From the NCBI GenBank assembly GCA_947561715.1, contig OX387197.1, positions 13,389,001 through 13,453,000 on the forward strand: a stretch of DNA of 64,000 nt. The letters are read 5' to 3'. Position numbers and translations under genes: made by a program. The stretch's first letter is position 1, and the number at the start of each line of letters is the position of its first letter. Shown one piece after another: positions 1 to 64,000 of this stretch. Origin of the DNA: Ascidia mentula. Taxonomy: Eukaryota; Chordata; Ascidiacea; Phlebobranchia; Ascidiidae. Below the pieces are notes generated by a model. It was not told the origin of the DNA, did not search any database, and worked only from the letters and a program-made list of their open reading frames with translations.

Positions 1-1488
1 AAATATATTTACCGAAAACAAATCTTTTAGAATTTTTGCAAAACTACCTGGGTTGCGGACACATCCTCCGGAATATCCGCTCGCGGACACCAACCGATGT
101 TAAAGAAATTCTTTGTTTGTGCTGGGGGGGTTAACGACGTATTGCATTTTGTAGCACGAAAATAGTTCGTTGTTCAGTTTGGGAGAAACGACAATGCTTA
201 TGTAAGGTGGAAGAAGACAGTTTAGTACCTGTGCGTCCAGTCATGTGGTTTGAATACAAGCTATGAGTCCCCAAAATAATAATCGGCACCTTGTTCTACG
301 TGCCCTGGGCTACATTTGATTCATGTGAAAAAATTCGTCCGCTCGGAACATTTACAAATGTTATTAAACATTTCGCTGCCCCTTTAAACTTATCATTGTG
401 CTGTAACTGTGTAGTATGTGGTTCGGCGCCAGTCCATTGTTGCAACATAGAAATACGACTGTCCGATGTATTGAATTTTATAATTGATCGTTTCGCAATA
501 TGTAATTTTGTGCAGTGGTGCGTGATATAATTTTGTTTTGTTTTTTTATTTCGACGATATGATAACTGTCTTTTTTTCGAGTGGTTGAAATTAAAACTTT
601 GTTTGGTAAGTAGGTAGGTATCTATGAGGTATATAGTTTGTTGGTGCCACTGTCTTGTCTTAGATTTGTGCTTTCTGGACAGACTTGTGGGGATAGCATT
701 TTATTTCGAAACAAGTTTTTAGTGTTTGTTGTAGGGATGTGCCAGATGGACAAGGATTCGGGTTCGTGCGAACACTGCGAACCCGAATAAATAGGAGACA
801 TTATTCGCACGAACCCGAATATATTCGTATCACAGACCATAGTAACACACACTGGCATACAACAGCGATGGAATTGGGCTGTATGCTGTACTTAATAATG
901 AAACCTATTTTAGGGTTAGGAGGGTTATAGTTAAAGTGAATAGTAACTAACCCTAAAACAGTTTGGTTTCAGCTCAGTGTGTATTGAACCATGGTGCATA
1001 AGTGTAAAACTACTGGGTTGTTATTTCATTGCTGTTGTGCCGTTTGGCATCGAATGTCCTTTTGCGAGAACTGCTAATAGAACGGGAGTCTTTTCAATAG
1101 CGTGTAACAGTGCCCAATAATGCCACATTGCCGTCATTTTTTGGCTGGACGTCGCAGTATGAGATCATCTTTGTTGTGACATAATGTGGGGTTTCCCCGA
1201 TATCTGAACATAGTTAGTTTGATTCCGCTCTGGACCCCTTGCCTGTTTTTATTCAACAACAAAAAACTTTTGTTAGGCTTCAATTTTTTATGTGTACACA
1301 AGATCTTAATTTTTCTTATCTCATTTTTATGTGACAAAATCAAAACTTGACATCACAGCTGTCAAGTAAAACTAACTGTATCTATTGGGTTTTCAATCAG
1401 TGGGAGTGAACACATTAGCTCTCACTGGAAAACTTTATTTGTTGCCATAGGGAGACAGATTGAATTTAACTTTGCTTCTGCAGTCAAC
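1..1488. other. Intergenic, upstream of CCDC66
   Basis: I see no coding exon here. The short open frames lack recognisable domains and overlap each other on both strands. The stretch contains a partial copy of a hAT-like palindromic repeat (732-858). It also has a 12-bp inverted repeat with arms 908-919 and 947-958 that resembles telomere-like TTAGGG only by chance. The CCDC66 promoter must lie here, but I cannot point to a motif. Confidence 0.5.
732..858. repeat. Partial copy of hAT-like palindromic repeat
   Basis: It begins with the same terminus, TAGGGATGTGCCA, as the complete element at 6953-7560. It then carries the same internal palindromic motifs, CGGGTTCG / CGAACCCGAATA. The right end does not show the matching inverted terminus or an 8-bp target duplication, so this copy looks truncated or internally rearranged. 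Confidence 0.6.
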
Positions 1489-4400
1489 ATGGATGTTGGG
1501 TAAGTGAGGGAAATGCATAAATGTATACAATTTTGTTAATTTACCTACATTGGCAACAGGCATTCTATATTTAATCTTTTGTAGGGATGGAATAACTGTT
1601 CAAACAGCAGTGGTGAATGGCAAAACGGCACCAAAGATTATTTTGATGGGACACTCGAACAGAACATCCTATTCAAAAAATAAACCATCTGGGCTTCATG
1701 TTAAGCATTTACAGAAAAACAAAAAAGAAAATCAGCAGAACTCTAATAATAAGCATGATGTTCAGGCAGGTAAACAAAAAGAAAAAAGAAGAGGTTTGCG
1801 ACATGTAGACATAGTCGACAAATCTTTATCACCACTAGCACATACTGAAGCTTCATCTTATGAGAAACCCAAAGCTTTAAAACAAAGCAAATTGAAAATA
1901 TCTTCTGACGGACCACAGCATAAACCAAACCATGCAACCATAGAGGTTGACACTCACTATGTTACGTTGACTCAAGACCAGCTTAACAGCATACTGAACT
2001 TGGTAAAAGTTAACCAAAGTGCAACGCATCTGGAAACTAGTGGAGAAATTGCAAATACCTCATCACAAACATTGAATGAATTACAAGAAGATCTATCTGA
2101 ACCAACTCTGGAGTCAGTTGGTGATCAGAATAAAGTCACGAATAATGATGAAAGTTCCAATTTCACCTCTGAAACAACTACAAACAAAGAAAATGAAACA
2201 AAACAAGGTAATACAAGAGATTTTTTGATCGTGCAATCACTAGTTTATGATCCCAGAATTTGGGTAATCGGGTGCAACAATTTTACCACCAGTACCATAC
2301 ATTGACGCCGACTGCATAGGGAGGGGGGGGTGGTCGAGGGGCCTCACCCCTTGTGATATTATGGTTTGGGTGCTTGCTGTATGATTCAGTTCCAACCATG
2401 GGCGTATCCAGGGGGGTCCGAGGGGTCCGGACTTGTTTCCAAACAGGGAGCATCAATACCGAACACTTGGTATTGTTACCAAACATGTTGCATTGTTACG
2501 AAACAAAGGTAATTTTTTGTCAGTTTACGGACAAAACGTCGTTTTTCAGTGGCCACGTTGTGATGACAAGCGGTTTACTTGCGTGAAAGTCAATTAGTGT
2601 AGTTGTTAAACTTTGAAAGCAGTAGTAATAAAACTATGGTGCAAGCACTATACGGCAAAACCTCGCATCGATTGTCCCATAGCGTTACACAATTGCGTAG
2701 AAAGCCACCGTTTATATGACGGTTGGCGGGAACATCGGCGTTCCTATTTTGCGATTTTCACCCACAATTAACCTTAGTTTATACCTGAAAATCATGGAAT
2801 TCCCTAAAAATTTGGACCCCCTCCTTTAAAAATTCCTGGATACGCCCCTGGTTCCAACTGTGCTTGGCCAGCATATTGTGTGAAGGGCAATTGCCAACAA
2901 TTCTTTTTTAATCCCAAACTTCAATGATATTATATTTTACAATACAAATATATTAAGCTAACTTCTGTAATTTACAAGTTTGTTAACTTTGTGATTGTTT
3001 GATCAGTGAAAATAACTTGGTGTATGTGAAACTTTAATTGCTACTATTCAATAGAGGAAAACAATGGAATTGACAAGGATTTATTTCCTCTTTCTCATAA
3101 ACCTGGCACAATACTAGGATTTGGATTGAGAGATCAAGATCAATTGTCAATAGAGAAGAAAAAGCAAAAGTGGCTTCAAGAGCTCAATGCTCAAATTGAA
3201 AGCAAAAAAGATACATTGGTATGAATGTTTGGTAGGCATGGTGAAAACTATTATAGTATGCATTTATTGTAGGACACAAAAAAAGGTACTGAAGGTGCAC
3301 CAAATCAAACAGGTATGCCATTGCTAATTAATACACACATGGTATAAAATGTAATTAATACACACAAGTGCCAGTTATGTAAATTCTTAAAATACCTGTG
3401 TTAAAAAATCCTAAAAACTTTGTGTGCCTGCAATTCCACTTTATAAACCCTTACATCTTTCACACTATGCTGTACTAAATCAATTAGATGAAAACTTTGC
3501 TAAACTGGCAATTGTTTAAGCATAACATAGTATAGCAGTTTCTTCGTTTGAGAAATTTTAATTGTAGAAAATTATAGTTGTTTATTTCGATTTCTACTAC
3601 AAAATCAACATTTTGTGATGAAAATCAAGTAATTCGGATTTTTAGGTCGGACTGTGCAATACATACTTTTTGTCCGCGCTCATGCTAAAGTGGTTAATGA
3701 AATGCCACTTTTCAAATATTATTTCTTCAGAGAAAAGGTGCCGTAGAGGATTGTATCACACACAAAAAATACCTGGGTCATATCATAGTGATAACATGCC
3801 TGAAGTATATTAATATATTAACGGTTAACAGTCAGCTATTATATATTCTGTATTGATAGTCTGTCAAAAATTATAAAGTCATTAGTGCAGCATATAACTT
3901 TAGCACTAAGAAGTACCACTAAGTGAAAAATTCAGAGCCTGACTGGTTTACCATCTACGTATAATATGTATCTATTTGATGCATTAAATGAGGAATTGGC
4001 TAATGACTGAATTTTTTGCAATTGTTCTACCTGCTGACAATAGTGTTTCCTTGTCTTGGAATCTTTGCTCTGAAAGACACCCAACCAATTTTTGGAAGAA
4101 AAAAAATTTTTTTGCCCTTTGAGAAAGGACAGGGTTTTCTCATGTGGACCACTTGGCCAATTTAGTAAACTCTGTGGACTCCCGCCGTCTTGTTTTGTGA
4201 TGTCCCTTTACAATTTTAACTTCAATGCTGATCTGCCAAACTGGCAGTGAAAGTATTATATTGTAGTTCAAAATTAATCTGTGCTTCTGGCATAATTAAA
4301 CATATTCGTTTCGCATGAAAGTACTATTGTTCCTGTAGATCCTGGATAGGTTACTGTGTCCCTAGGCGTACATCATTTATGAACACCCAGTTAAGAAACC

Positions 4401-7400
4401 ACAAAACATTGGAACATCCTTATATTCCATAAAACTATGTACATAGTGAGCTACATAGCTCAGCATTTCTCAACCTGGGAGAGGGACCTATCAAGGGAGG
4501 TGCAAAGATTTTGATAAAAATCCCTGACAAGAAACTTTGTCATGAGATCAAAAAAGATCTGTGATCAGCTTGCAAAATCACTAAAAGGGGTCATGAACCA
4601 AAAAGGTTGGAGAAACACTGATCTAGTTCAAAAAGTATGTGTTTTTATAATCTTCTTGTTGATCTGTTTTCACTTTCGCTAAAGACCCCAAATAAGGGAT
4701 AGAATTGTGCAAGGTGTATTTGAGGTTTTTCACTGAGCTTTAACAAAACACAAAAATATAGCATTTAATGCATTTTTTTGTAATATCGATGTTAAGTAAT
4801 GTTTATTTTTATAGCAAGGAATAATGCCGAATGTAAAACCACAATGCCTATTAAACAAATAAAATATGACTGTGAGTATAAACAGTCACAAAATAAGATT
4901 GTCCACATAAGGATTTTAAATTGATCAATATTTTCAAACAAAGACAGGTAATTGTCCAGCTGATTGACCAATCAACCTGTTTTTGCCTTAGTCTCAGTGC
5001 ATACTTGACAAAAGCATGTATATATATACAAAATATAATAAGGTTCACAGGCTTCGCAGCCAAGCTGGATCAGCCACTTTTCCCGACAAGTCGGAGCGAG
5101 ATCTGAAAAATCAAGCTCCCGGTGAGGTTTGAACTCACGACCCTGGGCTAATTGCCCAATATTCTGATCAAAATATTAGAGCTGTGATCGCCAAATATGG
5201 AGGGCCTGCGCAGTGGGGCGATCCCGCCTTGCTATGCGTGAGCATGGCATTACTTCTGCGTTGTCTGATTACGGTGGTGGAGATCCTCTACGCATGTGAA
5301 GGCCTGACAAGTTGTGTGCTTGCGCACCAGTGTACCTTGGCCACAATATACCCTGTGAAGCCACTGAGCTCCTGTAGCTCAGTTGGTAGAGCGTTGGGCC
5401 TGGTTAGCCCAGGGTCGTGAGTTCAAACCTCACCGGGAGCTTGATTTTTCAGATCTCGCTCCGACTTGTCGGGAAAAGAGGCTGATCCAGCTTGGCTGCA
5501 ATGCCTTGAACCTTATGATCAAAATATTAGAGCTGTGATCGCCAAATATGGAGGGCCTGCGTAGTGACACGATCCCGCCTTGCTATGCGTAAGCATGGCA
5601 TTACTTATACAAAATATAATTATAGATATGGTATCCAACTACAAAGGTAGAAAAAAACATTTTCCAGCACTGAGAACTGGAAAAAAATCCCCAACAATAT
5701 TTAAAAGTAGTACGTCACATTTTTTATTACGAATAAATTTCTCAAGTGTTGCAGTTCATTGGCGATAGTACAAATAGGAAAACATTTCTTGCATATCAAT
5801 AACATATTGTTTTATCTTTTTCGCATTCAACACATCACTAATAACTGACTACTAAGAAGATAGTTAAATTGACAATGTTCAAGTGGATATTTTATTATTT
5901 CTATTCTTAGATGTTGCATCCACATTACTGGCCTCTTCTAATGAACTTTTGAGATCTTTCCCTTCTTCTATGAGATCCTCATTTTTTTTTGGTGAATCGC
6001 CAAGAGACCGTGCTTACAGGGCCAAAAAAAAGGATGAGCAAAAGAGGTATATCATGTTATGACCTCCTACTGACACACACTGACAGTCTAATACTTCCTG
6101 TAGTTGGAAAGAAGAATTGGAAAAACAAATTAATGACAAAAATCAAGCTAAAACAGGACAAAAAAATAAATTAACCGATGGTAAATTGGATGATTCAGCA
6201 TGGACTAAACACTTTGATACATTTCTTCCCAATCCAAAGAGGTATGTTAATTAGAAAAATAAATAGTTTTGTGATATCTAATGCAATTAACCAAAGAGTC
6301 AGTAAAATCTGGGACAATGGTATAGTGTTTTAGTGTAACATTAAAAACTTTCTGTGGAAAGTTATTTGTTTTTGATTGTTTCATGCACTGTACCAAATAT
6401 TTACATGCCATTGATTATATGTGCATGATTATATTTTTGCAAATAGCTGTAAAATTAAAAAACTGTTTTCAAATCCAACTGTAAAGTATATTAGTAGATT
6501 TTTTAGAATCCTTAGACATTCTGGAATTTTGCTTTTGAAGATATCAAAAATATAACCATTTCCAGAAATATAAAAATAAAATATTTCCTGTATTTACCTG
6601 ATGTTTGTATTTCACATGACTTCAAGTACGCCACCTAAGAAAGATATTTGTAGCCACAATAAAAATGTTAGAGTGAGTTTTCAATGTTACAATGTACAAA
6701 GCACACTGATCTGCCCTTTTTAAGTTGCTTAATACTGCCCCATTGTATTGATTCTCATTGACAATTTTTGAACATGTGCACAACGTCTCCATTTGAAAAG
6801 CTGTGTAAGAATCATAGCATGTAATGAGCAAGGTGACATGGCAATATTTCCACCATGAGCTACGAATTTGTTTGTGTAATATATCTTAAATGTATGCCAA
6901 TGTAGACTTTGCAACAAAGTAAAATATGGTTCAAAATTTTTGTGGAACATAGTAGGGATGTGACAAGGCGAACCCGAACCCAAATAGATTCGCCGAATAT
7001 GAGCCCAGATTTCAGATTCGTACGAACCCGAATATTGCGCAAGATTTGTATGCGAATATTTTTTAAGCATAATATAGTTGTGTGATACAACCGCCAAAGT
7101 TTTTGTCTTTTTCACATGACCAATAACGGTAGCACAGCATGGGTTTTCGTCACCAAAATACAGAAGCGCATTTGAAAACAAAAGAACGGAAGTCCTGTGT
7201 TGTTCAACATTATATTTGGTCAATCATGACATGACGGCTTTATTCCGTTATGTCAATCAAAGTATCGTTTTTCCTAAACACTAGCGGTAAAGGCCACTGT
7301 TCGTCTGAGGAATAGTGTAGACTCGGTTGTTGGTTTCCAAAAGTGCAATAAACTTTGCAGAAATCAACTGTACGCAATTTATTTGTCGTATGATATCAAA

Positions 7401-10400
7401 AGAATAGTTGGTGAAGCAACATATTTGCGCACGTAATGCAAATGACCAACTATTATTGACGTCACACTTACATACGAATATATTCGGGTTTGCACGAAAA
7501 ATGTTTCTAATTATTTGGATTCGCACAAACCCGAATCTTTGTCCATTTGGCACATCCCTAGAACATAGCCTTGAAAATTTTTACGGTATCATCTGAATTA
7601 TTTTAACTTATTCTCTTTGTGTTGTTTTGAATTGTGTGCCCTTTGTCTTATTGTTGAAATTGAAATCCAACTGAAATATTGCATTTGATTAGAATGATTG
7701 AATTGACAAACAAAAATGTTTAGTTCATTGATATGTTGTTAATGCAAAACAATTCTCTCCAACAATTGATAATTACATTATTCTATTTCTTTCAGAAAAC
7801 CCAGCGACTTAGATATGGGCAATGATGCAACTCCAATCCAAGGCAATTTGGTTCCACGTTCACCGTAAGTGAAATATTTTACTCTTAGTTTTTTATACTA
7901 GTAAGAGAGACAAATATAACAACAGTAAGCGTTATGCGGTAAAGTGAGCGCTACAACAGCAATATACACTACAAAAAATGCATTATGTTGTAGAAGTCAG
8001 AATGTTAAATTTTTTAACCGTAAAGTGATGTAATGAGTTTTTTTGTCATTTTAATTGCTCTCTAGTATTATTATCCATATAAATATACTTGCTGGGAATC
8101 GGTTACACTTTGCAGACTTCAAATTGGAGTTGTGGTTGTTTACGTCGCACACAGGAGTTAAAATGAGCTACATTTAATAAACTACAACATCATTGTTCAA
8201 TATACTACCGCTATTATGTATATTAAACCTTGCTTCATCAAAATTTCACTTGCAGTAAACAGCGGCAATTAAATAGTTAAACAGGTGGCTGCAAACCAAA
8301 AATTCACAAAATCTGCACAGGGTATTGCATTTCGATCTTTTTGTCGACTAGATTCCATTAATTATGTTTGGTTAAAATGATTATATTATTGCACAAAAAA
8401 AAACGGTGCCCTTATGCCTTACACGGCAAACACAAAAGAGGTGACCTAGTTTTAAATGAGTTCTCTGAGGTAGTTGCATTAAATTTGTTGCAAGGTCCGC
8501 TGTCAAGTATGATTGCCCGCTATTTGTTGGTTACAACACACACCAATCATGTGTGTGTTTATTGCGAGTGTTGCCCTTTCGGTAAATGCAACTCATACAT
8601 TTAATTCATAGACAGTTATGTCATATCTGATGACTTCATAAGAACAAACTATGATGTCACAATACAGCCACCACCTTGAAATATAAAAACTAGGTGTCTG
8701 TGGCTACACAAGTATATAAAAATTACGAACATGGCACTAAATATATGGAATACACAGTAACAAAAGGGATAACTGATGAACTTCTTTTTGTTTAAGTTGG
8801 GTGTCTGTCACTTCATGATGTTCCTTTTGTGTGAGGGTTTACAATCTTCCAGTTGCAGTTTTTTGGTCAACACTAAAATTTCTGATATTATGATGGTGTA
8901 AAAATGTTTTGTTGTTGGATATGAAAATGAGGAAGATGAGCGAGCAGGATGTAAAAATTTAACATTACCTTCATTTGTTTAGCTGTTTTATTGATCGCTA
9001 GCCACCATCTGAAACCCTATTCTAAGTCGAAGGTGAAATATCCTACAACATCTCTTTTTTATCAGAAAGTAATATTTTTTTTGCCACATGAACTCAGAAT
9101 CATTGACTGGGATGTATGAGTAAAATTTTACTGGTAATTGTAACATCTATTCCAAAACAGTTTCTTAAAAAAAGCTCTCTCCTCTTTGTAGTTTTCTCTG
9201 TAAACTGAATTTAATTTTCGCAGTGCGACCTAGTCCTTTTTATTTTTCCTCATCCTGATTTAGTGTCATGGATTATTATGATATAGCCTACATTTTGTTT
9301 TCAAAGTTTGTGGAATTAATTTTTTTCAATATTTATCTGTGGAATCATCTTAACAATGTAAATACATCAAGAAATGGTGGAGATATGAACAAACAACGAT
9401 TGTAAAATCACCTTGGAAATTTAGTCTTGTGTGATATCTCAAAAACTACTACATTCACCAACCTTAAGTGTAAATTTCATTGGAATTAACAGTGGTCATA
9501 TCAAAATAATGTTTTAAATTTGGTGATAAAAAATTACTCCATTAGTTTTTTTGGTATGATTTTCAGAGAGAAGAACGATCTTCTAAGTACTGCAAAATCA
9601 GATCGTTCAAACTATTTGAGGTCCATGACCTCTCTGCTAGATCCAGCTGAAATTGATGCTATTGAGTTACGTCGCTTGAAGCAAGAGGAACATAGGGTAT
9701 GGATAATTATGAATTACAGTGATGGCTCTCACAGTTTTTAACTAAGGCCATCTTTTGTCATAAGATTCAACTAACGCAAACGTGTTTCTTGCTATTTCAT
9801 CACAAGCAGGATTGTTCCACTCTAACCGTGGAGCTCAGTAGTTAGGCTAGGGTTGTTAGTTCAAACTTCACCGGGAAATTGATTATTTAGATCTTGCTCC
9901 GACTTTTTATGGCTTGTGCCACTTTATTTGGTTTGAACATCCACCATACCTCCTTCATAGCCAAAATATTTTTTTATGTTTTTAACTTTGATACCTGGAG
10001 TAGCATAAATGGATTTCACTACTAAATAATGATATGACTAAATTAAAACCATTTTTCACAACGCAAAAAAAGCAAAATGTGCCGAAACAAAATGACTGTT
10101 TTGTCAAGTGAATTTTTTAAAAAAAGCTGTTGTCAGCCATAGTGTTATATTGCTGCTACAAAATTTTTAAGAGTGAAATCATGAAATGTTTCCCGCTTGC
10201 CTAATTGATACTAAAAAGTTACTCCACAGGTTATTATTAAAGTAAAATCTGCATAATTAACTGACCAAGCAACTCGTACCCCTTATGAAATCTGATCTTG
10301 TACCCCGCAGTGGTACTTATCAACTAGAATCAATGCCTGTTATAGGATATAAATTGTCGATAATCTAATTTTATAGAAATTAATAAACTTGTAACATTCA

Positions 10401-13400
10401 CTATAAGCTCACAATAAGTGGTAAATGATCAGTGCCGGTGCGATATCTATATTTTTATCAAAATCAATAAAAAGGCTAATTTTGCCTTAACTGCATTGTC
10501 AGTTTCTCTACTCAAAAAAAGAATAAAAACAAAAAACAAGCTTAACATTATGTCCTGAGTAAACATATCCAAACCAAAAAAAAGACAATAAAACAACGAA
10601 CACTGGTTCAAAAAATACCAACCCACAACCGAAAAAACATATTTATTCCTACCCACAACCCACAAAAAATTTCATTGTTGTGGTAACCATTTGATATTTT
10701 TGCAGGGCAAAAGCTGACTTGCTTTTTGTTCATTGATTCATGTGAAAAATGCACAAATTATTTAACATCCTCACATTAGTTGGGTCACACCACAGCTTTT
10801 ACTCTAACGTCACTTGGGACACCCTTTGCTTAAACAATTACAAGAAGTCTATATCTCAGAATTAGAGTTGTTAAAATTTAAGAGAGTCACATCACTGGTA
10901 AAATTGTGTTTATATATAGAAAATAAAGTGTATTACAAACTGAAAAAACATATTTTGTTATAGCGTGCCATCTCTGAACAAGTTAATGCAAAAAGAAAAC
11001 TCAAGGAAGCTGAGGACAAAGCTAGAAAGTATGAAGAAGAAATGGAAGAAAAGCGACTAATTGCGGATCGTCTGAAATTAAAAGCTCAGTTGGAAAGGGA
11101 GAAAAATTTGCAACTAGTTAAAGAGGTTAAATTCATTCTGTATCTAATGCATTTAGTTTGTTTAAGAACTAGTACAGACGATCCATCATAAATCCCAAAC
11201 TGTTGCCTTTGTTTATTTCATTGAATATCCTTATGAAGTGCTGTGTAATTACTGATAATCTTAAACTAGTCAAAACCAATAGGATTGCTTTTGTTTTGCT
11301 TTCACTATCTAAAACCTTGTTAACTGTCCACATTTGTGTTATTAGGTTTTTTCTTGGTTGGCAGCAAACAATTGTCAAAAACTCCATGATAACTTGTGGG
11401 CACTGCACTCTAAAATATCTGCTTTGTGACAAACCTGACTATGAAAGAGAGAGATGTTAGGCACTGAATCAGAAACAAAGTGTATTAAGACATACTAATT
11501 GTTCCACAACAATGATGACAAGAGTTTTGGGTCTATCTTTGTGATAATTTGAGAATCTTGTCTGCAAATTTGAGAATCTTGTCATGCAAATTAATGACCT
11601 CAGCTAGAAACTCACAAAACTGATCAGTAAGCAAAACTGCCATAGGTTTGCAGCATGTTTTCTGCTGCTGACTTTCCTTATGTTTATGTCCCACATAATA
11701 TGTTTTCTGCCTCATGTCTCCTATTGGTCACTTCCAAATCCATTACCAAGGCAATTTCCAAACCACCAAACAGCAACATTCAACAACTAGTATAAATTGC
11801 TAAGTCTAGCAGTAGCACTACTGTTTGTTTTACACTCTTCGTGGATAAATTGCAAATTAGAATTTGGACTCTTTTTATAACATATTTTTAAAAAATTCCC
11901 AAAAATTATTAAAATTTGTTTGCAGGAAAAACGTGAACAACAAACCATTAAAGTATACCAACAAATTAAGGATGCTGAAGCACATGCTCGAAAAGACAAA
12001 ATGGAACGCAAAAAGCACAACTTACATCTTAATGGACATGACACTTCCAGACTTGAAAAAAAATATTTGGAGACTTTAAATAAGTAAGCCTTTTACGTCT
12101 ATTGTTTTCTTTATTATAAAAATTTCTTTTCAAAGAAACAGCACCCAGCCAACTAAAACTGATGCTGTCCATACCAGCACCAAACAGCAAGAAGTTACAT
12201 TACATTCTAAAACAGGTGAAGTGTGGTTTTGTCCTTTTCAAAAGAAAATTACTTTTCTTTCTGCAGACCCGAATGTTGAATCATCCATATCAATGCATGC
12301 AGAAAATCATTTTGTCACATATCAAACAGACCCAAGTGGAAAATTAAAGTTGGAAATATCTTTGTTACAATCACCAAGAAACTTGCATCTTACTGAAGCA
12401 GCTGTACAAACAGGTGAAAAAATAATTATTGTAACTCACAAATTCTCACAATTTGGTTTGTTTGCTTTTACTACTTTTCTAGAAACCATTCCCATAAAAA
12501 CAGACAATGTTGTAGGTAAAGACACCATTGGAAACAAATTATCATCCTTTGTAGAGAAGTATGCCCATCACACAACAAACTTACAATTTCGGTTTAACCA
12601 TAACTTTATTATTTGTTTTTTTAATGAATGCAGTAAACATCATGAAAAACCAAAACACCAAGAAATCAGTTTAGCTCCAAGAGCCCCAGAGAAAAAGACA
12701 AAGCCAAAATGGGGAGTTGGACAAAAAAAAACATATTTGTCGGCATCTCAAAGGTTTGCATAATTAAACACATTGTATGTAATGAAGAGTATTATGATTT
12801 TGGGATATCTTGAAGGTATACTGGAAACCAACAAACTCAACAAATCCGAAGTAAGACAAAAAAAGCAAATATATTGAATCAACAGACTGGAAGCCATCAT
12901 GCCAAAGACAAAAAAGTTGACAATACTAGGTATGACACATTACTGGTTGAAGTTAAAATTCATTTACCTAGGTGTGGACATAGCTAAATACAGATACCAA
13001 ATTGCAGGCAATTGTATTTTCAGTGTTAGGATAGGGAAAATGGCCAACTGGTATTTAGTAAATTATTTCGTTGGGATTTTGATTTGTTTGCAGTGATATA
13101 CTAAACTCGGTTGTGTTACATTTTTATTGATAACAACTATCTTACACTTAACCAATATCAATGTAACAGAAAAAACACATCTTCCAACTATGAAACCTCG
13201 ATCTCAATTTTGGAGAATTCTTCCCAGAATCAAGCAGCACATGAATGGGAAAGGTAAAAGTTTTATGTTCAATTAAAAATATTTTTCCAATTTTAGCAAG
13301 CACTCCACAGTATTCCTGGATTACTTTAGAACATCGGTTTGTGGAACCCCAAGTGGTGATTACTAGGGGGTCCTTCTTATTTAAAGTTTATGATTATTTT

Positions 13401-14483
13401 GTTCTTTTCCTGTTTTTATCTTCTTGTTAATTTTCAAATAAATTTTGGTTTTTGATCTGTCCTGCTTCTTATATTACACCAATATATATTTTTTTTTGAG
13501 GAAATGTACAATTTAGTTCATCCCAACTGCATCTGGTAAATTTTGCTTTGGGTTATGAGGGGCTGTTACTTGGATGATTTTATTAAAGGGTTTATTGACC
13601 ACGCCACATTTGCATCATTGCATCACATATACAAAGTTTTACAAGAGGTTTTGGCAACAGCGGGGACTTGAAATTAACGGTACATGTACTTTAAAACACA
13701 GATGAAACTAAATTTGATTTTCTCTTCAAAATAATGCTAGAAGATTTGCAAAATTTGCTTTAAAGGTTTATCACACAAACACCTCGAAAAATGCAGGTGG
13801 ACTTTCAGGTCCAGGTAAACAACAATAGTTTTTTAATGCCATGTGGTGTATTATTTTCAGAAAAAGAACTGCTATGTCTGTTACTACTGATGAAGCTAAG
13901 TATGAATCTTCTAAACATAGTTCTAGTTCACCAGTCCCTGAAACATTAGCTTTTGTGGAGTATCGAAGGAGTGACAGCATTCTTAATGTAAATGCTCAGT
14001 TGTCACAGAATGTGATACCTAACACGAACATGCTTGATGGTAAGCATATTTACTCAACAGATAAATTTAGAACTGTGCAAAATTTACAATGATGTTTTAC
14101 ATTTTTTAGATATGAGGCCAAAAAGAAATCTAGACATGGAGGAAGTACATTCTTCACATGATGCAAAAGTAGGATATGTTTTATGTGAATAAGTGCTATA
14201 TTTCACATGGAGCTTAACATCAAAAGTCGGTTTTGTTGCTTTACTACATTTTGTTTTACTTTATTGTAATGTCAAAATTGGAATGTATTTTGACCATATT
14301 TAGTTCCCTTTTTTGGATGGAAATTTGAAACAACAACAACGTCAGGAAAAAATTTTGCATGAAATATCAATTTTGAGACAAGGGCTTCTTTTGAAGCAGC
14401 GTGAAGTCGCCAGCTACCCGGTCACTGTGGGCAGAACATTGTCTTCCAATTTAACTGAAAAACACAATGAACCAATTGTTTGA
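1489..14483 (+). CDS. CCDC66: Coiled-coil domain-containing protein 66 ortholog
   Basis: Nineteen exons join in frame to 2670 nt (889 aa): 1489-1499, 1585-2207, 3055-3218, 3273-3312, 5911-6046, 6104-6241, 7796-7864, 9567-9696, 10964-11125, 11926-12083, 12136-12215, 12267-12413, 12483-12558, 12634-12753, 12816-12929, 13170-13253, 13861-14039, 14110-14168, 14304-14483. Recognisable parts are an early VTLTQDQLNSILNLV motif, the CCDC66 signature KQKWLQELNAQIESKK in exon 3, a second such segment WKEELEKQINDKNQ in exon 6, a charged coiled coil across exons 8-10, and a C-terminal ILRQGLLLKQREV block. Family knowledge: CCDC66 is a microtubule-binding protein of centriolar satellites, spindles and cilia. 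The length is close to the human protein (about 950 aa). The four-codon first exon ends at a strong GTAAGT donor; its ATG is the only in-frame start. Several introns carry transposons, noted separately. Exon edges of the weakly conserved exons 11-18 are by eye. Confidence 0.85.
2397..2850. mobile_element. Non-autonomous hAT element (MITE)
   Basis: This 454-bp insertion lies in CCDC66 intron 2. The termini are CATGGGCGTATCCAGG on the left and the inverse complement of CAGGGGCGTATCCAGG on the right. It is flanked by an exact 8-bp direct repeat, GTTCCAAC, at 2389-2396 and 2851-2858. An 8-bp duplication with a CAGGGG-type terminus is the hAT hallmark. It has no transposase frame. A related segment lies on the minus strand at 52855-53045. 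Confidence 0.88.
5025..5620 (+). mobile_element. Composite tRNA-derived SINE insertion
   Basis: The insertion (5040-5605, about 566 bp) lies in CCDC66 intron 4. It is flanked by a 15-bp direct repeat TATACAAAATATAAT at 5025-5039 and 5606-5620, as expected from LINE-type target-primed insertion. Inside, a body segment occurs twice in inverted orientation (about 5040-5152 and 5405-5518). A second segment, starting TGATCAAAATATTAGAGC, occurs twice in direct orientation (about 5165-5256 and 5517-5605). The central copy carries an almost complete tRNA-like head at 5368-5440. The inverted arms of about 110 bp could fold the transcript into a long hairpin. The mosaic may record one SINE recombined with, or inserted into, another. 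Confidence 0.8.
5368..5440 (+). repeat. tRNA-like SINE head with Pol III boxes
   Basis: The 73-nt head folds as a cloverleaf. The acceptor stem is GCTCCTG with CGGGAGC, the D stem GCTC/GAGC and the T arm GTGAG-TTCAAAC-CTCAC. Its anticodon stem TGGGC/GCCCA encloses the 7-nt loop CTGGTTA, a possible GGU (Thr) anticodon. One extra nucleotide sits before the anticodon stem. Box A (TAGCTCAGTTGG) and a box B-like GAGTTCAAACCTC are present. It belongs to the SINE around it, and the body follows without a Pol III T-run, so I treat it as a SINE head rather than a working tRNA gene. Confidence 0.7.
6953..7560. mobile_element. Non-autonomous hAT element, 608 bp
   Basis: It lies in CCDC66 intron 6. The left end TAGGGATGTG and the right end CACATCCCTA are perfect inverted 10-mers. 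It is flanked by an exact 8-bp direct repeat, GAACATAG, at 6945-6952 and 7561-7568. Both subterminal regions carry clusters of short palindromes built from CGAACCCGAATA-like units, plausible transposase-binding repeats. The open frames inside show no transposase motif. The exact target repeats suggest a fairly recent insertion. Confidence 0.9.
8640..8705. repeat. Dispersed repeat segment
   Basis: The segment, including CCTTGAAATATAAAAACTAG, closely matches 48972-49045. It lies in CCDC66 intron 7. It is probably one end of the unclassified repeat described at 48641-49050. Confidence 0.5.
9826..9902 (+). repeat. Degraded tRNA-SINE fragment
   Basis: A diverged copy of the SINE head and adjoining body at 5368-5470. 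It keeps GAGCTCAGTAGTTAG, TTAGTTCAAACTTCACCGGG and TTAGATCTTGCTCCGACTT. It lies in CCDC66 intron 8 and is clearly older than the copy at 5.4 kb. Confidence 0.6.
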
Positions 14484-15088
14484 AGTAGTGATGGTCTGAC
14501 ACATAAATTATTTTTTTATCCTTTGCCCCTGTTTAGTTGTTTATGAAATGTTGTGTTTTTTATTAAGACTGAATACCAGAGAGTAGATTTTTTGATGATG
14601 TTGCCTGGATATTTTTAAAGGTGTCATTATTTAAGTGCATTGCAAAGAATCGTTTTGAGTTATTCTGAATACAATAAAGGTATAAAGCTGTAGCTATAGC
14701 AAAAAAAGATTAATTTACTTGAAGTTAGTGTTGGTCATTGATTTAGTTTCTTGCATCGTAAACAGCAAAACGGCCCGTGGCTATGCATTGTTTGGCCAGC
14801 GGCTATAACGGATATTTTCTTAAATCTTTCAAGTAAGAAGTCTAGACATGACCAATGTTAACGTACAATGCACTTCGCGTTGGTTAATTACTTTTCGGAG
14901 ATAGTCATCAAATTAGAGAAAAAAGTTTAGTATTGCGCAGCGAAAAAGGCTGTCGAGTGAAAGAGTCCAGAAAAAAAACAGGTACCGTGTAGTTTTCAGC
15001 CGACGTCTACTCTTGAAAAAATAGGTTCCGGTCGACGAGTGCAAGCGGCAGCAAATCTGTGATTATCTGAATGTAGACAGAACAGAAA
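14484..15088. other. CCDC66-SLIT intergenic spacer
   Basis: The spacer of about 600 bp holds the CCDC66 3' UTR and the Slit 5' UTR and promoter. I see no further gene and no recognisable core promoter motif. Confidence 0.5.
14673..14678 (+). terminator. Poly(A) signal of CCDC66
   Basis: A canonical AATAAA lies about 190 nt downstream of the CCDC66 stop codon and before the Slit start. It is the first such hexamer after the stop. Confidence 0.6.
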
Positions 15089-18000
15089 ATGAAGTATATT
15101 AACATATGCAAGTGGTTTTGCTTCATTTTGATGTTGAAGTGTACAGTAACATGTGGATGCCCTGTTGGATGCCACTGCAGCAGAAATATTGTATCTTGTC
15201 GAACTTCAGGATTGCATACTGTACCATTCGGTATAGCAAACAACACCGAACGTTTGTACGTAATTTGTTTAATTTCGCGAATTGTTTTATACTTCCCACG
15301 TCTGTAATAGATACTTGCAACATAACAACATAAATCGAGTGACGAGAAATGATTTGGCAGGTTTGACGGAATTACGCAAACTGTGAGTACCTTATTTCTT
15401 ATTAGTTCTGTTCTACTGTCCGCTATATTGCAAAAATTCATAACTGTTTGTTGGTATTAAAAGAAACGAGGTCCTATCTGCCCAAAACTATTTCAGACTT
15501 GCTTGCTCCCTCTTTTTTTCTCGTGGTGTTTACTTACGGTTAGCCATTGGCTTTTGGCAGACGGCTAAGATTTGCGCAGGCTAAATTCCTAAGGCAGTCA
15601 ACCACATCGGTACGTGTTTAGAGGCCCTTTATGACTGCTTCGGTCGATTTCAGTCTGCGGATCATCAACTGTTGTATTCTTTTAGTATATTGTACTATTT
15701 TTGTTATGTGTTTCATTGTTGAAAACTTTTTATTGAGAAAAACACATCTATCTCTATAAACAGAAAAGTAAATTCTCAGTCCAAATTAAAGTTACTACTT
15801 TAATGTAACAGTTCAAATTCCGACAAAACGTTAATGTACTAACTGTGACACCCTCTGCTAACATTCGTTGTTGGTAACAGCAACCGCATGGTTAACGCCG
15901 TAATCGTATTTCAGACGTCACAAAGTGCAATGCACAGAAATGGCAACATATGGCTTATACGTTCAGGTTGGCTCGAAACTTAATTATAATAACTTAGATT
16001 GGTGGAAGCCGTGTTCTCCGTAGGTGATCTTGGTATATCTTGGGTTTATTGTAGCCTAGTATATCAATTGATACAGTCCGTCCATGACATCATTGTTAAA
16101 TAGAGCGAGACGTGTCATTGTATAACGATGGTTGTTCTCTGGAACTCGAGCATTGACCTATTTCCTACTTTAAAATGTTACGCATGGTTTAGTTTGCAGA
16201 CCACATTTTTAGCTTGGTGAGTGTGGGTGAGTTAAAAACATTTAAAGTACATTTAATAGTTAAATGTCTCATGAAAGAGTGTATGCTAAATTGGGCAACA
16301 ATGCCGTCTTTCCAGAAAATGGAACAATTAATTGCCCTTTTATCCTGCAACATAATTTTAAATTTTACGGAATTGCAAATTGTAGCTTTCAATCACTCTC
16401 TGCAAGCAAACGTATTTTTTTCGACTTAGTAAAAAACGACATATAGCATCGGTTCTAGTGATGATACGATTCTACCTTAAAATATTCGTTATCGGCTCCG
16501 ATCCGATATTATTGGACATTCCTACTCCCGTTTTTTTTTGTATTTTTAATGCAGCTACCTCAGTTGTGTAACACAATGCGACATATAAAGGGTTTCTGAT
16601 AAAAATTTGTAACAAGGCTTCGCACTAATTGACCAGCTAAAATTGCATAAAGTATAATTAACAAAAAAATGCGTGAGTTCCGTTTGACAACCAAGGCGTC
16701 TGTATTCAATTTCATTCAAGCGGTGTATTTGACGGCCATGCACTGGTCGCCTCATGACATGCTCGGGGTCACAGGACTCAGGTCGTGCAATCAGGCTACC
16801 GCCTAATGTCACTTATTTAATTGATGTAGGATATGCCCCTCAAGCAGAGGTCGGCAAACTTTAGCAAACAAAGAGCTAGTTACACTGTTTTTGCAATGAG
16901 CTAAAACATGTTTTGAACACCGCAAAACGTTAGTTGGTAAGGGTTTATTTAAACCACACACGAACAAGGGTCACTACATGTTTTCAGTGAACTCGTCGAA
17001 CTATCTAATTGCGTCTATACGGAGCCAGAAAAGAGGGTAAAAGAACTACATGTGGTTCCGCAACCATACTTTCCCGTCCCTGACTCTGTCCTAAAGCAAA
17101 AAAAAACAATTGGTGTTGTGAACTTTTATGCGAATAATAGCTTTTACGTCATAATAACGTAACGGGTTTCTCGTGGATGTATTTTTGCGTTGCGCGAGAT
17201 TAATGCTTTTGGTGCTGAATCAGGGGCGGTTTCCAAATGATTTCGCGGGTCACTTAAAAGCAAACAATCACCCCATTCAAAATGCCGAACTGGATTATTG
17301 AGTTATAGAAGAAGCAAAAACTTTTACAAAGCTGTGTACGTGTTTTCAAAAAACATTCAATGTAACGTTTGGCACTGCCTTTTTGAAAAAGCTTGGAAAT
17401 GACCGGTGTAATTTTTCTTTGAACACGTTTTTTTGTAAAATTTAGCAGCGGAAAGTTGTTGAACTACATCTTTAGGTCGGTTAAACACTGCAAGTCAACA
17501 ACGTTCACTTGTAAGTCTTCAGGCACCTCCTCTAGTTTCACGGAAAAGGGGCAAAAAAATACCAAAAAATAAATGAAATCTGCAGCGAAATTCTTTCCTC
17601 AGCCAAGAAATTAGTTTGGCGTAGTTTATTTTTAAATGTTTTGAACTTGAAGATTCCATACAGTAGAAACAAGGAACAAAATTTTTGTTCTTTATCTGGG
17701 TCTCCCACAGCATTAATTTCATGGCAATGGCGTTGACATGATCAAACATGGAATGTAATATTAGCTGCCCTGTCCTCTGCAAGCGTGAATTTAGTTCGTT
17801 CAAATGTTTTCCTTCCATAGCTACATAGACCTGAGCAGCATTCTTTAGCAGTTTTTCGCGAATTAGCCATAGAGCCTCGGTGTAGTATTGCAGCATTCCA
17901 AAAGTTCGGCCGGCTGCTATGACTAAAACTAAACTAATGTCTGCTTTGCGTGTTCTTGCTGTTGATAACTAATTTTAACTCCGTGAGCAGACTTATTTTA

Positions 18001-21000
18001 TTAATTGAAAGACACGTTGCAATTATCAGTTGGTTTCTATTTAAATTGTCCAAAGTGTTTGGTGAAATTCAAAAAAAGGAATTCGAAGGCGTTTTTATAA
18101 CGAAGTGTCAGAGAAAATGTGTGTTGTCCAGTAGGCTGTGAGCGTTCTTGCATCAGTAACGCTTAACGCCGCCTCCATCCTTTCCGTCTGGCTTGGCGTT
18201 CCATCAGTGTGTATGGTTGGGAAACATGAGTGGTGGTCGGAATTAGGCCAGAAAACATGCGTGTGGTGCTACAATATGTAGTGTCTTCAAATTCTGCTTT
18301 CATGGTCGTTATAAGGTCTTGAAATTGTCTGTGGTCAGACCTTTGGAACGAATGTAGTCCACCGTTTTTGTGACAACAGACATGACATTTTGTATCTTTG
18401 AAGATTTTGTATTAAAATTCTCTTGGTGCATTATGCAATAAAACTACATTAAAGACAAATTCCCTTACTTTACTCGAGTTGTAGCAGGTTTATTAGACCA
18501 AGTTGCCTCCCAACTATTATGGGACACCTTCAGCATCGGTGGTTATTCCTGAAGGATTCCTTAAGACAACTCAATAAGACGCTTAATTGTTGCCATCACA
18601 ACATCCAATATGTCAATTGTCAACGCCTCTAGTTCCTTAAATTGGGACAATGGCGACAATTTCTTCGGCAATGTTAAAGTCGTCATATGCTCCACGAACG
18701 AAGGTTGCTAACTGAGCTGTAGATCTAATGTTGATGCTTTCGTCAAGCGCAACATATGATAATAATTTTCGTACTTTAAAAATCGAATTTTCCACAATAG
18801 AATCGCCGAGCTCTTCAATACCACGAGTTATGAAAGGCCTATTTTGAAAATCTGAAAAACTTGAACGATGCATTTCTTTATCCGAGTATATGGCCAAGTA
18901 ACTCACTTTCACAAAACTGATTCGTGCTGCAAAGAAACTTTTTAAAAAACTGATTGCTGACCCTGAACAACTTCTTGCACCTTGTCGTGCTTAAATTCAT
19001 CATGCTATTTCTCGTAAACTGATGAAGGTTTATTCCGATATAGCTTGATTATATATCATGTCAGACAAATTGGCTTATTTCCGCCATACGTATGAGCGCG
19101 GGTAAATTCGGTTCAAACGGCGTCCTTCCGTCCGGCATTCGCCACCCCTAAATCCAGGGATGTTAAGTTGACAAAAAAAACGCTAGTTGACAAAACTTTG
19201 GACGCGGGTTACTCGGCCGCCCTACGAGGTAGCAGCATGATTTTTTCACACATAAAAGTTCTTACAAACTGAGTCGCAAGTTCGGCTTTTGAATATACAA
19301 TCCTATACCATACTAGTATCGAATGAAATCAAACTTGAATCAATTCGCTCGAGGATGCTATGCGAAATTCAACGATAACTCACGCCAACCCGACCGTCGC
19401 CCGCCGCTCTTTTAAGCCGTCAAGCCATACGCATAAGCGCCATATACTTTCGTCGATAAATGTTCTTACAAACTGAGTCGCAAGTTCTGCTTTTGAATAT
19501 ACAACCCTACACCATACTAGTATCGAATGAAATCAAACTTTAATCAGTTCGCTCGAGGATGCTATGCGAAATTCAACGATAACTCACGGGGTCAAATTAA
19601 TTCCTTTTAGTTTAGACCAGGTTTTCGTTCGGTTTTAGCTGGTTATTATGAAATGCTTTGCCAACCACTGAACAAGGGTAAAGTTTGTTTTTCTTTAGCA
19701 GTCTATTGAGATCTGTATGCAGGTAACGTTTAACGCCTAGCTCAGAACTAAATATTTGTACAATAGTTAAAAAAAAGGGGGGCATAAACACCCGGAGGGC
19801 AATTGTGCAGAGGAGATATGGGCCTTGAATTGTTGCTATTACACCCAAAATAGTGTCCATTACCCCCAGGGGGCAACAAAGCACCTGTCCAGCAACCAAT
19901 TTTTACCAGAATGTGTAGATGAGGGATGGATCTTTCCTAAAACTATAAATGACTGAGCGATTCAGTTTGCTTTATCACCTTTAAAACTCAGAAAATATGT
20001 CAAACCAGTGGGTGATATATTTCACAAAAATGTGAATTCTTATTTTCATTATAAAGCACACCAAAATTTTCATTATGACAAACAGTTCTACAAATTTCAT
20101 GTTTGTTGCAAATTTTTTTTAAACCTATTGCAGTGCAAGGCCATCAATTTGGTAGTACACAACATTTAACAAGCAATTCTCATACACAGAAGTAATTTGC
20201 AAAAGAAGAAATGTATATACGTTATTGTATATGCACAATTACTTACATGTAGAAATACTTACCAGTGTACTATTTAATTGAACATAAATGCAAAATAACA
20301 ATATCTATATTTTCAGACATTTAAATGGAAATAGAATTACATGTATTCAAGATGGTTCTTTTCAATCTTTGGTCAATCTTGAAATATTGCTGCTCAACAA
20401 CAATAATATTTCTTCAATTCCTTCCACAGTATTTGGTCAACAACCAGTTAACTTAAGGATGATGTAACACTTCAATTTTGCTTTTTTGTAATTTTTAAAT
20501 GATTCTTTATCAAAGATTATTTGATAGAAATCTGAACTCAAACCCTCTTAATTGCAATTGCCAACATATCTGGTTGCTGGAATGGATGCAATTACGCCCC
20601 AGTTTGACTGTTTCTTCATCTTGTTTCATTTCTCGAAATGAGGAAAGTTTTGAAACTGTACAGCTGGAATGTGAGGGTAAAAGAAAGTTATTTACAAACC
20701 ATGAATAAGTTACAACCTAACTAACATTATTCTGGACCAATCAATGAATTCAGTGATCATAACTCTTCATTATTTGGTTGAGGTGTGCTGTCGAATTTTT
20801 AAAGTTTAGGTATGATGTCAGTGAAAAAAGGTTGTGAAACACTGGCATTAAACATTTTGTGTTAAATTTCAACTGAATGTTATATATATACATATATATA
20901 TTATATTTTTTATATAACATTCAGTTAAATATATATATATTGCTCCTTTTTACATGTTACACCGACAATAAAGAACCAGTAAATGCTTATCTTCAATATA

Positions 21001-24000
21001 ATACCGGCTGGTTGCAAAGTACATGTTTGTTGTTGGAGGTGTAGATTTATCAGAGTTCAAATGCAACTATATGATGTAGTTGGGGTGTTTTATATGTTCC
21101 CACATAGTGCAAAAATGCTAAGGGGCACATGATAACATTTAAAATTTGGTGTAGAATTGTAACTTAAAATTATTTATAGTCCATATCTATAGTTTTTGTT
21201 GGATGTTAATAGAATAGTTCATTGATTTTATGTAGTTTACTGTTATTAATTTTATTATCTATTATCGAAATCATAATTTCGTTGAAATGCCTCAGCAGCT
21301 ATTTTAAATGTGAACAAATATTCAGCAATTCAAAGTAATTGCCTTACAAACACCTGTATTTTTGTTGTTCCCACAGATGCACCTTTCCGACAACAAACCA
21401 ACTGTGAAACAATGTCATGCCCAAGCAACTGTGTTTGTGGTATGGGGGTAGTTGATTGCAGAAATCGCAACCTAGTGTTGTTGCCAGTCACATATCCCTC
21501 AAACATAACTGAACTGTAAGTTACACTAAACTGTAAAATATTTTTTTAATGTATAGACTGTTTCTAGGCACCTAGAACAAAATTTGATTCAAACAATTCC
21601 CACAATGGCATTCTCACATTACCGGAACTTAAGAAGGATGTATGTTTATTTTTTTGTCCAAGTGTTTATGATTTAAATAAAGGTATTCTAAAAGGTGCAA
21701 AAGAAGGATTTTGTATCTAATAAAACTGAAAAGCAAAAAAATATACTAGATTAAAATGTTATTATCAGGTTTTTGAACCATGCTTATTCCAATTTTATGG
21801 TTGTATAACATTCCTTATTGCTAACCTTTTTTTAGTGATTTGAGCAACAATGCAATAGAGGAAATTCAACCAGATGCATTTAAAGGTCTTTATTATTTGA
21901 CTTCCTTGTAAGTGGTTGTGTATGCTAAAATAGTAATACAACAAAATATCAAGACAGATTTTGTTTTATTCATAGAGTATTGTATGGAAATGAAATTACA
22001 ACTTTTCCACCGGATGTATTTAAAGGATTAAAAAATCTTCAAATGCTGTATGTATGAACATAAATTTGGGATAGAAATATTGGTGCAAATAGCAAAGTGG
22101 TATATATATTTTTGGTAACATGTAAATCTTAAACAGTTTGCTAATTTTTGTATTCCATTTTTTAGAATTTGTTGTAGATAAAAGTAGTAGATAAAAAAAC
22201 TTGTATTTTTTGTTTTCTTCAGGCTGCTTAACGCAAACAAGATTAGGTGTCTTCGCCATGATGTTTTTTCTGGGTTAACAGCTCTTAACCTTTTGTGAGT
22301 ATTGATCTGTAATTTGTTAGAAGCCAAGTCAAAGTCTGGATTTCTGACATCTAGCATAACTTATGTAATGTGTCACACAAAAGGTTCTTTAAATGCTGGC
22401 TAGCATGATGTTAATATCAAAGCAAGTGCATCCTGATGTCGGCCTTTTTTTTGTAACAGCCCTCCCAACAGTTTCCTTTTCAAAATTTCGTGTATTAATG
22501 TATATTAGTTGCATCAGTAATGTTTGATAACATGATGTTTGTGCTTTTTTGCTGTTGGTTTTAAAATCAAAAAGACTTTCTTTTGAAGGCTTTAGTGTTC
22601 TGCAGTATTTTTAGAAAAAAAAACTTTTGGTGTTGCTACAACAATATTTTTTATGTCCATCCAATTTTCAAACAATTTATATATATATTACAGGTCTCTT
22701 TATGATAATAGTTTACAACATCTTGTGAGAGGGACTTTTGAATCACTTCAGTCTATTGAAACCCTGTAAGTAAATTTAAACTAATATTAACTGCTCCTTG
22801 TGACTTGTGACTTTTGAAGACATTTGGCACAAAATCCTTTTATATGTGATTGCAAACTGCGATGGTTGACAAAATATTTAAAGAAAAATCCAGTTGAAAC
22901 ATCTGGAGCCAAATGTGCTGGGCCATCAAAGCTAACCAATAAAAAGATTGCCCTGATCAAAGGAAGAAGATTTCGATGCCATTGTGAGTGTTATGTACAG
23001 ATGATTATTAAAAAAAAAATTTTAGTCAACTGGTTTTATTTTTGCGGATAAATGAGAAAATGTTTTCTAGTAGTGATTGAGCTTGCCAAAGTACCGATAC
23101 GTGTAACAATGTTTTTTGTGGATAAACTTTGCAGTGGAAATCAATTACAACTTGTAACAATTCCACCTAAAGCTGAAGATGGCAATTTATCAGTTAAGGG
23201 GTGCAAAATCAATACTTGAATGGTATACTTTGCCGTGTGCTGCAAAGTGGATTATTGTGTAGTTTTGGAGCTAATACATATTGTCGTTGTGCAAGAGAAA
23301 CCCGAATGTTTTTAGTAGTGTTAAACCCTGATGTAGACAATATAGGGACCTGTCATGCCAACAAACCAGCCCCCTAGTTGCGCCACTGTTTACAATTTTT
23401 GACTATGATACATCTGTATCACTTATATGTTTTTACTGATATATTTTTTTTGTTCAAGAAGTAAATGTTGCAGTGATTTGTACAAAAAATTCATCACATA
23501 AACATTACCAATTCACATTTCTGCTAGAATCTCAAAGCCTATTTTTCCAGAAATACAAACTGCTCATTATTTTTATTTTTGCTAAAACGTGTGGCCACCA
23601 TGCTGGCATTAATGTAGGAAAATAAAACCAAAGCTTTTCTACTCCAGATTGTTAATGATATTGCAGTAAAAACTTGCCACATTGGGGCAACACCATAATG
23701 TAACAAAGCCACAATAAAACATAAAACAAGCTAAATGGAAAAATGATGATGAAGAAAAGCAAATATAATTTCAAACACAATATTGAGATCTTCTTTTTTT
23801 TCAACAGCATGTAAACTATCATATTGTCTGGCAAAATGCTATATTATATTATTTCAAGATCATTTCTTTGCAATCCAGCTATTCTCCATATTAAATTTTT
23901 ATTATGTAGAAGGCGTCATTCTTGTATTTAAACAGTATTTTGTTCATGTTTGCAGCTGCCAGTAGAAAAGTGTTGGAAAATGCTGAATGCTTACCTGATG

Positions 24001-27000
24001 TTGAATGCCCACAACTCTGTCACTGTGATGCAACTAGCATTGACTGTTCTGCCCAGTATAAGCAAGAAATACCAAATAACATACCACCATATGTTTCCAT
24101 AATGTATAATATTCTCATATTGTTTGACAACAATATTTGCAAATTGTTGAATTTATTTTACAGAAATTTAAGTCATAACAACATTAGCTTTATTACAAAT
24201 AACCGGGCTTTTGAAAAGCTACGAAATGCGAAAAGGTTGGATTTGTCTCATAATAACATTGGGCACATTGAGGAGGGTGCTTTTGTTGGTGCTGTTAACC
24301 TTGTAGAATTGTAAGTATTTGTCTAAAGTTGTGATAATTCTTTTAAAAATGTTTTTCTAGGCATTTAAACAACAACTTAATAAATACTGTACGAGGATCT
24401 TTCTTTCATGGCCTAGAAAACTTACGGATCTTGTAGGTTTATTATCAACAGTTTTTGTTTTGAACTTTTTTAATGAAACAGTTACTTCTCTAGAATCATC
24501 AGAAACAATAAAATATTATGTGTTCACAATGACTCTTTTGATGGCCTTTCTTCCCTTGAACATCTGTCATTATATGGAAACAAAATTACTACAATAATGA
24601 TTGGTTCACTAACTGCACTAACTTCATTGCAAACCTTGTATGTATTGATTGATCATTTTTTTGTAAATTTGCAGGAAAGCTAATTGATTTTAGTCAATAG
24701 AAATAAATGTTTCCATGTTACGTGAACAGTACTACTATGTGCCCAAACCACTGGCAGTTTAAAATGATGGAATATAGATTTACAAATATGTTAACACAAA
24801 TTTTTGTTTGGGATAATTGTTGAGTAATGATGTGCAGTAGTACCATTTAAAATTTAGTATTTTTTTGTATTTGGGCCTTTTGCACAAACATGGTTCAAAA
24901 TTAAACTATTATTGAGGGTAATTCCAAGTATTCCAAATTGCTTTTGCAGTACATCGAGAGGAATAGTATACATAAACAAAAGATAAAATACCACTTGTCA
25001 CCATAATAATAACAGTGTGCCAAAAGAGTAATATAGTCGAAACATTATCAATGAAATAATTACATGAAGTTCATAATACAAGTGTTGTTAATTTGAGTTC
25101 GAAGTTCAGTTGAGCAATTTCGCAAGTGATGTTCTGAAATCTATTTTGTTCACAAAAAGAGCATTTGTATTTTCTTCGATTTTGCTGCATGTAGACTGAT
25201 CAATCACAATATTTTACAACAAGTGTAATGAGCAAAATTACTTGATACACAAAAATAAGTAGACATCTTTTTTTGCCATTCAAAGTTGATATTTTTCACA
25301 CCTGTGAATCTTTTTGTGTTTTGGACAGAAATTTATTGGCAAATCCTTTAAATTGCAACTGTCATATGGATTGGTTTGGAGCATGGTTAAGAGGAAGTGC
25401 TGTTGCCACTGGAAATCTTCGTTGTGCTGTGCCAACATTTTTGGCAGGTTTGCCCATTTCAGACATAAATTCTCAAGATTTTCAATGCAATTCAATAGAA
25501 AGAAACTATTCTGTGTGCTCATATTTTGAAACTTGTCCATCTGGATGCATGTGTCAAGGTATGTTGCATTTATTGGTATTCAAATGCTGAACCATATGTA
25601 ATTGGTTTTTCACAATCTCAGCACTTGTCGTACAATGTGGAAACGCAGGACTGACAAAGTTTCCAGTCACTGAAATTTCACAAGATGTAAGTGAGCTGTA
25701 CATAAACAACAATGACATTATGTTCCTTCCTTTAAAGATCAATGAATTAGTTTTTCTTACAACACTGTAAGTAATGTATGTGTTGTATTTATAATTTTAT
25801 TTAATTTTTGTTTCGTTCCAGTGATTTGAGCAACAATAGTCTTGTAACTATAAGAGAACACCAATTTTCTCAACTGAAGAAACTACAAACCTTGCTCCTG
25901 GCACATAATAAGATCCGTTGTGTATCACAAACTTCATTTTCAGGCCTTGTGTTTTTGAGAAGCTTGTAAGTACTAATTATATCTGTAATCAAAAGTTTCA
26001 GCTTGCACCGTAGAAGAATTACAAGAAGTAGTTTTTTTTAACATTGTGTGTTTTCTTTATGGTTGCTATTTGAGTACACATACTGATGCACATCAATGCT
26101 CATACTACTATTAAAAAGCACAGCAAAAAGTCTTTTAAATGTTTGTTGGCTGTTAGTGCTGTATCATTATTGCTTAATCAATGTATTTGGCTTATTCACC
26201 AATTACTGCTGCAAAAACTGGTAGGTTTGTTTCAGTAACAGACACAGCATTCCCGATACATCAGGAAGGCTAGTATAAAAAACACTTTGCTGTGGAGGCA
26301 AAAATTATTTCAAACTTTTTTAATAATCTTTTAATAGTGTTTGGTCATCATAACATTAAACTACAAATGTAAATTTGTTTCACAGATCACTGCAAGGAAA
26401 TAACTTATCATCATTACCAGAGGGAGTGTTTAATAGTCTTCCATTGCTAAGGAATGTGTAAGTACGCAAAACAGAAAAAGGTTTTAAACTAGCAGTGAGG
26501 TCACTTTGCTACAAGGCTCTTTTCTTCTCAGCAGTCATATCAAATCATGATATTATAATAATCTTACATCTGCAGAGATAATCTTTTTTCTAGGACATAC
26601 ATTAAAAACCACTTTTTGCTCGGGTTGGCATTTTAAGCTGCATCGACGGCCGAAAAACTTGTAATGATAACATGGAATGTGCTGTAACCCATTATGGGGA
26701 GCACACAACCTTCTGAAGTAAGCACCATGTGCAAAACTCTACGCCTATGTCTGTTGTACAGAAAATAAACATCTGCTAACTAATTTATTTATGGCTCGTG
26801 AAATGCCACTAAAATTGTTTAAAAGAAACAGTTTGGATTATAATTGCTTTAGACTAAACATAGCTGACAGTTAAAAAGTACAGCAAACTAGCATATCTTG
26901 TAGTAGTCTTCCCGTCAAGATATTTATTATGTCCGGTGAAAATTTTGTTCACCTAACTACGAGTCCCTTAATTGGTGCAACATAAAGTGCAGGACTCAAG

Positions 27001-30000
27001 GGGCAATATAATTTTTTCACAAACCAATGTTTTGCTGTATTGTTAATTGTGATGAAAAAACGTTTATGACAGAACAAGTGAGATCATATTATTGAATTGA
27101 GAGTGCCAATTCATACATATAAATAAAGTTCCATAGGTATGTAATAGTCACCTGAAAGAACAAGGATCACTAGACATCAGTCAAATATTATGTTTTAAGT
27201 TTTGCAAAGTTAGAATGCTTTAAGTATGTTTAATGTTTTGGTCCGCAATGTTTCAAGGTACAAATCAACTATAGTAAATTCAGTATCTATATTTATAGGT
27301 ATTGATGGTGATGTCATAATAATTTATTAATCTTTGTTTAAATTGTTGTGAACAATAATTTTATTTACAAAACATCAGGTCACATCTATGCTGGCATATG
27401 AATCCTATGTAGGCAACTGCTTTTACTTCATGTTAGGATGGTCTCATATGTAACAATGAGCCTTTGTACTATGATATATTTTAAATAAGTTAAATTTTTC
27501 TTTTAAACTTAGTTTATAATAGTATGTTTGTTGTATAAATTCAAGACTCAGTTCAGGATATATGAAAAAAATAGGTTATGGGCTTGCAAAAATGTACTTG
27601 TATGAACAAGCAAAATATGTGTTGCATTTCAGTGGACTCAGTGCTAATCCATGGTATTGTAATTGTCGTTTGCGTTGGCTGTCACATACTTTAGACCAGG
27701 TTGGAATAGCTCGATGTTTTGGTCCGCAAAATATGAAAGGAAGATTGATTGCGACATCAACTGCAGATATGTTTGTATGTCAAGGTAAGATAAAACCTAA
27801 AGATATTTTAAGTTTCAACCAGTTTTAGAGTGAGATGTATAAAATATAGTGTGGACTGCAGTTAATCTGGTTTTTGGTAAATCCTGAACTTTGCCTAATT
27901 TTTTTTTTGAAATTGGGGGGTGTAAATGATTCATATAATTTTTTTTTGGATAAAAAAAATTTGAAAAACAGAAAGCTTGGAAAAATCTTAAGTATTTATT
28001 CTAGATCCTTTCCAATTCCAGATAGAAGGCTTTTTTTACATTTTATAACATATACTTAGACTCTTGCTTTACTGCATTGTTCTCTTTAACATTAAAGCGT
28101 GTAGTGTAGAATGTCAATTCACCCAAAGCTTTTTGTGTAATCAGTGCTTAAGGTTAGAAACAATTGTTGGAGTACTTATTTTATATGTCCAGGTTACAAC
28201 AATGTCTTAGTTGTTCTTCAATTAGGTGCTTGTTTTTGCCAATATCATACTAGCTATACAGTGTCAGACTTGAAACAAGTGCCTTCAGACCTCTGATACT
28301 TCGCTTGTTCCAGACAAATCGAATTTAGATTAACTTAGGTCTACTGTATTTAAAAACACGCTTTTTGATTTCTGTGACAAATTATGTTTTGACACAAGAT
28401 AACAACTAACATCATAGTATTTAGATTAAATTTAAAGATGTCATTCTAATAAACTATCATTCTTTCGCAATTTATTGCCACAAAATTGTACTTCACAATA
28501 CTGACAATAGTTTCTATTGTGTACAGCAAATTTTTAATGATAAGGTTTTGTTGAAAAAAAAACTTCGTAACAGGTGCCATTGATATTGACATTGATACAA
28601 AATGCAATCCATGTTTGTCTTCTCCATGTGGACATAATTCAACATGTACTGTTGATATGATGCAACAATACTCTTGTCATTGCCAAACTGGTATGTTGGT
28701 GAAACAAAAAAGTGGACCTTACAGTTTGAAAAATATACATTTTTGCAACAGGAAGTCTTGGCAGGAATTGTGAAGTTTCTGTTGGATCATGTGGCTCATT
28801 GCCTTGTTTAAATGGTGGAACATGTGTTGAGACAAGTGAAGTGGACTTTGTGTAAGCTGTACTAAATGCAAATAAATTTTCAGAATTTTTTTTTATCTTA
28901 TAAATGAAGTCATGAGAATTTCATCAAACGAAAAAAGAATTAGTGACCTACAGACGATGCCCCCATTTTGAGCTACAGAGTCTGATAGGTTATGGCGCAA
29001 TAATGCACATAATAAATCGCTTGGGGAATAATAAATTGTTATGTCCATAATACAAGATGAAAGTTGTATATATAAATTACAGTTTGGTGTTAATTTGATT
29101 GATAAATTTGTATATATTGCCGCTTGTAATTATTGTTAAATACTTCTGTGGTTTAGTTTCAAACACCTTGACCTGACCCCACAAGAAGGGGTGCAGTCGG
29201 TGTGGCACACAGCAGTATGAGAGGCTCATGAATAGCAAAAGGGGGCTCGGGGCTGGATTCCACATAACGTTTTAATTTCATGTTACATTTTTTTCTCTTG
29301 TCATAATTATGCTGAGGCATACCATTGCAAGAAACATTATTTGTGGTGATCAACTAAATCTTTCTCTGTGACACATAGTTTGATGAAGTACAACAATACA
29401 TATTTGTATATATTTTGGTTCACATGAATGTGGAAATTTTGCTGATATTCAGTGAATCTGTTCAGGTTCGTCTTGGCACATCCCAAAAACTGGCATTGGC
29501 AATAAAACTGATATTTTGCCCAATTAAGTTATCAAACAATATATACATATTACTTACCAAATGGTGTTGCTTTGATACCAATATGAGTGTGTACTTTATG
29601 AATTTGTTCAACAAAAATACAAAACGTAACAGTTTAGCTAGCTTATATCATCATATCAAAACTGTGTGGTTATCTGTAAACATGATGTTAAAATCAAGTG
29701 GGCTTACTGTTACTGTTTACTTCAATGTGATCAATTTCAGAAAACAAAAGTTTGAATCCTGCTATTAATGCAATAAAATGCTTATAACCTGTTTTGCTGC
29801 CCATTTTGTAGTTGCTTAGTGGTTAATTCACAATTTAATGTTGTATCTTGTATGTATTAAGTTTATGTGACTACATCATGTTTTAGTTGCAATTGCATTG
29901 ACGGATTTGAAGGAAAACAGTGTGAAGTTAATATAGATGACTGCAGAAGTAACCCTTGCACTGCTAAAAACGCAACATGCATTGACGAAATGCAATCTTA

Positions 30001-33000
30001 TACATGTAGATGTGCACCTGGATGGTGAGTAAAATTTTATATTATGTTTTTTTTTCCAACAAAACAATCCCTACTGTTCCAAAGGAAGAAACAGGGTGGC
30101 ACAGAACACATTCAACGATTCCAGCATCATTTTAAGAATATTCTTTGCACTCACACGTAGCATTGACCTTTGACTTTTAATTTTCCTGCATTAAAATATG
30201 TAAAGTTTTTAGTTTGGATGTTAATGGCTTACTAACAATATTTTCATTAATTTTACTTGAAAGTAATTTATTGAATGTTGGTGACATTTTTTGTTGTGTA
30301 ATGTTGTTTTCATGTTGGATATGTAGCTGCAGAAACTTAAGAACTATTTACATAGCAAAACTTATTACATGTAACTACAATATATGCAACAAAATAATAA
30401 ACTGTTCCATTGCATAAAATGAACTTTTCCGATTGTTTTAAGGCAAGGAGAAAACTGCAGTAAGGTCATGTCCAATGCTTGCATGCCAATAAATCCATGT
30501 CTCAATGGAGCGGAATGTGTGATGGAAAACAGTGGTGATGCTTCCTACAGGTCCCTGCCCACCCCATTTTCTGCATACACTTTATTTGCCCAACACACTA
30601 CTTAATAAATGGTCTTTTTAGGTGCTTATGTCCAGTTGGATACTATGGTAAAAATTGTTCAAGAAATGCATGTTATTACAACGGCTGTCAAAATGGTGGT
30701 GTGTGTGTAATAAACAATCATTCAGATGCTGGTTATCATTGCCACTGCCATGGCATGTTCCGGTAGGTTTAGGCCATTTTTCAAATAGATGTTTTGCAAA
30801 AATATACACCATAATTTATTCAGAGGAAGAAATTGCTCTGTACCAGTTATTGATGTTTTGGTGCAAGATGATCCATGTTCTCACGCATATTGTCTGAATG
30901 GAGGTGAATGTTATCACAAGCAAGAGTCTGGTAAATATGGTTGCTGGTGTCCTCCTGGCTATAGTGGAATCACTTGTGAAAAGGTGGTTTGATTCATATT
31001 TATATTTTATGTGTTTTCACTTTGGCCCTTCTCAGTTTGCATGTGATTGTAATTTTTTTAAGTTTTAACACTTTTATGTCTTTAGGAATTACACTAAATA
31101 TACAACAACTTATCATTGATAAATGTTTGTCATGGTTAAATTACATCTCTGTGGTAAAATACATGATGTTCACAAACATTAATTGTAATGCTTGAATGAA
31201 TTGAAAAAAGAAATTTTGTAATGTTGTTTTGCATTTGGATCCAAATTGCGTACAATTTAGTTTTTGGTCATAAACAGTTTTTAGGGCTTGATTTACAAAA
31301 TTCATACTTAACATTGCATGAAGTTTTTGCATGATGACATTTTACTCATTTTCGCACGCAGAAAGGAGGCTGATGATCAGTCGAGTTTTAATATAGGTAT
31401 AATTTATCTTTACATCTTAACATTTTTCAGCTATCCAGCTTAAATATTCAGGAAAATGGGAGCTATGTTCAATTACATTCTATGTCAGATCAAAACATGA
31501 ATATCACAGTATTTCTTTCCACTCTTGAGGTTATTTTGTGTTGCAAAAATGTTCTGTTTGTGCTTTTGTTATTTGGTGACTAACAATACTTTATGCAGCT
31601 CTTTGGAATTATATTTTACAAAGGATACGTACATAGTAGTAAACATGTAGCTGTTGAATTTTATTCTGGTCACATTCGACTCAGCATTGATTTAGGAAAC
31701 TTTCCTGGATCTACTTTGTATAGTTCAGTCCCAATAAATGATGGAAAATTACATAAGGTATTAAGTTATTAATAACAATAATCTCACGTGACAATAACAA
31801 TTTGAGCAACTAGTGTGCTTCCATACTATAAAATATTTATAATTTTTGCAAGAATTCAGGTTAGTTGCAAACTTATTCTGCATTTCTTTGATTAAAAGTG
31901 TTATAAACCTTTTTTTTGTTGGTTCAAGCATTGTCACCTATAAAAATTATGAATAATACTTAGCCTTGTTTTGAAGCATCAATCATGTTGCTTAAATATG
32001 ATTTGTTTATCTAGCAATAAGTTGCATATAAAAGTCTATTTTTGTAAACCATTATGTGTTACATTAAATTACATGAAAAGGCAAAATGAACTGGTTTATA
32101 TTAATTACTGCATATCAATACTCAAGTTCTTCTAAGGTTCAAATCATTATTTACCACGGATCTGTATCTCTAAATCTTGATGACCTTCACACAGTAAGAG
32201 TAAACGTTGGAACAATTTCTGAAGATACAAATGAGTATATGACACCATTTTTTGTTGCTGGTGTCCAAGGGGAATTGTTAACATATGCCAAAAAGATGAT
32301 ACATATTCGCAACTCAACTAGTTTTAGAGGTTGGTGAAATGGCTAATTAATGTATACACTAAAGGTGAAAATGTTAATTCAAGGTTACCTAAGTAGAATT
32401 GATTGTGCAATTTTACTTAAACAGTAATTCTGTTACTTTTTTTACAGGTTGCATCGATGCATTGTATTTTAATCAATCAAAGATAAATTTTAATGAGTTC
32501 CTCCCAAATGAACACCAAATAACACCAGGGTGTACAGAAGATTTAGGAGATTCTACATGCTCTTTATCAAGATGTGGAAACCATGGGAATTGTCAATATA
32601 GACCTGATTACGGAATACACTGTGTTTGTGACAGTGGCTACACAGGTACCCAAGACTACAAATTTTTTTACAGCTTAAAGGTATTTTTCAATTTCTTCAG
32701 TTTGTCGTGTCTGTCTCTGATCTATGACTATATGCTTGCTTGTGCACTGCTTTTATAAGAGACTGACTGTTAAACAACTTTATTGGCACGAGCTTTCGCG
32801 AGATTGATCTCGCTTCATCAGGTGCAGCAAATGACGTGTCAAATAAAATGCGGTAACAGCGCTAAAAACAAGGAAGAAAAAAGAAAAAACGCACGAAGAG
32901 GTGATAATTGTTGGTCACTGAGTGCCCGTGGCATCTTGGTGCGTATAATGGCTCATAAAGCCCCAGTCTCTATTGAGACCGTGGTTGATAGAGTCAAATT

Positions 33001-36000
33001 TTTGGATGAGGCGTTGTTCTGCCGTCTCTCTCGCTAGTCTCGTTCTTCTCATAACCTTCTGTAGCACCATGACCCTCAAGTCTTCAACACTGTGGTCAGG
33101 CTCGTTGAAATGAGCACCTACCGGTTTCTCGTAGTTGTTGTGCCGAATATCATTTTTGTGACCGTTCATTCTCTGTCTCAGTGTTTGTCCGGTTTGTCCG
33201 ATATACAAAGCTCGTGGACAGCGCGCACACGTCAAAGCGTAAATGACGTTCGTTGACCTGCAGGAAAATGTTCCCTGTGGTGAGAAATGTTGCCCATGCT
33301 TTGTCATGAGCTGATTAGATCGGTTAATGTGGTGGCACAATGCGCATCTCGCACCTCCACATGGGTATGTCCCAAAGTTTTTCTTGGTAGTAGTCTCCGT
33401 GTGGGTTAGCATTGTTTTCAGGTTTGGTGGTTGGCGATAAGCGACAACCGGTAGCTGCGGGAACACTGCACAAAGTCGGCTGTCACCATGCAAGATGGGC
33501 TGTAGGTCTTTTGCGATTTTTTTCAGTCGTCCCATCGGTTTGTTGTATGTGACGACGATGGGGATTCGTGTGTTTTTGCTACCACGCTGGTTCTCTTGAA
33601 TAAGCAGGTCTCGTCGGACGGTCGTCGCTCTTGCCATCTCCTTGTCTACCATGCTGGATCGGTAGTCATTCCCTATAAACCTGGTACGCAGTTCGCGCAA
33701 CTGTGCGTTGCAGTCATCGCGACGGGAACATATTCGTCTGTACCGGAGTGTTTGTGAGTGTACAATGGATCGATACACATGTTTCGGGTGGGCACTGGAA
33801 GGATGTAGGTATTTGCCGCTGTCCGTCGGCTTCCGGTATATGGAGGTGAAGAGTTCACCGTCGTTTAGCGAAACCGTTACATCCAAGAAATGCACCGAAG
33901 TGAGCGAGTGTTCCATGGTGAACTGTATGTTAGGATCCTCTTCATTGAAGTCCTCCACGAAGGCTCGAAGAGAATTCTCTCCCCCAGTACAGATAAAAAA
34001 GATATCGTCGATAAATCGACGGTACAATACAAGGGACGGTTTCCAGGTGTTCGTGAATCGTTCCTCTAGATCTGCCATGAAAATGTTCGCGTACTGTGGT
34101 GCTAGGCGTGTGCCCATCGCCGTCCCCTTGACCTGAATGTAGTGTTCATCGTTGAAGAGAAAGTTATTGTGTGTCAGAATGAACTTGGTCAATTGAATAG
34201 CAATTTCTGTGAAGTCATCTTCTTCGGGAAGTATTTTGTGCAAGGCTTGCAGTCCACGTTCGTGGTCTATGTTGCTGTACAGGGATACAACATCCAACGT
34301 AACCAGTATAGCCTCGGGTGGAAGGTGTTTGATGGAGGATAGCTGTCTGATGAAATCCGTGGTGTCCCGAACATAGCTATTGGCGGCTTGAGCGTGTGGC
34401 TTTAGTAATTTTTCCACGTACCCCGATACCATTTCCGTGAGCGTGCCAATGCCGCTTACAATTGGACGTCCCGGAATATTCGGTTTGTGTACCTTGGGTA
34501 ACATGTAAAAAAAGCCTGGTGAAGGGTCCTCGGGAATCAACAAGCCCAGCTCTTTCCGGACCCGCTCTGGAAACGATTTAACCAGTTTCACAAGTTCTTT
34601 CCTGTATTTATCTGTGGGGTCAGTATCAAGTTTATTGTAGTACGTTGTGTTGTTTAGTTGCCGATGGGCCTCTTGTATGTAGTCTTTTGTTTCCATGACA
34701 ACCACGGCACCTCCCTTGTCCGCGGGTTTAATTGTAAGGTCTTTGCAATTCCGTAGTTGCCGGACAGCTTTTGATTCTTTTACGGATAAGTTGTGGTGAA
34801 GTCTGCTTTCTTTGTTAAGAATTTCCGCTTCTGCGCGATTCCGGAAACAGCTTATGTAGAGGTCGAGGTTTGGATTGCGTCCTTCCGGAGGTGTCCATTC
34901 GCTGTGGTGTGATTTGGAGTGGGCATCATTCGTGTAGCCACCTTGTGTGTTTGTAGAGTTCGCATGAAAATATTCAGCCAGGCGCATGCGACGAAAAAAC
35001 GCCTCTAAATCTGCGCATGCTTTAATTTTGTCTAGCGTTGACGCTGGGCAAAAGCTAAGACCCTTCTGGAGAAGTGACGTTTCGCCACTGCTAAGTTCAT
35101 GGGTAGATAAAGTTCATGGGTAGGTATTTTTCAGTGAGCATGGTACAAAAAAACCTTTAAAATATATTTTTTATCTTTCTTAATTTTTTAAAGTAGGGAA
35201 CAGATTGCAAAATCAAACAGTTGTATTTTAATATTAATTATTATATAGTTCTTGACATAATGTGTTTCAAAAAAGGCTGTTTTCGGGCAGAAGTCCTTGT
35301 TAGCCTGGAAATGTTGTTTGGGGTAGGTGAGTTTGGAACATCAGTGCTTAAGCACCAGTAGTTGTGGAGTAGGATTTTTATTTTCTAGAAGTTTAAAATG
35401 TTAATGAAAAAATCTAAATGTTCACAACAGCATTACCCCATGTCTTGAAAATTTAAAAATGCTGTTGCAGTGGAAATACAAAACTAAATCACTGTATATT
35501 TGATTTTGGTGTTTTCTTTTACAACCTCACAATTTGAGTGGGTTAACAACCCTATTTGGTGAACATGGCTTTTATGTATTTTCAATACATCAATGAATGT
35601 CCCCTGTCAAATGCGGAGATAGAATACAACTATGAGTAAAGGATTTTATGCGTACAAAAATTCACATATAGATGAACCATATGTTCACTGGGAACACTTT
35701 GTTCATGGCAGCATTATTTAGTTGTTCCCATAAAAGCAAATATTATCATCAATAAAAATTTTCCTTATATTTATTGTCTCAATTGCTTCTACGAAAGTGG
35801 TTCGCTTGTTGCGAGTGAAGCACACATTTACGAACTATACTTTCTGGTATGTTTTTTTTTGTGATTCTATTTGCACAGCATTCAACTATTATGATTTACT
35901 ACTTTCAATTAATTCTTTGAAAGTAATATTGCGACATAAAATCTCTGTTTATTGTTTGCAATGTCAACAATTAGTTGCCACTGTAAATGTAAACCTGCTT

Positions 36001-38075
36001 GATTATAATTGGTTGGTAAATGTGGAATAAAACGTTCATGCGATAAAACTTTGTTTAAACTTGGTACTATGATGTTAAACCTGAATGTATAGTATGTCTC
36101 AAAAGTTCCCTTAGCACAATCAATCAAAAGAAACAAATTGCTACGACATTTAATAACAAAACATTTAAATTGTGTTAGCAAACCAGTTCAGATTTTTAGT
36201 TTTCCACTTCAGATTTCAGTTTTCGTACTCGGGTTTCAAATATTTGTAAACTGGAATTTTTAAAAAAATTGGGTCACTTTAAGAAAAAGTTGGGAACCGC
36301 TGCCTTAAGTATTAATTAATTTCTGAAGGGTACCTCTCGAAAACTTCCAAGTCATTTTTTATTTTAATGTTGTACACTTTCATGCACTTTTCCTTTCATA
36401 GGTACAAATTGTAACCAAAGAACTGTAAATATGTGTGATGGACATCTTTGTCAACATGGATCTTGTGTTGCACTCAAGCAAGAATATAAATGCAAGTGTG
36501 CACAAGGTGAGAAGTTTAACTTTAAAGTATGGCAAAAATAAAAAACCCTACTACAGAAATACAAGTTCTTAATTTTTTTCGAAGGCAGATATACAAAATA
36601 AAAAGTAAAACTTAACTAAAGTAAAATTATGCAATAGATTAACCACAAAGCGAATGGTTTTGTGAAGGATATTTGCATTTGTACATATGGGCAGATTAAT
36701 CATGTTGCATAAAAGTGAACAGCATAGTTTTAGCTTTAGATTATTTTTTTTGTAATAGAGGTTACAGAAAAGCTAACAATGTAGCATATATTTCAAAAAT
36801 GAGTATGAAACAATGTTTGGAGGTTGCAGAATACTTTCCAAATAAAAATTTTGTATTCATACAAAAGTGGTTTCTGTTGCTTTACTTATAGGCACATTTG
36901 GAGTACCAACATGTTCTATTAAAACTTAATAAAGTTTATTCATATGATTTTTTACAAACTACAAATAATCACCAGAGTTAAATAAAACTGTCCAAGTTAG
37001 TTTGGACCGATACATCTCTTACCTCAACATTATATCCATCTAACCCCACCGCTTAAAAATGAATACAAAAACTCTGGCGATTGGCATGATCTGCTTATTA
37101 GTCAAACTTGTTGGTCTGCCTTTTGGTTCATTTTAAAATGAAATGCAAGTTGTCTATTGCACTGATACATAGTTAATCTGCTTTTATTACAAATCAAGAG
37201 TCAGTGGTGACAGAAATGATAACCCTTTAATTAGCCATATTTATTGACAACCATCTTAAAACAAATAACACCATAAATTATATATTTAACTCACAGAAGG
37301 GTTTACCTAACACTTAATGTTAAAATGGGTTTTACTTAATGGTAATGCAATACTCCAAAATAACTGGTATATGGTTTTGACTTTTTGACAAGTGTTTTTA
37401 TGGGACCTTTTCCAGGATATACTGGAAAATATTGCAGAAGTCATGTATGTTCAAAGGCAAAGTGCAATCGTGGAACGTGCATACCAACAGAAGATGGGTA
37501 TAAATGCAAATGTCAAAGACACTATTCTGGAGAGCATTGTGAAGACAGTTAAGTTTTGTTTAAATCCCATTAGAAACAACATTTTTTATAGTAAGCATTA
37601 AACCTAATTCCTCTCTGCCTTTAAAAGAATTGGGTTTTTGACAAAAAAGGCATTGTAACTGAAGTCTATTGGTCTTGGTATGTGCTTGATACACAGAACT
37701 CAAAACTACACATGTAACACAGCAGAATTATGTGTAGGAATTCGGAAGTGTAGAGGAACTCGGATCAAACAGTTTTTTGACATAAGACAGAAAATACAAG
37801 CACCTGTCATGTCAGATAAAGAACACAACAAAACAAGAATGTGTCGAAGCAAGCGTCGGTATACAAACATTTTGTGCAACAGCAATTGCTCTTTTAAAGA
37901 CCGAACCAACAGAAAAACAATGTTTTTTAAAACTGGTGGAATTTTATGCTGTCAGCCATTTAGGATTCAACAGAAGCGTGTTCGCATGAAATGTGATGAT
38001 GGAAGCAACATTTTTGAGGTTGTGCAGAAAGTAAGGCGCTGTGCTTGCAAACAATGCAATCACACTATTCCATAA
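15089..38075 (+). CDS. SLIT: Slit axon-guidance ligand
   Basis: About 33 exons encode about 1490 aa. A signal peptide comes first ([18 protein letters not shown]). LRR domain 1 uses exons 15089-15255, 15311-15382, 20317-20463 and 20528-20676. Domain 2, the usual Robo binder, starts at 21377 and has five 72-nt single-repeat exons before its cap at 22820-22983. Domain 3 is 23956-25558 and domain 4 is 25622-27784. Six EGFs follow (28574-30983), then laminin-G (31431 to about 32560), three EGFs (to 37547) and a C-terminal cystine knot (37697-38075, ending CACKQC near its tail). LRR exons are symmetric at phase 2. Family knowledge: Slits are secreted and repel growing axons and cells through Robo receptors. 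Two oddities: domain 1 lacks the repeats equivalent to LRR2-4, and the last junction (donor 37548, acceptor up to 37696) does not keep frame with canonical sites. Slit identity is certain; single exon edges are by eye. Confidence 0.95.
16845..19150 (-). mobile_element. Decayed hAT transposon, GTF2IRD2/ZBED5-like
   Basis: Two minus-strand fragments belong to the hAT-derived GTF2IRD2/ZBED5/EPM2AIP1 protein family. The fragment at 18637-18912 carries the catalytic-region block [20 protein letters not shown] followed by [13 protein letters not shown]. The fragment at 17519-17896 carries [15 protein letters not shown] and later [10 protein letters not shown], matching the family's later region. 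The order on the minus strand is correct, but the sequence between is lost or scrambled and the C-terminal dimerisation domain is not seen. A likely left terminus CAGAGGTCGGCAAAC is at 16845 and a candidate right terminus near 19150. I cannot find a target duplication, so the outer limits are tentative. Confidence 0.72.
19258..19588. repeat. Direct duplication of 127 bp, 204-bp period
   Basis: Copies at 19258-19384 and 19462-19588 differ at only about five or six positions. Both begin GTTCTTACAAACTGAGTCGC and end CAACGATAACTCACG. A 77-bp spacer separates them. The sequence is of unknown origin and lies next to the decayed hAT in Slit intron 2. Confidence 0.85.
20871..20926. repeat. Perfect 16-bp inverted repeat, AT-rich loop
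   Basis: The arms AACTGAATGTTATATA (20871-20886) and its exact complement (20911-20926) flank a 24-nt TA-rich loop. It lies in a Slit intron. It is probably a hairpin-prone microsatellite expansion or a tiny palindromic element; no target duplication is seen. Confidence 0.6.
23178..23385. repeat. Dispersed repeat segment
   Basis: It is similar in order and wording to 48641-48815. Shared blocks include GATGGCAATT, CTGCAAAGTGGATTATTGT (diverged), GAAACCCGAATGTT and GTAGACAATA. It lies in the Slit intron between the LRR2 cap and LRR3. Confidence 0.6.
32794..32821 (-). other. Hammerhead-ribozyme-like core in Penelope end
   Basis: On the minus strand the sequence reads CTGATGA, one A, a perfect 6-bp stem GCGAGA/TCTCGC closed by a 4-nt loop TCAA, then GAAA. 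This is the arrangement of the hammerhead core (CUGAUGA, stem II, GAAA). Penelope-like elements are known to carry hammerhead motifs in their terminal repeats. The extra A before stem II is non-standard, and stems I and III are not obvious, so activity is uncertain. Confidence 0.4.
32915..34987 (-). CDS. Penelope-like RT / GIY-YIG protein
   Basis: The 690-residue frame starts at the first ATG (MRLAEYFH). The same frame is open upstream to about 35106 and encodes conserved Penelope N-terminal wording ([13 protein letters not shown]), but has no ATG there, so the true start may be lost. Order: N-terminal region, [11 protein letters not shown] motif near residue 88, reverse transcriptase with catalytic RFIDDIFFI about residue 330, and a C-terminal GIY-YIG endonuclease ([14 protein letters not shown]) near residue 595, preceded by cysteine/histidine pairs ([11 protein letters not shown]). 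Family knowledge: Penelope-like elements copy RNA into DNA at a nick made by this endonuclease. The uninterrupted frame suggests a young insertion. Base composition is more GC-rich than the host genes around it. Confidence 0.9.
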   Translation of the reverse strand: MRLAEYFHANSTNTQGGYTNDAHSKSHHSEWTPPEGRNPNLDLYISCFRNRAEAEILNKESRLHHNLSVKESKAVRQLRNCKDLTIKPADKGGAVVVMETKDYIQEAHRQLNNTTYYNKLDTDPTDKYRKELVKLVKSFPERVRKELGLLIPEDPSPGFFYMLPKVHKPNIPGRPIVSGIGTLTEMVSGYVEKLLKPHAQAANSYVRDTTDFIRQLSSIKHLPPEAILVTLDVVSLYSNIDHERGLQALHKILPEEDDFTEIAIQLTKFILTHNNFLFNDEHYIQVKGTAMGTRLAPQYANIFMADLEERFTNTWKPSLVLYRRFIDDIFFICTGGENSLRAFVEDFNEEDPNIQFTMEHSLTSVHFLDVTVSLNDGELFTSIYRKPTDSGKYLHPSSAHPKHVYRSIVHSQTLRYRRICSRRDDCNAQLRELRTRFIGNDYRSSMVDKEMARATTVRRDLLIQENQRGSKNTRIPIVVTYNKPMGRLKKIAKDLQPILHGDSRLCAVFPQLPVVAYRQPPNLKTMLTHTETTTKKNFGTYPCGGARCALCHHINRSNQLMTKHGQHFSPQGTFSCRSTNVIYALTCARCPRALYIGQTGQTLRQRMNGHKNDIRHNNYEKPVGAHFNEPDHSVEDLRVMVLQKVMRRTRLARETAEQRLIQKFDSINHGLNRDWGFMSHYTHQDATGTQ

Positions 38076-38119
38076 AAATTAACGCCTCACTACTCTATGC
38101 AATAAGACTTTTGAAAATG

Positions 38120-38125
38120 AATAAA
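38120..38125 (+). terminator. Poly(A) signal of Slit
   Basis: AATAAA lies 45 nt after the Slit stop codon, followed by a T/G-rich stretch (GTTGTTTGTTGAGTTTTTATG), as expected of a cleavage site. Confidence 0.7.
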
Positions 38126-38803
38126 GAATGTTGTTTGTTGAGTTTTTATGTGTTTCGATTAATATTCACTAAAAATATATGCACTAACATTTTTGCAAAA
38201 CAGAAATAGTAACACTATATGTAAGTGTTCATTTAGCAGCTTTTATTCATTCTACATATTTGAAGAAAGAATGATACAGTCTGTATTGCAGCTATAGTTT
38301 TTAAATTACAAACCCCAAATAGCAGAATATCTGTTTTGTTGGTGGTCATTTTTATCAATCTATTCCCTGTTTTCCTTGCCAAACTCTAAAGGCCCTATAT
38401 TGGTATTAAATTGGAGAAATCCTGTTTTCAAGGCCCTCTGCTGTAATGCATCGACTGTTCCGCTTGTTTTCCAATGACGGGTCTTGTGACTTACATAGGG
38501 ACATAATATTCTTCAAAGTTACAAAAATTTAAAAGGGCAAAGACTTGTTGAGCCACCTGGAAGATCTTATGACCAACAGGGGGTATAAACAGCCCTTGGG
38601 GTGCTTTGGCACATTTTCAGCAACTAAATTTGATGCCATTCCATAGAGAACTTACACAAAAATGCAAATATGAGTGGGCAGTTAAAGGATTCAATTTTCT
38701 GCAAAATTCGGTTTCATTTTTTGTTGCTCTTTTTACCAAAATACTGAGCAAGCAGGGGGGCAAATGGCCCTAGGGGGGTGGCTAAACCATTTTTTTATCA
38801 TAC

Positions 38804-40159
38804 CAGTTTCTTTCTATGCTTTGGGTCCTCTATTTTGCCTGCAAGCTCATACACCTCGTCTAACGTGTGCAGCTGATTCTGTATATACATGATTTGGTCC
38901 AACTGGGATGCACCTCTAGAATTACTTGATTTAATACTTTCCTTTATGTCAAGCAACATGCTGAACATTCTCTTTTGAAATCCTAGACATGAAATGACAT
39001 GTTGCGTTTAGTGAAGTAACACACAATTGCATCTGTAGGCTTATGTACATTGTACACAAATATGTATCAAACTATAATTTTAAATAGCCTACATTCATGA
39101 TTCATGCAACTTACGTTCCTCCAACATTGGATATGACCTCTTTCTTTTCTGCTGTCTCAACACTGGCAGTTCTATTTCTAAACAAAGTATATAAGTTAGG
39201 TGCAATAACTATATATGTAAATTGTACTGTACAATCTTGACTTTGGCATTTACACAACTTTACATGTTATTCATAATATTGTAATTTCTTTAGAGGGAAA
39301 TAAAAAACAGCATGTTAGCAAATTTCCATGCCTTTGACTCCAATATCATCATTAGCATCATCGCTCCCAATTAACTCTTCAGTGTCCGAGTCACTATCAC
39401 CTGAGTTAAAATGTATATTATAATGCATTAGATAAGTTAGAATTGACAATGGCAAAGAGCAAGATATACATTGTACAAAGTCTTTTTGGTTATTTTTCTT
39501 TTTCTGTATCAGAAAGGTCTTCCATTGGCGTTGTGTTATCATACCTCTCACATTCTTTGATGTTATCTAAATATGTATAAAATTAAAACTCTGACCATTT
39601 ACACCTGCAGTCCTCAAAACTAGATATATATTTGTATTTGAACTTTCACAAACTCCTCAGCTATGTCAAATACACACTGAAAACAGCCAAAATATAACAA
39701 GCAATGGGGAAAACTCCTGTGTTACCATTAAATGATATTAGTAGCACCTATTATGGTACAGGCACATTGACATTGCCACATTTCTTCGATAAAAATTAGG
39801 TGTCTAAGTAATTTCCATCAAAATGCCTTAAAAGATACAAACTGTGTTAAAGTCCTTCAGTAAACAATAAACATTTCTTTGTCTACTATACAATAAATAC
39901 AGTAAAATTTAAAAACTCTCAAACTACTTTTTCAAACTTGGATGGATGAAACAGTGTAGATACCTGAAGAAAACTTTATTTTAACCAAAGGAAACTTCTG
40001 CCAATTGAGTCCAGGTGTTGCTCGCTGCTTTCTTAATTTTTCAGCATTTTGGCCTTTTGGTGGCCATTGTATGATTTTTTCTTCAACCCAGTTGCTTGGC
40101 ACAGCCCCTTCCTCTTCCAAATCTCCCTCTTTCCATACAGCAAAATTCCACGCTGACAT
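38804..40159 (-). pseudogene. DUF4806-like second gene of a DNA transposon
   Basis: Minus-strand exon-like blocks begin MSAWNFAVWKEGDLEEEGAV at 40159 and include VPSNWVEEKIIQWPP (first block 39964-40159). Further blocks follow at 39545-39566, 39316-39400 (acidic), 39115-39177 (ELPVLRQQKRKRS) and 38804-38982, which ends HTLDEVYELAGKIEDPKHRK. The first and last blocks match my memory of the two ends of DUF4806 proteins, often found beside tnp2-like transposases in animal transposons. The 39115-39177 and 38804-38982 blocks join in phase; the middle junctions do not, so the gene is probably broken or my middle exons are wrong. The C-terminal end after 38804 is not seen. Confidence 0.5.
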
Positions 40160-40429
40160 TATTACTGAAAGTTGTCTAAAATAGATTTGCAACATTAGTT
40201 GGTAGTATTACCTGCAATTTATCATTGGCAGCAAAACAAATCCCTTAGTGACAGAAATAGATATCATTTTGTGGCATAAGTCATTTTTAACAACATGTTT
40301 TTGATACATGGGAGCAATAGAATTTGCAAAATAAATATCAAATTTCATTGAACAACATGGGGTTTGAAACCAACTTTTTAATTTGCAAATTTGAATGGCA
40401 TCACAAATAAAACCATCATGGCATTGTTG

Positions 40430-41694
40430 TTTCAAAAAAACAATTATCCTTAATGTCAGTGGAAACATGGACAACATGCTCATGAACATTGTATACAACA
40501 AATGCAGGTCCAGTGTAAAGTAGAAAAGCACGGAACTCTGTTGCCTTCCATCGATCAACCTCCAATAATGATCTCGGTTGCCTTGAAAATTCACGGGGCA
40601 ATTTTCCATTTAATCTGCACAATTGTTCTGAAATCTGATTAATTTGATTTGCTGATAGTCTGCAACAATGTGGACCTTTTCTCCAAAATAATATCATCCT
40701 TCTAACTACACCCAAACATACAAAGTGCATATAATCCAATGCAAAATCTGTAACACATCCAATTCCACAACCAAATAGTGGAGTTAAACTTTTTTGGTGT
40801 TCAACATAGACAAAGCTATTAAAGAGCTCATTTGTACGTTTCTGTACTTCTTCAGCACAAGAATAAACTACCCTGGATTTCCAAGTCCCTTTGATAGTGC
40901 ATCTCTCACAAGCAGAATATGAATTGTGGCTTTTAATGCATTTGACAAATGCACCTGCATCACAAATTAATGCATGAATTCTGATCCTAATGATTTTATT
41001 CTGATATGTAATACCATTTTCCTGTAATTCATTGTACTCTTTTAAAAAGTCCTGCACATACTCTGTAACTGGCTCTGGTTTTGACAATCCACAAAACAAT
41101 GCAACAATGAATGGACTCAATTTATCAAAAGAACATAAAATGGGCCATAACTGTATGTTGGAGGATTTGTGGAGAGGAATTCCATCAACATTTACTTTTA
41201 AAAATATCTCCCCTGGTACATCTTTCATTAGATCAACAATTCTTTGAAGACATCGTGCAATGCCAAATATATATATGTACCTCCACAAATATTTCTTGTT
41301 TTAATGAAGCATGGAGTTTGTAGAAGAGTTCGGGAATCCTTTGGCAAATCCAAACCAAATTCTCTTAGTATTACCAATAGATCACCAAGTCCAGCTCTGG
41401 TAATGTTATGAGTAACAGCCCAACAAACTAGTTTAGGTTTAATTTCACTTGGCGATTCACTTTGGTCATTTAAGCCACTTACAACATGTTCATCACATTC
41501 ATCAGATTCTTCTGACACACTCAAATCACTTGTAGTCAAGTCCAGTGACGAACCAGATTCTCTTCCATCCAAATCTGAGTCATTTGAATTATATATGGCC
41601 CGTGAACTATCAAAGACCCCGTTGATTCTTCACTTGAAAGTAAAAGAGAATCCATTACCCTCTGCTTGTATCGCCATCTTCTGTGGTACGCCAT
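40430..41694 (-). pseudogene. tnp2 / CACTA-like transposase, decayed
   Basis: A minus-strand transposase relic starts with MAYHRRWRYKQRV at 41694. It continues through an acidic region (41572-41230) and into a conserved core: FLKVNVDGIPLHKSSN, LWPILCSF, VALFCGLSKP, ICDAGAFVKCIKSHNSYSAC (a CXXC-type finger follows), then FALDYMHFVCLGVVRRM and RWKATEFRAFLLYTGP. These blocks fit the tnp2 (Transposase_21) family used by CACTA/EnSpm-like elements. The frame changes in the acidic N-terminal part and again in a TA run near 41265-41280. After LLYTGP the text jumps to YNVHEHVVHVSTDIK, so about 50 residues seem lost, and the C-terminal part is missing. The DUF4806-like gene lies next downstream on the same strand. 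No inverted termini were found. Confidence 0.7.
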
Positions 41695-42159
41695 TTTCGA
41701 CTCTTTGAGCAATCGTATGTTTTTTGAAAATTGAATCTGACGTTCTTCTGGTGAAAAACAACAAATATGTAGGCCCTAGTTTCGAAGAGAAGACAATACA
41801 ACGATAAAACATCATAATTTCTAAAAACAGCTTACATGTGACCTGGCAAGTAATGCGATTGACAAAGATACAAAACCTTAAACCAACAGACCTCAGATAG
41901 CCATACCACACTTTCACATACGCAGACGACTTTATACGCATGAATGCACAATTACAATTCTTCGGATGAATGATTTCCTCACCTTTGTAACAACATAGCA
42001 TACCTACTCTTACTATACTATGGTAACAAGTTTGGAGCATCGTAGTTTGTAGGAGTCGCGATCTCGCGGTGTATTGACAAAAAATGGTCCAGTACGTTTT
42101 TTGATTGATTATTAAACTAAAGTTATATGTTTTTTATACGTATTTGCTACTAATGTTCT

Positions 42160-42942
42160 TTAATTACGTTGAATTGCCAACTTCAATTTAACGTAAAGTT
42201 TTTGACTTGAATTTCACATCGTTTAGACCAGTGCTGCCCAACTTTTTTTTTTGTTCACGACCCACTTTTAATGCAAGTTTTATTGTGCGACCCACAATGA
42301 AATATGTTACATAATGATAATGCAATAATTTGGTGATCTAATAGAAAACTGTAACATTTAGAAATGCTTCGCGACCCATCTGAAATAGCTTCGACCCACT
42401 GGTTGGGAAGCACTGGTTTAGACATTGAATTCCCACTTTCAATTCTACGTCAATTTTTTGACTTGAATGTCACGTCGTTTAGACGTTGAATTCCCACCTA
42501 CAATTCTACGTCAATTTTTTGACTTGAATGTCACGTCGTTTAGACGTTAAATTTCCACCCACAATTCCACGTCAATTTTTTGACTTGAATGTCACGTCGT
42601 TTAGACGTTGAATTCCCACCCACAATTCTACGTCAATTTTTTGACTTGAATGTCACGTCGTTTAGACGTTGAATTTCCACTTTCAATTCTACGTCAATTT
42701 TTTGGCTTGAATGTCACGTCGTTTAGACGTTGAATTCCCACCCACAATTCTACGTCAATTTTTTGACTTGAATGTCACGTCGTTTAGACGTTAAATTTCC
42801 ACTTTCAATTCTACGTCAAGTTTTTGACTTGAATGTCACGTCGTTTGGACGTTGAATTCCCACCTACAATTCTACGTAAATTTTTTGACTTGATAATGTC
42901 ACGTCGTTTTTAAATTTTTTGACTTGAATGTCACGTCGATAA
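42160..42942. repeat. 61-bp minisatellite
   Basis: About nine to ten copies of a 61-bp unit (for example GACGTTGAATTCCCACCCAC then AATTCTACGTCAATTTTTTG, ending CACGTCGTTTA). Unit starts fall at 42421, 42482, 42543, 42604, 42665, 42726, 42787 and 42848. A more diverged unit lies before the inserted MITE (about 42169-42228) and a truncated one after 42890. Variant bases (TTGAATTCCC / TTAAATTTCC; CCCAC / CTTTC) are shared between non-adjacent units. The array abuts the broken C-terminal end of the hAT transposase. Confidence 0.92.
42229..42415. mobile_element. hAT MITE inside the minisatellite
   Basis: A 187-bp element with termini CAGTGCTGCCCAACTT and, inverted, CAGTGCTTCCCAACCAG. It is flanked by an exact 8-bp direct repeat GTTTAGAC at 42221-42228 and 42416-42423. 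The duplicated octamer is part of the minisatellite unit, so the element landed in the array. Confidence 0.9.
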
Positions 42943-44476
42943 ATTTTCTTTCGAAAACTGATTAACGAGGGTAGAAGTAGCCAGGCGGTACATTTCTTTG
43001 TAAATTTGTTTGTAATGGTCGCAGGGGGAGGTATGTTGGTCCAGAGAGCGAAGACTTCTTGCAACAGCCGGCTCGGATATTTTGAGTTGCCGTGCTGAAT
43101 CCATAACCGCCTGTACAAAGGCATCGGCATTCTTATCAGAAGCGCTTTCTACAGAAAAAATATCCACCAATCTCCCAATCATTTCCTGTACATCTGCAAC
43201 AGTGGTATTCCTGGATTGGATTTGCGTTTGGACTGGGTGGACGACGATCAAGAATCCTTCCATCAGACGAAGCATAAAATATGTCGCAAACTGTTCCAAA
43301 GATCTGAGATAGGATTGCGCATTTGAACGTGTGAATGAATCCAAAGAAGTTTGAGATTGCAAACTTTCAAGCCAATCAAGTATTTTCTCATAATTTTGCA
43401 AAAATGCCTCGAGGGCAGGCAGGCGAAGAACCCACCGGATGGGACACAATGGACGAAGTGTCTTCGATGACGAGTCATTTTCGTTTCCAACATGAAAAGT
43501 GAAAAACATTGCCAAACGTTTAGGAGAAGACTTTACAAACTTTACGACTGCTGTTAAAACAGTGATTGCAGTAGTTCCGTAAGTGTGCAAATTCAATGCC
43601 TTGTACCACGAGATTAAGCTGATGGCCCGCACGGTAAACAAATGTTGCGAGGGGATTTATTTCACGTATTCGTGCTTGCACCCCACTTATTTTTCCTCGC
43701 ATGTTTGCTGCACCATCGTAAGACTGGCCGCGGCAATCACTGATATCAATATGGTTGTCGCTAAGTGCAGCGAGAATAACACCAACCAAACTTTCGGCAG
43801 CAGTTGAAGCGGTTGAGTACAGCCCAAGCAAACTTTCTTTTATTTCAAATTCCTCATCAACAAAGCGCAAGCAAACGGAAACTTGTTCCTGACATGAGAT
43901 GTCTGTTGTCTCGTCGAATATAATACTAAAATATCTGGCACGTTTTACCTCAGAGACAACTTTTTTCGTGACCGCTAACGCACAACTTTGTATAATTTCG
44001 TTCTGAATTCGATGACTCAGCCAGCGGTATTTTTTCTCTCCTTGCAACCAAACGTTGATGTCCGAGTTAATTCTACCTCATTGCTGGATGGCACAACAGA
44101 AACATCTGGAACTGATGTTTTACGGAAAAAGCTTTTAATTGACAGCTGATTGCTCATATTCTTGTTCTTTTGCACGTTTGTTTACAAAAGCTAAAACTGC
44201 AAGCAAAGCCAATTGACTGACATTGCGTCTGACCTTACTGACGTTCTCATTGTGACGTACACTACGCGTGTGTTTATCTGTACAAAGGCTCTTGTCAACT
44301 GAACCTCCATGGGCATGGCTTTGAGTACAACGCTTCTAAGAATAAGCGATGACTATATTAACGCAGTACATTTAAATAACGCTAAACGTGTTTATTTGTG
44401 GGTTGCAGCTCTCGACCAAACCGCGAATATACGGGGAGGCGGCGCCTCCCCGCCTCCCCGTAAGTGGGCGCCACTG
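42931..44476 (-). mobile_element. Decayed hAT transposon, ZMYM1/DUF4371-like
   Basis: A minus-strand hAT transposase relic. An N-terminal start MSNQLSIKSFFRKTS lies near 44150. It is followed after a frame change by YRWLSHRIQNEI, FSIIFDETTDISCQEQVSVC (44047-43520), SYDGAANMRGKISGVQARI and YRAGHQLNLVV. The next frame (43641-42931) holds LCPIRWVLRLPALEAFLQNY and EMIGRLVDIFSVESASDKNA. The DUF4371/hAT core is present, but the N-terminal zinc finger and C-terminal dimerisation domain are absent, with at least two frame breaks. A terminus CAGTGGCGCCCAC is at 44476 on the minus strand, next to a GC-rich palindrome. The other end is lost in the minisatellite. Confidence 0.82.
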
Positions 44477-46778
44477 TTCACAGAGCATCGACTCATATGT
44501 GGCCTGAATTGCTCAGAACCAATGGAATATAAAAAATGACACAAGAATTTATTTGATTTTGTCAATATTTTTTAGATAATTACCACTATTTATTTATTAT
44601 TTAATATTATTTGCATAAAAGATGAAAAACGGCCAAATTTAAGTATGGTTAACCAAGTAAATACAATTTTTGAAATTAAGCAGCAAAATTTGGCCCTATC
44701 TTATCTGGTTTACAAAGACTACAATCTGACATTTTGGACAAAAAACTACTTTATGTAGTACTGCACTATCTATCCAACATATGTCTTTACAAAAAGAGGA
44801 GTTATGCAAACCTAAAAATTTTGGGCAGATATGCAACCCAAAAAAAATTTAGGCAGATATGCAAACCCAAAACATTACGTCATCACTTGTATGACGTAAT
44901 TACATGTAAGGTGACTTGTAACACACGGTTGAAAAAGGTATTATAGCGGGTCATAATTAAAATCATCCACATGTTTTGAAAGATTGAGGATGAAACTACT
45001 TGAATTACATTTAAATAAATTCTTGTGGTTACATTAACTTAGAGTTTTTCGCCGCCGAAAAACGCCAAAATCGCATTTAACCCAATGCATTTTTCATTTT
45101 GCGTAAAGTGTTACTTATGCGTGACGAAAAGAGTTTCCATTCCATGTTTTAGTATTCTATGGCTACACATAGCGGAACATACTTGCACATAGCGACACAT
45201 AGCGGCACATAGTATATCTTCATGAGTCACCGACCACAGGAATTGTTGTGGGCAACAAGCAAATCACTCAGTATAGGTATTAATGTTGATGGCCTTCAAA
45301 ACTTGATTTTGGGTATTTAATACTGATTATGCCTATAGTGTCGTGTTTATGTATGTACATTGTTTTTTATGTACGTATATATTTTTTTCGATTTGTTAGT
45401 CTCCTCGGTGACATGGTGGTGATCAACGGGCTACAGATATATGAACATTATGATTTTGATTTATGTTGTTGATTTCTGGTGTTCGTTTTCCGGCAGTGGT
45501 TTCTACAATACCTTGAAAATCTCAGAAATAATTTTGCAGAAAAACGTGTGTAGATATGGACACGTGTATTGCATATATTTTGCACTTGGTTTGGCAATTT
45601 TTTGAAAAACTTTGTAGTTGTATCTGTCTCACAGTATATTCGTGGTCGGCAGGTCGGCGTTGTAACTAACTTTCCATTCGTTGTTAGCTGAAGTCCTCGC
45701 TCCAGACACTGTGCTTGCAAGTTTGTGTGTCGTTTCCGATTTCGGCTATGCGGCTGGTATTTTTTTTGCATTTTATTAATTGTTCCAAACATTTGTTTCT
45801 AGAAAACATTAAAAGGTTGTCAACTCGTTTGTTTTGTTTCTTCAAAATAAAAAAAAATAAAAGCACTTTAAAACTCTGCGAAAGGCCTATCTTCATACAT
45901 GTTTGTGTTAGCAATAGATCCAATCCGGAAACAAGAGGCCCTAAACTTATATTTGTCTGTTGGTGCTGCGAATACAGTTTGCCTGGCGTTGTGGAAGTTG
46001 TTGGCCAAGACATTCTTTTCTTGTAACATGTTTAATTTATTTGCAAAATAAATCATTGTGGAATTAGTTACGTTACTCAGTGGGACGTTTTGTGTGCCAT
46101 GAGATAGGTTAGCTGGCAAACATATTGTCAGGAGAAACATATATTAACCTGGTAAAAAACAGTGTAGGTTATATTTTCATACATATTTTTGTTGCGCCTT
46201 GTTTGAGTCGGACTGTCAATAGATAAAGGTTCGGTGTTTGCCGCTTTACTAGCATTGTCGTTCTAGGTCAGATAGCGCATTAAATAAAACTAAAAACTCT
46301 TTGATATGATCATTATGTTTGTAACAAGTCACTACTTTATTAAAGGAATGGATTCATTTCATGTTGTTGATTTTGGGGGCTCGTTTTTAAGGTTTTACGA
46401 AAGTTTGTTAAATTGATTTTCCAGGGGAAAAATATATTTTCCGTATAACTGTTGTAAAGTGATAGCCGAATAAAGATATGTTGATATTTCACAGAGAAAA
46501 AACTGCTTTATGATTACCTAGAAATGTTTTCAAACAAATTCTTCACTTTATTCTGCAAAAAATTCGTCGAAATCGAAAAAGGAACGGCAAAGTTGTGTGC
46601 GTTACAATTTTGTCGACGGGAAAAAGGTTTTTTCGTTTTCTGCTTTCGTTGCTCTAAATAAAGTTTTTAGTAATTATTGTCTTTTTTAAGTAATTGTTGG
46701 CTCACCTGAAGCTTAAGTCTTCTTTATTGTGAAATATTCTAGAAGTAGATGTTGCTTTAATCATGGTAATTTTTAGGA
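44477..46778. other. Intergenic, transposon array to ST7
   Basis: I see no supportable gene. Overlapping open frames at 45448-46140 occur on both strands with no recognisable domain. A short CACATAGCGG-type tandem lies near 45165-45210. The ST7 promoter and possible 5' UTR exon must lie in the right part. Confidence 0.45.
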
Positions 46779-49700
46779 ATGGCTATTTTCTCTGAGTTTG
46801 TTGAACAAATTCACGTTCTTCTTGTATTTATGTGGACTATAATCAAAGGATTTTTTGGGGGACTGCCGATATATTGGTCGTGGAACTATCTTTGGGGCAT
46901 CTGGTTATTTTTGGTTATATTTTTGATTTATTTTCTGCGTGGACCTTTAAAGTTAGTTGAAAACTTTGGTGCAAGTAAGTAACTTTATACTACTAAATTA
47001 TTGCATCAAGCTAAGCACAAAATACATATGAAATCATTTAAACCACTTGCTAGTGGTTCAGATGTTGACTGTAAATAACACTTAAGAATTACAAACAAAA
47101 TAGGCCCATGCGAACTTATGAATATGCCAGACCAACGTTTCCCAAAGTGAGCCAGATTGGAGAGTTTGTAATTTGCAATAAGGACTTTTTTCAGTGAACG
47201 TGCAGACAAACATTTTTCGTATGTTAATGTATTGTGAGTAAATTGGCACCCCTGTGAACAACATCTACTGTTTATACTATGTTTGGATGATGGCTTATTC
47301 GTGTTAGTTGCATGAAAAAAGTTGTCAAAAAATGGATTTCTCTGCACTTATAAAGCGATGTAGTTCCCACAAATAAAAGTCATGTACTTCTGAACTTGTT
47401 ATTATGGTTAAATTATAAATATAGGTAAAGATTGTAAATTTGATGTTCAAGCTGTAATGAGATTTTTCATTTTATTACAGTGAGTGTTTTTGTGAGTTCG
47501 CTCACTCCAAAGTTTTATGTTGCTCTTACTGGAACTTCTTCACTGCTGTCAGGAATAATTTTGGTGGGTAACTTTGCTTTGTCTCAAAAATGTGATTTCA
47601 GGCTGACATGTAAATCCTAGTTTTTTTTTAATTAAAAATTTATCATATAACCAGGTTACCGTTTTGGTTTATTTTTTGATGTCTTGGAAAATATAAACGT
47701 ACATACCTATTTTCAAGAACACACTCATGTTCGATTTGTGTGCTCACTGTGTCATTAAGTTGGTTTGTTGAATAATTTCATTTGTAACTACTTTTCTTGA
47801 TGTTAAGCAGAAGTTTTCATCTAAGATTTTCATTTCAAACTATGGAAGTAATAAAAATAAATTACAATGGCCAGTTTAAGCACTATGAGTTTTTTTTTGT
47901 GGACATAAAAGAAAATTTTTGGTTGTCATAAAGGGTTTGTTTGAACCATCATTGGTGTTTTAGTGGAAGAACATATATTTTTTTGTGAAAAACAGACGAA
48001 AATTAAAATAAATGTTTGGCTACATTTAAGTTTTGTTAGAATCATATCAAACAATTATACCTCTTGTAACAGTTGTAATTGAATTATAGCAAAAGTAAAT
48101 AACCTACAAGTCTGTAGTTTTTAAATATGCTTGTTGTTGATGAGTAGTTGACCAATGAATATACAAACGGTTGTTTCAAAAGCAACAATTACCATGCAGT
48201 GGCGCAACTGGTGAAAATTAAGGAAGACAGGCAGGGGTTATGCAAAGGGAAGAGGCCAATTTGTTTCTTTGCAATTGCAATATCATTAGTTGTAATCGAG
48301 CTTTGCAAAATACTGATGCCTGTTTGTGTTAATCGCTTAATAAATATGTTTTTATGAATGTTTTACACACCTTTGCCACAAACCAAAGCGTGCATTTACA
48401 ATAAAACGTGAGCACCACACTTTTCTTTGCCCTTGCCATAAAAGGACTTGCACTGATTAGAAAAACAGGCTTGATTGAATAAGAACTTGGCCCAACCCAC
48501 GGGAAAAAGGTTCGTCCCTTAAGATAACAAACAATGCTACATTTTAGTCAACAATTCTATGTGTTTGAAAACAATGGCAATTTTTGAAAAGGGACATTTT
48601 CTAAATAGACATTAAACATTTTTTTTTCCTAAAAGGTCACTTCAGATGGCAATTCACCAGAGTCAAAAGGGGTGTGAAACCAATACCGTAACTGTGCCGT
48701 GTTATGCAAAGTGGATCATTGTTTAGTGTACAAACTAGGACATATCATTGTTATGCAACCGAAACCCGAATGTTATTACTCGTGTTGACCACTTGACATA
48801 GACAATAAAGGATGCCAACATTTGAACCAAACAAACTGCTGCGAAGTCGAACACTTGCTAATGTAGTTTAATTTGTTTTGTTGCAATATTAGATAGCAAC
48901 TGCTATGTGCCAGTTTGGATCTCTGTTCATCGTTAATGCGGCCTTTTCGGCTAATACATGGCATGCAATAAAATTCTGGAACAGTTTTGTGATGGCGTCA
49001 CAATACATTTTCCCCCCTTGAAATATGAAAACTAGGTGCCTATGGGTATATATATTGCTATTATTTTCGATTAATTTAATAAACTGAAATATTCATGTTA
49101 ATGATGTTGTATTGTGATCAAAAACATTCATTATTACATCAATCCCTAAACCATGTGTAGGGTTAAATAAAGTTGGTTACCACTGGCTATGTGGTAGAAT
49201 TATTTAAGCTAAAAATTGCCAAATTGCAAGCCGTTTTATATTATGCCTTTATTGCATTTTGAATATCACCACAGTATCGCTTCTATTTTACAAAAAAAAA
49301 CAACCTGAGGCAAACAAGCAAATTGCAAGCCATTTTAAAAAAACAAAACAGTAACTAAAAATAAGTAGCTTGTGCTTAGTTGATGCAAATTTGCTTGTTT
49401 GCCTCCGTTTTTTTTTTGTAAAATAGAAGCGTTACTGTGGTGATATTCAAAATGCAATAAAGGCATAATATATTGGTACTAACTATCAACACTTATTAAG
49501 ATACGAATGAAGTACAACATAGTATAACAATACATACTTCATTTGTCTCCAAGCAGAGATGCAATTTGTAACTTTTAGGGGTGTCGCCTGAATTAAGTTA
49601 GAATGATTCTTGCCCCAAGTCAATTGAAAAGATTGTTATATGTGTGTCATTATTTTTCAATTGTTACACATGTTAAAATTCATGTATATAAATAAGAAAT

Positions 49701-52700
49701 TCGCAACCAAGGAAAGTAATACTGCTTGCAGGAAAATTATAAACCGATCTTACTCTGCAGTACAAATTGAAATTTGGATTTGGATAGTTTGGGATTCAAA
49801 TCCTCCATATTTATTATTTTGAATTGCCCATCTCTAAATATGGTTCTTGTAAGTTTCCAGGTGATCAGTCTACCTATTTATTTTTCAGGTCTTTGAATGG
49901 TGGTATTTTAGAAAATATGGGACTTCATTCATAGAACAAGTATCTGTCAATCATTTGGGTCCACTATTAGGAGGTGATGAAACTGAACCAAGCTCACAAA
50001 CAACAAATGAAAATAAGCAGAGTAAGTGATTCCTAACAAATTTTTGTGAACACAAACCTGACAAGGTGTGTTTCAAAAGGCTTGTATTGGGTAGCTGGGT
50101 TTTGTTTTGTGTCATTTGTCTGTCACTAACCCATTTTTTTTAGAAATGTCACAAAAAATAAAAGCCGTTTCGGACACAATGTCCCAAAGGAAATTGGCTG
50201 ATTATTCAAGTTGCTTACATTTTTGCGAACGAAAGTATTATACCGTAAATAACCAAAATAAATTGAACATGTCCTACATTTTTGCTGGCATTTCGGTTAT
50301 TTGACAGAAATTTTTTGTGAAAAAAAAACCAGTTGGATAGTGACTACTTGCAAGTCTCAAAGTATATTTATACATTCTTATGGTGCTTTTATGTTTCTTC
50401 ACCTGAGCAATATTTTAACCCAGAGTAAATGAAATTTTGCCAGTTAAAATGACCTGGATAGCACACAAAAATTTTACCATCAATAAAACTGCTCATGAAG
50501 TTACCATTGAATTGTTATGATCTAGTCCACATTTTGTCAAAAAAGTATTTTCATTATAAGCCTCCAATGTTTTTTCTTCAATGAATTATCATTCAAAATT
50601 TGTTAATTATTTGATATGACACTAGAACTCGGTTAATTGGGATTCTTTTTTTGTTTGGAATTCGAAAAGTTCCAAAGATGTTGTTTTTTCATAAATGTGG
50701 CCAAAAGAAAAAAGGGGGAAATTGTGGCGATCATGGGGCTGGAATGGGAAGTGATTCCCAGAATTGTTTGATTAGACCTTTAGTAATTTGATTTTTCTGG
50801 AAACCGATATTAGGTGATAATACTAGTCCAGAATCTACCAAAAATATTTTTAAATATTTTATTTTCATGGGTGATGAGGTCCACAAACTTGACTAAATTA
50901 TTTTTGCGATGAGAAACCCTGCAAAAAGCACTGCAACTGTGTTTCCAACCTTAGCAGTGATTGCACAAAAGGCATATTGGCAAAGTGAATGAAACGCACG
51001 TTGCAGTGTTGTAGAGAATAATGCAGTTAAGCAAAGTTCTAACCACAGGTAGTTGTTATGATCCACCTTGTAACTGAAATGTGGTTTGAGTACTAATTCA
51101 AGGTTGTAGCAGGATAATCTACACATATTTGGATAATAAGATAACGTAAAAAGAGGAAGTTTAAATCCGGATTTGGTGAATGTACTTCCAACTCTGTTCA
51201 ATAGGCAAGTTCCAGATAAATTGAATCTGGATTGATTTCTACTGTATAACATAATCTGTTGGACCTTTAAACTAAGCTCAATAATGCAGAAATCTATTGA
51301 AAATTGTTAACAAAACATGGAGGTATATATGGCTACATGTAGTTTATACATCGCCATGTTATTGGGCGGTAATGTGATATTTCAAAAACTACTTAGTTAA
51401 TTTTAATGAAATTTGGAATTTTGAGGTCCTTCCTGTATGTCCGAATGCAGTTTGGCAAGGGAATTAAGGCGAGCATAAAATACGTTCTATTGTGTGTCGC
51501 GCAAGTCTGTCTTGTAATGCTTTGGATCTCATTATAATGATTCTTGGCGGTTTGATTTTGAAATCTCGATAGCCGGGATGTGCATTGTTGCCTAAAACTC
51601 GCTGAGATACAACTGCATCATTCCGCAACAATTGGTTTTGTTCTCCCTTTTTTGTTATTGTTCGACAAATGCACATGCACATAAGCCACCTAAAAGTCAT
51701 GTGTTTTTGTCAACGCAGATTGGCTGATATATTACATAAATTACTTTAATGCACACTACTTGTTTTTATTGAATATACCCAGTAAATGTCCAAAAATATT
51801 CAAAAAGACCAACATATTTTCTTGCACTTCGGACATTTGTCAGAAATTTTCTCCATTTAAATAAATAAAACACAAAGGCAAAAAGGGTTGGTTTACTCTA
51901 TTTTATTGAAATTCAAGATGAATAATTTAACATTCTTAGAAATATAACACATTTAAAAATTTATTTTACAGAATGTAAAGTATGGAGAAATCCTTTGAAC
52001 TTATTGCGAGGTTCTGAATACAACAGGTATTGGACAATCTTTTTGGTATGTTTTTTTGCATGTATGTATATATATGTAAGTTTATTGTCAGATATTTGTG
52101 GGTAACTGGATTGGAACCACTAACTTATTATGACATGAATTTGTCTGCACAAGACCATCAAACGTTTTTCACATGTGACACTGACCATCTGAGACAAGCT
52201 GATAGTAGTGAGTATCCAAGAAATCAAGCTTTTAAGATTATCTGCATTATTACACTAAATTGTTTTCCTTGTTTGACCAAAACAATTGCTGTGACTTGTG
52301 ACCTTCTGATGGGGGGTACCGCCATATGGGGGGGTTGTCTAACTAACCGTTGAGCAACTAATTTTGTTGCCATTGTGTAGCGAAATGTTGGAGCCAACAC
52401 AAAATCGCAAAGGAATGAACTTTTTGTGATTCAATGCTTCACAAACCCAACCCCCATTTTTTTTAGCCTTGGTGTCAGCCAAAACAATTGTATGCAACTA
52501 GTTTTGACCAGAGTCTGCAGGTAAGAAGCAGGACCACAAAATTTTGGGGGGATTTTTCTGATTTTGTGTTGTAATCTAAGGGTAATTGTGGTCGAGCATT
52601 GCAAAATACAAACACCAGTGTTGGTGCGATTCGTCACATAAAATAGTGGCTTCCTGACTTGCTCAATTGCGAACACATGCGAGTTTTTGTGGTATTACTT

Positions 52701-55700
52701 ACGCCGTAGTATTATTACTACTACTTTGAAAGAAAGGCTTAAATATATTTGTCACCCAAGGAGTTCAAATGTGGGCTTACGTTTACAAGAAAACATGCAA
52801 CTAAAAACTATTTTGCATGCGGTGGCCTTGCAAGCACTAACAGTTTTTTAAACATGCGTAATATTGGCAACATGTTCAACAACTACACTAATTGACTTTA
52901 CACACGGGAAAACTGCTGGCCATTGCAACACCGTGACCACTATAAAATACATTTCATCCTTAAACTGACGAAAAATGACATTTTTTTCGAAACAATGCAA
53001 CATGTTGGGTAACAATGCTCCCTGTTTGGAAACAATGGCTAGTGCAAGCATAATGCGTTTTTAGGTCAACGTTGAGGAAGTTTCTGGTTTTCACGTGGAT
53101 TTCGGCAAAAAAAATTACGACGGCGTCCGTTTAGTTATCAAATAAACAAAAAAATATTTTACAAAGGGAGGGTTTTTTTATAAGTAAACTGTCTAATTAT
53201 ATTGCATTTAGCTCACTTAATTTGAAGTTGTAAAACTGATATTATGATTTTGTATTGTACAGCCTATGGATAACGTTCACAAAAGCAATGTTGTACAAAC
53301 TAACAACCTGATTTGTTTAAAACAACAAACATGTAGTTGCCAATATGTAACATAGAAAACATTTTCGGTTAAAGCAATCTTTTTTATTTACTCTTTTTTG
53401 CAGTTTATTTTTTTGAATTTTTTCATTTAACGATAAATATTTTGGTCACTCCAAATATAATCCACAAACTACTTCATTCTATAACCAAAGGTTTTGTCGT
53501 CAGTTTGTTCATTCCATGTAAGATTTTAGAACCACAAACAAAAAGGCATTTTTTGTGATTTAACTTTTAACCACATCTCCAATCAATTGTGCAGGTATTT
53601 AAATGTTATAAACATTTGGTACATACAATTAAAAAAACCTTCCTCAGAAAAATGCAGCATTATAAAAAGCATGTTGTTACTTTTAGTTATGCAAAAAGCT
53701 TGGCGAGAACGTAACCCAAAATCTCGAATTAAAGCAGCACACCTTGCTCTTGAAGAAGACACAGAGTATGTTTTTTACAGTAACTTCTTGTTACAAAATG
53801 TTCTTTAAACCTTTTTTTGTTTGAATTAGCTGTTCTACTGGATACATTTTACTAGCTGAGGAAGAAGCAACTACCATACAGCAGGTGACAAAAACTCGTG
53901 TATACACCAAATGATTAATATTTGTTTATAAACTGTTATATTTAGGCTGAAAAAATGTTCAAAAAGGCCTTGAAATCAGGTGAAACTATTTATCGAAAAA
54001 GTCAGACGTTACAGCACCACAGCAACATACATGAAGCTGAACATCGTTAGTCTTTTTTAATGGTAAAATTATACTTGTTAATTACTTCTGTATTTCAGGT
54101 CGTGACACAAATGTTTTAGTATATGTAAAAAGAAGATTGGCAATGTGTGCCAGGAAATTGGCAAAAACCAAGGAAGCTGTTAAGATTATGCGAGATGTGA
54201 GTTTAAAATTATTGTATCATAAACTCTTTTCCTAGTTTATTTTGTTAATCGCAAAAAAGTTTGGGTTACAAAATCAAGTTATCTTAATAAACTTGTTATG
54301 ACTGTGTCGCTACGTGGCATCATCTTGCTATTCTTTACATAAAACAATCCAAATTTAATGTGTTTTTTTTAAGTGGGTATACTCTAAAACAAATGTGTAT
54401 CATAGTAAGCACTGACCATTTTTAAATATCTTGACAATAAATATCTATTTGCAATGATACATTAGGTTTGTGTAAGACACAGGCAAATTGTGCACCATTC
54501 TGTTACTGTATCAAACATTATCTGAAAACTACCTATATTTGGAACTTCTTTTCAGTTTATTATATCAAACGGTTTCTATGCACACAACAGAAAACTGTTG
54601 CTGCAAGTTTACATAGTAGCATACTATAATGTTAACTTCTCACACAGTTCCACTCTCAATTCTAAACCATTAATTCTAGAAACACTTTATATCCAACACC
54701 ACAAACCATCACTTAACCTAGTTGGTAGCTCCAGATCACTCTGCCTCTTTAACACCTAGGTCCTCACTGCTGTCACATCTTTTACTTTGTTAGTTGATGA
54801 AAGAATTTCCACTTTTAAATGAGCTGAACATTCATGAAAACCTTTTGGAAGCTTTGTTGGAACTTCAGGCATATTCAGATGCCCAGGCTTTACTGTACAA
54901 GTATGATGGTAATACAATTTGCTTAGATCTTGTTATGCACCTGATCTAAAGTAATATAACATGAAACTATATTTTTAGACATTAGTCTTCCAAAATCAGC
55001 CACTATTTGTTACACTGCTGCCCTGCTCAAGGCTAGAGCTGTTTGTGACAAGTTTTCTCTTGAGGTTGCTACAAAAAGGGGATTATCCACTGCAGAAATG
55101 AGTGCTGTGGAAGCTATACATCGGGCTGTTGAATTTAACCCACATGTACCAAAGGTGAACCAATCAAAGAGATTTATGATGTTTGTGCGTAAGTTAGCTG
55201 CTGTTTTATAGTATTTACTGGAAATGAAAAATCTTATTTTGCCACCTGAGCATATATTAAAGCGTGGTGATTCAGAAGCAATTGCATACTCGTTTTATCA
55301 TTTGCCACATTGGAAAAATGTTGATGGTGCTCTGAATCTTTTGCATTGTACATGGGAAGGAAGTACGAAAAATACAAGTGATTTAAACAATTGTTTAAAC
55401 AAGATTTTTTCAGCATTTCGAATGATACCTTATCCTTTGGAAAAAGGTCATCTTTTTTATCCATATCCAAATTGTACAGAAAGTGCAGATCGGGAGCTTC
55501 TTCCAAGTAAGTTTTGCGGGTCATTTAATCATGTATCTGTCTGACCACACACCACTCAAGACGTTGGACTAAAAATAGCAAAATTGGTTGTTGCAGGTTT
55601 TCACTATGTGTCTGTATATCCTAAAAAGGAATGGCCATTTTTCATTGTATTTGTTGGGTGTCTTTGCTCATTTACTGCCATGCTTGCCATTTTAACCCAT

Positions 55701-55893
55701 CAATATCCAGATTCCATGATAATAATTGCACATGGAATTAGTGAGGTAAGTTTTCTGTATATAAGTATGAGTTTCTTGTCTACAATTTTTTTTTTAGTTT
55801 TTGGGAATTTTGATTCAACCAATTGCTTTTGTGTTGGAGAAAATAGATGGATTCATGCCAACATCACTGTGGCACGTACTGACCAGAATTTAA
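46779..55893 (+). CDS. ST7: Suppressor of tumorigenicity 7 (ST7) ortholog
   Basis: Fifteen exons join in frame to 1695 nt (564 aa): 46779-46974, 47481-47563, 49889-50021, 51972-52026, 52092-52207, 53687-53765, 53830-53884, 53946-54045, 54099-54196, 54794-54908, 54979-55154, 55212-55362, 55414-55506, 55597-55745, 55798-55893. Near-identical blocks to vertebrate ST7 include [102 protein letters not shown] and [18 protein letters not shown]. The tail ends SLWHVLTRI, as in the human isoform ending SLWHQLTRI. Hydrophobic segments lie near residues 35-52, in exon 2 and in exon 14, and a TPR-like helical middle connects them. Family knowledge: a conserved multi-pass membrane protein, proposed tumour suppressor; biochemical role unclear. 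The N-terminus is about 18 residues longer than the human one. An acceptor-like TTTTTAG lies 2 nt before the ATG. Confidence 0.96.
48641..49050. repeat. Dispersed repeat, fullest copy seen
   Basis: Its left part (48641-48815) matches 23178-23385 and its right part (48972-49045) matches 8640-8705. The three places may be copies of one unclassified element of about 400 bp or more. No coding frame or termini are recognised. It lies in ST7 intron 2. Confidence 0.5.
49238..49471. repeat. Long inverted repeat (foldback element)
   Basis: The arms are about 95 bp each and nearly perfect inverse complements. The left begins ATATTATGCCTTTATTGCA and the right ends with its complement at 49471. Both include AATATCACCACAGTA and GGCAAACAAGCAAAT. 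A short centre of about 45 bp separates them. The structure fits a palindromic MITE in ST7 intron 2; no convincing target duplication is seen. Confidence 0.8.
52855..53045 (-). repeat. Relative of the 2.4-kb hAT MITE
   Basis: Read on the minus strand, it follows 2430-2610 closely. Shared blocks are TTTCCAAACAGGGAGCAT, AACATGTTGCATTGTT and AAGTCAATTAGTGTAGTTGT. It lies in ST7 intron 5. Termini and target duplication are not visible, so it is an older or partial copy. Confidence 0.7.
55363..55413 (+). other. 51-nt in-frame intron of ST7
   Basis: It begins GTACGA and ends TTTTTTCAG. Removing it restores CTWEGTFRMIPY, the exact vertebrate wording. It is a multiple of three and has no stop, so retention would only add 17 residues. 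Its small size indicates how short introns get in this genome. Confidence 0.85.
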
Positions 55894-55901
55894 GTCTCTC
55901 G

Positions 55902-55907
55902 AATAAA
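55902..55907 (+). terminator. Possible poly(A) signal of ST7
   Basis: AATAAA occurs only 8 nt after the stop codon. If used, the 3' UTR would be about 20-30 nt long. A later signal cannot be excluded. Confidence 0.4.
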
Positions 55908-58549
55908 GTCTTCTTTACTTGAAGTAATAATGTGTTACTTTAGCTCGTGCATGTGTTACAAGTAGGGCACTTAGGTTTCATGAAACAAATATTGAAAATA
56001 AACTTAAAGCCGACTGATAAAAGGAATACTTTGCGGTAGTAAAATAATGCCGAAGACGACGCTAAAACTTGTTGGAAAGCTCCAGTACCTTGCATAAATA
56101 CCAATTGCACTGCACACTTTTTGCATATTTGGGGAAACTTCCATCTATTTGCACAACCAAAGCTTGCATTTGGATTACAAATTTTGCTGTCCGAATGTAT
56201 AAATTGAACTATTTGCTTTAGTACACACTGCACTTGTAATCTAAAGGCGTAATCAGCCGTCATTATGTCCTGAGCATTAATTTTAAGGATAACTGCAACA
56301 TTCACCGATTACATCAGATTTTTAACACGCTGCGTTTGGGATACTCGCAGAGGCCGTAGGAGAGCAAAACACGAGGCAAACAGAATATTTACAAACTGGG
56401 AGCAGATGTTAGCTTAGAGTGGAAGGAAATTCTATGACATTGTTTGATATACGGCTGCATAGGTAATTTTTCTTTCGGCAAATAAGTGAAGTACGCTACG
56501 TATCCTAATTCATTTCATATTTGTTGAACTGGGACATTTTTACATTCTTCTCTGGATTTTTAATTGCAACAATTCATTGAAAATCTATTTTGCGGGCCTC
56601 CAACCACGCAAGAACACTCAATTAGATGAAACCAGGTAGCTTACGTTTAAAGGCCCTATATGTGTATTTCTATGGCAGAGAGTTTGTGGGGCGGGAAATG
56701 CCCTTGTTCGACCCCTGCGTAACAAAGTAAATTTTTGTGTAACAATGCAATGGTACAATAAGAAAAAAAATGTCAGTTTGTCTTGTGAAAAAATGCATCA
56801 CAAAAAGTACTTCATTTGCACTTCGGTGCAGTCACCAACCCTATGCACAATGCATTCAAAATTAGATGTCTCAAAGACTTTCCCAATTTTTAAAGATAGG
56901 ACGTAAACAATGCTGTGTATGTTCCTTGCCAAGTGTGTAAAGCGTTGATATGCTATGCAAAAAAGGAACTATACGCAGATGCACAATGTAAACTTAATAA
57001 AATAGACACTACTAAAACTAAAAGGATTGCCAAATAGGCGAGGTACAAAACATAAATACGACTACCGATCACTTTAAGAGTCCGGCAGTTCTACGTCAAC
57101 ATCTCTGTAGCGACTATAAAGATTAACATATGTTTAAATAAAGGTCAAGACAGTCTCATTAGAATCAGATTTATTTGCGTATTTTATGTTCGCTAAACCG
57201 AGTGTGTTGTTAACAATTGTACTAATTAACTCATTTAAGCAATGAAAGGCTTCCGTATATTTGAACAGAAAAAAATCGACATGCCGAATTAAGCAATGCG
57301 ATACTTTTCATCACGCGATGACGTGGTGGTAGTCTACTTGTGTTTATTTTTTGAATTACGTTTGTCACGGTTGCAAATTACTGGAGGGCAATTTATTTAA
57401 TGTGTGCAACCGTAAAGTATAATGTATTATAACGTAATAGCTACACAAAAAATACACATTACCCACAAAACTAATTGCATATTTAAAAAAAAAACGTATT
57501 ATAAAATGATAGACCTATTCACCTTGTGACTGAGAACTTAAATGTTATGGTTTATACTTGAAATAGGCTTATTAGTAAACTGCCTTCCGTAATTCTTCGT
57601 AATTTTTGAAAAGCTTTTCGTGTGAGATTACAAGCAGAACGGACAAAACGAATGATCGACAGCATTTAATGACATGCCGATTTGAAGTTACAGGATGCGA
57701 AAAAAGTTATAGGCCATGTACCAAAGGCGCTGTATAGGGATTGTACGCAACGATGTGAAAGATGTATTTATAAAATTAAACAGTAGCCTATAAACATTTG
57801 TCCTGTTTGGTCGTTCCATGCTTTTCACACCCGGTGTCAATGCATTAATAACTTGTTTACAAAATCCTGGCCAATCATTTTCACATAAATTGTTCAATGG
57901 GAGACAACTACGTAGAAGAAAGGCAGCGGCACTTCCTTTTATCCTGCAGCTGAAAGTTTTATTGGCCTTCACTCGATCAACGAGAATCATCCCTATTATT
58001 TTCATCACCTAGCAATTGATATGTGTCATTACTGCAGAAGATGGAAGGGTGGGTAGAAAAACGGTTTTGAACGTTTTTTCTGAGATTTTATCAGACATCT
58101 ATTATTCGAATTGTTGTTTAGATAAGAGGACCATTTTGAAGTGAATGGCGCAGCGAGATGTCATCGCAAATTTCACTGTCGAAATTGTCTGTACGAGTTG
58201 TGGTACACCATATCGTTCTTTCAACTTCACGTGTATTACATAGATAGATTGTAAACTGGTAAAGCTTTGTTATTTGAAATATAGTATTACTAAACATTGG
58301 ACTAATAAAATTTAATACGATCCCGTACGGTTTTGTTACGAAACTTGAAACCCCAAGTATTGGTATCAGGATAAAAAATTTATAGCAATGAGATAATTTG
58401 CTGTGGGCGATATTAATAGACTTTAAAAGTACCGAAGAAAAAAGGCAACGTTTTATTTGTGTCGTAGCCGAATATTACATCTAGACATCAGTAGTATGAG
58501 GACAGAAGCAAGTTTTTTAACATTTGATGAAAACGGCGCCTTTAGTTCA
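55908..58549. other. ST7-EMX intergenic region
   Basis: About 2.6 kb without a supportable gene. Open frames at 55940-56305 and 57688-58008 (minus) show no known domain. A weak resemblance to the MITE family (TAACAATGCAATGGTAC, TGTCAGTTTGT) lies near 56705-56790. As the 5' flank of a developmental homeobox gene, it is the natural place for enhancers, but I cannot identify one by eye. Confidence 0.4.
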
Positions 58550-58603
58550 ATGTGTTTGCTCACAAGAGCAATATTAACAACTTTATTATTTTGCTCAATA
58601 TAG
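58550..58603 (+). promoter_or_regulatory. Upstream ORF before EMX
   Basis: The ATG at 58550 opens a 17-codon frame (MCLLTRAILTTLLFCSI) that ends in TAG at 58603, 14 nt before the EMX start and in another frame. If it is within the 5' UTR it could reduce EMX translation. The transcript start is unknown. Confidence 0.4.
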
Positions 58604-58617
58604 AGACGAAACAAAAT

Positions 58618-60151
58618 ATGATTTTAAATCAAAAACCTTCTGATGTAATTTCATCGGGATTTTTTCTCAAAAAACAAAAAGCAAGGTTTGACATTGCTTC
58701 TCTTGTTGCGGAACACAGCAATGACTGTTTGTTGCAAACTGATTTAAACAGCAAATCTTTATCAGAGAAGCGTAATTTTCATCCGTATTATCGAGAAAAA
58801 TTGAGCAAAGCAAAAGGACAAATTGGTGAGAATGGTACAACCGGTGAAGATCATTCTTGTAGTGAAATGAAGAGATATTTCGGAACTACTCGTACCTCTT
58901 CACATTTGAGTCCAGGTGAAATTTCGGAACAAGATGCTAAACTACCAACAAGTAACAATACTTCCAATTTGCCAATGGAGAAAAAGACCATTTCAAGATC
59001 TAATGCTTATAGATCTCCCATGTGCTACCTTGAAACAAACATGTGCCCGCGTGTTACAGATGCCTGCGAATCAGAAAAGCATTCTCATGATAAAATATCA
59101 TTTTTATCCGACATTGGAACTAATTGCGAAGTTGAACAAGAAACTGCCAAACATCTTGTATCCGAAAGTCAAGCTATTGATGATGAAAAGTTAGATGTGT
59201 CGCCACCGCCGGCAACGACATTTATGACAAGAATAGGTGTTCCTAACCATTTGTTGTCACTGGCACATCCACATATAAAATGTAACACAGTATTGGAACA
59301 GTTATCACGCCAGGCTTTAATGACAACAAACTTTCCCAGTCCGCTTGGGATTCATATCCCTGCAGGAATTTCCGCTTCCTACGTTTCACCTTTTGGACAA
59401 GTGAATTCACCTTATTCCCTGGCGTTCGAAAATATTCCGAGGTCCCAATCCCCCTCTGGATTTTCTGAAAGCAAACTTTCATTAAAAGACCCAATTAACA
59501 GCCAATGGGGATTTTCACAATCTTTTGTAAAATCAAATTTTTCCTACCATACTCCAGGTAACATTACTGAAATGTTTTTTGCATGTCCAATTGTTGTACA
59601 CATGTTATATCTTGAATAATTTTTGAACAGCAGACAATTTACTTCGAGCGAGATACGGATTTCTGATGAACAACCCGTTTCAAAGAAAACAGAAGCGAAT
59701 CAGAACAGCTTTTACACCTGGGCAACTTCTTCGACTTGAAACTGAATTTGACAAAAACCATTACGTCGTTGGCGCAGAGCGCAAGCAACTCGCACATTCC
59801 CTAAAGCTAACTGAAACGCAAGTAAGAACATAACAATGTTAACGCAACAAATCGACAACAATACATTGCAGTCGAAAAATGTCTGAACACAATGTGATAT
59901 TTTTCATTCAGTTTTCACAAACTAAGCGTGGGTGTGGATAAAAATCTGTTTAAAAGTACGCAAAAATATTCACATGAAAACAAACTGATTTTTTGTAGGT
60001 TAAAGTGTGGTTTCAAAATCGTCGGACAAAGTACAAACGCCAACAGGTTGAAAGCAGAAATAAGGCAGGAACCAGCAGTCTAGAAACTGACATTTTAACA
60101 GATGACGAAGTTTATACCAATATAGTGGAAGCAACTGATATACAACAGTAA
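58618..60151 (+). CDS. EMX: EMX-class homeodomain transcription factor
   Basis: Three exons (58618-59557, 59634-59821, 59999-60151) total 1281 nt, 426 aa. The N-terminus has [14 protein letters not shown], matching the EMX KRCFTIESLVAKDS motif. The homeodomain contains [16 protein letters not shown], the EMX-diagnostic [17 protein letters not shown] and [15 protein letters not shown], with Gln at position 50. The acidic tail (DILTDDE) resembles the vertebrate EMX tail. The second intron cuts the homeobox between residues 44 and 45 (TQ|VK), a common ancestral position. Family knowledge: Emx genes pattern the anterior head and forebrain of chordates. The protein is longer than vertebrate EMX (about 250-290 aa) because of a long, low-complexity N-terminal region. 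The start is the first in-frame ATG, just before the conserved motif. Exon 2 has two possible acceptors 3 nt apart. Confidence 0.93.
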
Positions 60152-60244
60152 TCTCAAGGACTACTTGATTGATATCATCATAATTTATGCGTTTTGTGTA
60201 CTGTTAGTTTTTACGAAGAAAATGTGTAACAGTCAACGACGAAG

Positions 60245-60250
60245 AATAAA
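60245..60250 (+). terminator. Poly(A) signal of EMX
   Basis: AATAAA lies about 95 nt after the EMX stop codon and is followed by a TTTTGGTGT-rich stretch. Confidence 0.6.
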
Positions 60251-62084
60251 CATTTTGGTGTATAGAAACGTTTGCAGAAGACAATTCATACAAAATGTTG
60301 TGGGTTGAGGTCCAACGTTAATTTCGCGGCAATTATACCGTAGAAATGCTGCTGTACAGTTCTTTTCAATGTATTTTGCTTTAAGATTTGTTGGCTGCGA
60401 TCAAAAGGACACCAGGCCAAAATCGTACGCACGTGATAGTAATAACTACTTAGGTGGTGTAAGGCCCACTTAAAAACAATTGTTAAGTAGGTGTAACATG
60501 TCTTTACAGACATGCCTGCCTATGGTGCATGTAATTACTCTTCCGGGTTTAAACATTCCTTAGAAAGTAATGAGCATTAGCAGACAACAAATTTCGAATT
60601 TTTTGAACCGAATTTGTACGAATCGAAATTTGAAACTATTTTAATCCTGTCCATTTATGTATTCTTGTATTACGCAGCCGAAAAAAGGAAATAAGCTGTA
60701 ATTATGTCAATAAATGTTGACCGCCACAGTATCAAGAAAAGACAAAATGTATCACGTTGAATTACTGGCGAGTAGAAAACAAATTGTCCTAACACGTAGG
60801 CAAATTTAAGTGACATTAAAAGAGGCTAAATCGGTTTGCATGTGCTGCCGAGTCTCATTGCAAACAAACACCGTACGAAATGGGCTTTACTCGTAACGAA
60901 CTCTTAAATTATGGATTGGTTCTTGCGTCATAAATGGTTTCTCTTTAAAACATCAAGTAGCAATTAGCTGTTTCATTTTGAAATGGGGACGATAATATAA
61001 GCATGCCAACAACCACCACAGTCGTTGAACACTGAAAGCATTTAAAATGTTGTTGCATGGCTGGGAGATTTTATCAGCAGGTAATCTATCTTTTTCTGAT
61101 GCTTCTTCCAATATTCCCAAATAAAATTTGCATGAGCGTTGCGACCTGAAGACAGGCGACTAAGAAGTTACAGATTACAATGCATGCGAAAAGCACCCAG
61201 TTTATTTTCATGTCATTAGAATAAGCCTTATTTTCCACGCTGAAAAGTATAATTTTTCGTAATACGATTTACTGCCTAACAATACTCCTATCAGTGGCTT
61301 CTACAAAATGTTTGTATATAAATAGCGCGGTAGAGGTAAACCATGTAATTAAATGGTGAAAATTTGTGTTAGTCAGCTTAAATCCTTTGAACATGTAATT
61401 ATTGTAGCAAATATTTCATATCCAACTTTAAACATCTGCGACAACACTTGTTAAGCTTTGTGGTTAAAAATTGGAGCCAAGTATTTGGAAGACAGACAGG
61501 GTTCATAAACACCGTATATGTACTCTTCGCCGTCTACATATAGGTAAACATTTCTTGGCATTTTAAAAAACTTTTGTAGCGATGATTCATTTTATTAAAT
61601 TAAAGGAACTGGATATCAAAAAATAATTTCCATCTCGTTTGGCCTGATCCAAATAAAGAGGCAGGCAAGATGATTTAAAACAAATCCTATTTAAAGGTAG
61701 ACTACGCTTTGTGTGTTTGTTGTTTGGTTTCAATTTTATATTTACCATGGCCACTGCAAATTGTTTGGCTTTGAGAGCGTTTGTTGTTCTGTTGTCAGTG
61801 GGCCCTTGGAGTGAAAGACGTAACCAATCCAAAGTCATAATCAAACAAAAAACAAGCTATAAATAGAATACAATGAAAATAAAATGTTACCACACGTTCA
61901 CCGGTACAGTCGTCCGGGTTTAGAGCAGCAAGAATACGAAGTGAGTATACCAGAAAGACAACATTGTTTTTATTTTTTCAGTGGACAAAAATATTTACTT
62001 ATATTGGACAATTTCCCAATATTAATGTTGATATAATGTTTTTGTTGCTGCCAGGCATATTGTAACTTAATATTCTGTTCTTCT

Positions 62085-62160
62085 GTCATATATAAAAACG
62101 TAACTTTATTCACCGACGTTTCGCCTGTTATACAACAAGGCTTCCTCAGGGTAATGAGAT
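62085..62160 (-). repeat. Penelope-type terminal fragment
   Basis: On the minus strand it reads CCTGAGGAAGCCT, then AGGCGAAACGTCGG, then AATAAAGTTACG. This is the same layout as the end of the Penelope-like element at 32.8 kb (CCTGATGAAGCG ... GCGAAAGC ... AATAAAGTTG). No RT coding sequence is seen nearby, so it is a solo end or a fragment of a different family member. Confidence 0.55.
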
Positions 62161-63915
62161 AGGTACAGCACACAACTAACGCCAAAAAACGTGCCAACAC
62201 GAAAAAGGGGTTATTCCCTGCTACGAAACGTAGCATAAGGTGACCGCACCAAACACCTTCCCTTGCGCACCGTACTACTACGATGTACCCGCATCCCTTG
62301 TAAGCTGTTTTTAATTTACTTTGAAACAATGAGTGGAATGGTTCCTGCTACAAGGCTTTTTTTGCATGTGAAAATCTTACGGTTAAAATGCCGATATTGT
62401 TTGTATGCCCCTGTGGTTAAAATAGAGTCTTTTTCGGTACGAAAAAAATTACACAAAAAAATAAAACATTTTTGGAATTATGGTTGAGATTTCTGTACTA
62501 TGTGAAAAAAGTTGCAAACATGAAATTTTTAAAGTTTTTCATAACAATTTAGCAGGTTCGGGCAAGAATCCTGTTATCCGAACTTGGATGGATTTTCCTG
62601 CTTCTGTATACACCAAACCACGTTGCAGTTACGAATAGAATTAATAAATTTTCGTGATAGAAGGTGATTAAATATTCAGAATTTCGTATTTACAAAGGTA
62701 TGAGCTAAACAAATCGTGTCAGTCAAAAGTGTATACATACCAACATTCTAAAGAAAATGAGATCAACGGCATAAACAAACATTTGGTAATCCAGTACTGT
62801 TCGCGACTTCGCGACCTAAAATATTAATTACATCGTATTTTATAGGCTAACCACAATGAGTTTTTGTGAGGAAGTTATCGATTTCTTACGCAAAATAGCT
62901 GAACAAATTTTTTAGGTTTGTTAACGAGATGTAGGCCTATAAAAAAAACAACTCTTTGGTTATTTTGCAGTTCATTAAACCTATCCTAAAAAGAATAACT
63001 TTTATCTGAAATTTGGGAAGATCCTAATTAAATAACCTGGATTAGCCGCGAATGAACTGTAAAATAACCAAAAAACAATAAAAGCACCGTGTCTTAATGA
63101 GACAAACGCTTTTGTTAATCTACCCAGTTCCAAAAAATGTTTGATGGTTAAATTAAATGTTCGTAATCGGGCCCTTAACCACGGTGTCATTATTACCTGT
63201 AAAAATTTCTTTTAAAAGTAGGATACTGTTAAAAAAATTCGTAAATTTTACTAAACATATTTGTACATTTACAGCATTTAATCAGTGAATTGTATTCTAT
63301 TTTACGTTAGCTTGTCGTATTTTTTATAGCAGTCTGCTAAAGTATGTTTCATCCAATTTATTGTTGTTTTAGCAGACAGATTCGTTTTTTAGGCCTTTGA
63401 ACCACTGATCTCTATGAATATGAACTCTATAGAGTGTTTTGAACACTTTTGGTCAGATCCGAACAAGAAAGTAATAACGCGTTGTCAAACTTTTTTGCTT
63501 TTATAGCGATATTGTTAAAAATATTTGGATATTTCCGTTTTTTTAAATAAAGTCAGTACTGCTAGCGTTTTTAGTGCCCTAGCACAAATGACGTATTTAG
63601 GTGAAGGGTCATTTGTAAGCTTCGGCGGGAAAGGCTTGACGTGGTCTTTTTGTTTTGATTTCTGATGGTTGTTGGTGAGTAGCTCTTTTTCTACTTCATA
63701 ATGTAATTTATATTTATATATATATTGTGATACATTACAGCTAATGTTAAGTTTCCTAGGAGGATTTTTCCTGCCTCACTGCGAAGGTTCATGGTTTCAA
63801 ACCGTCAACAATGGGTTTGACGTCACAATGCTGTAGGTAAAGATTGGCTGAAATGCATTGGTTTAGATAGGGAGTTATTTACTAAAACGTGTGTAGCGCA
63901 GCCATAACTCCTTTT

Positions 63916-63999
63916 GGCCAGTTCCGTAAGCCCTCTATATTTTCCTCAAACGCCATAGGCCAGTTCCGTTAGCTCTATCTACTTTCCTTAGACGCCCTT
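63916..63999. repeat. 42-bp tandem repeat at window end
   Basis: Two units begin GGCCAGTTCCGT at 63916 and 63958 and share CTCTAT..TTTCCT..ACGCC. The array may continue beyond the window. Confidence 0.7.
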
Positions 64000-64000
64000 G

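What the first reader, a model, noticed from the sequence alone, without database searches (positions are those of the whole stretch)
15311..20463. Slit domain 1 lacks LRR2-LRR4, at a transposon-filled intron
The exon at 15311 matches Slit LRR1 ([21 protein letters not shown]). The next coding exon, 20317, matches LRR5-6 ([20 protein letters not shown]). Three repeats present in vertebrate domain 1 are absent, and the 4.9-kb intron between holds a decayed hAT element. LRR exons are 72 nt and phase-symmetric, so losing three of them leaves the frame intact. Domains 2-4 keep their repeats. The loss could be real or an assembly error.
Basis: partly seen in the sequence, partly recalled or inferred. 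Interest (0 to 1): 0.72.

Follow-up and report, generated by a model that had tools for sequence, protein, structure and literature searches.

The report
Slit gene missing three LRR exons
In this sea squirt's gene for the nerve-guidance protein Slit, the first of four repeat domains has three repeats where human Slit has six, apparently because three whole exons are absent, while the receptor-binding domain next to it is intact; this is a modest, probably real variation on a well-known protein, and its suggested link to a transposon is not shown.

Summary
Confirmed: the window holds a slit gene (+ strand, 15089 to about 38.07 kb) whose D1 keeps LRR1 (exon 15311-15382) and LRR5-6 (exon 20317-20463) but not LRR2-4. 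A 20-exon model of D1-D4 is in phase at every junction, without stops (817 aa); repeat counts are 3/5/5/4. Against human SLIT2 D1 (recalled letters) the one large gap is 72 residues, LRR2-4 to within a residue, i.e. three 72-nt exons. No convincing LRR lies in the 4934-bp intron on either strand, no further 72-nt LRR exon elsewhere in the 64 kb, and no orphan exon was recognised in the genome (low power). C1 has exactly the length of Ascidia mentula's longest scaffold; that assembly is HiFi, QV 64.9, and the window has no N, so an assembly error is possible but unlikely. The hAT-like relic is real; a causal link is unsupported: the intron also holds a second repeat family and no relative could be examined. 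Most likely an in-frame loss of three symmetric exons, with D2 (Robo-binding in other Slits) kept. No cDNA, reads, alternate haplotype or other tunicate was examined; those are the decisive tests.

The parts
15089..15255 (+). slit exon 1: signal peptide and LRRNT cap of D1 (cap cysteines present, read from the sequence)
   Evidence: gene model; Pfam LRRNT 26.8 bits, cut-off 25.8
15311..15382 (+). slit exon 2: D1 LRR1, 72 nt, phase 2-2
15383..20316 (+). intron 2 (4934 bp), where LRR2-4 exons would be expected; longest of the 19 introns modelled in the D1-D4 region (median 68, next 1175)
17693..18840 (-). broken hAT-like transposase, three collinear pieces inside intron 2
   Evidence: tblastn with genome relatives L014 and L016; L016 carries Pfam Dimer_Tnp_hAT above cut-off
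19156..19587 (+). fragment of a multi-copy repeat with 204-bp internal spacing inside intron 2
20317..20463 (+). slit exon 3: D1 LRR5 and LRR6
20528..20676 (+). slit exon 4: D1 LRRCT cap
21377..22983 (+). D2 (Robo-binding domain in other Slits): LRRNT, five 72-nt LRR exons, LRRCT
   Evidence: 123 of 206 residues identical to human Slit2 D2
23956..25558 (+). D3: LRRNT, five LRRs in three exons, LRRCT; the last exon also starts the D4 LRRNT
25622..27784 (+). rest of D4: LRRNT, four LRRs, LRRCT
28597..38072 (+). C-terminal part of slit (EGF repeats, laminin G, probable cystine knot); approximate limits, exons not modelled
   Evidence: open frames; Pfam EGF and Laminin_G above cut-off, Cys_knot 21.2 bits below its 24-bit cut-off

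Best explanation
The slit gene of the ascidian Ascidia mentula encodes a Slit whose first LRR domain has three repeats instead of six. Three consecutive 72-nt, phase 2-2 exons (LRR2-LRR4, 216 nt) were lost in its lineage. Because LRR exons are modular and phase-symmetric, LRR1 splices straight to LRR5 in frame; both capping motifs survive, so D1 should still fold as a short capped solenoid. D2, which binds Robo in other Slits, is intact, so repulsive signalling should persist, with any D1-specific contact reduced or lost. Shown: no recognisable LRR2-4 in this assembly at this locus, open frame, phases, complete D2-D4. Inferred: that a six-repeat ancestor lost exons, that the transcript is spliced this way, that D1 folds, and that Robo signalling is kept.
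For: 20-exon model with every junction in phase and no stop over 817 aa. One large gap, 72 residues, at LRR2-4 to within a residue, the same under all three gap settings tried; the other gaps are 5 residues in LRRCT and one extra residue in LRR6. One-to-one repeat assignment. No convincing LRR in the intron with or without splice sites; no further 72-nt LRR exon in the 64 kb on either strand. D2-D4 near full length against Slit2 chains. HiFi assembly, QV 64.9, no N in the window.
Against: No cDNA or reads were examined. The human D1 letters are recalled. The genome-wide search for displaced exons has little power for single 24-residue exons. 2 of 17 real repeats of this gene score below the intron's best, and recalled human LRR3 (13.2) lies below the 95% point of shuffles (14.0), so one divergent repeat could be missed. 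Weak tblastn matches exist in the intron: E 0.029 to the human LRR5-6 query, 0.078 to LRR2, 0.21 to LRR3; I take them as chance. Without other tunicates the direction and age of the change are not established.
Confidence: 0.8

Rival explanations
1. Assembly error or haplotype-specific deletion: the real locus, or the other haplotype, carries LRR2-4 exons that this contig lacks.
For: The intron holds repeats, and the deposited assembly is of one haplotype with a separate alternate.
Against: HiFi 74-fold, QV 64.9; no N; one slit locus recognised; no orphan Slit-like exons recognised elsewhere (low power); flanking exons intact and in phase.
Confidence: 0.1
2. The exons are there but too divergent or too oddly split to recognise.
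For: 2 of 17 known repeats in this gene score below the intron's best stop-free frame; a frame with a stop scores 10.5; weak tblastn matches at E 0.029-0.21.
Against: All three would have to be missed. The intron has 3 stop-free AG-72nt-GT frames on + and 5 on -, none LRR-like. tblastn with recalled human LRR2, LRR3 and LRR4 gave at best E 0.078, 0.21 and 2.8 in the intron, while LRR1 and LRR5-6 found their exons at 9e-6 and 1.3e-11.
Confidence: 0.07
3. The hAT insertion caused the loss: insertion or faulty excision of the element removed LRR2-4.
For: The relic lies in the intron at the loss, and that intron is the longest of the 19 modelled.
Against: No breakpoint identified and no target duplication searched for; a second repeat family sits in the same intron; another hAT-like relic lies at 43544-44020, outside the gene, so such relics are not special to this intron; order of events unknown.
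Confidence: 0.08
4. A three-repeat D1 is an old state of tunicate Slits, not special to A. mentula. (Compatible with the best explanation; it differs on when the exons were lost.)
For: Not testable here; compatible with all data.
Against: None obtained; scans for relatives in the collections on hand gave none.
Confidence: 0.4

Closest known systems
Vertebrate SLIT2 (human)
   Same: Four capped LRR domains, then EGF and laminin G; D2, D3 and D4 align over nearly their full length with human Slit2 chains 2v9s, 2v70, 2wfh.
   Different: D1 has 3 repeats rather than 6 (human D1 recalled; alignment).
Drosophila Slit
   Same: Four-LRR-domain architecture (review PMC12308364, passages seen).
   Different: From recall, D1 also has six repeats; not tested here.
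Amphioxus Slit-N-like LRR genes / FrLRR
   Same: Another chordate case where Slit-type LRR exons were rearranged; exon shuffling proposed by its authors (PMC10199209, passages seen).
   Different: There Slit-type LRR parts were joined to another gene; here three exons are missing inside a complete slit.

Membership tests
Slit | Four capped LRR domains in tandem (D1-D4) | tested here: met
   20-exon model; D2-D4 match human Slit2 chains at E 3.6e-82, 4.9e-62, 1.3e-44; D1 caps present
Slit | EGF repeats and a laminin G domain after the LRR domains | tested here: met
   EGF 22.9 bits (cut-off 21.5) and Laminin_G_2 31.5 bits (cut-off 22.9); number of EGF repeats not counted
Slit | C-terminal cystine knot | tested here: inconclusive
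   Cys_knot 21.2 bits, E 0.00036, below its cut-off of 24
Slit | D2 binds Robo | not testable with these tools
   Only sequence conservation seen: 123 of 206 identical
Six-repeat D1 as in vertebrate SLITs (not a defining feature of the Slit family) | Six LRRs in D1 | tested here: not met
   Three repeats; LRR2-4 not found; the six-repeat reference is recalled
hAT transposon (intron relic) | hAT-type transposase | tested here: met
   Three pieces collinear with genome relative L014; relative L016 has Dimer_Tnp_hAT 29.0 bits, cut-off 21.4. Against: the 7 intron open frames scanned (of 29 listed) gave no hAT model at E<=1
hAT transposon (intron relic) | Terminal inverted repeats and 8-bp target duplication (recalled feature) | tested here: inconclusive
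   Among 23 inverted-repeat pairs listed I saw no clear termini; target duplications were not searched

The most novel reading that the evidence does not exclude
An ascidian lineage has reduced Slit D1 to a minimal three-repeat solenoid by clean loss of three modular exons while D2-D4 stayed complete: a natural deletion experiment suggesting that most of D1's binding surface is dispensable in an animal with a very simple nervous system, possibly started by transposon activity in the same intron.
Probability: 0.25. Interest if true: 0.45.

Novelty: new variant of a known kind. Interest (0 to 1): 0.3.

Why it matters
A review describes one structural framework shared by all Slit proteins, with four LRR domains (PMC12308364, passages). 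A natural Slit with half of D1's repeats gone but an intact D2 would help separate what D1 does from what Robo binding does. It is also a clear example of a repeat domain changing size by loss of symmetric exons.

Tried and rejected
Displaced or inverted exons within the window: the splice-constrained scan of the 64 kb, both strands (69 frames on +, 50 on -, top 22 of each printed), showed no LRR exon beyond those of slit; the scan without splice sites was run on the intron only. Displaced exons elsewhere: recalled human LRR2-4 against the whole genome gave 109 matches at E<=10, on nine contigs, the best 36% identical at E 5e-6; the only one inside this slit gene is exon 3 (LRR5). I did not look into the others one by one. 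A second slit copy: D1 matched at high identity only this locus. A solved Slit D1 for reference: none among the 60 chains shown of 239 matched, so the D1 comparison rests on recalled human letters. Relatives: viral contigs and genome-contig scans with D2 gave none; metagenome scans were capped at zero. Literature on tunicate Slit repeat number: nothing recognised in the listings; of the papers listed there only PMC7535936 was opened (passages). PMC526463 and PMC2693880 are not held. PMC2235866 passages gave no repeat counts. Species guess Clavelina, tried first, rejected: its scaffold lengths differ. A tRNA scan did not bear on the question.
Full report
What is there. The window carries one slit gene on the + strand. 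A 20-exon model from 15089 to 27784 covers signal peptide and D1-D4; every junction has AG and GT signals and matching phase, and the 817-residue product has no stop. D1 is LRRNT, LRR1 (15311-15382), LRR5-LRR6 (20317-20463), LRRCT. D2 has five repeats, D3 five and D4 four. D2, D3 and D4 align over nearly their full length with human Slit2 chains 2v9s, 2v70 and 2wfh (E 3.6e-82, 4.9e-62, 1.3e-44). Downstream frames include EGF and laminin G above the Pfam cut-off and a cystine knot below it.

Which repeats are missing. Scored against the six repeats of human SLIT2 D1 (recalled letters), the window repeats pair one-to-one with LRR1 (60, next 34), LRR5 (68, next 46) and LRR6 (45, next 36). A global alignment of D1 gives 65 of 154 aligned residues identical and one large gap of 72 residues, LRR2-4 to within a residue; it was the same with all three gap settings tried. 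The other gaps are 5 residues in LRRCT and one extra residue in LRR6. 72 residues are 216 nt, three 72-nt exons.

Are the exons hidden. A scan for stop-free AG-72nt-GT frames with a hand-set LRR score gave nine sites at 18.7 or more in the 64 kb: the eight 72-nt LRR exons of the model and the first half of exon 24494-24637. The best in the 4934-bp intron scored -7.5 on + and -7.4 on -, and no extra LRR exon appeared elsewhere on either strand. Without the splice requirement the intron's best stop-free frame was 7.2 (7.7 with the last-codon bonus) and the best with a stop 10.5; 60 base shuffles of the intron had a median maximum of 7.2, a 95% point of 14.0 and a highest of 16.3. As control, 15 of 17 real repeats in this gene score above 7.2 and 14 of 17 above 14.0 (the exceptions are D1 LRR6 at 11.9, D3 LRR1 at 6.0 and D4 LRR1 at -1.5); recalled human LRR2, LRR3 and LRR4 score 27.9, 13.2 and 22.6. 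tblastn with human repeats found exon 2 (LRR1, 9e-6) and exon 3 (LRR5-6, 1.3e-11) in the control stretch; in the intron the best E-values were 0.078, 0.21 and 2.8 for LRR2, LRR3 and LRR4, 0.63 for LRR2-4 together and 0.029 for the LRR5-6 query, which I take as chance. One very divergent repeat could escape; three together is unlikely.

Could they be elsewhere. Recalled human LRR2-4 against the whole genome gave 109 matches at E<=10; the only one within this gene is exon 3. That search is weak for single 24-residue exons, and I did not inspect the other matches singly. The D1 query matched at 86-98% identity only at this locus (150 of 202 candidates scored, list cut at the weak end).

Whose genome. 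Contig C1 is 27,920,005 bp, the exact length of the longest scaffold of Ascidia mentula kaAscMent1.1 (PMC11109543, first of three parts read). C67, C70, C72 and C73 (22.72, 21.17, 19.66, 15.45 Mb) round to published chromosomes too, but the held copy is not identical to the published totals: 195.84 Mb in 79 contigs against 196.98 Mb in 95 scaffolds, and C70 and C73 are about 1 and 5 kb short of the published N50 and N90 scaffolds. Independent support for a tunicate: 18 AGR codons in the 539-residue open stretch that holds mitochondrial COX1, many at glycines that I recall as conserved, as under code 13, and two GH6 matches over the cut-off (GH6 as a tunicate trait among animals is recalled). 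The paper reports 74-fold HiFi, QV 64.9, one haplotype with a separate alternate, and RNA-seq run ERR10378036. The window has no N. An assembly error is therefore possible but unlikely.

The transposon. Three collinear pieces of a broken transposase lie on the - strand between 18840 and 17693; a further piece at 17568-17488 has only E 0.11. A genome relative (L016) has Dimer_Tnp_hAT above its cut-off; 7 of the 29 intron open frames, scanned themselves, gave no hAT model. Apart from itself, the 117-residue piece tested matched 10 places at 33-49% identity, while DNA at 17882-18138 matches one place on C73 at 75% over 168 bases and 87% over 46 bases. The copy looks old, but I did not date it. 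The intron also has a fragment of a repeat family with 204-bp spacing at 19156-19587, found in many other places (118 matches, self included, 40 of 901 candidates scored). Intron 2 is the longest of the 19 modelled (4934 bp; median 68; next 1175), but it is also near the gene start, where long introns are common (recalled). I found no breakpoint and made no search for a target duplication. A causal role for the hAT element is not supported by anything beyond position.

How it likely works. Slit binds Robo through D2 (PMC4011710, section 10 read; PMC11506736, passages), and D4 forms dimers in vertebrate Slit2 (PMC12308364, passages). Both domains are complete here. LRR exons of this gene are entered and left in phase 2, so loss of any number of them keeps the frame. 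The caps of D1 are kept, so a short capped solenoid is expected (inference). The likely outcome is a Slit with preserved Robo signalling and a reduced D1 surface (inference).

Limits. No transcript, reads, second haplotype or other tunicate was examined. Scans of viral contigs and genome contigs with D2 returned no relative. Paper searches that could have shown a described tunicate Slit D1 listed none that I recognised as such (one of the listed papers opened, by passages). Whether the short D1 is specific to this species or general in ascidians is open.

Noticed in passing
window 43544-44020 (- strand): Another hAT-like transposase relic, downstream of slit, with a stronger match than the one in the intron (tblastn E 4e-12).
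   Followed up: partly
window 33000-35000 (- strand): Open frames that look like a reverse-transcriptase relic (resemblance recalled; one 81-residue piece gave no Pfam match at E<=0.001) within the 3' half of slit.
   Followed up: partly
window 19156-19587 and many genome places: Repeat family with 204-bp spacing; in the listing several copies come as pairs in opposite orientation a few kb apart, as if long inverted ends of a larger element.
   Followed up: partly
window 5367-5442 (+): tRNA-Thr (ggt anticodon) predicted upstream of slit.
   Followed up: no
G000:C79:4437-5774 (L012): Mitochondrial COX1 with AGR codons at positions fitting glycine, as in the ascidian code.
   Followed up: yes
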